NCBI GenBank assembly: GCA_964030475.1 | Contig: CAXIPT010000005.1 | Coordinates: 4,072,650 to 4,136,649, forward strand | Direction: 5' to 3' | Source: Tethya wilhelma | Lineage: Eukaryota; Porifera; Demospongiae; Tethyida; Tethyidae | DNA length: 64,000 bases | Shown here: positions 1 through 64,000 of the stretch, piece after piece | How positions within the stretch are numbered: position 1 is the stretch's first letter | Layout: the number at the start of each line of letters is the position of its first letter | Position numbers and translations under genes: made by a program | Notes under the pieces: model-generated | What the model saw: the letters and a program-made list of their open reading frames with translations, nothing else | What the model was told of the DNA's origin: nothing | The model's database searches: none

Positions 1-233
1 TCAATTTCTGACTGAGTGAGATCCACTGCTGATGCCTTGAGAAGTTCTAAACTGATATCTGGTCTGTTCGTAAACCGTCGCAGGTGGATCAAAAAGAAGA
101 GCCTGTCCTTCAGAAGGTTGCCATTCCCCCACTCCTGGCTGGTCTTGTGCATGAGAGTGGTCTTCCCACATCCAGGACGTCCTTCAAACAAAACCCTCGC
201 ACCATCCTCCAGCCCCTCAAAGACAACGTAATA
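1..233 (-). CDS. NACHT-domain (NLR-like) fragment, partial at window edge
   Basis: Read on the minus strand this is an open frame starting at the ambiguous base 234 and running off the left edge. It encodes a Walker A P-loop (EGRPGCGKTT) followed by about 45 residues including FFLIHLRRF. That order is typical of the start of a NACHT NTPase domain as found in NOD-like receptors, which sense danger signals and oligomerise through this domain. Sponges are known to carry many such genes. Only the first part of the domain is in view, so C-terminal repeats and any N-terminal Death domain cannot be judged. Upstream, the frame continues without a stop into transposase-derived sequence, which is either a fusion or a mis-join at the N. 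Confidence 0.72.
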
Positions 234-234
234 N

Positions 235-1587
235 CTTCTGTGAGATTTCACAGCTGTCTTATACTTCTTCAGTGCGTCGTCCAACTCAGCTCCTTGTGTC
301 AATCCCTCTAAATACCCATACATATAGTGCTTCACTTTTCTAAAATGTTTTTTGATATTTTCAACTGATACGGTATCATACGATAGAGGGATATTCTTCC
401 GTAACGAAGGCAGTGTGTACTTGCAGTGTCCTTTGGTGTATCATTTCAGCTGTGCCCAGACTCTTTCGATTGGATTTAGTTCTGGGTGGAATTTTGGTAG
501 AAATATACATACATGACCCTCTTTAGGGCCGGTAGACGGATTTATCCGCACGCGCGTATTCAACGATCGCGTAATCTGCGATTTTTCGCATTTTTTTATT
601 TTAAGCCATAGCGTTTGAGCTATGAGCTTTAGACTTGCTGTGCAGTTAGGTAAGGAAGCGCACTACTAAAATACCAAGTAAGAGTCAGGTCTGATTAGTG
701 GGAGGGGAGATATAGGCTTTAGAGTTCAAAGGTCGCGATCGCGGCGAGATCGTGACCTTTGGTTTTAAACTCACGTTTTTTTCTTAGTGCTTTGCAGGAG
801 AAGCTTGACGCTAGCTATGGAGGTGCAGGGAGGCTAAGGCTATACCTGCATACAAGCGCTTTTGCAGTGCTGCTCTTCAAGCTGGAAAAAAAGCCTAAAG
901 TATGCAGGTCGTTTGGCGAACTTTGACCCCTTACGTTTTTGCAAGCTTTTAAAGTTAATAAAAGCAAATTTAGAACTAATTTGATATAGCCATGGCTTAG
1001 TACAACCATAGCTAAGCTCAACTAGCTACAAAAGAGAGTGACTAAGGCTAAAGCAAGAACAAAAATGTACAAAAACCTAGGTTAATTAAATATTCATAAA
1101 ATCTAATTAAGTATGCATAATAAATTTAGGCCCTAAAGAGCTTCTTAACTAAGAACTGTTGTATCATATTTTTTTCATTTTTGAAATCAGGATGGTTTCC
1201 TAATACTTTACGCATCCAGTCTCCATTTTTCCCAGCAGTTGAGATTTCTCTTTCTTCAAGGACTTGTTTCATACCCTTTGGTACCTTTTCTCCCCTAACC
1301 ATATTGTACATCTTCTGTTCTTGACCATCATAAATAGTGTCCTTCATGAGCCTTTGTTTGCCTCCAGGTTTCACATTCATGTGGCTTACTTCCAAGGCGT
1401 CGTCAGCCATAGCAGAGTGACAGCTGCTATGGTCGAATACCCATACGTGTCGCCATCCATCAGATTTGGGGTATTTAATCTCTGCAATAACCACGGCCTT
1501 TTCCATTTGAGAAACAAATTTGTTACCAGTCCAATAACCTTCCCTGCTCTCCCCATACTCTAAAAATTCCCGTGCGTATTTTTGAAT
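235..1587 (-). pseudogene. DDE transposase remnant, interrupted by an insertion
   Basis: Two minus-strand blocks belong to one DDE-superfamily transposase. The N-proximal block (1126-1587) carries HVWVFDHSSCH, the usual setting of the second catalytic Asp, followed by NVKPGGKQ. The C-proximal block (235-530) carries LPKFHPELNPIERVWAQLK, the classic setting of the third acidic residue. The break between them (after FLVKK, resuming at EGHVCIF) is a separate element of about 600 bp. A TGA at 441-443 replaces an expected codon just after AQLK, so the gene is dead even without the insertion. The exact transposase subfamily is not certain. The block ends at base 234, directly against the NACHT fragment. 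Confidence 0.75.
519..1140. mobile_element. TIR element inserted in the DDE transposase
   Basis: The insertion is bounded by the 12-base inverted pair CTCTTTAGGGCC (519-530) and its complement (1129-1140), and it splits the transposase reading frame exactly. I see no coding potential inside. It is a small non-autonomous DNA element nested in an older transposon. The precise target-site duplication is unclear because the terminal bases can be assigned either to the element or to the target. Confidence 0.6.
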
Positions 1588-1715
1588 GTTTGATTATGGT
1601 ACTTGTGATATTGAACGATAGAAATCATTCTGGCACTTGGTCAAGGGCAGCAATAATCAGTAAGTGGTTTGTATCGTGCACTTTATTTTTTTAAAAAAAA
1701 TTCTTTGTTGTTTAG

Positions 1716-1880
1716 ATTGTTTGTATTGCGATAACAGTAACTGTTGCTGTACTAATGAAAGAACAAATTGTGTTTATTTCTCATTCCACCTGGATTCTGC
1801 TCTCCACCACCTCCCAACCCTATTTCTACTGTTGCTTATTTTGCTATGTGGAGATGTGGAAAAGAACCCTGGACCTCCAG
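1716..1880 (+). CDS. First visible exon: hydrophobic leader with 2A ribosome-skipping motif
   Basis: The exon encodes a Cys-rich stretch, then a strongly hydrophobic run (LPTLFLLLLILLC), then GDVEKNPGP, which fits the D(V/I)ExNPGP consensus at every position. Such sequences stop peptide-bond formation between Gly and the last Pro while translation continues. In some invertebrate NLR-type proteins N-terminal 2A leaders are known to act as signal sequences when skipping fails. The donor is CCAG|GTAC at 1880/1881 and leaves phase 1. The acceptor at 1714-1715 (TTTAG) is my choice. The open frame extends upstream to 1664 but only through a GTG, so the true initiator Met lies elsewhere. Confidence 0.72.
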
Positions 1881-4800
1881 GTACTAAGTTATTGGCTACG
1901 CTGTTATGTTTTACTGTACTGAAAACAACAGAGCCAGGAAAAACCGTCAAGTCAGTTTATATCACATGAAAATCACAGTTAGAAAATTTTTGAGATCTAT
2001 ATATACAGATAGATGCCAAAGGTTGATTATTGCAAGTAGCTAGTCCAATAACATTGTAACTTTATAACTATATATATTTAATTATTAATTCAACTAATGT
2101 TTAAGGTTCTGCAGGGTATACAGGCAAAATAATTGCGATACCAAACTACATTATTCAGTATTTAACAAAAACTGCTCATTGCACAGTACTGAGACTCCAG
2201 GTCAGCTCACTGTTAGAGTGTTTCGTTCATCATTCCATGGCCACAAAAACTCTTTGCCAGTCCCTAGTTAACATAATAGACATTGTCAAGCTCTGAAAGC
2301 ACTAAAACAAAGATGAACTACAGTAACCTTATCTATGCCTTTGTTTGATGTCAAAAATTTTATAGCCATATCTCCACCATTTTGAACTAAGCTGATACTG
2401 ATTTTGACAAAAAAAAAAAAACTTCGTTTCATTTAATTAAATACCAATGGTATCCCGGAACCTTAATCAACATGCCAAGGGCCAAAACTGAAACGAAGCA
2501 GACTCTACAAACTCCAACACCTATAGACCAAGGACAGGAAAGACAATAAAAATATTCATTATTGTTTGTGAAATTTAATTTAATCTTTATTATTGCTAAC
2601 CAGTATTAAATTTGATGATAACTGCCAAATTAAGAGCATAATTATAAACACATATTAAGGACAACACGTGCAGTACCCTCCTATGCAACTCATCACTAGA
2701 ATACTGATACCAACAAGGCTGATTATATCAGTACATGCGCATGTAATTCCCACCCATCCTGATTGTAGCACATAAAATAAGGGTACTGCATGCAGCAATA
2801 CTAAAAAGGATCTTTATTAATACATTTTTATTTAGTACTCCCTGGGGTGTGTATTAGCGTAAAGCCCTTAGGTTTAAATTGTAATTGCAAACTTCATACA
2901 TATGTACCATATATTCCTTATTATATAGGTCTTACTGATTGTGACATGAAAACTTTGATGGAAAAGCTAAAATCAGTAAAAGTCTTGTGGTATCAAATTG
3001 GAATTCACCTTGGAATCGAAACATTTCACCTTAACACTATTGAAGATCAACATAGTGATATGAGCAGAAGACTCACCCAAACTTTGCAGTACTGGTTGGA
3101 TGGAAATACAAAAGTTTCAATTTGTTGGGAGTCTATTGTTGATGTTCTAAAATCTGTCAACAAACCAATATTAGCAGATCAACTATACAAGGAGTATTGT
3201 TGCACAGGTGTTCAAGGTAATCAGTATAATATGAATAAGTAGATTATATTCATACGTATGTATAGAACAACAACCTACAACCTATTATTCCTTATAGTCT
3301 GACTTTTATTCATGTACAATATGAATATTATGGTTTTAAATGTTTGTGGTTGATGGAATTGTTTTTTTGCACTTCACATATTCATTAATAATTAGCCTGT
3401 GTACCTATAGCCTTGTTTCTGGGCTTTACCCCTCCTTACTTTTGGAAGAAAAAATATTAGATAGGGGAACAAGCACTTGCGACTAACTTTATAATGGTAG
3501 CATTTCTTGTGCATGCTTCTTAAGAATGTTGGGTATACATATTAGTGCTTGTTCCCCTATCTAATATTTTTTCTTCCAAAAGTAAGGAGGGGTAAAGCCC
3601 AGAAACAAGGCTAGGTACACAGGCTAATTATTAATGAATATGTGAACTGCAAAAAAACAATTCCATCAACCACAAACATTTTAAACCATAATATTCATAT
3701 ACGTACATACGTAAAAGGAATAATGGGTTGTAGGTTGTTGTTCTATACATACGTATGAATATGTACCCAACATCTTAAGAAGCATGCACAAGAAATGCTA
3801 CCATGCTACCAATCAAACATGTACACTTAGTAGGCTACAATATATTGTAGCCTACTAAGTGTACATGTATTTATTGATTGGGCATGTACATTTAAGGTTC
3901 CGGGATACGTTGGTATTTAATTATTAACCAAAATGAGAAATTTTTTAGTCAAAATCAGTATCAACTTAGTTCAAAATGGTGGAGATAAAGCGTATGGCCA
4001 TGAAATTTTTGACATCAAACATATATTGGCATAGGAATACTGCTTCATAAAATGAATGAAACACTCGAACAGTGAGCAAACCAAATCTCTGCGTGAGTTG
4101 AAAATCAACAAACCTCACTACTTTTCCCAAGCAAGTACGTGATTTTTTAAAACTCTTCACTCTAGACCCTCACAATTACATGCAGTTGTATTTTTGTATG
4201 TCTACCTTGATTACTCCACTAAGCCTACTGTTACAGATACACTGTTAAAATGATGTGTCACACAACACATTAGGTTCACACAACTGCTTATAAGTTAAGC
4301 GTGCAATGAGCAGCTTTTGTTCAATACTGATTAATGTGCAGTTTGGTCTTAAAATTATTTTACCTTTATCCCAGAACCTTAACTGTCTTGGTGTGTGCAT
4401 AGCACATGCAGAGAGTTATGCTATAGTTATATTTTGTCTACTACCATAGATCGGACAAAATGACTACCGTAATCCTCTGCACGTGCTATGCACGCAGCAA
4501 GGCTTAAAATGGAGTAACCAATTATGTACAGTAGTAGTAGTTTGCAACCAACTACAACATATGCTGTATTTAGTGGTTTCACTATTATAGCGCATGGCTT
4601 CTGTGCATTCCAGCATCACCCTAAGCTTTCTTTTCCTTTCTTTCTCCTATGACCCCCTTATAAGGTGACATATATTTACATGTAGATACAATTATTTGCA
4701 GTTTTTCCCCCCACAAAATTTCCTGTTTTGCGGTTTGTTGAAAATGATAAGTCATTCATGACGTACTGTAGTATACATTCCTGCCATGTTCAATCCTTAC

Positions 4801-7800
4801 CGCTCTCAACCTCTCCGCACTAGAAAAATTGTCATTGATGTTATAGCATAGCAGTAGGGGAGGAGCCGGTACTATAGCATAAAGTGCATACATGGTTTAG
4901 ACTACCACACAGTGAAGTGGTGTACATCGTTACATCACTACACATAGTGTGGTGAAGTGAGGGCTATAGTATACCAACTTTATAATCATTACAAGTAAAA
5001 AAAAAACATTGGAAATGTATAATGAGACATAGGAATGGCCAAATCGTAAAAAGAAAGCAAACAAGATGGAAACAAGATGGATCGGCTGTTTGAGTGTGTG
5101 TGGATTACTTCCCGTGTGGGCTGCATGTAGTACTCTCTTCCCATGTCAAGTCCCTCATGTTGCCCAGAGGAATAATTCTTTACACACTCAAATAGCCATT
5201 CCATCTTGTTTGCTTTCTTTTTACGATTTGGCCATTCCTATGTCTCATTACATTTCCAATTTTTTTTTCATTTTTTTCATAATTTTATGAATCACATTTG
5301 AGTTTGTGTGTATATGGTAGTTTCTTGTACACTATCAGCACAGATATTCTAGCTTATAAATATAATCTATGCTATCAGTAAAGTGAAGCATCTCAGTAGG
5401 TTGGAGCTGTATCTAACAAAATTTACTTGCTTGCTCATCTTCTTATAATGACAACTAGTATAGTAGTCTATTTACCTCCTAAATATTGAAGACTGAAAGG
5501 TTACAGAGACTTCAGCACAACCAGAAACCTTCAGGTAAACACATGCTTGCCAGTTGCTTCTGCTCATACATAAATACATGCTGTAGTTATAGGACTGGAT
5601 CGTCAAGAAAGAAAGCAAAAGACTAACATGAGTCAAAATCAAAAGGATTGGATCGTCAATTTAGAAAACTACTTTTAGGTTTGGTCCAGAAATGCAAGTT
5701 AGCAATGTAAACCGTTGCTAGAAGTCGGCCAAGAGACTCTTCAAGCCATAGCAGCTAGTAAAATGTGTTAATTTTGTTTAGTTTCTCTACCAGAGTCCAT
5801 TTATCAGACAGGATCGGATCATCAATTCTAAAAACTACTTTTAGGTTTGCCGTCAGTTGGCCAAAAATGCCATTTAGGAATGGAATCTGTCATTAAAAGT
5901 CGCTCCAGAGACTCTTCGAGCCATACATAGCAATAAAATCTGCTTACAAGCTTTGTTGAACTGTTCTAGTTCTCAGAAAGGTGTGTCGACACCACCACAC
6001 CACCATCACCACCACCACACCACCACCACCACCACCACTTGCATAATTTTTCCCCGTATACAGCAATCCTAGCCTCGTTTTGCTCGGAATAACTTGTCTA
6101 TCTGGAAAAGGGTCACCAATTTGATTTCCAAAGTAGCTAATGAATTAGTAATGAGTATAGAACTTGAATGAATGGCTGCTATATGGAGAAGGTGCTTTCT
6201 TGTATCTAGCGACTCAGCTAGAGAGATGAATAACCGATGCACAAAGCACGTGAAGACAAAGAAACCAAGTTTATTCGTTCAAGAATCAGCTTCTGAAAGT
6301 AAGCGGTGTTTGAGAAGTCGTTCCAAGATAGAAGAAGAAGAAGAAGAAGAAGAAGAAGAAGAAGAAGAAGAAGAAGAAGAAGAAGAAGAAGAAGAAGAAG
6401 AAGAAGAAGAAGAAGAAAAAGAAGAAGAAAATTGGAGGTTTGGCATATTTTAGTCTGTTGCTTTAATGATGGTTTTAGGCCATGTTTATGGTCTCATTAG
6501 AAAGAGAATGAGCTAAATAGTAGCTTTAGAAGAAGAACACACATAAGTACACATACCTTACCACAAGTTATTATTCCACACCTGATTTGGGTGTCATATG
6601 TTGCATGGCTTCTGACTTATAAGCCTCTGAAATTTGCCATTTTTGATCATTTCTTGCCGCTTAATAGCAAATAACTTTTTTTCTGATTGTTTCCAGCTAC
6701 TGAGACTGGTACCATTGTACTCGGTAAAAAATTTCGCTTCAAATGATATACTTGAAGTTGGTGGTCATTCGGTAGCAGGTTAAAGGTCATTTTTTGAAGA
6801 CGTTACTAAAAAAAGACGTCTTTTTTTTTCCCCGCAATTTTTTTACAATATTATCTGCAAAAATTGTTCCTTATTATGTACAAGTTTGGTAATGGGATCT
6901 AAATGGGATCAGAAGATACAGGACTAAACATACACTTTTGTTCAAAATCCATGAAAGAAAAATACTTATAAATTAAAATACTCTACTCAGGCATATGTTT
7001 TGACCTGTATCTCCTGATCCCATATAGATCCCATCACCAAACTTATACAAAATAAAGGACGATTTTTGTAGATTACATTGAGTGAAAATTACGCAAAAAA
7101 AAGACGTCTTTTTTAGTAACGCTCAATTATAGATTTAAAATATAACCTTTGACCTGCTAGCGAGTGACCATCAACTTCAAGTATATCATCTGAAGCAAAA
7201 TTTCATGCCGAGTACAATGGTATCAGTCTTGGCAGCTAAAAACAATCAGAGCATTAGTTATTTGCTAATAAATGGTGAAATGTCATCAAAAAATGGCAAA
7301 TTTCGGACGCTTATAAGTCAGAAGCCATGTAACATATGACACCCAAATCAGGTGTGGGATAATAACTTGTGGTAAGGTATGTGTACCTCAAGTTTTGTTG
7401 AATTCCATGAGGTTGCTCATTTTTTTGTGTTGACTTGGCATGGAATTGCTCAGCTGTTTCTTTTCATGTGCCACTTAGAAACAAGGAAACAAGCCCACAT
7501 ATATGACCTGACAAACAAAAACCTGACGTTTGGGAATTTCTGCGAATTTTGAGTTAGCTATTCCACGTATATCTAGGCCTTCCCAGGAAGCACATATCAA
7601 AATTTGATGCGCATAGCTATAGTAGTTTTCTATATATAGCGCTCTTGCAAGCAGCCCTGCCTCCACTCATGGCTTCCTAGAAAACCAGTTGTAAAGTTGT
7701 TGCTAGGTAAACTGTGGGCGGTCCGTATACTCTCCGTATATCATAATTCTGAGCGAAGCAAGGCTATACCCGGGCTGCATTGAGAATAGTGGTGGTGGTG

Positions 7801-10800
7801 GTGGTGGTGGTGGTAATGTTTGGGCAAAATTGTGAAAAGTCGCTCTAAGTTGCTCTAGCTTCAAGTTCGGATGGAATAACTTCATGTTCTCACTTACCTC
7901 GAATTAAGGTAGGACTGTCTATGTTGTATGAATCAAATTTCTACTTCTAGCTGGTTTTCTGGACGCCAGCACGAATCACCTGATTTTAGTTTTCAAAACT
8001 GACGACCCAAGACAAAATTCTAACTTCTCTTTACTTCAATTTTGCTTAAATAACTGCTAATATAGACTTGCTATGGATGTAAAACTCTTTGAGTTTGCTT
8101 TATAAGTCAGCTTTCTGCTTCTAGCTGGCTTTCTGGATGTAAGTCCAAAATTAGCTGAATTACATTTTCGAAATTGACGACCCTGACTTTGTTCTAAGTA
8201 CTTGAAAACAAAAGAAAAAGGTGTGCACGCTGGTAAAGTGGTAGATTCTAGGTAGAATAAGTTTTAGGAACTAAGGTAAGCCTCAGAATAACCTGTATGC
8301 GATCGCATACAGGGTGAGGCCACACCCGGCATGAGCAGATGTGCTGCTCTATGTTGGCGCTTGAATTAGGCAAGCACATCAGAAGCTTTAGTTTATCTAT
8401 TTGTGCAGCCAACAAAATTCTGTAAACAAAAGCCTATAAAACAGAAATAACACTGAACAATAATTCATTTTTAGTGGCAGCTGCCTATCTCATTAATATT
8501 CGCTACGGTCTGTTGCACAGCATAGCAACTGTTCTCCGTGTTGCAACTGAATAGAAAAGAACAAGGCTGATATTACCATCTAGCCTCATTCCCAGGCTCC
8601 TCCTTCACGAATATTTTATTCAAAAGTAAGGAAGGAAAGAGCAAGGTACCTGTAGTCACAAAAGTGACCGTACAGGGTAGACGTCTGGTACACGTGAGTC
8701 CACTCAGTATTACGCGCTTTATCTAAAATGCGTCACACACATGTTCTAGTCAGTTGATGTGAGCAAAAATTTTAGCGTATCTACGAGCTCTGTGAGAGCT
8801 AGACGTAGAAGACGATAGGAATAGACAAGAAAAAAGCAACCAGTAGTCTCCGACGATTGTCTAAAAAGCAAAAGATAAATGGCAGTCTCCTGAATCTTTG
8901 GTTCTGTGTCCAGTCTTGATCTTTCAGTCTGACCAAACCAAGATACAAAACAAAACTGACGATCACAAACGCTGTTTGGGAAGTACATCTTAATTCTTAG
9001 CACACAAGAAATGACTTTAAACAAGCACATGGTAGGGTTTTTTTTAAGCATTCTTCTGTTCTGTTCTTTTCGGGGTCGCTCCCAGGAAACTTTCACTAGC
9101 TAACTAACCTGAATTACGTAAAATAGTACGTCACTCACATGACTACTGGTACCAGGCTCTCTTCTTCCTTATTTTTGAAGAAAAATATTCGTGAAGGAAG
9201 AGCCTAAAGTCCATCTGGTTTGAGAATGCTGCCGGAAGTGAATTAATGAGATTTATAACCATACTTTTTCTATGGGACAAAATAGCTAACTTTTGACTGG
9301 TAAGGTGTAGGAAGCTGAAAAAGCAACCAAAAGGACGGGGAGATCGAGCGCTTTCCAATGGTGCTTGCATGAAATTTTAAAATCGGTTGGATATTTAGAA
9401 AGTTATTCAAGTTTTTCTACCGGCATTCTCAAACCAGATGGACTTTAGTAACGAGGCTAATTACCGTCTATATCTCTGCAATAGAAGCAGCATCCACCCC
9501 TCAAATTTTGCATATGGCATGCTGAAATCTATCCGTGTAGTAAAAAAAATTTGTGCAAAAACGTGAATTAAACTAAAACTGCAGTTTACTTGAAAAACAA
9601 TAATTTCCGAAACGTCAGGTATTCGCTTGACACGTCACATATACGTCACTTCCCTAAAAACAGGCAGTTGCTCTATAGTAACATGACATCAAGTGTGTGT
9701 GTGTTTTGTTGAAAAAACAGTGAGAGAAGGAGCGTGTAGCTATAGTAGCTGTGCCTGAAAAATGTTTCTCTGTTGCCAGAAAACTTTCTATGTTACCCGA
9801 AAACTTGTCAAATTGAGTCAGAAAGTTAGTATCTGTGATTGTTCCATGGTAGAAATCTCAGTGTTGTTGAGACGGCAAACTTTCTCTGTGTTCTTTTGGT
9901 GGATCATCTAGACAGAAATTAGTTCGCTAACCATTGTAGCTACACAACTCAACCTTTCTTCATGGCCCATGCAATAAGTAATACTTATTGCAAGAGAAGG
10001 ATGGCCAAATACGATGTGTGTGTGNGGGGGAGGGAAGAAGTGCTAGTAGCACTCAGCTTGAAATAATCCTAATGCATTTGCATTGTTATCATTGTGTTCA
10101 TTGTTGATTTTATATAGAGAAATCATTGGAGTCTAACATTCAAGCTGCACAAGCAAAGCAAAAAGTTTCTAATCTTGTGGAGACCACAAAGTGCTATTCA
10201 TTTCCTAATTTAGTTCTGAGTGGCCTTTGTGATTCTGAACGTGAAATTTTCCAAGCCAGACTTTATGCAGACTCAGTTAGTATGATGAGTAAATTCCAAA
10301 ATCTTTTAGATTCAACCATGGAATCTTTGGAAGCACGTCAAGTACCTGTAAGAAAAGTTTTGACACGAATCATGGGATTTGGAGCATTTGAGCAAGTTTA
10401 TCCAGATCCACCTGATTATGATCAACCTATACTAAAGCATGAACTGAGCAGATTACGATCTGAAAGTAGTACATCATTTGATGATATCCAATTTGTCATA
10501 TCAAAATACTCATCTTTCTTCAACTACCACATTGTTGAGCAGATAGTAAAAGCTTTAGGTACACCAAAAGATCGATTGGAGTTTGAAGAATATGAACGTG
10601 CTTTTGTGGATTATGCCAAAAGAAAAGTATACGAATGCCCATCAGAATTTGGAAATGTGGATAATACCAACCAAGCCAAAATTTTTGCTAAGCTTGATGA
10701 CAGCTTTGACAGTTGCACTCTAAGTCATCTGAAACTTTTCAATGGCAAGCTATCCGAACTGTTTAACTTAGCTGGAGGAGCGCTGCAGCTTGTATCTGTG

Positions 10801-13194
10801 AAATTGGGATGTATTAATTTAACATTTCAAGTTCCTTTGTTTGTACAAGAAGAAATTTTTCCATTAACATGTGAGCAAGAGCAAGTCCTATCACAACTAG
10901 GAGTTGTTCGACTTTGCAGTGGATCATATATTTTTTGTTCTCAAACCAAAACTGATTCAGAAGTGGATATCAAAGATAATGATCCAAATGACAAGCCTGA
11001 CAATGATTCTGCTATTGAGATAAGCACAGCCAAATCTGAGATAACCGATCATTTCTTATTTAAGGTAAAACTCATTCCAGCTAGATTGTGTATTTAGTCA
11101 AACTGACATGCATGTGCACGGTGTTTTGTTGTTAAATTAAACATTTTGATGTTTTTGACATTTTTTTTGCATTTCCTGGGTGTACTATATATATGTTTGG
11201 GAATGGAGCTGTATAGCTGGAGATTTTCAAGGAGTAATATTTTTTGCAATTTTATTTTCGAGCATCGAGCACCCCCGCCCCATATATTGCAATGCAATGT
11301 TTTCGTGGGTAAAATTTTCACACTCACTGAAAATCCAGCTAACAAGTGACATTTGTACTCCTCAAAAGTTTCTAGCAGTACAATACTATAATTACAAGTA
11401 CAAAAAACGTTAGAAATGGAATAAACATAGGAATCGCCAAATCGGAATGGTTGTGAGGTTGAGTGAGAAGTTCATTTCACTGTGTCACATATGTGCCTAG
11501 CTCAATGACACTGTAGACACAGCGGAATGAACTCACTCAATCTCACAACCATTCGCTCACTTTTTTTACGATTTGGCCATTCCTATGTTTGTATTACATT
11601 TCTAATGTTTTTTGTACTTATTTGCCATTCCTATGTTTGTATTACGTTTTTTGTACTTGTTAATTTGTTCAATTTTTTTCTTGAGTAATGTCTGCAAGTA
11701 GCCTGAAGTTTTGTGTCAGCTATATAGCTATGGTGTTGTGTAAGGTAATAATATTATAGGTTTAGTAAAGTTTCTAGAAGTGGAATTTAGTCTTTAGCTG
11801 TGAGCATAGTACTTGCCAACAGCCCATGAGTGTAGTCATGCCCTTCATACAACAGCTGAAACACTCAAGCTGAGCCTTTAACTTATATAGCTAGCTGTAG
11901 TTCAGTATTGTAACAGTATACTGATCAAATAGCTAGCTATATCCGCATTGTTAATTTTGGTCATTTTTTGTCGAGTAAAATTGGTTGTACAAGGAAGGCT
12001 GTTTTACTTTCAAAAAACTCACTCGATCCTCATACAAGCCAAGAGAAAAAGTAAGTTGTAGAAGTAAAGTTAGTTATTTGAATTAGCGTTTCATAAATAA
12101 ATGCTACTTTACAGTTTTTATTAGCTAATTTCTAGGCGGTCAAAATTGGACCACTTATGCTACTATTTTTTCCTCCCTCTCCTGTTGGCTGTACGCTTTA
12201 TCAATCATAGACTCTCTCTGACGTGAAAACGGTTTGAAACAAATTCTAGTATTATACCTGGTTGGTTTATCATACGGTAGTACATATAGTAGGAATGGGC
12301 CGACTGTCCCATAGACACAATACAAAATGTTGGTCACTATAAAAATCTAGTTAAACAAAATTAAACCTTCAAAGTTGCTCAGAGGCTTTCAATGACAGAT
12401 ACCATCTGCATCCAAGGCCTAAACTGTGACTCACAAAAACTTTCCTCAGCACTCGTAAGGAGCGCTAGTGGGAAGCCATAATAGTGCCTTTTTTGTTCTC
12501 CTAACGTACGTACGTACTTACTTACTTACTTACTTCCTAACTGACTTACTTGAAAAGGATTTCCAGAGAATCAGAATGTGTTGAGCCAACTTTGACAGCA
12601 CAAAGTAAGTTCTTTTCATGGATACTACATTCCTTGATACTTGTTTTTATCTCAAATAGGCCTAAACAAAAACTAGAAAGTTTTGAAACTTATATAAAGT
12701 GTATAAATTCATGTACTACAACGCAGCCATCTTTGTGGGTATGGAGTGGGTATGCGCATGTGCATTAGCCTCCTTCAGCATGATGTTTTGCATGTGGCTG
12801 CTACTCAAGCTTTTTGTAGGGACTAACTAGTCTCTGATAGTCTCCACACTGTAGTGTTGAAAAAAGTGAATGAACAAGTAGTAAAAAATTTTTTAAAAAA
12901 TTAGTAGTGTAGGAATGGCCCGAATGGCAGTGCGGTAAAAAGTATTGGAACAAGGCATGGTCTCAATTCAGCACATGACTACTTCATTTTTTATACCCAA
13001 CTCTCGGTTCAATTCCTACTAAGTAGTTGGCTAAGCAGTGGAGTAAACTGGACTGCATGCCGCAAATGCAATAATAATAAGCTATGGTACTATAGTACAG
13101 ATCATTTCATTTACGACACTGAGGATCCATATGAGGGATCAAGAATAAAAATGAAGTAGTCATGTGCCGAATTGAGACCATAATACTTGAAGCC

Positions 13195-13228
<34 letters not shown>

Positions 13229-16200
13229 GCCAACAGCTTAATTAAATATATCGACAAATAAGTTTTTTTGGTATGGAAAAGTCTCAGAAACTCGCTTAAC
13301 GATATAGGTAGAAATGTATTAGCGAGTCTTCTCTGAACTATACAAAATAAAGCCAATTTAGCTCCAAATAATACCACTACTGCTATCAATCAATCTTCTC
13401 AATACTTTTACGATGTGAGTTCAAGGTACACTAATCGAATAGTGACATCAAAATTTACGGATGTTACACGATAGTATACAAGATTACCAGAATTCTGGTA
13501 ATTATGCGCATGTGCAACAGTGTGTACCAGGCCCTCTTTTTGGTCTACACAAACAGAACAGGAACATTATATTGAGGGCTCTGTACCTTAAAGGCGCAGT
13601 CGCACGGAAGTAAACTTACGTGATGTAATGAAGCCGTATTTTGCACTTAATTGCTGTGCACAGAATTTAGACCAGCGCTAATATGAGTCTCCGCGCTTTT
13701 CAAATACAGCCAACGCTCATGAAAAGCTCTAGTGTTACTCTTCGCTAGTTTGCTAGCTTACCCAGCTGCTTTTTTTCCTAACTGCACCGGTTTTCAACGC
13801 TATATCTACACGTTCTCGATCGCAAACACGTAGACAAAAAATACCCAGACTGCAGCTTGCGCACTTCCACTATGGCGCCATGCAAGCTGAGAAAACACTT
13901 TCTTTTCATTCAACAAGAGCCAAGAACACAAGACTCACAAGAAAAAACGAGAACTAAAACTGGACAAAACCGGTTTACACTAAACAAGTCAAACGAGTTT
14001 GTTCACTAACCTAATTGTGATCATGGTGGTTAGGATTTACTATTGATTTTTGTGATCATAACAAATACATTGCTACATTATCATATTATAATATATACTT
14101 AAGTCCAATGTTCATTCATCACATATATAGTCAACTAAAAATAGGAATCGTGACGTATTTGGTCCAAAATTGTGCATGTTTGCATACTTCAGTGCTCCGT
14201 GTACTGTGCATGTTACTACTCGCGTAATAGTAACTATATGTGGCCAGCTGTTATTACAATTACATGTATTAGCTTGCTAGCCTCATTCCCAGGCTCCCTC
14301 CCACCGGAAATTTAGTGCGAGAGAAAAGGGAAGAGGGAGCCTGGTATCAAAAATCACGTGGGGTAGAAGGGTGGTGGAAGGGTGATTAGTGAGCGTGGGC
14401 ATGGCGATTGATATCTTAGCCTGCCAACGCTTTAAATTGGAGTTCAACTGAGTTCAACAGTGGAAAACAAACGGGTGGTAGAAAGAGTATTGTTAGGCTG
14501 TCTATGGCTTGAAGTCTGCATCATTTATACTGTCCAAAATTAGCATTGACAACCTGGCAATTTGAATGCTCACACGAGCTGATTTTCTATCAAGTATTGG
14601 TAGTGTAGAGCATCAGTATATTACACTGTAACTGTGTATAGACTGTTGATAGACAATATAATACTAGCAACTAGCTTTCTTTACAATATAGTAGCTGCTC
14701 ATAGCGCTCAGCGATCACGAATATTGCTTCTGTGCACAGAACCAAGAGTTTGACATCATTATTCTAACCGCCCCACCCACGCATTTATTCTTTAGCAACA
14801 ATTGACGTCATACACGTGATTTTAGATACCAGGCTCCCTCTTTCTTTGCGACATAAGCGCACTTAAATTGTAAGGTTTCTGGTCATGTTTGATATTTTTG
14901 GTAACTTCCTGTCTGCTATATAGTAACACAGTGCCTTTAAAGTGACAAATTTTTGTGAGTACTAACATATATGTTTAAAATTTTTACGAATGGCTCCAAA
15001 AGTGCAAAAATTCGGTCATGTAAAAATTTATTTTTTTTATTTTCTTCTTCTTCTTCTTCTTCTATCTTCTCACGCCATAATGATATCTCAGAGACAATTC
15101 ACTTTCAGAAGCTGATTCTCAGTGAACGAATAAACTTAGAAACTTTTCTTCACGTGCTTTTGGTATTCTGTGTCTCTCGTTGGGTGCACCATGGCTAGAT
15201 ACAAGGCGAAAAGCACCTTCTCCGTATGGCAGCCATTCATTTCTATGCTCATGTATAATTCATTAGCTACCGTTGAAGATTGAAATTGATGACCCCAGCT
15301 TTTTTCAGCTACAAGTTTGCGTTATTTGGAATCTGAATATTTGCTGCCTTCCTGCTTGCTTTACCTGCTTGAAGATTTCTGGTTGTGCTGAATTCTCTCG
15401 GTCTGGTTTGTGTAGTTATTTGGACACAACTTATTGCTTGATCTTCAAAAGCTGGAAGAATTGATCTTTTAACATAACTAGTAACTGAGATGCCCAGGGG
15501 CCTGAGGGCAGTGTATAACAAAGTAGTCCCTTCACCTCCTAAATATTAAAGACTGAAAGATTACAGCATGCAAAGGTAGTAAATTTTGTTAGATACAGCT
15601 CGAAGTTAGCATGCTGTGACGCCGCTGAAATTTCAAAAAGCCGCCGCTTTTATGAATAAATTAAGATACACAGACAGACACTGTCAGACATGTCACATCA
15701 AGTGCAGACAAAACAATTACTGTTACTATAATCATTATAGTAGTACTTGTGCTCAGATTATATATACCTTGCATATCTTAATTTGCTAATTAAGTCCTTC
15801 AAACTCACATAAATTTTTCCTCTCAGGACACTGACCAAGAATTCCCCGATCCAGGTTATGATGATGAACAACAAGTAGAAACATTAAAAGCAACTAATCT
15901 TGTATTGCACAATGCATCATTCTCTGGGAAACTAGAACAAATTAAGGACTTGGTTGAAACACGTGCATTGAATCCATTAAGTAAGGATCATCATGGAAAC
16001 ACTGCTCTTCATTATGCAGCCAAAGGCAACCAACTAAAAGTATTGAAATATTTTGTCCAAAGACTCAACGAAAAAGGCTGTAATCACCTTACATTTAATA
16101 AAAATGGTGAATCACCCTTACATGTTGCTGCTCGAAGAGGGTACATTGATATAGTGAAGTATTTGATATTAAAAGAACAACTAGACCCCCTGTGCCAAGA

Positions 16201-19200
16201 CCACAAGTTTGACCCTACTCCACTCCACTCCAGTTGTTTAAGCGATAACGTAGATCTTGTTTGCTTTCTAGTAAATGAAGCTAAGTGCTGTGCGATTATT
16301 GAAGATATTGCAGAAATTGCTACAAAGCATGGTCGTAGGCTGGTCCATTTTGCTTCAATTGGTGGCAACATAAAGATTATGAAGTACATAATTTCCGAGT
16401 TGAATTGCCTTCCTAATACCCAAGATTATAATGATTTCACACCACTTCATATTGCAGCAAAATATGGACATTTTCACCTGGTTAAGTATTTGGTTAATAG
16501 TTGTAATTGTAACCCAATGCAGCCAGATAAAAATAAAAAAACTCCTCTCCTCCTTGCTGCTTCAAGTGGACATTTAGAGATCGTTAAATTTATTATTGCA
16601 AAAGGTGGAGTTCCTGAAGCAAGAAACTCAAAAGGAAAGTCCTCACTTCATTTAGCTGCTCAATATGGTCACGTGGATATAGTTGACTTCCTAATCACCA
16701 GACTTAACTGTGATGCTAATGCTGTATGTAGTATGGGGAGAACTCCTCTTCATTATGCTGCTCAAAGTGGTCATATATCTGTAACAAAGAGCTTAGTTGA
16801 TGTCCACAATTCTGACCCCTTGCATCAAGACGATGACATGGTCACACCACTTCATCTGGCTGCTTCAAAAGGTCATCTAAAAGTTGTCAAATATTTTATC
16901 TCTAAAAAGAATGCAGATAGAATGTGTAAAACTGAAAATGAAAACACTCCTCTTCATTTAGCTGCTCATTCTGGCCATATTGATACAGTTAGGTTTTTGA
17001 TTTCTGTAGAATGTGACCCTAACTGTCATAACAGTTCCAGAGCAACTCCCCTTCACTATGCAGCACTTGGAGGTCACCTCCATGTTGCAAAATATTTGAT
17101 TTATGATTGTCACTGCAATCCAACACAACAAGATGAAGCAGAAAATACCCCACTTCATTTTGCAGCATCCAGAGGACATTTGAATGTGGTCAAGTTTCTG
17201 GTAAGTTTCAAAGAAGTGGATCCTATTTGTAAGGGTACTGATGGAAATTCTTCGCTTCATCTGGCTGCTCTTTATGGGAACATTGACATAGTTAGATTTT
17301 TAGTATCTGTGGTCAAATGTGATCCAAATTGTAAGAACAGCTTAGGCCGAACACCACTTCATTCTGCTGCTTGTAATGGTCACATACAGGTTGTTACATA
17401 CTTAATAAATGAATGCAATTGTGAACCTTCTCAATCAGATTTGAATGAATATGTACCTCTCCACAATGCAGCATCAGAAGGACACATTGATGTGGTTAAA
17501 TTTCTCATTGCTAATGAAGGAGTCGATCCCGAGTGCAGAAACAACAGTGGGAACACCCCTCTTGATTTAGCTGCATTTAGTGGCCATCTGGAAATAGTGA
17601 AATTTCTAATCTCCAGGTCAAAATGTCATGATTCTAGTACAAAGCTGTTAAGAAGACCACTCTGTTTTGCTACTCAAGGTGGTCATTTCCATGTTGTAAA
17701 ACACTTGATTACTGAACACAATTGTGACCCTTCACAAAAAGATAAAAACATGTTTTCACTTCTACATCATGCTAGTTTGAATGGACATATTGATCTTGTC
17801 AACTATTTTACAGTGGAAACACACTTGAATCCATGGTGTACGACTAAAGAAGGATTGTCCTCACTTCATTTAGCTGCTCAATATGGTCACATGGATATAG
17901 TTGACTTCCTAATCACCAGGCTTAACTGTGATGCTAATGCTGTATGTAGTATGGGGAGAACTCCTCTTCATTATGCTGCTCAAAGTGGTCATATATCTGT
18001 AACAAAGAGCTTAGTTGATGTCCACAATTCTGACCCCTTGCATCAAGACGATGACATGGTCACACCACTTCATCTGGCTGCTTCAAAAGGTCATCTAAAA
18101 GTTGTCAAATATTTTATCTCTAAAAGGAATGCAGATGGAATGTGTAAAACTGATGATGAAAACACTCCTCTTCACTTAGCCGCTCGCTTTGGCCACCTTC
18201 CAGTGGTTAAATACTTAACCAAAGAGTTGAAGTGCGACCCAAACTGTCAAAGCAGTTCTGAAAGAACACCTCTTCATTATGCAGCTCTAGGTGGTGAACT
18301 CCGTGTGGTAGAATACCTGATTACTAAGTGCAACTGCGATCCTTCACAACCAGATGAAGAGCAGCTCACACCACTTCATTTTGCAGCTATTGAAGGACAC
18401 TTAAATGTCATAAAACTCTTAATAACGTTGGGTCATCCAGATAATCGAACAAATAGAGGATACACAGCTCTTGATGTAGCTTCTCTGTATGGACATAAAG
18501 ATGTTGTTGAATTTTTGATTACTAAAACTAATACTAAACTGAGTCTTCATCCTGCAGCACTAGGGGGACACATAGAAATCGTTGAAAGTCTGATTAATCA
18601 ATATGAGTGTGATCCTTCAGAGCGGGATCAATTGAGACTAACACCATTACATCTTGCAGCTTCAAAAGGACACCTTAGCGTTGTCAAATATCTTACCCTA
18701 CAAGAGAGCGTAAACTCACAATGTATTGATATTGATGGGAACACACCTCTCCATCTAGCTGCTCTTTGTGGGCACATTGCAGTTGTTAAGTTTCTAATTT
18801 CAGAGATGAAATGTGACCCTTATTGCACGAATATTTTAGGAAGAACACCACTTCACGATGCTGCTGATGGTGGCCATCTTGACATTGTGCAGTACCTATC
18901 AGAAGTGGACTCAAGCCACTGTTATATTGACACAGATGACTGTCAAGTAGCTACTCAATATTGTAGTGACATTGCACCAGATAAAGTTCTAATATCAACA
19001 GTAACAAAGTTTAACTTACTGAATTGTCAAGACAGCGATGGAAGAACACCCCTTCACTATGCTGCTTCTAGTGGCCACATTCATGTGGTAACATACTTAA
19101 TAGATAATTGCAATTGCGATCCATCACCATCAGATGTGAATGGCTATTTACCCCTTCATAGTGCAGCTTTTAATGGACAGCTCGGTGTTGTTGAATATCT

Positions 19201-19351
19201 TATTGTTGAAAAACATGTTAATCCAATTTCTTGTACCTCTAGTGGAATTACTCCACAAAAATTAGCAGAAAACAATAAACATGTAACAATTGTCAAGTTT
19301 TTGACCAAGATTATAGACTTGGGTGCACATTTTGTTGATTATGATTGCTGA
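1716..19351 (+). CDS. 2A-leader / Death domain / novel domain / ankyrin-repeat protein (gene model)
   Basis: Four exons are proposed: 1716-1880, 2929-3216, 10118-11064 and 15827-19351. Donors and acceptors are GT/AG and phases agree at every junction (1/1, 1/1, 0/0), which supports one gene despite introns of 6.9 and 4.8 kb full of transposons. The first exon ends two codons after a 2A motif, so ribosome skipping would release the hydrophobic leader and start the main protein with Pro-Pro-Gly. The body would be a Death domain (adaptor-type homotypic interaction), an unrecognised domain of about 315 residues, and about 33 ankyrin repeats. No ATG lies in frame in the first exon, so an upstream start exon is missing from the model. 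It is inferred to be an intracellular signalling or recognition protein. Linkage of exons needs transcript support. Confidence 0.62.
2101..2466. mobile_element. TTAA-flanked MITE (piggyBac-like), copy 1
   Basis: TTAA at 2101-2104 and 2463-2466 flank inverted ends GGTTCTGCAGGGTAT / ATCCCGGAACC. A second member at 3892-4383 lies in the opposite orientation; internal stretches such as the GCTCATTGCAC region match its complement. No ORF is present. TTAA target duplication is the signature of piggyBac-type transposases, so this is a likely non-autonomous derivative. It sits in the intron between the 2A and Death exons; 2467-2928 shows nothing further. Confidence 0.7.
2929..3216 (+). CDS. Death-domain exon
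   Basis: The exon starts after TATATAG and ends at TTCAAG|GTAATC, phase 1 at both ends; an alternative donor at 3207 keeps the same phase. The product of about 95 residues has Death-fold features: a WYQIGIHLGI-type helix 1-2 segment, RLTQTLQYWL, then SICWESIVDVLKSV and a final LADQL helix. Death domains build homotypic receptor/adaptor complexes in apoptosis and innate signalling. It sits directly behind the 2A leader, so it would be the N-terminal domain of the released protein. Confidence 0.82.
3250..3806. repeat. Long foldback (inverted-repeat) element
   Basis: About 230 bp (3250-3480) reappear as the inverted complement at 3540-3770, including the GGGCTTTACCCCTCC segment and the TTGTTTTTTTGCA segment. 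Part of the loop (GCATGCTTCTTAAGA) is itself repeated inverted at 3772-3806, so the whole unit could form a near-continuous cruciform. Non-coding, probably a foldback transposon. Confidence 0.8.
3807..3882. repeat. Short perfect-type palindrome
   Basis: CCAATCAA..TGTACACTTAGTAGGCTACAATATA is followed at once by its inverted complement (TTGTAGCCTACTAAGTGTACA..TTGATTGG), arms of about 35 bp with almost no loop. It abuts the foldback element on one side and the TTAA element on the other. Confidence 0.75.
3892..4383. mobile_element. TTAA-flanked MITE (piggyBac-like), copy 2
   Basis: TTAA 3892-3895 and 4380-4383 bracket ends GGTTCCGGGATAC / TATCCCAGAACC. It is related in inverse orientation to the element at 2101-2466 but is longer because of extra internal sequence. 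The closing TTAA is shared with the next small element. Confidence 0.72.
4380..4506. mobile_element. Small TTAA-flanked hairpin element
   Basis: Between TTAA at 4380-4383 and 4503-4506 the arms read CTTGGTGTGTGCATAGCACA and its approximate complement ending TGCTATGCACGCAGCAAG. It is directly adjacent to the preceding TTAA element. The stretch 4507-5008 shows no gene or clear repeat. Confidence 0.5.
5009..5259. mobile_element. MITE with about 60-bp terminal inverted repeats
   Basis: Starts TTGGAAATGTATAATGAGAC and ends with the near-complement GTCTCATTACATTTCCAA; the arms continue through GCCAAATCGTAAAAAGAAAG and the AACAAGATGG motif. Members or relatives with the same GGAATGGCCAAATCG theme occur near 11409-11606, 50790-51035 and 52600-52745. 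Non-coding. Nothing is evident in 5260-5640. Confidence 0.78.
5646..5950 (+). repeat. Two-copy direct repeat
   Basis: A block containing AAAACTACTTTTAGGTTTG and later AGAGACTCTTC(A/G)AGCCATA occurs at about 5655-5755 and again at about 5830-5925 with clear divergence. The start of each copy contains GGATCGTCAAT or GGATCATCAAT. No coding content. Origin unknown, perhaps an old tandem duplication. Confidence 0.6.
5985..6440 (-). repeat. Dispersed repeat copy with CAC and expanded GAA microsatellites
   Basis: 5990-6040 is a (CAC)n/(CCA)n tract. From about 6130 to 6330 the sequence is the inverted relative of 15060-15260 (AAGCACGTGAAGA, AATCAGCTTCTGAAAGT). A pure GAA tract of roughly 30 units follows at about 6331-6427, where the copy near 15044 has only about seven. 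The open frames through the tract (poly-Glu, poly-Arg) are artefacts of the repeat. Confidence 0.7.
6549..7386. mobile_element. 838-bp palindromic foldback element
   Basis: The left end CACATACCTTACCACAAGTT is answered at the right end by ACTTGTGGTAAGGTATGTG, and matching continues inward over roughly 400 bp per arm, including the GACACCCAAATCAGG and AAAAAGACGTCTTTTT segments. There is no coding region. This is one of the largest near-complete palindromes in the window. Confidence 0.82.
7387..8581. other. Intronic sequence, no gene seen
   Basis: Only a short (GGT)n tract at about 7789-7815 and a loose repeat of an AGCTGGTTTTCTGGACG phrase (near 7950 and 8125) stand out. No ORF with protein-like composition. 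Confidence 0.5.
8582..9204. mobile_element. TIR element, 'CCCAGGCTCC' family
   Basis: The left end (AGCCTCATTCCCAGGCTCC, then TCCTTCACGAATATTTT) is mirrored at the right end (AAAAATATTCGTGAAGGA followed by AGAGCC). The 623-bp unit has no clear transposase. A related pair of ends lies at 14279-14860. The right end directly abuts the next MITE at 9204. Confidence 0.65.
9204..9449. mobile_element. MITE with CTAAAGTCCATCTGGTTTGA ends, copy 1
   Basis: About 246 bp with inverted ends CTAAAGTCCATCTGGTTTGA and TCAAACCAGATGGACTTTAG. A second copy of nearly the same size (45450-45676) sits in an intron 36 kb away. The TA step at the borders suggests a TA target duplication. Region 9450-10117 shows no gene; base 10025 is ambiguous. 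Confidence 0.8.
10118..11064 (+). CDS. Exon encoding an unrecognised, probably sponge-specific domain
   Basis: An open exon from an ATATAG acceptor (phase 1) to TTTAAG|GTAAAA (phase 0), about 315 residues. I do not recognise a catalogued family. Visible landmarks are an N-terminal helical part, a central VEQIVKALGT / ERAFVDYAKRKVYECP segment, a SHLKLFNGKLSELFNL stretch, and a terminal beta-like part (LVSVKLGCINLTFQVP, SQLGVVRLCSGSYIF). The last 45 residues are acidic and low complexity. It lies between Death and ankyrin exons with matching phases, so it is likely the middle module of that protein. It may act as a linker or regulatory fold; no catalytic motif is apparent. Confidence 0.7.
11409..11606. 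mobile_element. MITE related to the 5009-5259 family
   Basis: Inverted ends GTTAGAAATGGAATAAACATAGG and CCTATGTTTGTATTACATTTCTAA (only part is perfect), with CCAAATCG near the left arm and CGATTTGGCCATTCC in the right arm. A partial tandem copy of the right end follows to about 11650. No gene is seen from 11650 to about 12250. Confidence 0.68.
12254..13190 (+). mobile_element. Non-autonomous composite element, plus orientation
   Basis: Begins with the CATACGGTAGTACATATAG / AGGAATGGGCCGACTGTCCC end seen also at 27777 and, inverted, near 24454. It continues through the ACTTACTTACTTACTTCC stretch and an AAGCTTTTTGTAGGGACTAA segment, and ends in a long inverted repeat (arms about 12860-12990 and 13140-13190) built on GTGCCGAA / ACATGACTACTTCATTTTT. 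The same order of parts recurs in two other places in the window, implying one transposon family with a hairpin-like 3' region. No ORF. A short (AAT)n tract follows at 13197-13224. Confidence 0.6.
13225..14278. other. Intronic sequence without a recognisable gene
   Basis: No coding frame with protein character. 14150-14270 resembles 34240-34360 (TGACGTATTT, GCGTAATAGTA, CAGCTGTTATTACAA), so it is part of an old dispersed repeat. Confidence 0.45.
14279..14860. mobile_element. TIR element, 'CCCAGGCTCC' family, second copy
   Basis: Starts AGCCTCATTCCCAGGCTCC like 8582. GAGCCTGGTATCAAAAATCACGTG (14336 onward, read in parts) is mirrored by CACGTGATTTTAGATACCAGG at about 14815-14836. The internal sequence has no transposase. 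Confidence 0.55.
15044..15480 (+). repeat. Dispersed repeat copy (TTC tract plus conserved flank)
   Basis: A (TTC)n tract of about seven units is followed by AAGCTGATTCTCAGTGAACG, TTCACGTGCTTTT and AGCACCTTCTCC. The same order is found, diverged, at 51660-51960 and, inverted with a large GAA expansion, at about 6130-6427. The short ORFs here have no protein-like character. Confidence 0.65.
15827..19351 (+). CDS. Ankyrin-repeat exon (about 33 repeats)
   Basis: One uninterrupted exon from CTCTCAG to a TGA stop, 1174 residues. From about residue 35 it is tandem ankyrin repeats of roughly 33 residues, recognisable by TPLHLAA / GH(L)xVVKYLI cores, with a short degenerate end. The opening 30 residues are acidic (DTDQEFPDPGYDDEQQ). 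Ankyrin arrays are protein-binding scaffolds. Several repeats carry Cys in the YLI..C.CDP position, giving an unusually Cys-rich array. Two blocks of about 325 bp are almost identical, showing recent internal duplication or conversion. The single long exon suggests retroposition or expansion without introns. It could in principle be its own gene, but no initiator Met lies near the exon start apart from that at residue 37. Confidence 0.88.
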   Translation, partial: DTDQEFPDPGYDDEQQVETLKATNLVLHNASFSGKLEQIKDLVETRALNPLSKDHHGNTALHYAAKGNQLKVLKYFVQRLNEKGCNHLTFNKNGESPLHVAARRGYIDIVKYLILKEQLDPLCQDHKFDPTPLHSSCLSDNVDLVCFLVNEAKCCAIIEDIAEIATKHGRRLVHFASIGGNIKIMKYIISELNCLPNTQDYNDFTPLHIAAKYGHFHLVKYLVNSCNCNPMQPDKNKKTPLLLAASSGHLEIVKFIIAKGGVPEARNSKGKSSLHLAAQYGHVDIVDFLITRLNCDANAVCSMGRTPLHYAAQSGHISVTKSLVDVHNSDPLHQDDDMVTPLHLAASKGHLKVVKYFISKKNADRMCKTENENTPLHLAAHSGHIDTVRFLISVECDPNCHNSSRATPLHYAALGGHLHVAKYLIYDCHCNPTQQDEAENTPLHFAASRGHLNVVKFLVSFKEVDPICKGTDGNSSLHLAALYGNIDIVRFLVSVVKCDPNCKNSLGRTPLHSAACNGHIQVVTYLINECNCEPSQSDLNEYVPLHNAASEGHIDVVKFLIANEGVDPECRNNSGNTPLDLAAFSGHLEIVKFLISRSKCHDSSTKLLRRPLCFATQGGHFHVVKHLITEHNCDPSQKDKNMFSLLHHASLNGHIDLVNYFTVETHLNPWCTTKEGLSSLHLAAQYGHMDIVDFLITRLNCDANAVCSMGRTPLHYAAQSGHISVTKSLVDVHNSDPLHQDDDMVTPLHLAASKGHLKVVKYFISKRNADGMCKTDDENTPLHLAARFGHLPVVKYLTKELKCDPNCQSSSERTPLHYAALGGELRVVEYLITKCNCDPSQPDEEQLTPLHFAAIEGHLNVIKLLITLGHPDNRTNRGYTALDVASLYGHKDVVEFLITKTNTKLSLHPAALGGHIEIVESLINQYECDPSERDQLRLTPLHLAASKGHLSVVKYLTLQESVNSQCIDIDGNTPLHLAALCGHIAVVKFLISEMKCDPYCTNILGRTPLHDAADGGHLDIVQYLSEVDSSHCYIDTDDCQVATQYCSDIAPDKVLISTVTKFNLLNCQDSDGRTPLHYAASSGHIHVVTYLIDNCNCDPSPSDVNGYLPLHSAAFNGQLGVVEYLIVEKHVNPISCTSSGITPQKLAENNKHVTIVKFLTKIIDLGAHFVDYDC
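16641..18183 (+). repeat. Near-identical intragenic duplicate within the ankyrin array
   Basis: Bases 16641 to about 16965 recur at 17859 to about 18183 (offset 1218 bp = 406 codons) with only a handful of substitutions, such as CACCAGA/CACCAGG and AAAAAGA/AAAAGGA. Each copy covers about three ankyrin repeats. The other repeats of the array are clearly diverged, so this pair arose recently by unequal exchange or gene conversion and kept the frame. Confidence 0.85.
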
Positions 19352-19582
19352 AATTATATAAACGTTTGATTTTGCTGGTACAAGGCTTATTATTATAGCT
19401 TATACTATTATTAATTTTATATCAGTATTAAAATTAACATTGTTCAGCCTACAGTATTATGTACACTATAATTTCCTATAACTGTTCCATAGCCTGGCTA
19501 CATTCTCAATTTCAAAAAAAGTACGTCTCTCTCTCAGGTACTGGTCTGGCTGTCTTGGTATTATAGAGGGACTATATTATAT

Positions 19583-21717
19583 GTTGCTGACGATACAACT
19601 CCAGCTACTTGCCATGCCACTCCTTTAAGCAACAGGACAACCATCTACAGAGAGTGCTTCATTCAGGGGATAAGTCTACCAATCCACACTGAGTAATTCC
19701 AATGGCAACTCTAACTACAACATACTCAACACATACTTTGCCAACAATTCAGCTGCAAAAGCTGGAGATGTGCTTTACGGTGGCCTACTGGATAGGTGTG
19801 GAGCAAGTCCTTTCGCTGAAATTTTTCTCAAGTACAATAATTATTCAAATCTACTTATTGCAGAATCCTACATCCTCAACATTACTGTCCTTAAAGAACA
19901 ACAGTTCTCCATAAACAATTTGAAACAAAACAATATCATATCCAAAGCAGTTCGTGTCTGTTTCTGTGGAGACAACCAACCAGACTGCAGTTACCATCCT
20001 CATGCAGCCAAGCTACCAAAGAAGGGAGAAACATTTACAGTGTCTCTTGTTGCTGTGGACCACATCAACAACTCTATACCATACAACCGTGACAATACAT
20101 GCATCAGTGTCACTAGAAGCAGAACTAGGTGAGGGCCAGTCTATTCAAAGGACCAGCAGAGATGGTATCCTATAGCATTCTCTCTCCACGTGACTCAGAG
20201 AAGCTTCACCTCTATGTCAGTGGGCCATGCATGAGTGCTGGAGTATCAACAGCAACCCTTACAATGAACATTGTGCCTTGTCCTATTGGGTTCAGAGAAG
20301 AGGCAATGCTTGGTTTGCCTATATATGAACACTACAGAACACCATGGCTATATTCTACATCAGTACTGTCCATTTGACTACTGTCGTTCACCTACAGAGA
20401 ATATCTCTGTCAATCTAAACATTGAGAATGGTGCCAATGGATTGTGTGCTAATAATCATTCGGGTAAGCTGTGTGGATCATGCAAGGATGGTCTCGGTCT
20501 CTCTCTTGGTAGTTCACATTGCAGACCATGCTCAAACGGCTGGCTACCACTATTCATTGCCTTTGCTATAGCTGGTGTAGCACTAGTCGCTTTAATCTTC
20601 AAATTGAAATTTACAGTAGCTGAGGGAACTTTCAATGGCCTCATCTTGTATGCCAATATCTTCATCACAAACCGTACCATATTCTTTCCACACGATGAAA
20701 CAAAGATATGTATTAACCATTTTCCTAGCATGGCTTAATTTAGACTTTGGAATTGAGACCTGCTTCTATGATGGAATGGATGACTATGCCAAAACTTGGC
20801 TATACAATTTGCATTTCCACTCTACGTCATTTCAGTAGTCGTTGCAATTATCACCATTAGTGACTATGCAAGTTTGCAAACCTCTTCGTAAGAAAGAACC
20901 CAATACAAACACTGGCCACTCTGATTCTACTCTCCTACACAAAGCTCCTTCGTACAATCACTCCTTCATAATCTACACTACTCCGATGGCTCACGTGAAG
21001 TGGTGTGGCTGGTTGATGCCAACATCCCATATCTCAGTGCAAAACATATTCCACTCTTCATCACAGCCATTATCGTTGTCCTATATACTTGGATTAGCGT
21101 ACACATTTGTACTACTGACCTGGCAGTGGTTAAATCCACACCGTACAATCCACACCATCGCTACTGGATTGGACTGCTCCTGCTAATTCGAGCCCTCTTG
21201 TATCTAATCTTATCAGTGAATGTTCTTGGAGACCCTCGTATCAACCTCCTCTGCATTGTATTGACTATGGTCTCTCTAGAATTAATCCTGGGATACCATA
21301 CATATTGGTATGTTCTTAAAGAGATAATCAACACAATGACTAGACTACGAAGACGAGGTCACGACCAATCACCAGTTGTCTCAGTGCCAGTACCAGTTAG
21401 TGAGATATTTGAAGATGCAAAGAGTATATCTGTGGTTGAAGTACCAGAACCTATAGGTACTGATGATGAAGACACTGAACTAAAACCTTCGGTTAATGAC
21501 AAAGCTCAGCCTGTGAACACAAGCACAGAGCAATCTGTATTAACAGACAAAGAAAACAATAGCACACTAGAGCATCTGAATATAGTCCAGGCTACATGGT
21601 CCCATATATGCCATGGTCAATGACTCTACTGACTCAACTCAACCAACACAACAGGAAGAAGAAGAGGACTATGAACCAGCAAATGAGCGTACCCCTTTAC
21701 TGCAAAAAGATAAATAA
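19583..21717 (+). pseudogene. Decayed 3' half of a beta-helix/multi-pass membrane gene
   Basis: This region aligns throughout with 36855-39405 of the larger copy: the same GCTGACGATACAACTCC start, the CGSCKDGLGLSLGSSHC segment, membrane helices, and the acidic tail ending in a NEx-type TPLL sequence. It is broken by frameshifts and by at least three deletions relative to that copy: about 80 bp after AGAGAAGAGGC near 20303, about 50 bp near 21130, and about 220 bp near 21285. All beta-helix repeats upstream are missing. It is a dead duplicate, but it keeps the correct frame at the point where the larger copy has a 2-bp shift. Region 19352-19582 shows nothing. Confidence 0.88.
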
Positions 21718-22654
21718 TAATGTACACAATGTCATGAATGGCACAATAGACACATGCAGCTGGGCTGAGACGATAACTACAGCACTTTTTGACACACATG
21801 CATTTTGGAATTCACACAATCATACAAGCAACATAGAATGACAATATTATTGACAACTACCTTGAGATTTGCACAAGTAGTTAGCCCCTTTACTTATTAC
21901 AGGCACAATTTAATAAGCCGGCAACTCAACTGTACACACACTTGATCATATACGTATACAGTAGATATGTAATTTTTTTTTTTTTTTTTGCTATGGTATA
22001 ATATTCTTTCTCAAATATAATTTTATATCTATATATATATATATATTACACATGTGCTAACTGTAACAATTAATACATGATCTACATGTAAGTATTATAG
22101 TACATGTACAGAGTCTACTGTAGTCCCACCACACTCAGCTATAATTATATCCATCTAGTCGTCTTATAACAGTGATGGTGAGAGTGAATTAACACCACAC
22201 TAAGAGAGGCTGCCTGCGCCAGTGTCCGCTGAATAGGAGGTTGATCTTGAGGGAAAATGAACTGAGCTGAAGCAACTATTGATTCTGATGTAAAAATTCT
22301 CCATCGAAGGATATGTCGGGAGGATCCTGTGTGTACGTGTATAAAGGCGAGCACATCTCCAGGACAAGCTACACCAGTGATGTTAGAAGTTAGGGTACTG
22401 GTACTAAGGTTTGTAATATTATGTGACTTAACAAGTTTCATATAAAGATTCATTTGCATCATGGATCAACAGAAACAGAAACAGCTCTCTAGATCTGAAC
22501 ATGATAATTTTCAAAAGGAAATAGTCATCAAAAACAAAACTAGAAAACACACAAAAGAGCTCCTGGAGATAAGTTATACAATAATATATAACACCAAACA
22601 CCAATATAGATGAGGAGGTAGGGAAATAAAAACAAATAACTAATTATCACACAA
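21718..22654. other. AT-rich intergenic stretch
   Basis: Its first part (to about 22070) resembles the sequence after the stop codon of the larger membrane gene (39409-39690), so it is the old 3' flank of the pseudogene. A poly(T) run (about 21970-21990) and a short (TA)n tract (about 22030-22045) are present. No gene seen. Confidence 0.5.
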
Positions 22655-23130
22655 GTATAGTAAAAATTTCATAAAAATTAGTGGGGTAGGAATGGGCAGT
22701 GCTGTAAAAAGTAAGGTAACAAGGCATGAATGTCGCAATTTCGGCACATGACTACTTCATTTTCATTTTCATTTTCGATTCCTCATGCATCCAGTCATAT
22801 AAAATAAATACTGATATGGTTCAAACAATGCTGTACATGCCCATTGATATTACTATAATAATGGCTTGATCGTGCAAGCCAATCACAGTATACATTGCAT
22901 GGCTACAGCCAATTTAACCAAAGAGTTTTGAGGGTTAACTGAAACAATAACATTTTGTAGGTAAATTACCTGCTTATGTACTTTAGCTAACTTGCAAGAC
23001 TTGGACATAAAAATGAAGTAGTCATGTGCCGAAATTGCGACATTCATGCCTTGTTACCTTACTTTTTACAGCACTGCCCATTCCTACCCCACTAATTTTT
23101 ATGAAATTTTTACTATACTTGTTCATTCAC
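22655..23130 (-). mobile_element. Long-TIR element (hairpin type)
   Basis: Inverted arms of more than 100 bp: the left begins ACAAGTATAGTAAAAATTTC and runs to CACATGACTACTTCATTTT. The right mirrors it (AAAATGAAGTAGTCATGTGC to GAAATTTTTACTATACTTGT). The same family lies at 34605-35104 and, truncated, at 12860-13190. Its right arm is the left border of the 1500-bp tandem duplication. Confidence 0.8.
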
Positions 23131-26018
23131 TTTTTTTTCAACACTAAAGTGTGGAGACTATCAGAGACTGGTTAGTCCCTACAAAAAGCTTGGGTAGCAG
23201 TAACTGTTTTTCATAAAGCTAAACTAGGCTAATGCGCATGCGCATTAAATGCCACGTGGATAGATAACGACCTTTGAACTCTACCTAATAGCTTGGCTGC
23301 ACTGAAGTACACAAATTTATAGGCTAAGTTTCTAGATCTTGTTTTAGTACATTTTGCCAGTAAACAAGTGTAAAAGACGCTAGTCCGGATGAAAAGAAGT
23401 TACTTCGTGTATTCAAAACCACCTCAGTGTCTTTTGTTTTCCTGGAAATCTCGTTCAAGTAAGTCAGTGAGTAAGTGAGAACAAATTGCGTGGGTGTAGC
23501 TTCTGACTAGCGCTCTGCTCCGAGTGCTTAGGAAAGTATCTGTGAGCCTTAGGCGTTATATGCTGTTGGTAATCTGTCTAGGAGAGCTCCTGGGCAAGTT
23601 TAAAGGCTGAACTTTGTTTTGTTAGATTTTTGTATATGTTAGAACATGCCTACTAGGGCGTTATCGGAAATACACGAGGTAATATTGAGTAAACCCGAGG
23701 GCGGAGCCCGAGGGTTTACCAATATGTGAGGGGGCATAGGAAAAGGGACCTATAGTAAAAATGTTACAGTTTTGACAATGGCCAAATTTAGTGTAGTATT
23801 ATAAACTGTTGTGGTTAAGTCATAGTACAAAGTGCGATTGCATGACTGAGTAAGAAATTGATAACAAGGTTTTACCATACCCTATAGATTTTGAAAATGG
23901 TGAAATCCCAATTTTGATGATTTGGTGCTATAGGTCCCTTTTCCTGTGCCCCCTCACATATTACCGAGTGTATTTCAGATAATGCCCGTCAGTAGGCATG
24001 TTCTAAAATGCTTGTATCCCAGCGCTTAGACTTGTCGCTAGTTTCTTACCACTTTTGAGCTGTTTGAGAGCAGTTTTGACTTGAGCAAGAGTTTTAGTCA
24101 ACTTCGGGTTTATACGCTAAAATTCACTCTTGAAACAGAGAAAAATATTATCTACGAGGAAGAGCAACACTAACACTGTCTTCTTGAAGTCTTCCGAAGT
24201 TTCTTTGAAGAGCTGGAGTATCTTTTCAGAGTCTTGAACAGCTCCCAGGGTAATATGAAGGGGAAAACCGAGGGAAATATGCATATTGCCCTCGGTTTTC
24301 CCCTTGCTCACGTTTCTTCACGTTATACACCGTGAAAAAATGTGTTAATACTATGGCTTCCCGGGATACAAATGGTGATAAACATTTTGTATTGTGCCTA
24401 TGGGACATACGGCCCATTCCTACTATACGTACTACCGTACGTATGATACATGCCTCCATATATATAGGATATGATAGTGTATGCATGCAGTTATCCAGAG
24501 ATCTACTCCATCCTGTTATAGTCATGTGCCGAAATTGCGACATTCATGCCTTGTTACCTTACTTTTTACAGCACTGCCCATTCCTACCCCACTAATTTTT
24601 ATGAAATTTTTACTATACTTGTTCATTCACTTTTTTTTCAACACTAAAGTGTGGAGACTATCAGAGACTGGTTAGTCCCTACAAAAAGCTTGGGTAGCAG
24701 TAACTGTTTTTCATAAAGCTAAACTAGGCTAATGCGCATGCGCATTAAATGCCACGTGGATAGATAACGACCTTTGAACTCTACCTAATAGCTTGGCTGC
24801 ACTGAAGTACACAAATTTATAGGCTAAGTTTCTAGATCTTGTTTTAGTACATTTTGCCAGTAAACAAGTGTAAAAGACGCTAGTCCGGATGAAAAGAAGT
24901 TACTTCGTGTATTCAAAACCACCTCAGTGTCTTTTGTTTTCCTGGAAATCTCGTTCAAGTAAGTCAGTGAGTAAGTGAGAACAAATTGCGTGGGTGTAGC
25001 TTCTGACTAGCGCTCTGCTCCGAGTGCTTAGGAAAGTATCTGTGAGCCTTAGGCGTTATATGCTGTTGGTAATCTGTCTAGGAGAGCTCCTGGGCAAGTT
25101 TAAAGGCTGAACTTTGTTTTGTTAGATTTTTGTATATGTTAGAACATGCCTACTAGGGCGTTATCGGAAATACACGAGGTAATATTGAGTAAACCCGAGG
25201 GCGGAGCCCGAGGGTTTACCAATATGTGAGGGGGCATAGGAAAAGGGACCTATAGTAAAAATGTTACAGTTTTGACAATGGCCAAATTTAGTGTAGTATT
25301 ATAAACTGTTGTGGTTAAGTCATAGTACAAAGTGCGATTGCATGACTGAGTAAGAAATTGATAACAAGGTTTTACCATACCCTATAGATTTTGAAAATGG
25401 TGAAATCCCAATTTTGATGATTTGGTGCTATAGGTCCCTTTTCCTGTGCCCCCTCACATATTACCGAGTGTATTTCAGATAATGCCCGTCAGTAGGCATG
25501 TTCTAAAATGCTTGTATCCCAGCGCTTAGACTTGTCGCTAGTTTCTTACCACTTTTGAGCTGTTTGAGAGCAGTTTTGACTTGAGCAAGAGTTTTAGTCA
25601 ACTTCGGGTTTATACGCTAAAATTCACTCTTGAAACAGAGAAAAATATTATCTACGAGGAAGAGCAACACTAACACTGTCTTCTTGAAGTCTTCCGAAGT
25701 TTCTTTGAAGAGCTGGAGTATCTTTTCAGAGTCTTGAACAGCTCCCAGGGTAATATGAAGGGGAAAACCGAGGGAAATATGCATATTGCCCTCGGTTTTC
25801 CCCTTGCTCACGTTTCTTCACGTTATACACCGTGAAAAAATGTGTTAATACTATGGCTTCCCGGGATACAAATGGTGATAAACATTTTGTATTGTGCCTA
25901 TGGGACATACGGCCCATTCCTACTATACGTACTACCGTACGTATGATACATGCCTCCATATATATAGGATATGATAGTGTATGCATGCAGTTATCCAGAG
26001 ATCTACTCCATCCTGTTA
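23019..26018 (+). repeat. Perfect 1500-bp tandem duplication
   Basis: Unit 1 is 23019-24518 and unit 2 is 24519-26018. I find no difference between them on line-by-line reading. Identity begins at the TAGTCATGTGCC of the long-TIR arm and ends at TCCTGTTAT. Each unit carries the inverted-orientation composite element (CACGTGG, ACTTACTT-type and CATACG-type parts) and one foldback element. No genes. The duplication is either very recent or an assembly artefact. Confidence 0.92.
23642..24003. mobile_element. MITE/foldback element within the duplicated unit
   Basis: Ends GAACATGCCTACTAGGGCG and its complement near 24003 (GTCAGTAGGCATGTTC). Inner arms share GGGACCTATAG / CTATAGGTCCC and a strong hairpin AAACCCGAGGGCGGAGCCCG..GGGTTT at about 23690-23720. 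The identical second copy is at 25142-25503. Confidence 0.72.
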
Positions 26019-27421
26019 TTCGAGTAGAATTGAATGATTGGGTATATATCCCTATGACGGCATGCATACGAGCTTATAATATTATAATAGATCATACAGA
26101 ATAAACTAGCAATAAACTATTTGCACGTGTGTGTATGGTGCTGGGCCCTATAGTGACAATTAAGCTATAAAAACATTTCTATTAGAAGCAATAATCCATG
26201 AATATGAAATTAGTACTGGGCATGTAACGTTACATGTACTTTCCCAGCTGGATCATGTGCAGAGCAATTGAGGTAAGGATATTCATTGCATGGAAATAGG
26301 ATGAGTGCACCTACACACATACAACATTTGCTTGAAAGTTTGATATGCTGTCAGTCACCAATTGCTGCTATCACTAGGTCTAGTCGATTAAAGAGCTGCT
26401 ACACAGCATAGCAAGGTAATGAAAATTATAATGCACTAAATAAGTCATAACATGCGTTGTATTAAAAAAAAAAATAGCGATCACATGACTGTTGTACAGT
26501 GTATATACTTTTGCCTCCTCTATGCCCTATCCCCATGCTGTGCACGGGTACAGGATGAGTTCACGGGAACATCGATATGGGAAGGCATTTCTTTAATTGG
26601 TCTTCCTCCAATACCAGTGATTGTAATGTTTAGAGTCGTCCCATGTGACAGTTTAGCCTTTTTAGGAAATGTTAGGTTTTGCTTTTAGTGTTAAGATCAG
26701 AGTAGTGTTAATGTGCTTGATGTGAATAGATACAGGATATCCTCTGGACTGTGAAAAGAGTCACATGTTCTGATTTCATCTGTATGCCTAGGAAGTAGTT
26801 CTTTTTATCTGCACTAATAATATTTTTTGTATAGGCCTTGTGGTTATCAGTTTTGTATTTAAGTAGCAAGTTTTGTGTGTATCATTGAGTTAAAACAGAT
26901 CAATATGGATTAAGGAACATCAAGTTATCACAATATATGTAAAAGATTAACTTGTTTGAATATGATTTTCATGGACAGCTGCACAATTACTACTGGTTAG
27001 GATATTTCTTTGCTGCATTTAGGCTTAGATCAGAAGTAAGTAAAACCTTTGATATTAGGCTTGTTATAAGAACATTTTGTGTTGATTAGTTCTGGTATGG
27101 TCTCATAGTCTTTGTCCTTGGTGTGAATGAGCTTCTATATATATGTGCTAAAGAGCTAACCAGCTTTCACAAAACTTAAATTGTAACTTGCTTAGCAACC
27201 AACACAAAGAAGTATATAGCATAAGAAGTATTATAAAGGTATGTAAATTAAATTCTCAAATTGTAAATCTCTGCATGGTTTGTTTGCTGAAAACTATGAA
27301 TAGCATAGACAGCTCAAAGTGACTAGCTGTATGTTCATAACTATATAGTACTTATACAAATTACCACACAGCACTGCTACAATCAAGAAGAAACGTGCAG
27401 AAGCAGTGATCGATCACAATC
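26019..27421. other. Upstream region of the membrane gene, no gene seen
   Basis: AT-rich sequence with no protein-like frame. It should include the promoter of the gene starting at 27422, but I cannot point to a specific element. Confidence 0.45.
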
Positions 27422-27776
27422 ATGGATATTAAATCAATGATTATGGTACTACTGTTGATAGAAAGTGCATCATCTGAGACCTACTATGTGACACCATCAA
27501 CAAACATCCCCTGCCCCAAAAAAGAGGTGCCTTGTTTCTCACTTCAACAGTATGCTGACCAAATAGACAACTTCTTCACTTCCAACACCACCCTTATCCT
27601 TCTTCCTGGGAAGCACAGCCTTGGTTCGAATTCAGAGCTCTCTTTTCATGACATCCCCTATCTCTTCATACAGTCAAGTACAGCCATGAACACTTCAGTT
27701 ACCTGTGACAAGCTGTCAAAGTTTATCTTAAAATCAATCAGTGTTGTCAAGCTAAGGGGACTAGCTCTCTTTGGGT
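27422..27776 (+). CDS. N-terminal part of beta-helix membrane protein, cut by insertion
   Basis: Starts ATG with a clear signal peptide (MDIKSMIMVLLLIESASS) followed by ETYYVTPST, paired cysteines and CFSLQQYADQ, and leads into the beginning of a beta-helix domain ending LRGLALFGC. At 27777 the sequence switches abruptly to the CATACG-type transposon end. The continuation of the protein resumes at about 35105 (NNEVTGVGEFTLDDC) after 7.3 kb. The protein would enter the secretory pathway. As it stands this fragment reads on for only about 40 foreign residues. Confidence 0.82.
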
Positions 27777-28589
27777 GTATCATACGTACGTTAGTACGTA
27801 TAGTAGGAATGGGCCGAATGTCCCATATGCACAATACAAAATATTCATACTTACAAATTTCCAAGAAAAGAAAATCAAACCATCAAACCTTGCTTTAAGA
27901 CTCTTCCAGGTAGATTTCAAACTGCATACAAGAGTAGAACTCAAAAACAGTCTTCAGGGCTCTTCTAGAAGTCGCTTAGTTAGAAGCCATACGGGTGCAA
28001 TTTTGTTCTTCTAACTTACTTACTTACGTACTTACGTACTTCCTAACTGACTTACTTGAAAACGATTTCAAGAAAAATGAAATAACTTGTCACCGTTTTG
28101 AACACAGGGTAGTATTGTTTATTGTAGGTAGTATATTCCTTGATACTTGCTTGCTACATAACTTGAGAGAGCAAAGAACTGGAAGGCTATGAAGAAGAAT
28201 ACAGTATAAATTTCTGCATTGTTATATATGACCCACGTGGAATCAGGTAAAGATCGTCAAAGACATAAAGCTTGCGCTGGCCACGTGGATGCATGTAGCG
28301 CATGCGCATTATTCTAGTATTGAATTCCAGAACCAGTTTTGGTCAGATATAACCAGTTCGGTGACCAGTTTGCAAGCAGTTTTGGTGACTTTCTTGCTGT
28401 TCTAAAAGTGTCTTCTATGATCCTGTGAGTTGTTCCTCAGGCAGTCCAGATTTCCCTCTTGTCAGATCTACTGGCACAAGAGATAAGTTCAAGTAGCTAT
28501 TAAACTTTTGTTGTTTTCGCTATAGGGTAGCAATAATTATTTGTGGAATTGTGTATCTGTGTCTCCGAGTATATTTCGGTTGTAATGAT

Positions 28590-28840
28590 CAGTGTGTTTA
28601 CTGTACCTTTGTCTTAGTGTATTTCTAGTAGTGTTTGTGTAACTGTACCTTTGCTGTGTCTTCATAGTAGTGTATGTCTAGTAGTGTTTGTAACTGTACC
28701 TTCAAAGTTTGCTGTGTCTTAGTCTCTAGTAGTAGTAACTGTACCTTTGCTGTGTCTCAGTGTCTAGTAGTGTTTGTGTAACTGTACCTTTGCTGTGTCT
28801 CAGTGTATATTTCTAGTAGTACGTGTTCGTTTAACTGTAG
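28590..28840 (+). repeat. Imperfect minisatellite upstream of the Helitron ORF
   Basis: A phrase of about 55-60 bp built from TGTAACTGTACCTTTGCTGT and TCTAGTAGTGTTTG recurs four to five times with small indels. It lies just before the ORF start and may be part of the element's 5' leader. Confidence 0.7.
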
Positions 28841-28897
28841 CGTTTCGTGTTCATAGTTTTGTGTACGCATTTCACTGTATACTATAATCACGTAGCC

Positions 28898-30955
28898 ATG
28901 CCTTCAAAAAAGTATCAACAACGATACAAACGAAAACAGTATTATCTAGCTAACAAAGAAAAGGCTTTGACTGCACAAAGGGAGTACTATTGTGACAATA
29001 TTGAAAAAGAAAAGGCTCGAAGCATTGAAAACTATGTGACAGCAAAACATGAAAAGCCAGAAAAAATTAAATATGCTTCACAATGCTCATCACACAAAAA
29101 CTATTTCAAAGATTTATCCCAGAATCGCCAGTCTTCTAGAATAAAATCTAGAAAGTTTTATGAGACAAACAAAGATGCTTGCAGAGAGGCCTCAAAAATT
29201 AAAATGAAAAGCTTGTATAATCAGAACAGGCAATATTGTAGACAGGCAGCTAGCATAAGAAAGAAAAGTATGTACGAAAGAAACAAGCTGGCTTGCAGAC
29301 AGGCAGCTAGCATTAGAATGAAAACTATGTATGAGAGAAACAAGCTGGCATGCAGACAGGCAGCTAGCATAAGAAAGAAAAGTATGTACGAAAGAAACAA
29401 GCCAGCTTGCAGACAGGCAGCTAGCATTAGAATGAAAAATATGTATGAGAGAAACAAGCCGGCATGCAGACAGGCAGCTAGCATTAGAATGAAAAATATG
29501 TATGAGAGAAACAAGCCTGCAAGCAGAATGGCAGCTGGCATAAGAATGAAAAATATGTACGAGCGAAACAAGCAAGCATGCCGAATGGCCTCCAAGATTA
29601 AACAGAGAAAGTGGTATACTGGTGCTAGGCCTATGGTAAAGGCCAGAATGCACATGTACTATCAAAGAAAGCAGCATATTATTCGTGCTCAACGCAGAAA
29701 TAGATATGCTCTTTATGAACTGCGTGGTGTGAGCAGAGAAGCAATTCTGAAAAACCTTCAGGTCAATCTGCTGTCACATAGTGCCGAGCTTACCAACTCC
29801 CTTAGTGAAATGCAGCATTCATTGTGTCAGAAACTGTCTCCAAAGTTGTTAGCTAAAACTGTTTGCAAGATTGCAGCCTTTAAATTACTAGCAAAGGCAT
29901 TTCAGACTCGCCGTACTCAAGCTAGTAGTTTACTGGGTGCTTGTAGGCGCATTGCAGCCTATACATTTAATGATAGAAAGGATTTGGGTGAGGGAGTGCA
30001 TCATAGTTCTACTGAACCGTATTACTATGATGCAGCCTATCAGAAACCTATAAAGAGAACTGAGTGCATTCCGATCACTAGAGATGGTGTGTGCATTGTA
30101 GCAGAAAAGGTTTTGTGTCCTCTAGAGAAGAAGAAACCCAAGCCCAACCCCAATTCACCTTGTCTGCACTGGAAGTGCACACAAGAGTGCAAGCCTCTGA
30201 GTGACGATGAGCTCAAGAGCATTGTGTCACTCAGAGATATCTTTGCTAATCCTGTAAATGAGGTTAGGCACAGAATAGATAACCTTGACAGTGAATGTCC
30301 ATATCACCATGGACATAACACCACTGGGTTTAACAGGGATGAAGGTGTCCCTATTACCACTCCAAAGCTTGGTCACCCATTAGTATGCCATGGTGATGAT
30401 AGTGAGTGTACCAGTAAACTCCGTATTTTGAGGAGTGGTTCTGTGCATTACCCCCTCCTACATCAAATGTTAAAGGAGGTATATAGTGCAATCAGAAGCC
30501 ATTTGGTTATTAAAGAACTGGACATGGCATTACGTAATGCTAATGTAGGCAAACTTGTTGAGCTTACCCACAGCATTAGCCTCCACAAGCTTCTCACCTC
30601 AAAAACAAATGAGACTGATGATGGCTACATCCAGAGTGTGTCAGAGACCGCTCCAAAATACAGACAGACTGACATTGAGACCCCACTCCTTCTTGAACAT
30701 GCTGCTGTTATTGCCAAGTTTGAGAAGGAGCGTGAAGACTATGCTGATATCGCCTGCATGAGCTGTGAGCGCTTATGTCAGAGGAAAAATGTTAGTAAAG
30801 TCAGTCTGTCTGATGACAAGTTGTCTAGTGATGTGTGGCATAGGTTGAAGGATTTTGTTGTTGACAGGAATCCAAATGCTCTAAATGAGCAACATTACCT
30901 GTGCACTTATTGCAAGCCCAACATACAAAAGAATGTGTTGCCCAATCCGTCGTAA
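28898..30955 (+). CDS. Helitron-type ORF, N-terminal portion (internally deleted)
   Basis: The ATG at 28898 (MPSKKYQQRYKRK) is the likely start; an earlier in-frame ATG at 28847 adds 17 residues. The product is basic, with YYxxNK-type motifs, eight tandem 19-residue repeats, and then Cys-containing stretches (CPYHHGHNTTGF; CMSCERLCQRKN; LCTYCKPNIQKN) typical of the N-terminal part of Helitron/Helentron replicase polyproteins. The frame then runs into a stop after LPNPS because the rest, including the HUH Rep nuclease and most of the helicase, is deleted. The last 70 bases overlap the next ORF in another frame. Not functional alone. Confidence 0.72.
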   Translation: MPSKKYQQRYKRKQYYLANKEKALTAQREYYCDNIEKEKARSIENYVTAKHEKPEKIKYASQCSSHKNYFKDLSQNRQSSRIKSRKFYETNKDACREASKIKMKSLYNQNRQYCRQAASIRKKSMYERNKLACRQAASIRMKTMYERNKLACRQAASIRKKSMYERNKPACRQAASIRMKNMYERNKPACRQAASIRMKNMYERNKPASRMAAGIRMKNMYERNKQACRMASKIKQRKWYTGARPMVKARMHMYYQRKQHIIRAQRRNRYALYELRGVSREAILKNLQVNLLSHSAELTNSLSEMQHSLCQKLSPKLLAKTVCKIAAFKLLAKAFQTRRTQASSLLGACRRIAAYTFNDRKDLGEGVHHSSTEPYYYDAAYQKPIKRTECIPITRDGVCIVAEKVLCPLEKKKPKPNPNSPCLHWKCTQECKPLSDDELKSIVSLRDIFANPVNEVRHRIDNLDSECPYHHGHNTTGFNRDEGVPITTPKLGHPLVCHGDDSECTSKLRILRSGSVHYPLLHQMLKEVYSAIRSHLVIKELDMALRNANVGKLVELTHSISLHKLLTSKTNETDDGYIQSVSETAPKYRQTDIETPLLLEHAAVIAKFEKEREDYADIACMSCERLCQRKNVSKVSLSDDKLSSDVWHRLKDFVVDRNPNALNEQHYLCTYCKPNIQKNVLPNPS
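29180..29635 (+). repeat. Eight in-frame 57-bp repeats coding a basic 19-residue motif
   Basis: Exactly 456 bp, eight units of CRQAASIRMKNMYERNKPA type. The central five or six are almost identical and the first and last diverged. Each unit has a conserved Cys (Ser in one), paired Arg/Lys and an aromatic. Period and frame are strictly kept. Probably a DNA- or RNA-binding helical array; the function is inferred only from charge. Confidence 0.85.
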
Positions 30956-32138
30956 CATTGATACTAAAGCTGGGCTGGTAAATGGTGCCATTGGTACAGT
31001 AACAAAAGTGTCCACAAACTCAGTGTCTGTCAAATTTGATAGAATTGATAGAGTGTACGATGTTGAGAGGGTGAAAAGTAGGTTTATGGTCATGAACAAG
31101 TTCTTTGTGTTCAGAAAGCAGTTTCCCCTCATTTTGGCATATGCTATTACTATTCACAAATGTCAAGGCCTGTCTTTAGAATGTGCCATAGTGGACCTCT
31201 CTGAGGATGTTTTCAGTCCTGGAATGGCATATGTAGCATTGTCACGGGTTAAATCCTTGACAGGCCTCTATCTCTCAGCATTCCACCCCAGTTCCATCAG
31301 TGTTAGTGAGCAGGGCATCCGTGAAGTGAACAGGCTGAGAGAAAAGTTTAGAAACGATCTACCACAGTACCCCATACCACCCCAGTCTAAATGTGGTAGA
31401 AAGCGTAAACTGGAAATCAATGCTCATAGCATGGTCCTAGCATCAAAGGCTAGAAAAATTGTAAAGTTGGCCACTGATCAGATAGCTGGTAGGAAGCGTA
31501 ACTGCCCAGACTCTCATCAAAACAGTGACTGTAAGAGAGTTTGCACTAGTGAAGATTACGAGCCCAACAGACTAGGTGTGTGGCCATTCAGTTACAACCC
31601 AGTCAGTGTTGACTGGCAGCGTAGTGTGTGTGCCCAACTGGGGTTAACATTTAGGCATGCAAATGCTGTCTCACCAGGTGGTCCAAATGTTGCTTTGAGA
31701 CGCCCGAACACTAGAACCCTAGTGAACACCAGAGGGGATGGAAATTGTTTGTTTAGGGCATTTTCGTATGTCATTACTGGGTCACACACCCAGCATGGTG
31801 AAATACGAAATGCAATAGTCAGCCATATGGAAGCAAATGACGATTTTTTCATGACCAGTCAGTACGTCGGTATTAATGTCAACTATAGTGATGTGCATGA
31901 GTATCTTGCTGACACTAATATGGGGAGTGATGGTGAATGGGGCACATCTGTAGAAATATTTGCACTGGCTCATTTGCTCAACACACGCATCTATTCATAC
32001 GGTAGGCAAAGTGCCACATGGCAGCTACACTCTCCTAGCCATGTGGACCCCTCACTACAGTCGTGTGATACTGATTGTGCCATGTTCATTTACCATACTG
32101 GCAATCATTTCAAAGTAGTTCGAGGAATTGTATCATAA
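30930..32138 (+). CDS. Pif1-like helicase C-terminus fused to OTU cysteine protease
   Basis: An open frame reaching back to 30885, but homology begins at about 30930 (CPIRRNIDTKAGLVNGAIG). It carries the last helicase motifs of Pif1/RecD-type enzymes (AYAITIHKCQGLSLECAIVD, MAYVALSRVKSLTGL). After a basic linker comes an OTU domain with the catalytic Asp-Gly-Asn-Cys (GDGNCLFRAFSY) and the C-terminal His (GNHFKVV). Pif1 plus OTU at the end of one polypeptide is characteristic of Helentron/Helitron2-type elements. Upstream Walker motifs are missing, so the helicase is dead. The OTU domain looks intact. Confidence 0.82.
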   Translation, partial: RMCCPIRRNIDTKAGLVNGAIGTVTKVSTNSVSVKFDRIDRVYDVERVKSRFMVMNKFFVFRKQFPLILAYAITIHKCQGLSLECAIVDLSEDVFSPGMAYVALSRVKSLTGLYLSAFHPSSISVSEQGIREVNRLREKFRNDLPQYPIPPQSKCGRKRKLEINAHSMVLASKARKIVKLATDQIAGRKRNCPDSHQNSDCKRVCTSEDYEPNRLGVWPFSYNPVSVDWQRSVCAQLGLTFRHANAVSPGGPNVALRRPNTRTLVNTRGDGNCLFRAFSYVITGSHTQHGEIRNAIVSHMEANDDFFMTSQYVGINVNYSDVHEYLADTNMGSDGEWGTSVEIFALAHLLNTRIYSYGRQSATWQLHSPSHVDPSLQSCDTDCAMFIYHTGNHFKVVRGIVS

Positions 32139-32525
32139 ATGCAAGAACTACCAATATGTAACCACCAGCTAGTGGCTGCTGTGCATTATATAGGGGAGGA
32201 AAGGGGAGGAATGTGATGCACATGCAATTTATGCTGATTGGTAATTTATGCTTTCTGTCCACTCATGTCACTAGTTCTATTTGAGCACTCAGACATTACT
32301 GAAGCCCTCCCCACTTATTACATGTATGTTTATATCACATTGGGTTGAGTGGCACTCTCCGCACAATCATTCTTTGCGGATTGAGTTTGCTCTCCGCACA
32401 TTAATAAGAAGTAATAATTCTTTGCGGATTGAGCTATGTGCTCACTAGTGACAATTATTAAGTGCACGTACAAAGAGATGTCCGTGTCTCTTATTTAATT
32501 TTTTGTGCATAATGAGTGGAGCCAA

Positions 32526-32560
32526 CTGATGAGTCCTGCCACTATAAAAAAAGGACGAAA
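32526..32560 (+). ncRNA. Hammerhead-ribozyme-like core
   Basis: The sequence has CTGATGA, a 4-bp stem II (GTCC/GGAC) with an A-rich loop, then GAAA, so both invariant core strands are in the right places. A weak stem III with G-U pairs could form between ATGTC after the core and GATGT followed by C near 32485-32492. I could not find a convincing stem I. It is therefore an incomplete or decayed hammerhead, or chance. It lies in the composite insertion, 390 bp past the OTU ORF. Confidence 0.35.
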
Positions 32561-32812
32561 TGTCAGTTGTGCAACATGTGTTGTACTATATAGGTTGTTA
32601 ACATACATGTGTATGATGTAATTGTGGTAAAATTGTACTCTGTATAAAATGATATCATTGACTTTTGATAGTGATAATTATACAAAAATGCTGAGATTTC
32701 TGTGAGTTCTGTGTTTGTGATACCGTCCTATCTACTTAATAAACATTTTGTAATAATTCTCCGAGTTGCTTTGATGGCAAAGGGGTACTAATGTGTGTGA
32801 ACATTGTACTTA

Positions 32813-32920
32813 ACTGATTTTTGTGATCATGATGGTTTATGTGATGTTTGTGAATTAAGATTGTTTCTTAATAACTGATTTTTGTGATCATGATGGTTTA
32901 TGTGATGTTTGTGATCCCAA
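32813..32920 (+). repeat. Short tandem duplication in the insertion
   Basis: About 42 bp (TAACTGATTTTTGTGATCAT continuing GATGGTTTATGTGATG) occur twice, starting near 32813 and 32872, separated by a 17-bp spacer. A single related phrase occurs near 14050. No coding role seen. Confidence 0.7.
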
Positions 32921-33284
32921 AGTTAAATTAACTGTCAATGCTCCAGATGACTGTCCTCCCATGCAGTTCAGATTAAGGGGTCTATTAAATAATCCAGCAG
33001 CTGAAAATCGAAGATGAAACTGTATGGACTATCTCAATTCAGGTCTACTTATGGATGATCTGCAACAGGCATGCAGCATTTCATTAACAAGTAAATTGAT
33101 GGGTGGTGTTCTTTACCATGAAGACCCCTCCAATTTTGGCCAATGGTGCATCGTTAACTGAGCTGAAGCAACTGCATGTCCTGAACTGAAGCTCATGCAT
33201 GGTGTGCAGGCCACTTTTCTGAAATAGGGCTATACAAGTCTCTATCACCTCTGGTGGTAACAAATATATACATTGTGTATGGGT

Positions 33285-33830
33285 TATCTGAAAAAATGGG
33301 TGGAAGATTTAATTCCCTATTCCTGACTGGACCGCTACTACCATTGCCAATCTCCTCGTGGGAATATTATCTGCCGTCATGGTGTGCCTAAGGAACTGTT
33401 ATCGGATAGAGAAGCCAACTTTCTTTTCAACATGATTACTGAACTATGCTCCCTCCTGGGAATCAGGAAGATCAACACACACAAGTGGGTACCACCCCCA
33501 AACCAAGGGGCTTGTGGAACCATTCAACTCCACCCTACAGAATACTGTGACACTTGCTAAAGCATCTCAACAAAACCTGACTGACTGGAAATCCGCCAAA
33601 GAAAGTTCATGTTTTTGCTCTATGGTAGAGACCCAAGATTACCTATATGTATACAGAAACAAGTATTTAGAGCAAATTAACAGTGACTCCCTCCTGGTTG
33701 ATTTGGGCACAGACCTATTGGTTACACTCAAGAAAGCACAGAAACTCACTTTGCACAGGCTCAAGAAAAACATTTCGACTGTCAGACTGTTAACCCTGAG
33801 TACAAGTATTGTATTGCCGATCAAGTTATG
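33285..33830 (+). pseudogene. Ty3/gypsy integrase remnant
   Basis: After allowing frameshifts the frames read integrase-core phrases: FPIPDWTA-like, then CRHGVPKELLSDREANFL containing the second catalytic Asp region, SLLGIRKI, a decayed HPQT-like segment, and GLVEPFNSTLQ with the third acidic residue. No LTRs, protease or reverse transcriptase are visible. It is a degenerate fragment inside the 7.3-kb insertion. Confidence 0.68.
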
Positions 33831-34604
33831 ATATTTATCAAATTATGCCAAATGAAAAGACTGAGAAAGATCACAAGTTGGCATGGTCGTACCATAACCC
33901 CTATCTGAAGTTCAGCTGATTGACTCAATTCCATGCCAACATAATTATGTTTGTTGCTTATGAAAATGTTATCTGGAACAATCTGATCGATGCATGTTAA
34001 CTTGGCCGATGTAACAATTAAGATCACCTCAAGAAAGAGAAAGCTTTGCAAGATTATGAAACCAGTGATAACAAAATCTTTCTTCTCCTTGTAGTCCTGT
34101 CACAAGATCAATGAGCACAAGACAACAGAAATAATAATTGACACTTGATTTCTGCTCCTTATCTATTGTGTATTATGGATTTGGTTAATGTCCACAAGCG
34201 TGTTTTGTTGCTAAAAATAAACATAATGACATTTTGTGACGTATTTTGTTGATACTCAGGTACCACGTTTGGGAACGTTTGCGTACTATACCCCGTGTAT
34301 TGTGCATTTTGCATTCAGTACTTGCGTAATAGTACTACGTGGTCAGCTGTTATTACAAGCCTAAGTAGCTCGCGCGTTATGCGCACTTAAAACTGTAAGG
34401 TTTCTGTTTACAACCAGTTGTGCAACTGCTCTATTATAGGTTGTATATGCATTAGATACATGTGTATGATGTGATGTAGTAAAATTATACTGTGCATGGA
34501 TGTATAACTTTTCCTTCAAATGCTTTTTGTTGCCATTATACTCAACCATTTTGTCGAAAGTAAAATAGTATCTCATTCCTAAACTGTAAGTGTTCAAAAA
34601 AGTG

Positions 34605-35104
34605 AATGAACAAGTATAATAAAAATTTATAAAAATTAATGAGTGTAGGAATGGGCAGTGCCATAAAAAGTAATGAAACAAGGAATGTCACAATTTCGGC
34701 ACTATCGGCACATGACTACTTCATTTTTTTATGCCCAATTTTAGTCTTCCAATGAAGTTGGCTATACCAAGTTGTCAAAATATTATGCATTACAATATGC
34801 ATTATGATTTGAAGTATGAATCAGATCCACTTCAGTTTCAGTGTCCATTGTATACTCAATAATAATATTATCAGTTGCAGCTCAATGACTGAGTTGACTC
34901 TAAGCCACTATATACGTAATCGTAAATAAGAATGGTCCAAATCCAAGGCAATTGCAACACTTGGCAACAAGAAAAAATTCAAAAGAAAAAAATGAAGTAG
35001 TCATGTGCCGATAGTGCCGAAATTGTGACATTCCTTGTTTCATTACTTTTTATGGCACTGCCCATTCCTACACTCATTAATTTTTATAAATTTTTATTAT
35101 ACTT
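34605..35104. mobile_element. Long-TIR hairpin element at the 3' end of the insertion
   Basis: Arms of about 130 bp: the left starts ACAAGTATAATAAAAATTTA and includes GAGTGTAGGAATGGGCAGTG. The right ends TAAATTTTTATTATACTTGT at 35105. Same family as 22655-23130. Its right end touches the resumed coding sequence of the membrane gene. Confidence 0.8.
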
Positions 35105-37537
35105 GTGAATAATGAAGTCACTGGGGTTGGAGAATTTACACTGGACGATTGCACCGTGGATGGTCAGGGTCATAATGGAACTGGACTGGAACTGAATGAG
35201 GTGACTAATGCCAACATCACAAGGAGTTCTCTCTCCTCCAACACTGGCAAGACCAGTCTCGCTGTAAGCAATAACCAAATGTATCAAATTCAATTAGGGG
35301 GAGCAATTGTTGTTACCAACAGCACATTGCGTGTTTCCAATAGTACTTTTCAAGATAATCTGTTGAGTGGACCTAAAAGCCTTGGTGGGGCATTATATGC
35401 CAAGTTTAGTACCATCACCATAGTCAACAGTAGGGTCACTAACAACACACTGAGTGGATGGGGTGGAGCAGTGTATGCCCGTGATAGTTCAGTCACCATA
35501 GTCAACAGTAAGGTCACTAACAACACAGTGACTGGATTTGGTGGGGCAGTGTACACTCTTGATAGTTCAATCAACATCGCTGGTAGTACACTCACTGGTA
35601 ACAGTGTGAGAGGACGGGAGGGATCTGGTGGTGCCATATTTGCTTTGTACAGCCCTATTATCACCATCAGCAATAGCACCATCAGTAGTAATACTGTGAC
35701 TGGATACCATGGAAAGGGAGGAGCAGTGTCTGTTGGCTCAACTAGCCTTACCACTATAGTCAACAGTACACTCAACAACAATACTGCCACTACATACGGT
35801 GGGGCTGTATATGTGCACTCAGGCTCAGTTATTATTCAAAGCAGTACTCTTACGAGCAACACTGTGACTGAAAAGGGTGGTGCAGTGTATGCTCTCTTCA
35901 GTCAAAATGTTACCATAGAAGGAAGTACATTCAACAACAACCGTGCAATAGGGGATTATGGAAGTGGTGCGGCAATTGGGCTTTACTACCCCAAACATAC
36001 GAGCTACAATAGTATAGTGGGCTGTACTTTCAGTGGCAATGCTGTGACTGGACTCAATGGTTATGGTGGGGCCGTGCTGATCATGAATGTAGTACCAACA
36101 CCACTATCAGTACATAACAGTACGTTCAGTAACAATCATGGTTCAGTATTCCATTTAAAATCAGTGATATTCAACAGCAGTGGGTTTCTCGACATCCACA
36201 ACAACAGTATGGTAAACAATGGAGTACTGTATGCAATAAAGAGTGCTCTGTATTTCTACGGCAATACCAGCATATCTAACAACCACGGGTCATTGTTTGC
36301 CTACTTCTGTAACTTAACATTCATGGGACCCTATACCCAAATTGCAAACAATACAATTACAAGGAATTCATCTGAAGAAGGAGGAGCACTAACTATTTTT
36401 CAGAGTGAGATTACTTTGATTGGTAGGGTCAACCTCTTGAACAACAAAGCAGTACAAGGTGGGGCTATTGCAGCTACTCAGAGCAAATTCAACATTTACG
36501 GTGACATTTTAATACAACACAACACAGCATCTGTTTCAGGTGGAGGCATCTATGCCTACCAGAGTGAACTCAATATCAAGAAACACATCAACATTAGCAG
36601 GAACACTGCTAGCACCAGAGGTGGAGGGGTTCATGCCATCAGTTCAACACTAAAGCTAACAAGCAGGTCAAAAATGCACATTATTGGCAACCACGCTAGG
36701 AAAGGAGGTGGAATAAGTTTAGAGGAGAACGCCAAAATATACCTGCTAAAAAGTGAAACTGAATGTGTTGTTAGTGATCACGTTTGCATATCGAGCCCAT
36801 CGCTATGGATCACACTATCTTTGAACAGTAACACTGCAGACTATGGAGGAGCTGTGCATGTTGCTGACGATACAACTCCAGCTACTTGCCATGCCACTCC
36901 TTTCAGCAACAGGACAACCATCTACAGCGAGTGCTTCATTCAGGGGATAAGTCTCTATCAATCCACCACGAGTAATTCCAATGGCAACTCTAACTACAAC
37001 ATACTCAACACATACTTTGCCAACAATTCAGTTGCAAAAGCTGGAGATGTGCTTTATGGTGGGCTACTGGATAGGTGTGGAGTAAGTCCTTTTGCCGAAA
37101 TTTTTCTCAAGTACAATTTAAATCTACTTAGTGCAGAATCATACATCCTCAACATTACTGACCTTAGAGAACAACAGTTCTCCACAAACAAAGTAATATC
37201 ATCCAAAGCAGTTCGTGTTTGTTTCTGTAAAGAAAACCAACCAGATTGTAGTTACCATCCTCAGCCAAGCTACGCAAAGAAGGGAGAAACATTTACAGTG
37301 TCTCTTGTTGCTGTGGACCACATCAACAACTCTATAGCAAACAGCACAATACATGCATCAGTGTCACTAGAAGCAGAACTGGGTGAGGGCCAGTCTATTC
37401 AAAGGACCAGCAGAGATGGTAGTTGTACCAATCTATCCTATAGCATTCTCTCTCCACGTGACTCAGAGAAGCTTCACCTCTATGTCAGTGGCCCATGCAT
37501 GAATGCTGGAGTATATCAACAGCAAACCTCACGGTGA
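35105..37537 (+). CDS. Beta-helix (Pmp-like) extracellular domain of membrane protein
   Basis: The frame is open from the transposon junction for about 810 residues and has no natural start here; its N-terminus is at 27422. Residues up to about 520 are tandem right-handed beta-helix repeats with GGAVYA, STLTxN and NNTVTG phrases, like bacterial Pmp and many marine invertebrate proteins. A Cys-bearing segment (CVVSDHVC; CHATPFSNRT) and a beta-rich part follow, with many N-glycosylation sites. It is extracellular and may bind ligands or carbohydrates. The frame ends 12 residues after a 2-bp TA gain at about 37513-37516; the paralogous pseudogene lacks these two bases. Confidence 0.85.
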   Translation: MNNEVTGVGEFTLDDCTVDGQGHNGTGLELNEVTNANITRSSLSSNTGKTSLAVSNNQMYQIQLGGAIVVTNSTLRVSNSTFQDNLLSGPKSLGGALYAKFSTITIVNSRVTNNTLSGWGGAVYARDSSVTIVNSKVTNNTVTGFGGAVYTLDSSINIAGSTLTGNSVRGREGSGGAIFALYSPIITISNSTISSNTVTGYHGKGGAVSVGSTSLTTIVNSTLNNNTATTYGGAVYVHSGSVIIQSSTLTSNTVTEKGGAVYALFSQNVTIEGSTFNNNRAIGDYGSGAAIGLYYPKHTSYNSIVGCTFSGNAVTGLNGYGGAVLIMNVVPTPLSVHNSTFSNNHGSVFHLKSVIFNSSGFLDIHNNSMVNNGVLYAIKSALYFYGNTSISNNHGSLFAYFCNLTFMGPYTQIANNTITRNSSEEGGALTIFQSEITLIGRVNLLNNKAVQGGAIAATQSKFNIYGDILIQHNTASVSGGGIYAYQSELNIKKHINISRNTASTRGGGVHAISSTLKLTSRSKMHIIGNHARKGGGISLEENAKIYLLKSETECVVSDHVCISSPSLWITLSLNSNTADYGGAVHVADDTTPATCHATPFSNRTTIYSECFIQGISLYQSTTSNSNGNSNYNILNTYFANNSVAKAGDVLYGGLLDRCGVSPFAEIFLKYNLNLLSAESYILNITDLREQQFSTNKVISSKAVRVCFCKENQPDCSYHPQPSYAKKGETFTVSLVAVDHINNSIANSTIHASVSLEAELGEGQSIQRTSRDGSCTNLSYSILSPRDSEKLHLYVSGPCMNAGVYQQQTSR

Positions 37538-39408
37538 ACATTGAGTCTTGTCCAATTGGGTTCAGAGAAGAGGCTCACCATTGTAAATGTGACCCAATTC
37601 TATACCCAAAATATATATCTAACTGCTCAGTTGATAGAGAAACAGTTCAGAGAAAGGACAATACTTGGTTTGCCTATGTGAACACTACAGAACACCAAGG
37701 CTATATTCTACATCAGTACTGCCCATTTGACTACTGTCGTTCACCTACAGAAAATATCTCCATCAATCTAAACATTGAGAATGGTGCCAATGGATTGTGT
37801 GCTAATAATCGTTCAGGTAAGCTGTGTGGATCATGCAAGGATGGTCTCGGTCTCTCTCTTGGTAGCTCACACTGCAGACCATGCTCAAACAGCTGGCTAC
37901 CACTACTCATTGCCTTTGCTATAGCTGGTGTAGCACTAGTCGCTTTCATCTTCAAGTTGAACTTTACAGTAGCTGAGGGAACTTTCAATGGCCTCATCAT
38001 GTATGCCAATATCTTTGTCACAAACCGTACCATATTCTTTCCAAATGATAAAACAAAGATATTAACCATTTTCCTAGCATGGCTTAATTTAGACTTTGGA
38101 ATTGAGACCTGCTTCTATGATGGTATGGATGGCTATGCCAAAACCTGGTTACAACTTGCATTTCCACTCTACGTCATTTCTCTAGTCGTTGCAATTATCA
38201 TCATTAGTGACTATTCCACCAAGTTTGCAAACCTCTTCGTAAGAAAGAACCCCATACAAACACTGGCCACTCTGATTCTACTCTCCTACACAAAGCTCCT
38301 TCGTACAATAATTGCATCATTCTCCTTCACAATACTGCACTACTCTGATGGCTCACGTGAAGTGGTGTGGCTGGTTGATGCCAACATCCCATACCTCGGT
38401 GCAAAACACATTCCACTTTTCATCACAGCCATTATCGTTGTCCTACTTGGATTAGCATACACATTTGTACTACTGACCTGGCAGTGGTTAACAAAGTACG
38501 TAAGTAACACTAAATTTATTTCCTTCATGGATGCCTATCACAACCCATACAATCCACACCATCGCTACTGGATTGGACTGCTATTACTAATTCGAGCCCT
38601 CTTGTATGTAATCTCATCAGTGAATGTTCTTGGAGACCCTCGTATCAACCTCCTCTGCATTGTATTGACTATGGTTTCCCTAGAATTGTTTCAGCACAAA
38701 GTCGTGACAGCATACTCGGGCAAAATACACAAAAGGAGAGTCACTGAACTGTTTGAGAGAGTCTGCTTCTTCAACCTCACAATCTTGGCCGCTGTCACCC
38801 TTTTCACCACACCCTATGGTGACAACCATAACCAGAATATAGTTGCTTACATTTCAACTTGCATTGCTTTTGTAACATTCCTAGCTATCCTGGTATACCA
38901 TACATATTGGTATGTTCTTAAAGAGAGATTCAACAAAATGACTCATAGATCACGAGGACGAGGTCACGACCAATTACCAGTTGTCTCAGTGCCAGTACCA
39001 GTTAGTAAAATAGATGAGATATTTGAGGATGCAGACAGTACATTTGCAGTTGAAGTACCAGAGCCTATAGATTCTGATGATGAAGACACTGAACTAAAGC
39101 CATTCGTTAGTGACAATGGTCAGCCTATGAACACAGACACAGAGCAATCTGTTTCAACAGACAAAGAGAACAATAGTACATCAGAGCATCTGAACATAGT
39201 CCAGACTACATGCTCCCAGACTATGGTCAATGACTCTACAGACTCAACCAAAGTACACACTGAACCCAACAGCAGCAGTGAGCCCATTGGGCCTCCCACC
39301 CTAGGGTTGGGAGATCAACCAGTTACCCTTCAACCAACACAACAGGAAGAAGAGGAGGACTATGAACCAGCAAATGAGTGCACCCCTTTACTGCCACAAG
39401 ATAATTAA
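37515..39408 (+). CDS. C-terminal multi-pass membrane part of the same protein
   Basis: This continues the preceding frame after the 2-bp shift. It begins with CPIGFREEAHHCKC and an EGF-like cysteine set ending CKDGLGLSLGSSHCRPC. About eight hydrophobic helices follow, starting at WLPLLIAFAIAGVALV and including VVAIIIISDY and LLLIRALLYVISS. The 120-residue cytoplasmic tail is acidic, rich in Ser/Pro and ends with ECTPLLPQDN, an acidic dileucine-like sorting signal. The overall plan (signal peptide, beta-helix, Cys-rich, multi-pass, tail) suggests an adhesion-receptor-like surface protein. Function unknown. Confidence 0.85.
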
Positions 39409-39741
39409 TAATGTACACAATGTCATGTAAAAGTTTTATTGTGAATGCCACAATAGTCACATGCAGCTGAGCTGAGATGATAACTACAGCATTTTGACAC
39501 ACACTTTGGAACTCCTACAATCATACAAGCAGGCACAATTCAATAAAGTGGCAACTCAACTGTACACACACTTGGTGATAATATTACACAATAGATATGC
39601 AATTTATATTTTTTGCTATAGTATAATTCTTTCTCGTACATAATTATATATTCTATATACATGTGCTAACTGTAACAATTAATACATGATCTACATGATA
39701 GTATTACAGCACATGTATTGTGCATATGAAAATAAATAAAG

Positions 39742-40603
39742 CTATGCGTATGGTGAGAATTCTACTTTCATACGTATGTCCTGTGCTAGTTGGGCTATCT
39801 TTGACACACCAACAACCTAAAATGAATGTGTATGAGTGTGTGTTTACACAAATCTAATTCAATGTATCTCATAGCATGTTGTTAACCAACATAGGGGAAT
39901 AGCTACAGTCATGTAGGTTGTGGATATTGTAAAGGGTCAACTAATGCCTAAAGCACTCCAAAAAGACGTGACCATGCATCTGATGCCTAAGCGTAGGTAA
40001 ACGAAAAATGATAATGCTCAAGCTAAATCTTGAGGGCAAAAATGAGTTGATCACTATTGTATTAATTACCATTGAAACAGAAAATGCTAATAGAGTCCTA
40101 TCACACACATCAGGCAAATGATGTAACACCACAGACTGCATGGTGGGGCTTGCTCATGCTTACCCCATGCATACATTATACATCCAGTGCAAACGCTCTA
40201 TTCTTACATTGAAACTAAAACAGTGCCAGGAGATAAAAAACAAACTCACAGTTTTAGCAGCACGATCAAAGTCATCAACTGCTATCATACCCAGTCCACT
40301 TGCTTCAATCAGTAGATTGGCCTTCTTTTGGTTGTTTCCTGTGATAGATATGATTTTGAAATAATAATCATAATAAATATAAATATACCACTGGCACGGA
40401 ACAAACAACTCTTAAGTTGCTACTTACCTTGAAGTCTAACTACGATTGGTATTTCGATGTTGCTCTCCTGACCAGCAGCAATGATACCTTTTGCTATTTC
40501 ATCACACTTGATAATCCCACCAAATATATTCACAAAGATGGCATTCACCTGGAGAGATATGTACAAGAACAGTTGGTTACAACGCACACACGCACACACA
40601 CAT

Positions 40604-40700
<97 letters not shown>

Positions 40701-43278
40701 TTTGGGACACAAAAAACATACATTTGGGTCACTGTTGAAGATCTTGAATCCAGCCATCACCTCCTTGGAGCTGGCTCCACCCCCAATATCAAGAAAGTTA
40801 GCAGGATAGCCTCCATAGAGGTCAATGATGTCCATAGTAGCCATTGCTAGGCCAGCTCCATTCACTGCAGTGAACAGCATACAGAGAAAGGTTTAGTAGA
40901 GAATACTATTGGCTTCTATGAACAGCAATGTCAGTTATAGGTTAGAAATTACAACACATAATGTATGATTACTAAAGATAGGTCTAGTGAGTGTATATAT
41001 ACTGCTTTACCAAGGCATCCAATGGAGCCAGTGAGTCCAATGTAGTTGATCCCAGCATCAGCAGCCTCTACATCTCTGGGGTCCTCCTGTTCAATGTCCC
41101 TCAGATCAAACACAGCCTTCTGACGGTACTCAGCATTGTCATCAAAGTTGATCTTGGCATCCATGCACACCACTGTAGTGTGGTAAGGGCAGCATACACT
41201 CAGAATGATTCACAACTTTACACACTGCACCTCAGAGAGCAACTAGGACACATAGCTCTCACCTCTTTTCTTTCCATTCTCGTCCTGGACCTCGACCAGA
41301 GGGTTGATCTCCAACATAGTCACATCCTTGTCTAATAGGAGAGAATAGAGTCTTGCCATCTGGTCAGCAGCCTGTGCAGAGGGTTAGAATAAACTGTGTA
41401 TGCACTGGACATGCTTCTTTCACAACACAATGACAGTGATGGGTATGGAGAATAGGCTGAGGTACATGTACATGTAGTTGACACTTGTTCACCATGTTAA
41501 CGTACATTGAACACATTTAAAACTTGTAAATGTAAAGACAAGTGAACTCACTTCATCAACACACTCGTCTGAGAAGCCTAGCTTCTTTGCCATGGCCAAA
41601 GCTTGTTCTTGCATCAACCCTGCAGTATCAGGCAAAGGAAGTATGAACACCACAACTAATGTGCAACACGACTGGTGTCTCACCACTAGTGATGTCTATT
41701 CCATCCTTGTAGATATAGTTGGGAGAGGTTTCAGCAATCTCCTCGATATTAACACCACCATAGGGACTAGCCACCATAGCTGGACCCTACATACAATGAT
41801 AGCACAATCTAAACTGCAACAGTATGCACCCTATTCCTGAATATATAATATATGACTGTACACCATAACCACTACTCACCATGAAAGATCGGTCCAGAAT
41901 TATAGCAAAGTAGTATTCTGAAGTCAGGTTCATTTTTTCACACACAAACACCTAGCCAGAGAAAGCATACTATAATCACACCCCACCATGAAGAGTGGAA
42001 GCAAATGAGTATTAGAAACAGTACAAGGCAAGAGTAAATGTCAACCTAAGTTACCTTTCCTTGAAGCCTGTGTATCAATGTGAATACACATGTAACGCCA
42101 AATGCCATGTCTTATCTTCCTTACCTTATTACACACTCTGCCAATACTACCAGTCTGTTTAGTAATGATTCTCTGACCTAGCATCTGCTTGGCATACAGC
42201 TCAACATCATCAGCACTAGAATAAAGAATGATTCAAGAATCACACAATAGTATACTGTACACATACCACGTGATTCTACCAGAGGCATACTGTACATGTA
42301 CTTTAATGCAAATCAACCTATCATACAGCCAACCTGTTTGCTAACTTGACTCCTCCCTGTAGTCCACTCTCAAAGTGACCTTTGCCCCTTCCTCCAGCAA
42401 GAACTTGGGCCTTGATCACTGCATTGCCACCTACAGTATCAGTATATAGGTTAGTAAAAAAAAACTATCAAGGAATACTGGTTCACAGTGAATTTTACTG
42501 AGGTATAAAATACTATAGAGCTCTCTCAATTATTGATGTCCTTAAAAACAGAAATACAAGCTAGAGTTGTAAAGGGTAGCATACACATTGCTGCCGTAAC
42601 AAGAAATGTTACCTATTGTATGATACTCTTATTTGCCATTCAGTTGCTCTATATATAATGCACAACATCAGAAAAAGACTTATACCGAATTTTTCTGCCA
42701 CTTTCTTGGCTTGTTCAGGAGTGTATGCCACCTCTCCTCGTGGTACATTTACACCATACTGACTCATGATCTCCATAGAGAAGTGCTCATGGACTGAGAG
42801 GTGTCTACACAGCAGTGTGGAGGAAGGAGTCACAAGCTGGGAGGAGAGGGGGGAGGAAGAGGGACAGAATTGAAGTACATTTGTGCATTGAGATAGCTAT
42901 TTATGTACTACAATGGACACATGACCAAGCCACACCATGAACAAATATTTTAACTACACAGCACTAGTACATGAAAATTCCATGCAGTCACCGCATAAAA
43001 GTAAATATCTTTGGTCACAGCATAGATGTAGGTTTAGTACGCCTCAAATTTGTACTTATTAACACGTTACAGGGCTCTTGTGGGCCATTAACATCTTACT
43101 GGCTTTATACTGCGCATTATAAGGAAAACCTACCTCTGAAGAAAATCAAACTATGGCAGAAATTACAGTACTACCAACAACTAACTTTGTGTCCATTCTG
43201 TATGCACGTTCTTCTCAGCTTATTTCGACCAGCTAACTGTCTCCAGGAACGCAGCCCAAACGATATTCTTCCTGCCAT
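39742..43278 (-). CDS. SUCLA2: Succinyl-CoA ligase [ADP-forming] subunit beta, mitochondrial
   Basis: Thirteen exons (minus strand): 43186-43278, 42686-42836, 42334-42430, 42125-42215, 41880-41951, 41684-41786, 41552-41619, 41263-41371, 41011-41172, 40722-40864, 40428-40548, 40250-40338, 39742-39816. All phases fit and the sum is 1374 bp (457 residues), about the length of the animal protein. The N-terminus ([20 protein letters not shown]) is Arg-rich as in a mitochondrial presequence. ATP-grasp and ligase landmarks include [49 protein letters not shown] and FVNIFGG. It catalyses the substrate-level phosphorylation step of the TCA cycle with the alpha subunit. ADP rather than GDP specificity rests on closer likeness to SUCLA2 ([15 protein letters not shown]). 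Confidence 0.95.
40591..40697. repeat. (CA)n microsatellite in a SUCLA2 intron
   Basis: About 50 CA units between the exons ending at 40548 and starting at 40722. The poly-Cys/Val and poly-His/Thr frames through it are artefacts. Confidence 0.97.
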
Positions 43279-43837
43279 GACTGCCACACACAAGAAGCTG
43301 CCCCAGCTGCGCGATGTTTGTTTTTGACCCGCCTTTTTGGGTGGAGTTTCTGCGGCCCGGCGCGAAATGGTCACAAGAATATCATGTGACATCGGCACGT
43401 GATCATAATCATGGCCGCCGACTGAACACATAAAATCAACTCCATCTTTTTGAGAGCATTGTGAAGCGAATAAAGCTAGTCTAACGAAACTAAAGGTTTG
43501 AAGGACTAAATTACGCTGAAAGGTAGGGAGTTTGCAATGTTTGTGTTGCTACGTATAGCATAATTTGTGTGCAGGCACTAAATTTGAAACTAGTGGTTCA
43601 TGAGTGGGTGGGAATAGATGATAATGACTGTGTCTTGTCAGTGAAGTACTTAATGCTTTGGTAAAGGCATCAACCTTGTGTAGACAGGATAAACATTTCA
43701 GTTATTGGGATACCTCTAAATGTAGCCCACTATTGTAGAGTTGAGGTATGGAATTATGCTGTGTCATTCTGTCATAGTCTAGGGCCTAGCTGTTGTCTTC
43801 TCCAGTCTCTACTGTTGGTGGGGTGTTGAAAAACAAG
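43279..43837. promoter_or_regulatory. Shared divergent promoter region, SUCLA2 / ATF7IP-like
   Basis: SUCLA2 starts leftward at 43278 and the ATF7IP-like coding exon begins rightward at about 43838. The segment 43330-43420 is unusually GC-rich for this window (GCGGCCCGGCGCGAAATGG), fitting a bidirectional promoter. CTGAAAG|GTAGGG at about 43522 could be the donor of a 5' exon of the rightward gene. No TATA element is obvious. Confidence 0.5.
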
Positions 43838-44714
43838 TGCATTACCTGAATTTGTGGAACAATTGAAGTCTGCACTGAAATCGCACTCTAAATCAGACAG
43901 TGTTGTTGCTAGTGCCTCAAGAGTTCTGACAGCCCTTTCCCAGACCACTCCCACCACAGGCACTCAACAAACACCAACTGAGTTGTGTGTAACCTCCTCC
44001 TCCTCCTCCTCACCTCAACCTGCCACCACTGGTGGTATTACTACTGTACCTAGTGTGTCTACTCAACCATCCCAGTCGAAGCCTGCTGCTAGTCTCAAGG
44101 TGCAGCCAAGTGTAAGTCAGCCTGAAGCTGTTTCTACAGTGACCTCAACTGTCTCCTTGACTCAGACCACGCCTATTGACGTGACTGCTACGAAGGTAGC
44201 GGTGTCACTGCCATCAACTGCATCTCAACCAGTCTCTACAGTTTGTGTTGAATCTTTACCGACGTGGTCCAGTATACCATTAAAACCGAATACTACAGTG
44301 GCAGATACACGTACCCCTTCTTTCTCTGTTCCGTGTGTGTCTGCTCTCCCTCTGTTAGCTGACATTGCAGCTAATCAAGCTCAACCATCTGCCTGTAGCA
44401 GGGACGTGCAACCAGTTGTCCAAGCATCTCACAGCAGCAAAGGCCTCATAGTGAAATGGACTTTCCCCGATCGATTTCTCAACATGCAGTGCCTTGTTCA
44501 CTCGTACGAGTTGTTTGCCTCCTCTTCAGAGGGCATCAATAAACAACAGCAGTCGTTGCAGTGGGCTAAAATTGGCTCCATTAAACCCTTGCCACTTCCG
44601 ATGGCTGTTACAATGACCAACTTTAACAAAGGATGTTATTCATTCTTAGTGAGGGCACTATTTGCCAATGGCACGTACAGTGGAAACAGTGTTCCATGTA
44701 TAGTTACTATGTAG
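43838..44714 (+). CDS. ATF7IP: ATF7IP-like protein, C-terminal exon with fibronectin III domain
   Basis: The frame is open from about 43830 to TAG at 44712-44714. It lacks an in-frame ATG until late, so at least one coding exon lies upstream; AAACAAG at 43831-43837 is a weak acceptor candidate. The first two thirds are Ser/Thr/Pro/Gln-rich and disordered. The last 95 residues read as the fibronectin type III domain at the C-terminus of ATF7IP/MCAF: IVKWTFP, HSYELFA, QWAKIGSIKPLPLPMA, CYSFLVRAL. In vertebrates ATF7IP partners SETDB1 and this FN3 domain binds transcriptional repressors such as MBD1. The rest of the family's length (SETDB1-binding region) is not visible, so the gene is short or incomplete. 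Confidence 0.72.
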
Positions 44715-45032
44715 CAATGTATATTATTATCCCTCATATAACATTCACCAATCACACTCTTGTATATACACATCATTTTATCAGTTTTAAAAAATCTTCT
44801 GGTATAACATTGTCATGTAAGATGTTATCTATTGTTCACAATCTTATATCTGTTTCTTGCCTTTTTATGTCTCATACTGCTTCCTTCTTGAACTTTGACC
44901 CTGTTCTGTAGTTTTAGGCATGGGTGGAACATAAATTTCAGTCAGGCATGACCCAAACATCCTTTGCCAGAGCCCCTTTATCTCATATATGAGGGATCTG
45001 AACATGAGAGTATCCAGTATCAGAGTGTACAC

Positions 45033-46109
45033 TTACTTTCTAGTATTCCATGCATACAGTCCTATCATCAACATAGCTGCATCTGACCCATAGTACCAAA
45101 CACCCTGTGGGTTAACATTACAAACCATTACTGAAAGGAACTGATGACGAGATGGACATGCTGTATACCTCGACACTCCAAGCTCCAAGTGTTGTACAAA
45201 GCCAACAGGACTCGTATCTGAACAGCCAGAAACTAACACCACCAAAAACACCTCCGATGAAGAGATACAACAATGCTTTGCAGTGGTTGCCAATCAGGAC
45301 CATTATCTGAACTAGCACATAGGTTGAGCAGCAGATTATGATCGACACAAAGTAGAGGAGCCTATGAGAGACAGAGGTAATGCATGGTCAATGTTCAAAC
45401 AATGCTTTACCTTAACCCAACTGAGACCCCAAGCTTTCATATTAATTTTACTAAAGTCCATCTGGTTTGAGAACGCCAGTAGAAAAATTGAATAACTTTC
45501 TAAACATCCACCTCAAAATTTCAAGCATCATTGGAAAGTGTTTGTTCTTCCTGTTCTTTTGGTTACTTTTCCAGCTTCTTATGCCTTACCAGTCAAAAGT
45601 TGTTATTTTGCTCCATATGAAAAGTATTGCCTGAATCTCACTTCTGGTGGCATTCTCAAACCAGATGGACTTTAGTAGATGAGCTTGGGATGAGGGTATT
45701 ATGCTTACTGTATGTAGGTGAATGTACTTACATTGGTTGAACCACATCTAAGAAGTAAGCATAAAACACCCAAACATATGTACACAGCATGATGATCCTG
45801 TATGAACAGTAGAATATTATATCACTGTAAATCACTGGAGGAAATTCAACCTACAGTGTCCCAAATGTTCTTTCGTGAAGAAGTTTCATATCCACAAGAG
45901 CATTGAAGAGGAAGCTCACAGCAATACACGTAGTAAGAGATCCATCTATCTTGGCAACATCCACATATGACTAGAAAGATGAGGATTGACTCATAGCTTT
46001 GTTTTTTTAAAGCATTGAAACCACTTACATTAGTGGAAGGAGCTGCACCACACTCCACTAAGAATAGGCAGTGAACTATTAGCCCAGATGTGATCATGAG
46101 TGCATACAT
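45033..46109 (-). CDS. Five-exon 175-residue multi-pass membrane protein, unrecognised
   Basis: Exons 46029-46109, 45855-45970, 45732-45797, 45169-45361 and 45033-45104 splice with consistent phases and GT/AG ends to a 175-residue protein ending WNTRK. It starts MYALMITSGLIVHCLF. Four or five hydrophobic segments are visible (first 20 residues; CIAVSFLFNAL; VWVFYAYFLDVV; YFVSIIICCSTYVLVQIMVL; LYLFIGGVFGGVSFWLF), and the final exon adds DAAMLMIGLYAW. I do not recognise the family; a TMEM187-like protein was considered but the match is weak. It is convergent with the ATF7IP-like gene and its start is only 94 bp from the first visible USP9X exon. The third intron holds a MITE. Confidence 0.68.
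45450..45676. mobile_element. MITE with CTAAAGTCCATCTGGTTTGA ends, copy 2
   Basis: Same terminal repeats and size as 9204-9449. It lies inside the intron between 45361 and 45732 of the minus-strand membrane gene, so its insertion is tolerated. Confidence 0.82.
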
Positions 46110-46202
46110 TGTGAAGGTTATGGCATATTACCTAATACTTGAGTTTGCGAATAAATGGCAGTGATGATAATTATTATGGTATCGTATTTTATTTCCTCTC
46201 AG

Positions 46203-49200
46203 GAGAGAGAGTCTCAGAAGTTGAAGTGGCTGCAGCGCTGTGTGGAGGAGATGTCCAATGACAAGTGGGTCCTACCTGCTCTCAAACATATGAAGGAGAT
46301 ATGTCTGCTCTACATTGAGGTACAGCTGTAGTCGAAATAATACCCTGAAAAAATACCTTATCATCCAACAGCACTGCAAGAAACTGCCTGTTGCTAACAC
46401 TCATATAATGCCTCTCTCTCTGCAGTCCCCCATGAACTATGTGTCCCACCATCGCTCCAATCACTTCTACTACCGCAATGAGATCATCACTCACTTGGAC
46501 ACCAACTACCAACTCCTCTCAAACATCTGCCAGAACCTGGACCATTACATCTCCCACGTTAAGCAGCTCGCAGAGAGTGAGCTTCATAGCTTAGTAATCA
46601 TTGTGTGCTATGGTTGAGGAATGTGTTTTAATGAAATACCTTTGTTTTGTGTTGCAGCAAGCCCTAATCAAGATCCAGACACTCTGTGTATCGATGGAAG
46701 GTTCAACCATCATCATCAGCTCCAAAGCAGGCTTGATTTTGTCAGGTCAGTAAGTTGTACAGATGTGAATTATTTTTTTCAGCAATATGGTAAAGGGTGG
46801 CAAGGGTATCTGATGTGTTTATGTTGTCTCATCTTTACAAGACTAAAACTTTTGTTCTCTGTCTTACAGGTTTGCTTTGAAAGATGGTCAGCTATGGCTT
46901 GGTCACCAGCAGGCGCTCAGTGTTAGTTACAGTAGTGAATAGATTTTTTTCATGCATGTACATGGTTCTTAGTGTTATGGTGCAAGTACATGTACAGACA
47001 TTGTGTAATTTTTCTTACACGTACATTGTGACATGAAGAAGCATTGTTCTTCCCAAACTGTTGTGTTCATCTTGTGTTCACAGTAGTGCTCTCATTCCTC
47101 AGGTGTGGGAGAGCTTGGCTGAACGACCTGCCTTCCCATCAGACAAAGATGCCTGTTACAGATGGTTTGCCAAGGTTTGCATCACTAGAGTTTCTGTACT
47201 CTTTAGTCATTGTTGACTCACTGTTGTCTGTAGCTGGTGTCTGATGAGCCTGACATTGAGCCAGAGACTGCTAAGAGGATCTTCACTGAGAATGTCCACA
47301 AGATACCACCTCACCAGCTCACTGAGAATGGGTTTAGGTAAGGAGGGTATAGAGTCAGTCAGCTTGCATGCTTTATAACACTTTACATTGTGTGTCAACA
47401 TTAGTATTGCCATCTTGACCTGTTTACTTCATGCATTCACCGCCTCTCCCCTGCTCACCCCTCACACCCTCACTCACTCCCCTCCCTCCCACCCTCACAG
47501 GTGTTTTGATCGTTTCTTCCGTATGGTGAACATCAATGAGAGGAGGCTGGTTGCCTGGCGGAGAGGCTTCGTCACTGAGAATGTGGACCTGGTGGGGCTG
47601 GACTACCTCTGGAAGGCTGTGCTGGTTGCTCCTGAGAGTATTGTACACAAACCAATAGAACTGTTGAAAGATGTCTACACTAACCTGAGCACAAAGTTGC
47701 AGCAAGACCAGGTGTGTTATTTTGAACTTCGAATTTAGAATACGACATTAATTTTGTTCAAGAACGTCTAATACGTTTGTGTTGTCATAGTCTCATAATA
47801 CGTCCACCATTCACTTCTACCAACTTACATACTTGCTTTACATGTACTGTATGTGTACTCTCCTGTATTGTAGGTTCACCTTGAGTTCATCCAAGCCTGT
47901 GTCCAGCGTCTAAAGGTGACCTATGAGGGACTCCAACAGTACAAGCCAGGAGAAATAGAGCAGGAAAGACCAGAGGTACAGCAGGGCCACAAGACAGAGG
48001 TATAGCACATACTGCAAGTAGATGATGACATTGTGCATAACTCTATCAGGATTTGTAATTCTGAGGTAAAAAGTTATGCTTACAATGTGTTTGTATTGTA
48101 GGTGAATAAGTTGGTGCGGTGTTTGAGTCTCCTCAAGGAGTATGTGATGGAGTGTGATGAGGACTATGGTGAGGAGAGGGGGATACCCCCACATGGAAAG
48201 TGAGTCACTAACATTCTGCAGAGCATCATTTACATGTAGAGTATACATAATCAATGTCTTGTAATACTTTCTTGACTTCCTTGCAGAGCGTTCTGGGGCA
48301 AGCCATTCATACTCAACATCCGCTACATCTCCCACCATGCTCAGGCCTCTGAGGACTTTGAACTTTGGACTCATTCCAATGAGTGTGTGGCGTTGGTGAG
48401 GAGACACATCATGCAACGGTGAGTGGGAGAATAGGAAGGAAGGGAGTTGCATGACCTTCATTCAACCTGTATGTGTCTCTCACTACAGACTGAAGCTGGC
48501 TTATAACAATCGTTTGGAGTTGTCAGTGGGCAATGAGATCCTGAGACAGAATGAGGACAAGAGGCTTGTCTCCTCCATTCCTCTGAGGGACAGGACAGTG
48601 AGTAGCACCAAAGATGGTCACTGATGGTTGTGACTCGTACCTTTCCTTCCCCCAGGTGATCACAGTGAAGCTGCTGTTCTCCAATGTCAGTGAGACTAGT
48701 ATGAATTCCTCTGACAACAGCACTGACTCCAGTGAGGGCTCCCCCACTGGCCACCTCGAGGGAGGCCCTAACATTGAACTGGAGAAGATGCTTCCATCAG
48801 TGGTAGGTTGGCTAGATGTATATGTGTGTGTCTGTGTGGTGGAATTGTGTACCTCACTTATGCTGTATGAAACTTCAATGGTATATTCTTTACAAGCAAT
48901 CCCAAACTGTGTACGTATGTTGTACTTTATGCAGTTGATTGCCAGTGAGCCCAGTCATATGACCTTGCTGTTGACACTGTGTGACTTTGCTGTTGTTCAC
49001 AAGTTTAGTCATCTCAGGGATTCTGTCAGAGGCTTGCTCAAGTTGTTACCCACTGGTATGTAGTGTTCTCTTTCCTCTAGATTCCAACTTTTCTTGACAC
49101 ATACACACAAAAATGTTTGCCTTCTTGTGGCATTCATTCCACTTTCAATTGTTGTGTTGGCTGCAGGTATCCAGCTGTTGAGTGAGTCTCTGGATTACTG

Positions 49201-51400
49201 TAGGGAGATCTCCAATAAGTCACCTGATGATGCCTATGAGAGCCTTAGAAAGCATGTGCTGACTACCAGTCCAGCCAGAACCCTGTACACCCTGGAGGTT
49301 AGTCTATTCATCAGAATATTAATGTTTTGTAGGTACACTGTATAAATCAATCTTTCTTTTCTCTCTCCCTCAGCTCATCCACTCCATGTTGATGCCAGCT
49401 GTGGACTTCAGAGACACTGAGAGTGCTGAGTTCCAGACCCACTTTGTTCGTTGTGGAGGGCTGAAGCTGTTGCTGGGGATTCTCACCAACAAGAACTTCA
49501 TGTCACAAGGAGACAACTTCCTGAAACGGTGAGACATAAATTTGTTGCAACAAATCTTCTTAAGTTTATACATTTTCATGCAAGTCTCTTCTTGATCCTG
49601 AATTAGTTGTGTCCCACATTGTACATAATAATAATTCATGGCACATGCATGCAAACTATACAAGCAATAGACAGGAATACTTGCACTAGCATTGGATCAA
49701 GTGTTCTTTCCCCTCACCTTTAGTTCTGCTCTGTTGTGTGTTCTGAAGATGCTCAAACTTCTGTTGGTTGCCTCAGCCTATGCCAGTATTGTCCAGGTGA
49801 TCCGTGACATGAAGCGTGACAGTCGCTCTGTCTCCACTGAGACCCATCGAGCTGCCACTCAGCTCCAGACCACCTTGGAACAGATCATCCCAATGGCTGA
49901 ACAGAAGCTGAAGAACGCTAGTACCAGCCTAGCAAAACAACATTTTGAACTGGTGTGTTATAATCACCAAGTTTACTTCTGCTATTGATTATCTTCTCTT
50001 TTTCTTGTGTGTTCAGCTATTGACTCCTCAACCAGACATAACAGTGATAAGATCACTGCAACTCCTAGCCTGGTCTTCAGCTTGTGGTGACATATCACTA
50101 GCTCAGGATCCTAGTAACATTCACCAATACTATGTCAAGGTATGTGCATAGGCAAACAGTTGTTTCTCTTGTCAATATCAGTGGGGCTTGTCTGCTGGAT
50201 AAGCAGTTAATATGGTATTTGGTAATCTTGTGTTTTTTACTCCAGCATAGTGGGATTGTGAAGGGACTTGAAGCTGATGATACTTACCTTTCTAAGGATT
50301 CACTTGAGGTGTGTTTGCTGTGTAGGTACAGACAGTATGTATGTTTTCCCAGTATGGTACTACTGGATACACAGGAATGGCACAGATACCCATTAGTGCA
50401 ATACAAGTATTTACTCTGCAAAACTGAGCACTTGGCACTAAAAGACTTCTTAAGCTACTATTTAACTTATTCTCTTTCTAATGACCGTGAAAAAATGGCC
50501 AAAAACTGCCGCTAAAGTACTGCAGACATTAATTTCTATGCATAAGCTACTTGGTAATTCAAATTGATGACCCTTTTCCACACATAAAGTGTGCATTATT
50601 TGGAATCCCAATTTAGGAGGTGATTACTTTCTCAGATTTATTATGTAGTTGTCATAATAAGGGATTTATAGCAAGTTATATTAGCCTGAGATGTACGGTA
50701 GCTCCTGCCTCCAAGTAACTGAGATATGTGCTTGCAGACTACACAAATTATGAGTAACTGCATGGCACACACACACAAACTTAAAGTGTACGTGATTTGT
50801 GGAATAATGAGAAAATGAGAACAAACAAATAAAAAAATTTAAGCAATCATAAAAAGAAAGCAAACAAGATGGAATGGTTGACAGATTGTGTAAAGAATTC
50901 ATCTTGTGGCCAAAATGAGGGACTCGACACATCAAAAGATTACATGGAGCCCAGAAAAGGATTCTGTACACATTCTAATAGCCATTCCATTTTGTCTACG
51001 TTTTAGCCATTCCTGTGTCTCATTACATTTTTACTTTACTTAAATATTTGCTTTAGCTACCACAGATTTGCACATGTACTTTTATCTGAGTGAGTGTGCT
51101 TTATGATCTTCCTACAGGTGTTGTGCTACTGTCTTGTTGTCAAACCGTCTATCTTGGAGACTCTACAGAACTCTCAAGACTGGAGACACTTTGTCACTGA
51201 CATCCTCTTGCTCACTAGAAACAGGTATATTCCACCTTTGTGTACTAACCTTTAATACATGTGATCAATACTGTGTGGTTCTGACTGACAGGTTGATTCG
51301 TGTGACTGCTTGTGACCAGTTCTTCTACATTGTCACCAAGTGCAACAACAACACATCTCTGTTGGTCTCATTTATCTCACTGCTCTTCTCCACTATTGAG
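46203..51400 (+). other. USP9X: USP9X exons, pre-catalytic helical and ubiquitin-like region
   Basis: Exons: 46203-46319, 46426-46576, 46658-46745, 46870-46921, 47103-47174, 47234-47337, 47501-47711, 47874-47975, 48102-48199, 48287-48418, 48489-48597, 48656-48802, 48935-49055, 49167-49297, 49374-49528, 49724-49952, 50017-50139, 50246-50308, 51118-51224, 51292-51400 (807 codons). The ubiquitin-like part spans 48287-48700 ([38 protein letters not shown]), followed by the acidic Ser-rich linker [16 protein letters not shown] also present in human USP9X. The intron at 51401-54980 is by far the largest and holds a nested gene. Confidence 0.9.
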
Positions 51401-54400
51401 GTATAGAAGTGCCGTAAATTTTTGTGTTGAAAACATTGAGTTGGGCAGTCATTTATTCATGTATAATATATACAAGTTCACAATCAATTAATTTAGTTGA
51501 AAATTTTAAACTCAACCATTAGTACCTTAGTAGATTTGCTTGCCATGGTAAATCAATCAAACTACAAACCTTAAATTTCATTTGGTATTAAACTAGTTAG
51601 ACATTGTTTTGCTTATTCTCTTTCTAACAAGCCTAAAAACATGGCCTAAAACCATGCTAATGTACTATGCAAAGCCTCCTTCTTCTTTTTTTTCTGTTAT
51701 TTCAGTGTTTCTCGAAGCTTTTTGAAGCTGATTCTTGAATGATTAAGCTCAGTACCTTAGTCTTCACGTGTTTTTAGTATAGCATGCTCTAAGTCTATCA
51801 TAGAATGGCTAGATACAAGGTGAAAAGTGCCTTCTCCATATGACTGCCATTAATTTAATTTCTACACACATGCATTTTTACTTGGGGATTCTAATCCAGG
51901 CTGTCTGAAGATTTCAGGTGTGCTAAAGTCTGCTGCTTTTTAAGGTTACGGGCTACCATTTGCTCATGAATATGTTAATGATCACACCTAGTTATTTTAG
52001 TGCGGAGCAAACCGTAACTTGTGCAAACCGTTGACATGATTTTTTGGCGTCAGTTTTTTTCCAAAGTATTCCGCGTGTGACCGTATAAAGTGGCTCTTTT
52101 TAACGGGATTGTATGTGGGCAGGGCCAGATCTAAAAAGAAATTTGACAGCACGTTCAACGACAGAGAAACGGCAGCTTTTGTCTTCGCTTCTGCTACAAA
52201 ATCACGACCAAAAGTAAGTTTGAGCTACCATTTTTTTCAAACTATAAGAAAGAGAAGCCAACCGAATAGATCTGGCCCTGCCGGCAGTTGGAAATAAGCG
52301 TCTAACGCTTTCATACTCGATCTAAAACGTTGCCTCTTGAAATAAACTGACGCCAAAAATTTTGACTACTCTTTCTGCTAGTATCTCTAAGCGTAGTAAG
52401 CCTGCTGAGGTTGTCTTTTCGCTGTTTAGGCCTGAAAGTTAAAAAGAATAACTGTCTAAGCTGTTGTTTAAAATTTGGCAGGGAATTGCTGCAGTAATTT
52501 GCCAAAAAGAAACTTTTTATTTTTGCTTTTCATAGGTCAAACTCAAATACAATGCCGTAAGTTACGAAAAAAGAAAACAAACAAGTAAAAATAACTTTGG
52601 AGATGATTCAGGAAAGCCTAATCATTAAAAGAAAGCAAACAAGATGGAATAGCTGTTTGGGTGTGTTAAGAATGAGTATTACATTTTGCCCAAAAAGGGT
52701 TTCTTTGCACACTCTAACAGCCATTGTTTGCTTTGGCCATTGAATTGTAGGTCTTACGACAAAATTATATGCAAATGTCCTCTGTTGTCTTGTGTGGTCC
52801 ACAGAATCCTGTGTTAATGAATTGTTGAGCTAGCAAAAGTTGCAGCTCTCTTGCTCTGAATGCTTAGTATAATAATTGTGTAGGAATAATTTGTCTGACT
52901 TTGGTTTTATTACTTGGTATAATTTTATGGGAAATTTTTGTTGACCCAAAGCTGTATATATATATAAATAAATGGGTTAAATTAGAACAAGCAAAGTGAA
53001 TAAAGTTACCATAGAGACGATCGGCTAGATTAGATCGTGTTTATTAACCCTCAACATGTGCAGAGATTGTTGTGTGTGTATATGTGTTTTTGTTACAAGG
53101 TTCTATGAAGAATGGCAAGTCCAGAGTCAAACTGGAAAGTACCTACGTTCATTAATCGAACCTATTTGAAAATAAGTGTGTAGAATGTGTAATGCACTGT
53201 AGTTGCTGAGATCAATAGCTTTTGTACTTCTTGGAGCACTTAGCTTGTGCTCATTGATCATGCCCATACTGAACGCGTGCAATGTGCATTATTTTTTGAT
53301 ATACAATTGTTCATGTGTAGATCATTGCTACACATATGCTTAACAGACTTCTTTGCAAGTCTTACAAGTGAGCCTAAAGGTAACTGTGTTCAATTGCATG
53401 CAAGAAACAACCTATCAAAAGCAATGTCAGTACAATAGTTCAAACACAGGCTACTAGTGTTAAGTTTCTAGCTGCAATACCAACATAAAATACTAATACA
53501 TTTGTAAGTCTCACTACTGTAAGTCAAACATGAACATAGCAAAAAAAAAAAAATTCTGCAAAATTTAAAAAATGATACTTTTGACATACAGTAGAGTCTT
53601 ATAAACATTTCCTTGTTCTATCTTGAAGTTGTGAACCGATATTATTTTCAGCTCTCAATTTCTATAGTGTCATGTAAGTTCATCAATATTGTGGTAGGGT
53701 GTACCATGTGTGCTGTGATCAGAGTCCTCATGACTTTGGTCAGTATCCAGTAGTTTTTCAAGGAGCTTGTGTTGATCATTGTCTTTCTTTTTTTCTGTTG
53801 TGTTGCAGTCCACCAATTCCCACCATGGTAACCCCAATCCAACTGCCAATGCTAGTGCAGGGCAAACCACTTCAATATAAAATGGGACTAGCACTAGTAT
53901 TTCATAAGGGTTTGGTGTGCCACGTCTCAGCTTGAATGGAAGGACTCCTATTGGGATTATGATAGCACAAACAACTACTAGGACATATTGGATTACTCTA
54001 AGTAAAATTCTACTTTTTCTAGTAATAGCACGTTTATAGCAAAATGAAAAAGCAGCCTCACATATCTTCATTGCTATCTTCACCATTGCAATAAGACCAC
54101 CAGCTTCTGCCAGTGCTGTCCCAAAGTTAAAAGCAAACTTATAACATGAGATGACTACTTTTGCACCATCTTGTCTATACTCCTTAACCAGACTACAGTC
54201 TTCAATAGGCGATGTGCCATAGTAGGACGTTCCATTGAACTCTAAATCCAAGAAACAGTCAATGTTTGTATCATCGCAAGTGTTAGATTTAGTCAATAGC
54301 AAGTTATCCAAAAACTGTAATGCAGCATAAGTTGCAAAGGCAGTAGCACAGAATCCTAGTGACAAAATGTCTTTGTTTTTCACTTCTTTATTTCGAATAT

Positions 54401-57400
54401 ATAGGTGGGATCTGGTTTCATTAGTGATAGTTTTCTCTTGTTTATATTGAAGAAGTCCATTTCCTGGTCCAAATACAGCTGCTGCCATTGAAAATAGAAG
54501 TTTGTCATGTTTCTTGCCACAATTTATGAAGCGCCTGTAAAGATATCTTAATCCAATTATTAACACTGTAAAAAATAAAACTAATGTTGGAATACTTTTA
54601 AGCAAAGAATAGGTAACTCTAGAAACATTTGGTTTTATCATCTTTGCACTGATCACTAAGTGGCCAATAATGTTGATGATATCAGTAGCTTTGCTGGCTT
54701 TCGATCTCTGCTGGGGGCCAGTTTAAATACAAGTAGTTGTCAATCCATTAACCGCATGTGGAATCAACAAACGAATAATGATCGAATCACTAAAATAAAT
54801 AAACTACAAACCGAGTGTTTAATCATTGTTTTTACCACTTTTAGGCATGTATTGTTAGCATTGAATGTGTAAGTTTCTTCATATTTGTTTGTCTTGTCAA
54901 TACAAACGTAGCAATATTAATTCTGTATTGTTGTTTATTGTTTTTCTACACTATGCCTCATTGCTGCTCTCTCACTGTAGACTGTTGCCAAAGAGCATGC
55001 CTCAACATCTGGGGACTACTTCCGACTGTTAGCCAAGCTCTTGAACTATGCCCATCTCTCCAACATCCCCATCCAAGGAGTGGACAAACTGCTGGAGGCA
55101 CAGCTCAAATGGCTGCTCAAAATCAGGGTATGACGTATGGTACCATTCACACAATGTAGTCAATAAATCATTGTTATATATGGCAGGAGACTACCCTTGA
55201 GACCCATGTCTGTCCCGTTGAAGGAGCATTGCTTGATGGTCATCTCTGCCTCACAGTGGAGTTGCTCTCTTTCCGCAGTGTTGCTGAGAGGCATCACTTT
55301 GGCAGTCACCCCAATGGCCAGCAGTTGATCAAGGTGGAATACTAGGAATGTTTGTATAAATTTAACCCATTGATGAATTCTCGTTTTCCTCCTATTTTTC
55401 TCTCTAATTGTAGAAACTCATGTTTGACTTTTTATTCCCTGCATCAAGACTAGTGAAAGAAGCAAGAGAAAACCCAGGTACTTCTGTGGTTTTTGCTTGT
55501 GTACACAGTATATTTAGAGGTTTTGATGTATGTTGTTGTGTATTCTCTCCCCACAGATAAAGTGGAGTTTGACTCCACCTTCTCAACTCCCATTAGTGGC
55601 GCAATAGACTCGACTCTATCTACTTTTAAACTCATCAATGCTCTCTGTGTTGGGTGCATAGAGAACATGAAAACACTACAAGAACTGCTTTTTAACCTTT
55701 TCTACTCAGGTCTTTGATAGCTACACAATAGTACACTCCGCTGTTCAAAACTACATTTTGATGCGTTCCTTGATAGCTATTATCACATTAATTTATTCTA
55801 TGTCTAGTCCGCTACTCATCGTCCCATTTCTTCCTTTAGGTACAGAGCCTCCCATCATGGAGTGGGAGTACCTCCCCCACATTGGACCTCGCCCAATGAA
55901 GGGATTTGTGGGCCTCAAGAACGCTGGTGCTACGTGCTACATGAACTCTGTCCTCCAGCAGCTGTATATGATCCCCCCTGTGAGGAGTGGGATCCTGGAG
56001 GTGGATGAACCAGCCAAGAGCTTGAGACAACAAGATGAAGAAGAGGAGAGGAAACAGAAAGAAATGGAGGCCAACAGAAAGAACAGAGAAGAGGTATGTT
56101 GCTTATGTAGAAGTTATTATGGGGCCCGAATGTTGTTCATAAGGACTACATACCGTATAGCAGGTAAATTTGGCGGCCTTAAAATATGGTAAATTCGCAT
56201 TTTAGCATGATTGGCGATTTTAAATTTGGCAGTTTAGTTCCGCACGCTGCGTTGTTTATATGCGTGTGCGTGCGTATAGAACTGTTTGGCGATTTGAAAC
56301 ATAATTCGACAATTTGCCAAATTTCATTCTCGCCAAATTTACCTGTTATACGGTATCTCCTTTTCTTGAGTATACCTAAGGGCCTATGGCATTAGATCTA
56401 TTTATCTATGGCATTAGATTTAGCTGTGTACATGTATACCCAACCCACAGTTGTTGGATCCTGGTGACAGTGATGACCCCCTGCCTTCTCCCTCTGACAC
56501 TGATCGCAAAGACACTCACAAGAAGGTGCTCATGCAACTACAGTCCATCTTTGGCCACTTGTTGGAAGGGAAGCTTCAGTTCCACGTCCCCAAAGGCTTC
56601 TGGAGAGACTTCAGGTAGTGATCACCTCCCTGTGTTGTACAGTTAAAGTTTGTTGTATCCATAATTGCTATGATATACCTTTCTTCCCTTCCAGACTGTG
56701 GGGTGAGCGTGTAAACCTTCGAGAGCAACACGATGCCTTTGAGTTCTTCAACTGTCTAGTGGACAGTCTTGATGAGGGTCTGAAGGTGTACCAGGCTCCT
56801 GCCATTGTGTCCCAAGTCCTGGGAGGATCGTTTGCTGATCAGAAGATCTGCAAGGGCTGTCCACACAGGTATGGGCTGGGTACAATGTCTGTATAGCTTG
56901 TGCTTCTCAAGTAGAGATCACACATAAAGTTTCCAGACTATTGGCAAAATAATTAGAATCCTTTGAATTGTTTGTATACTTATAGCATGAAGTATTTGCC
57001 TTGTGCAATGCAGGTAGCTATTATACCAGCATTTCCTATACGGTGTTTTGTGAACTTTATGTTGACAGACTCTGCATCATTGTGTATTCTCTGTAGGTAT
57101 TCTCGTGAGGAGCCATTCACTGCTCTCAATATTGACATTCGGAATCAGCAGCACTTGTTTGAGTCTCTTGATGCCTTTGTCAAGGGAGACCTCTTAGAGG
57201 GGGCCAATGCCTACTACTGTGAGAAATGTGACAAGAAGGTGTGTACTTATGTTGGGTATTGTTGCATGGTTATATTGTGTAGCCAGTTTAGAAGTGATTG
57301 GATACACACTTCATATTGTGGCCATGAAATGCATTGATGAGCCTTTCTTTTACATGTCTATCTCTATGATTGTGTAGGTTGACACTGTGAAGAGAATGTG

Positions 57401-60400
57401 CATAAAGAAAGTTCCCAGAGTTTTAGTCATTCAGCTGAAACGATTTGACTACGACTGGGAGAGGTGAGGCCTATATTGATGGTTGTGCATTGTACTGACC
57501 ATCATTACTACTATGGTTGTTTACGTGATGCTCAGGGAGATGGCAGTGAAGTTCAATGACTATTTTGAGTTTCCGCGAGAGTTTGACTTATCACCTTACA
57601 CTGCCGCCACACTGGCTAAGAAAGAAGGTATCTCAGTGTTTGTAGGTTGGAAACGGTTGAGGGGATATGTGTGTGTACATTCTACTACAATTATAAAGTT
57701 GTTGTAGTGTACTTCAATGTCAACCAAGCATGTTTCATTAGCAATGTGTTTTTTAAATTTAATGATCATTACCAATAAGAATTTGGCTGGGTAAAGGGTC
57801 GTCAATATTAAAAACCAGTATTTAACCCTGTATCTGTCTGTCCACTTCCAGGTGAGAAGATCAGTCCCAGCACTGACAACACTGATGATGATAACAAGGA
57901 GAACAAGGACCAGAATGGAGAGGACTCTGAGAACAAAGACACCAACACCAAGGACAAGAAGACCCCAGGGGATGAGCCAGGTGGCTCTGTCAGCACCAAG
58001 TACAGACTGAGAGGGATCGTGGTCCACAGTGGCCAGGCCAGTGGAGGACACTACTACTCCTTCATACAGATTAGGTGTGTATTGCAGGAGTGTTTCAATG
58101 GCTCCCCAAATGGACATGTGTACTATAATATTGGCAGTTGTTTATTGTGTGAAATTGAAACTGATGAAACTAATGCTCTGTGCTAACTCTGGTATTCTTA
58201 GGAAACCTCCTGGGTCAAACTCCCCGAAGTGGTTCAAGTTTGATGATGGTGATGTCACCGAGGCCAAGATTGATGATGAAGAGGTACACATACGGCCACA
58301 CTGTAGAGAGTAGGCTTATACTAGACAGCAGCACATGGTGTGGGCTGTGATTTTTTAATAAAGATTTACTGCTGGCTATAAGTATTGTGTACTCACCTTT
58401 TGCCATCTTCCCTCACAGGAGTTCAAGGCACAGTGTTTTGGAGGAGACTTCACTGGTGAAGTGTATGATCACGTCATGAAAAAGTGAGCACCACTTAAGT
58501 ACTTTTCTGCATGCACATGACTGTGAACATTCACTCACTGGCTGTAGGACTCACTATCGTCGCCAGAAGAGATGGTGGAGTGCCTACCTCCTCTTCTATG
58601 ACCGACTAGACCAGGAGAAAGTGTTTGAAGGTGGATTCACAACCTTTGTGTAGTGTCATTATGTTATAGAATGTCTTGCTGACCTCTGCAGACACTAGTA
58701 TGGAGAAGTGTCCTGTGCCACTACCCATCAAACAGATTGTACAGAAGCAGAACTTAGAGTTTCATCACAACAAGTCACATTTCAGCTACTCCTACTTTCA
58801 ATTCATGAAGCAACTCCTTCTCATCAACTATAACTACATCAGAACACAAATGGAGCAGAATCCTCAGCCCTCAGTGGCGGTAGGTCCAGAGAAATCAACA
58901 TCAGTGATCTAGGAGCTTACGAGCTTATAAGTGCTTATAATATACTTGATACTATGAGCTTGCACACTCATAAGTTCTTGAGCATACTGTCAAACTTTCA
59001 TCTCTCTGTGTTGAAATGTTTTTTTGTACTGTAATGATACTATGGTTGTGAATAACTGATGAAATTGTTGGGTTTTTTTCTTTCCAGACTGAGTTGGAGA
59101 ACTTGGGCCTTCTCTGTGTTCAGATAGCCACCAGATTCCTCTTTCATTGTGGATTCCACACCAAGAAAACACTAAGGTACATCACATGTCCTGTACACAT
59201 GTACTAAACTGTGAGAATTGAAAAGGTGTCACTAGTCAATTGATGGCTTTCTTCCGTCTATTAGGGGACCAGCTGCAGAGTGGCATGATGCCCTCCAGCC
59301 TTACCTCCTCTACAGTTCCAAGATCAGGAGGTGGTTTGTGGACACTGTGTTCCTCCAGCACAGAAGGAGGTTCTCAGAGTACCTCCTGGAGTGCCCTTCA
59401 GCTGAGGTGAGTGGCCTACACAGCCTCACAACTCATTGTGTATAAGTAGACCTTCTGTATAGATATAGATTTATTGTGCAGATACATGCATTATAGTCTC
59501 AGTAATAGCAAGTATCTTTGCCTTTCAGATTCGAAATGTATTTTCCAAGCTGATCACCTATCTCTGTTGGTTGACCAACAAAGATGCACCCTTTGATATT
59601 GAAGTCACCACTAATGCTGGATTAGGTATGTCATTGTATTCTGTGTAATAGTTGACTTGTGCATACACATTGTACCAATCTTATTCTAGAGAAAAGTCAA
59701 ACCTTGTTCAGTGAGATAGCTCTCAACAGTCTACTCCAGCTTCTAAAGAAGGAGGTATCAGTTCACAGCAGACATCTTCACCAGTACTTCCAGGTGTTCC
59801 TCTCCTATGCCAACCGTGGACCATACGAAGTTAGTAGTGTCCCTTTGGCTGGCATTCTTGTTTCACTTATTCTTACCACATGTCTGCTTCTGTGTTGTTT
59901 TGCACTGTTTGTATGGCCATAGCATTTTTGTAGTTTGGCTGTGTATTATATTGATGGCGTGTTTGTATTTATTTCCAGCGTCAGCAGCTCATTCGTCTTG
60001 GAGTGCCCTCTCTGTTCATAGCAGTGGCTCTGGATGAAGGTCCCGGGCCCCCAATGAGGTCCCCCTACACTGATATCAGCAAGCTCTACGGTGTGGTGGG
60101 AATACTAGTGAGGTGTTGTGATGTCTCCATGATGCAAAAGAGCCTAATACCGGTAAGAGGTCTTTGCAGAGCACACCTGTACAATGTATCATGGAGAGTG
60201 TTCCTTATCAGGATAAGGACCCCTTGCCCAATCCCTATGCTGATCCTGAGCTGTGCTTGCCTTTACCAAATGACTTGCACCATTGGCTTTATGAGAGAAC
60301 AAAGTAAGTCCTAAGGAGTTTGTGTGTAGAGTACTAAGTTAGAGTATGTCATTGACAATGTGGTACCTCGTGATTGTACTGCCTTTTCAGCACTCAACAC

Positions 60401-61812
60401 GCAACAAACTACATTAAGAAGTTGATTGAGGACAACTGCACAATGGATGAAACTATTCGATTTTTAGCGGTAAGCCTATCTGGCTCTAAATTCTTTATTT
60501 TCATGAAGTAAGGTGATGTTTTGTGTGTCTCCTTTAGTTCTGTTCTTGGGAGAACTGGCCTTTCTCAATGGTTGTCATCAATGAGCTACTCTTGGAGGTA
60601 TAAATGTGATGTGCCTGGTAGTCAACTTGTTCAAAATAATAGTTAGCATGTGTTTTGATGATTCTCTTAGATTGGTGCTGTGCAAGCGTTTGATATGCGA
60701 CCTTATCTGGACCTTCTCTCTCACTTGCTCTTAATGCAAGACTCTTGTCAGCAACATCGCCTGGTGACATGTTTGAAAGGTAATTCTATACTTTGTTTCC
60801 AAGAGGAACAGCTACATGTACAGATCTACTTATTGTGTTGTTTTTTAATGTGTTTGTTCAGGGTTCACCCATCATTCTGAAGGTTTAATGATGATCATCC
60901 AACATGGTCAAACACACTATCAAAAGAGAGCTTATCTATGTATCAAATTTTTAATTCAAATGTGTAGCAGGTAATCATTATAATGTCATTTGGAATAACT
61001 ATACACGTATGACTTCATTTTTTATCCTGTTCAACAGATGTCCATTACTTCAACAAATTCTCAGCGAAGATAGCTACATCAAACCTCCGTGGCAAGCTGC
61101 CATTCACTGGCTACAAAACGAGATGGAAAGAGTAAGCTGTGATGTAAATTTTTGTCCACAAATCAATGCTCACTCATTTTGTTCTGATTTAGCGACCCTA
61201 TGTTAGTGCTGGCTACACTTACAACTGGTCACCTCCTGCTCAGTCTAATGAAGCCTCCAATGGGTATGATGGTTTGCCCATTTTGAGACTTGGAGCTTGA
61301 TGTTAAGTTGTGTTTGTTTTCAGGTATTTCTTGGAGAGATCTAACAGTGCGAAGATGACTTTGAAGCAAGCACGTGAACTTTTTCCAGTTGAGGTAAGCT
61401 TGTTTATGAGTATCAAGTACATATTTAGTAGCCTTAGCTTTCCTTTTTTTCTCTAATTTCTGAGTTTATCTGGTAAAGGGTTGTTGAGGAAGGAGCTTAC
61501 CATTTGGTCACTCCCATCATTCTTCATTAATTTCATACATTGGACCTGTAACTTATGTAGGAAACTGAAGAAGTTGCTGAAGAGGATCGAGATATTTTGC
61601 CAGGTGGAGACCCAGACGCTGGTATGCCAGCTGATCAGGCTGCAATACACGGCATTGAGAGAGGAAGCCCTCCACCTCCACCTCACCCTGACTCCACAGA
61701 ACAAACTGAGAGACCTGTGCCTACAGATGGCATAGACAATATAGATGAGGTGGAGAACAATGTTGAGAACACTGAGATTAGTACAGTGACTCAAGCACCT
61801 GATTCAGACTAG
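46203..61812 (+). CDS. USP9X: Ubiquitin carboxyl-terminal hydrolase FAF-X-like (USP9X), 5' part missing
   Basis: Forty-nine exons with matching phases encode about 2020 residues ending in a TAG at 61810-61812. They correspond to human USP9X from roughly the first quarter or third of the protein to the C-terminus. USP9X is a large cytosolic deubiquitinase controlling trafficking, TGF-beta/SMAD and adhesion proteins. The order seen is helical repeats, a ubiquitin-like fold, more helical repeats, the USP catalytic domain, then a C-terminal helical region with a Pro-rich tail. The first visible exon begins after CCTCTCAG. The vertebrate N-terminal several hundred residues are not found between 43 and 46.2 kb, where other genes lie. 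A Met at 46155 is in frame, giving a possible short start, but the region looks like an intron end. Confidence 0.93.
50790..51035. mobile_element. Degenerate MITE in a USP9X intron (5009-type family)
   Basis: AAAAAGAAAGCAAACAAGATGG near 50855 (read in two parts) and GCCATTCC..GTGTCTCATTACATTT near 51005 resemble the arms of 5009-5259, but the arms have diverged. Confidence 0.55.
51660..51960 (+). repeat. Dispersed repeat copy (15044-type family)
   Basis: AAGCTGATTCTTGAATGA, CTTCACGTGTTTTTAGTAT and GAAAAGTGCCTTCTCCATAT match 15044-15260 in order; the TTC tract is reduced. It sits in the large USP9X intron. Confidence 0.62.
52575..53100 (+). repeat. Intronic segment duplicated at the right end of the window
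   Basis: About 500 bp including AAGAATGAGTATTACATTTTG and ACCATAGAGACGATCG recur with roughly 85-90% similarity (estimated by eye) at 63518-63999. Part of it (about 52620-52745) has inverted ends like the 5009 MITE family. No coding content. Confidence 0.8.
53670..54656 (-). CDS. Intronless multi-pass membrane protein nested in USP9X intron
   Basis: A 328-residue open frame on the opposite strand inside the 3.6-kb USP9X intron, starting [20 protein letters not shown]. Hydrophobic segments: about 20-40 ([17 protein letters not shown]), 95-118, 175-200, 222-247 ([18 protein letters not shown]) and 258-283. A loop between the second and third has four cysteines and an N-glycosylation site (FNGTSYY). 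The tail is hydrophilic with TEKKKDND and many His/Asp/Ser. Composition and length argue for a real gene. I do not recognise the family. The lack of introns suggests retroposition or a sponge-specific gene. Confidence 0.72.
   Translation of the reverse strand: MISAKMIKPNVSRVTYSLLKSIPTLVLFFTVLIIGLRYLYRRFINCGKKHDKLLFSMAAAVFGPGNGLLQYKQEKTITNETRSHLYIRNKEVKNKDILSLGFCATAFATYAALQFLDNLLLTKSNTCDDTNIDCFLDLEFNGTSYYGTSPIEDCSLVKEYRQDGAKVVISCYKFAFNFGTALAEAGGLIAMVKIAMKICEAAFSFCYKRAITRKSRILLRVIQYVLVVVCAIIIPIGVLPFKLRRGTPNPYEILVLVPFYIEVVCPALALAVGLGLPWWELVDCNTTEKKKDNDQHKLLEKLLDTDQSHEDSDHSTHGTPYHNIDELT
54981..58630 (+). other. USP9X: USP9X exons, end of helical region and USP catalytic domain
   Basis: Exons: 54981-55127, 55187-55333, 55414-55477, 55557-55709, 55840-56093, 56451-56614, 56695-56868, 57097-57238, 57378-57463, 57536-57627, 57852-58074, 58202-58283, 58419-58483, 58548-58630. 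The Cys box is [18 protein letters not shown] with nucleophile codon 55935-55937. Zinc-knuckle pairs are CKGCPHR and CEKCDKK. The His box is [13 protein letters not shown] with the catalytic His codon at 58049-58051. The acidic partner lies in [12 protein letters not shown]. The linker 57860-57970 is an unusual NKENKD/[12 protein letters not shown] Lys/Asp/Asn-rich insert, different from the vertebrate one. All catalytic residues are present, so the enzyme should be active. Confidence 0.93.
58692..61812 (+). other. USP9X: USP9X exons, C-terminal region
   Basis: Exons: 58692-58879, 59088-59176, 59265-59406, 59529-59625, 59690-59829, 59979-60152, 60212-60303, 60391-60469, 60538-60597, 60671-60779, 60862-60970, 61038-61131, 61193-61263, 61324-61393, 61561-61812. 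Landmarks shared with the vertebrate protein: [45 protein letters not shown] and [13 protein letters not shown]. The last exon is acidic with a [10 protein letters not shown] stretch, shorter than the vertebrate tail. Confidence 0.92.
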
Positions 61813-62554
61813 GTATAGTAAATTATTATTATTATACAGAAAAAATGTATAACAAGCATGTAAATTATAGTCAGAAATTGTGCTGTGCTTAATTTATTGA
61901 CTTGTGTTTGGTGTTCTCAATTTTGTAAAAGTACATAGTGCAGTTGTTTTATTGTTGAAGAACTCCTAATGTACTACAGTCACAATCGATGCCATTTTAG
62001 AATACCCTAGGCCTCTCATGTGACCAACATGCAGGCATGGGATTAAAGGTAACTACTTTTTACTGCAATTAAGACCTTTGGAGCTAAAAATTATGTTCTT
62101 TAATGACTGTTTTTGCTACTCCATGTGTTGCTAAGGGGTGAGTCTAAAAAGCTTGTGTAGTTACTTTCATGAAACATGGCAAATGCTCTCAGTGGCAATG
62201 TTTGAAATGGACTCAACATGGATAGAGTAGTCTCGCTAGCCAGACTCTCCGCAAAAAAATTGTAGAGTTTGGCTAGCGAGACTATGGATAGGGAGTACAT
62301 GCAGCCCACACAGGATGTTAATAACTACCCATACCTCACAAAAAGAGCATCGTTCCCAGCTCAATTCCAAGTATGTTATTAAGCAAGAATAGGACTACAT
62401 CATGGTTCGAATAAAAATGGTCATGCTTACTTTATAGGTTCAAACAAATGTCAGAACTCCTCAGATCGATGTGGACTAACGTTAACTAGATGGTAAAGGA
62501 TGACAAGTAATAAGAGGTAGACATTTTGTTCAGTGTGCAAGGGGATCTGATGTG
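61813..62554. other. 3' flank of USP9X with a hairpin element
   Basis: No gene seen. A 57-bp hairpin at 62228-62284 (TAGTCTCGCTAGCCAGACTC with its complement, TA at each end) is a tiny MITE of the same family as 62699-62810. Confidence 0.6.
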
Positions 62555-63999
62555 TTTATGTTTCATCTTTACAAAACTAAAAGCTGTTGTTCTCTGTCTT
62601 ACAGGTTTGCTTTGAAAAATGGTCAGCTATGGCTTGGTCGCCAGCAGGCTCTCAGTGTTAGTTACAGTGAATAGATTTTTCATGCAGTATAGTGTACTTA
62701 GTCTCGCGGGCCAGCCCCTTTCAAGGAAACGAAAGGAATGAACAAACTACTGATAGCAGTGTTACCAGACTCTTCCTTTCCCTTGGGGAAGAGTCTGGCC
62801 CGCGAGACTATAGTATACTGACATTGTGCAATTTTTTTACACATACATTGTGACATAAGAAGCATTGTTCTTCCCAAACTGTTGTGTTCATCTCCTGTTT
62901 ACAGTAGTGCTCTCATTCCTCAGGTGTGGGAGAGCTTGGCTGAACGACCTGCCTTCACAAAGATGCCTGCTACCGAGATGGTTTGCCAAGGTTTGCATCA
63001 CTAGAGCTCCTGTACTCTTTAGCCTGTGTCATTGTTGACTCACTATTGTCTGTAGCTGGTGTCTGATGAGCCTGACATTGAACCAGAGACTGCTAAGAGG
63101 ATCTTCACTGAGAATTTCCACAAGGTACCACCTCACCAGCTCACTGAGAATGGGTTTAGGTAAAGAGGGCATAGAGTCAGTTAGCACACTCAGCTTGCAC
63201 GCTTTTGAAACACTTCACAATGTTGGTCAGTATTGCCATCACAGCCTGCATGTTTACTTATTGCTTTCAACTTTTCCCTTGTTCACCCGGCCCTCACACC
63301 CTCACTAATTCCCATTCTCATACCCTTACTAAATCCCCTCTCTCACAACCTCACAGGTGTTTTGATCGTTTCTTCCATATGGTGAATATCAATGAGAGGA
63401 GGCTTGTTGCCTGGCGGAGAGGGTTTGTTACTGAGAATGTGGACCTGGTGGGGCTGGACTACCTCTGAAAGGCTGTACTGGTTGCTCCAGAAAGCATTGT
63501 ACACAAACCAATAGAAGTAACGATGAAACAAACAAGTAAAAATAACATTGGAGTTGGCTCAAGAAAGCAAACAAGAAGGAATAGCTGTTCTGTGTCTTAA
63601 GAATGAGTATTACATTTTGCCCGAAAAAGGTTTCTTTGCACACTCTAACAGCCATTCCGGCCACCATCTTGTTTGCTTTGGCCATTGAATTGTTGGTCTT
63701 ATGACAAAATTAGATGCAAATGTCCTCTGGTTTCTTGTGTGATCCACAGAATCCTTTGTTAATGAGTTGTAGAGCTGGCTAAAGTTGCAACTCTCTTGCT
63801 CTGAATGCTCAGTGTAACAGTTGTGTAGGAATAATTTGTCTGACTTTGGTTTTATTACTTGGTATAATTTGATGGGAAATTTTCGTTGACACAAAGGTGT
63901 ATAAATTGGAACAAACAAATCAAATAAGGTCACCATAGAGATGATCGCTACATTAGATCATGTTTATTAACCCTCAATATGTGCATAGATTGATTTGTG
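62555..63999 (+). pseudogene. Decayed partial duplicate of the USP9X locus
   Basis: 62555-63510 copies 46795-47660: exons matching 46870-46921, 47103-47174, 47234-47337 and 47501-47711 are recognisable in order with their introns. An indel in the second (near 62957) shifts the frame, and a TGG has become TGA at about 63466. At about 63515 the copy jumps to the equivalent of 52575, so some 4.9 kb are deleted, and it then follows that intron to the window edge. It lacks any catalytic region and is presumably non-coding. Confidence 0.88.
62699..62810. mobile_element. MITE (TAGTCTCGC family) in the USP9X duplicate
   Basis: 112 bp with inverted ends TAGTCTCGCGGGCCAG and CTGGCCCGCGAGACTA and TA at both borders. 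It is absent from the parental intron at 46922-47102, so it inserted after the duplication. Confidence 0.82.
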
Positions 64000-64000
64000 T

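What the first reader, a model, noticed from the sequence alone, without database searches (positions are those of the whole stretch)
1716..3216. A cellular 2A ribosome-skipping leader spliced onto a Death domain
The first exon carries LLLLILLCGDVEKNPGP, a full match to the D(V/I)ExNPGP rule, and a donor two codons later joins in phase to a Death-domain exon. Skipping would release a Death-domain protein beginning Pro-Pro-Gly into the cytosol. Failure of skipping would leave the hydrophobic leader attached and send the same protein to the secretory route. One gene could thus give two locations from one mRNA. Dual targeting by 2A leaders has been described for invertebrate NLR-type proteins. 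A Death-novel-ankyrin cargo is, as far as I know, not described.
Basis: partly seen in the sequence, partly recalled or inferred. Interest (0 to 1): 0.88.

Follow-up and report, generated by a model that had tools for sequence, protein, structure and literature searches.

The report
2A-split Death-domain gene family
In an animal genome that is probably a sponge's, a Death-domain gene carries a 2A "ribosome-skipping" motif just ahead of its Death domain, as do dozens of related genes in the same genome, where the motif would let one mRNA yield a predicted membrane protein and a separate, likely cytosolic, Death-domain signalling protein.

Summary
The motif is real: DVEKNPGP at window 1853-1876, predicted to splice in phase to a Death-domain exon. 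The genome has 77 D(hydrophobic)ExNPGP sites (reversed-pattern control 0) and 12 NVERNPGP variants. Of these 89, 42 have a Death match within 5 kb downstream on the same strand (about 0.3 expected), so it is a family trait.

(1) The 2A exon is not shown to be a first exon: it has no in-frame ATG and an upstream acceptor, and in relatives it is an internal phase 1-1 exon behind two conserved exons, the first starting MPISAEQWR, each with a predicted membrane helix. The unit is thus a likely natural two-product polyprotein rather than a plain signal leader. (2) The cargo is not new in kind: the "novel" exon resembles a TRADD-like N-terminal domain, and Death/TRADD-N/ankyrin proteins are published as a large expansion in the sponge Amphimedon.

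What looks new is the 2A membrane module across a Death-domain repertoire; one 2025 survey of eukaryotic 2As could not be read. Skipping, splicing and localisation are untested. The window copy lacks visible start exons.

The parts
1714..1715 (+). predicted 3' splice site (AG) before the 2A exon; phase 1
   Evidence: sequence; matching place and phase in paralogues L034-L036 (L034 and L035 aligned)
1716..1880 (+). 2A exon, predicted internal, phase 1-1, no in-frame ATG
1796..1852 (+). hydrophobic Leu-rich stretch ending CG (SALHHLPTLFLLLLILLCG)
   Evidence: Kyte-Doolittle 1.89 over 19 residues; fits the published L-rich StopGo ending (A/S/C)G
1853..1876 (+). StopGo/2A octapeptide DVEKNPGP; predicted skip between codons 1871-1873 (G) and 1874-1876 (P)
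   Evidence: activity untested
1881..1882 (+). predicted 5' splice site (GT), phase 1
   Evidence: a phase-1 GT lies within 4 codons in 44 of 47 held sites
2929..3216 (+). Death-domain exon, phase 1-1 (alternative in-phase donor after 3207)
   Evidence: 122 matches in the genome; 31 of 72 in alignment A1 match PF20694, the window member not; model m1ed8da1da9b8
15827..19351 (+). ankyrin-repeat exon with stop codon at 19349-19351
   Evidence: Pfam Ank; in-phase join

Best explanation
The window's gene belongs to a large paralogous family in which an exon coding a StopGo/2A peptide, likely active, sits just before a Death-domain exon, so that one mRNA would give two proteins: an upstream predicted membrane protein ending in ...NPG and a downstream, likely cytosolic Death/TRADD-N-like/ankyrin protein starting with Pro. 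In complete paralogues the upstream product is predicted to be about 245 residues (one gene joined): a cytosolic start (MPISAEQWR), two membrane helices, a basic cytosolic stretch and a hydrophobic tail that is itself the 2A. The ribosome would reach the ER by the first helices, release the membrane protein at NPG, and go on to make the adaptor from the same mRNA, roughly one for one. When skipping fails, the Death protein would stay joined to the membrane protein. The downstream part would act as a death/immune adaptor: Death for homotypic assembly, TRADD-N-like for protein contact, ankyrin repeats for target binding. Shown here: motif, open frames, exon phases, family-wide linkage. Predicted: domain folds, splicing. 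Inferred: skipping, topology, function.
For: Linkage: 32 of 77 canonical sites have a Death match within 5 kb downstream on the same strand, and 28 of the 30 best Death matches have a 2A upstream. 10 of 12 variant (NVERNPGP) sites do as well. Naive expectation for 89 sites is 0.26. By ORF reading, 13 further loci of 21 examined have a Death-like frame after the 2A. Module: 23 of 28 strong exon-A matches are followed by a canonical 2A within 6 kb. In one gene the three-exon upstream product joins in phase with introns of 66 and 69 bases; K+R counts of 5, 1 and 10 in the first three extramembrane segments fit N-in, loop out, in. Exon rule: 44 of 47 unique sites have a phase-1 GT within 4 codons of NPGP (random window positions 0.23), 29 of 47 a GTRAG (random 0.007). 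Selection: Death exon, window versus the three C8 paralogues L034-L036, pN 0.22-0.25 and pS 0.66-0.78; TRADD-N exon versus L064 and L065, pN 0.22-0.23 and pS 0.69-0.72. Cargo: Death fold, TRADD-like_N in relatives, ankyrin.
Against: No transcript, protein or translation assay. Exons A and B were not found for the window gene: not in window 1-1715, not in the readable part of the 4 kb to its left (part of that flank reads N), and no match on contig C5. This absence is weak, since the query also missed the exon-A remnant of the paralogue L034 that one search shows. A transposase-like frame lies on the opposite strand upstream (1126-1593). So the window copy may be 5'-truncated or use another start. 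5 of 28 exon-A copies have no canonical 2A in range; stretches after two of them (L084, 3.0 kb; L085, 3.5 kb) show none. Of 144 Death matches, 41 have a 2A upstream; most weaker ones do not. Residues upstream of a 2A can inhibit skipping when they engage the translocon (PMC2978324, abstract and passages), so an ER-docked ribosome might mostly make the fusion. Two sequons also fall in the stretch I call cytosolic. The window's own middle exon has no Pfam hit, and a whole-genome PF20694 search found one match only. Within the C8 trio the 2A exon as a whole is weakly constrained (dN/dS 0.8-1.2).
Confidence: 0.6

Rival explanations
1. Dual-targeting leader as in sea-urchin NLRs: the hydrophobic 2A is the N-terminal signal; skipping gives a cytosolic Death protein, and failure sends the fusion to the secretory route.
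For: Works experimentally for a sea-urchin NLR leader, and about 35% (85/241) of those NLRs carry 2A at the N-terminus or in the N-terminal region, in proteins described as DEATH-NACHT-LRR (PMC4981915, part 1 of section 2 read). Frames like short Met-started leaders exist in this genome: L007, L008, L012. Hydrophobic stretch present in the window.
Against: The window exon has no in-frame ATG and an upstream acceptor; in relatives two coding exons with hydrophobic segments precede it.
Confidence: 0.2
2. The window copy is a 5'-truncated relic of the family: its start exons were lost to transposon insertion and the rest is no longer properly expressed.
For: No exon A or B found; transposon-like sequence upstream; a 7 kb intron between Death and TRADD-N exons, against a gap of about 190 bases between the same two matches in a C8 paralogue.
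Against: 1,640 codons without a stop and canonical splice sites; protein-level constraint against paralogues saturated at silent sites, although a recent loss would not show there.
Confidence: 0.15
3. The 2A exon is a retroelement-derived fragment that was exonised and spread with the Death genes but does not skip.
For: Non-LTR retrotransposons carry 2A-like sequences (stated in PMC4981915); two of the 32 loci read (L006, L013) look, by eye, like retroelement frames.
Against: The (A/S/C)G before the octapeptide is kept in all 47 held sites, with varied octapeptide codons; 12 sites use a p12 = N variant, and p12 = N is reported active above 95% in natural contexts (PMC12846837, section 14).
Confidence: 0.05

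Closest known systems
2A-like signal sequences of Strongylocentrotus purpuratus NLRs (Roulston et al. 2016, PMC4981915)
   Same: cellular StopGo motif in the N-terminal region of proteins with an N-terminal DEATH domain, in an expanded immune gene family
   Different: there an N-terminal signal leader on NACHT-LRR proteins; here an internal phase 1-1 exon behind a predicted two-helix membrane unit, on Death/TRADD-N-like/ankyrin and other Death proteins, with no NACHT hit in the frames scanned
Death/TRADD-N lineage-specific expansions of Amphimedon (Kaur et al. 2021, PMC8195603)
   Same: 1-3 Death-like domains, then TRADD-N, then a variable C-terminus, most often ankyrin repeats or SH3-LRR (passages)
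   Different: term search of that paper's main text finds no NPGP and no 'skipping'; the upstream membrane exons are not in the passages I saw
Crassostrea virginica TRADD-N proteins (same paper)
   Same: membrane helix upstream of a Death-fold (DED) and TRADD-N module
   Different: a single-chain protein with an extracellular Cys-rich domain; here a 2A lies at the join
Viral StopGo/2A elements, L-rich motifs (Li et al. 2026, PMC12846837)
   Same: core (D/G/C/N)(V/I)ExNPGP and L-rich upstream part ending (A/S/C)G
   Different: cellular, exonic, in a host gene family; that paper calls cellular use never or only rare (section 14)

Membership tests
StopGo/2A element | core octapeptide (D/G/C/N)(V/I)ExNPGP | tested here: met
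   DVEKNPGP at 1853-1876; rule from the abstract
StopGo/2A element | permissive upstream context (L-rich, ending (A/S/C)G for p12 = D) | tested here: met
   ...LLLLILLCG; 47 of 47 held sites end (A/S/C)G; rule
StopGo/2A element | peptide bond skipped in translation | not testable with these tools
   needs in vitro translation
Sea-urchin-type 2A signal leader | start codon followed directly by the hydrophobic 2A (N-terminal leader) | tested here: not met
   no ATG in the frame, acceptor upstream; that paper also counts 2As 'within the N-terminal region'
Sea-urchin-type 2A signal leader | NACHT-LRR cargo | tested here: not met
   the predicted gene has Death, TRADD-N-like and ankyrin exons; no NACHT or LRR among Pfam hits at 0.001
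Sea-urchin-type 2A signal leader | unskipped form enters the secretory route | not testable with these tools
   needs localisation experiments
Death domain | Pfam PF00531 at curated cut-off | tested here: not met
   20.2 vs 22.6 bits; relative P0016 (phmmer E 8.7e-12 to the window Death exon among 71 proteins) passes with 25.4
Death domain | six-helix death fold | tested here: met
TRADD-N | PF20694 match of the window exon | tested here: not met
   no hit at E 0.01; 31 of 72 aligned proteins hit, best 1.5e-6
TRADD-N | RRM-like alpha/beta sandwich | tested here: inconclusive
Death/TRADD-N/ankyrin expansion (Kaur et al.) | order Death, TRADD-N, ankyrin | tested here: met
   if the TRADD-N call is accepted; same order in L079

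The most novel reading that the evidence does not exclude
A whole death-adaptor repertoire of an animal is built as natural 2A polyproteins. A shuffling-ready phase-1 exon cassette codes a small membrane protein that ends in StopGo, and it is spliced in front of many different Death-domain cargos, so that every receptor-side membrane subunit and its cytosolic Death adaptor are born one for one from the same ER-bound ribosome. Skipping efficiency would set how much adaptor stays tethered.
Probability: 0.4. Interest if true: 0.86.

Novelty: new variant of a known kind. Interest (0 to 1): 0.7.

Why it matters
StopGo is still described as largely viral and never or only rarely cellular (PMC12846837). 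Here one animal genome codes at least 89 such sites, of which 42 have a Death match within 5 kb downstream, with a repeated exon design. If skipping is confirmed, animals use a built-in 2A polyprotein strategy for cell-death signalling, and the question of what cellular 2As are for becomes testable with one translation assay and one localisation assay.

Tried and rejected
Rejected: the motif as chance (77 against 0 in the reversed control; Death linkage 32 of 77 in the right order and strand, against 6 pairs upstream or antisense). Rejected: the 2A exon as a proven first exon. Rejected: the middle exon as an undescribed kind of domain.

Led nowhere: homologue searches with exon A (none) and with the Death exon (none); Foldseek on the middle exon (no match at E 0.001; the VIA rows are mid-scoring, and a fold not listed is not excluded); a PF20694 search of the genome (one match). 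The species could not be named; 'sponge' is inferred from the published Amphimedon parallel. Rao et al. 2025 (Cell Rep 44:115822), a survey of eukaryotic and viral 2As, and Odon et al. 2013 are not held; I know them here only from a reference list and one discussion passage, and sponge sites may already be listed there. Literature searches on 2A; on TRADD-N. I saw their listings (titles and starts of abstracts); beyond the sea-urchin work no listed title or abstract start joined 2A with Death-domain genes.

Counts to read with care. One search scored 150 of 343 candidates, so its 144 Death matches are a lower bound. The script took 142 of the 144 rows (the last two, far from any 2A, were not typed). 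One search took only the 9 Death rows lying near variant sites. One search took 40 of 144 Death rows, 37 of 122 middle-exon rows, 28 of 33 exon-A rows and 21 of 21 exon-B rows; by those lists 33 of 77 sites have no family exon in range. One search used 47 unique sites in held loci, out of 77. Of 21 loci read, 13 gave a new Death-like frame, L011 was already counted, and 7 (L005, L012, L015, L016, L030, L031, L032) showed none within about 1.5 kb. Pfam on 10 ORFs from 9 of the 13 gave Death for 5 (one over the cut-off); the second Death-like type rests on hhalign (probability 96.1, E 3.5e-9).

Full report
WHAT WAS CHECKED. The window lies on contig C5 of a 124.6 Mb, 204-contig genome held without a name. 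The octapeptide DVEKNPGP is at window 1853-1876, preceded by ...TLFLLLLILLCG. A donor stands one codon plus one base after the last Pro codon, and joining 1880 to 2929 reads NPGP-PGLTDCDMK... in phase; with 3216 to 10118 and 11064 to 15827 the predicted frame runs 1,640 codons to a stop at 19349-19351.

IS IT CHANCE? The degenerate DNA pattern for D(hydrophobic)ExNPGP gives 77 matches in the genome and none for the reversed pattern. A second pattern that requires the preceding Gly and frees position 12 gives 88 matches, 12 of them new, all NVERNPGP, for 89 in all. Features the first pattern did not fix agree: in 47 of 47 unique sites lying in held loci the residue before the octapeptide is Gly and the one before that is Ala, Ser or Cys, as published for the L-rich class of StopGo elements (PMC12846837, passage). 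In 44 of 47 a phase-1 GT follows within four codons (random window positions 0.23), and 29 of 47 have GTRAG (random 0.007). Many of these sites are close paralogues, so they are not independent. The 2A thus sits, as a rule, at the very end of an exon.

LINKAGE TO DEATH DOMAINS. With the window's Death exon as query the genome gives 144 matches (150 of 343 candidates scored). 32 of the 77 canonical sites have one within 5 kb downstream on the same strand, and 28 of the 30 best Death matches have a 2A upstream; pairs in the wrong order or on the wrong strand number 6. 10 of the 12 variant sites have a Death match too. Together 42 of 89 sites, against a naive expectation of 0.26. Seen from the other side, 41 of the 144 Death matches have a 2A upstream; most weaker matches do not. 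Reading 21 further loci showed a Death-like frame after the 2A in 13 that were not already counted, and none in 7. Of 10 such frames scanned, 5 matched Pfam Death, one above its cut-off; the other type is related by profile (probability 96.1). Not all 77 sites were examined; two of the 32 loci read (L006, L013) look by eye like retroelement frames.

THE 2A EXON IS INTERNAL. The frame carrying the window's motif has no ATG. Three C8 paralogues have an acceptor at the matching place and phase. Upstream of many paralogues lie two more conserved coding exons. Exon A starts MPISAEQWR..TG..N and holds a hydrophobic segment; exon B holds another and about 50 further residues. 28 strong exon-A matches exist, and 23 of them are followed by a canonical 2A within 6 kb; exon B has 21 matches. 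Of the five exon-A copies without one, stretches after two were read and showed no motif; L085 has a Death-like frame (by eye) about 3 kb on. In the C3:1011 kb gene all joins are phase 1, with introns of 66 and 69 bases, and give a 245-residue upstream product with hydrophobic peaks at residues 52, 108 and 216; the charge balance suits a cytosolic start, an outside loop with three sequons, and a basic cytosolic stretch before the 2A tail, although two sequons also fall in that stretch. Some genes keep a related start with WR in a single exon with the 2A: L010/L077 and L059 (WRARIG) and L014 (WRVRIA). Others show only a short Met-started frame: L007, L008, L012. In the window gene exons A and B were not found. 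Its true start is unknown.

HOW IT LIKELY WORKS. Inference: helices in exons A and B dock the ribosome at the ER; at NPG the membrane protein is released; elongation resumes at Pro and makes the adaptor, which has no signal of its own that I could see and stays cytosolic. Unskipped chains would keep the adaptor on the membrane protein. Work on artificial polyproteins warns that translocon contact can inhibit skipping (PMC2978324; abstract and passages), so the tethered fraction may be sizeable or regulated. This differs from the sea-urchin leader, where the 2A is itself the signal (PMC4981915; part 1 of section 2 read), though both place a 2A ahead of a DEATH domain.

NOVELTY. Cellular 2A on DEATH-containing NLRs is known in the sea urchin; the Death/TRADD-N/ankyrin cargo is known in Amphimedon. 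I found no paper joining them, or describing the upstream membrane exons, in the listings of the searches named under Tried and rejected, but Rao et al. 2025 could not be read. I rate it a new variant of a known kind.

Noticed in passing
window 1-300, - strand: a P-loop-like stretch (VLFEGRPGCGKTTLMHKTSQEW), read by eye as part of a NACHT-type NTPase, divergent to the 2A gene; not profiled
   Followed up: no
window 1126-1593, - strand: 155-residue open frame read by eye as a DDE-type transposase piece; no Pfam hit at 0.001
   Followed up: partly
L020 and L015 (C3:213687 with 214384; C2:1357688 with 1358531): two 2A-coding frames in a row about 0.7-0.85 kb apart on the same strand, the first D-type, the second NVERNPGP: alternative or double skipping
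   Followed up: partly
L077:1310-4712: single-exon leader MPLWSIQEWRARIG...DIETNPGP, then Death and a 972-residue frame with a ZU5 match and a COR-A match below cut-off, then further Death-like frames by eye
   Followed up: partly
C1:17.9, 18.7 and 21.4 Mb; C2:2.53 Mb; C9:3.79 Mb: a subfamily using position-12 Asn (GNVERNPGP); 10 of 12 sites lie before Death matches
   Followed up: yes
window 3400-3720: inverted-repeat element inside the intron after the Death exon (by eye)
   Followed up: no
L085 (C8:3356800-3360300): exon-A copy with no 2A motif found within 3.5 kb, yet a Death-like frame (by eye) about 3 kb on: a decayed or 2A-less member
   Followed up: partly
L078:4295-6001: frame with a protein-kinase match just downstream of a 2A/Death/TRADD-N/ankyrin gene
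   Followed up: partly
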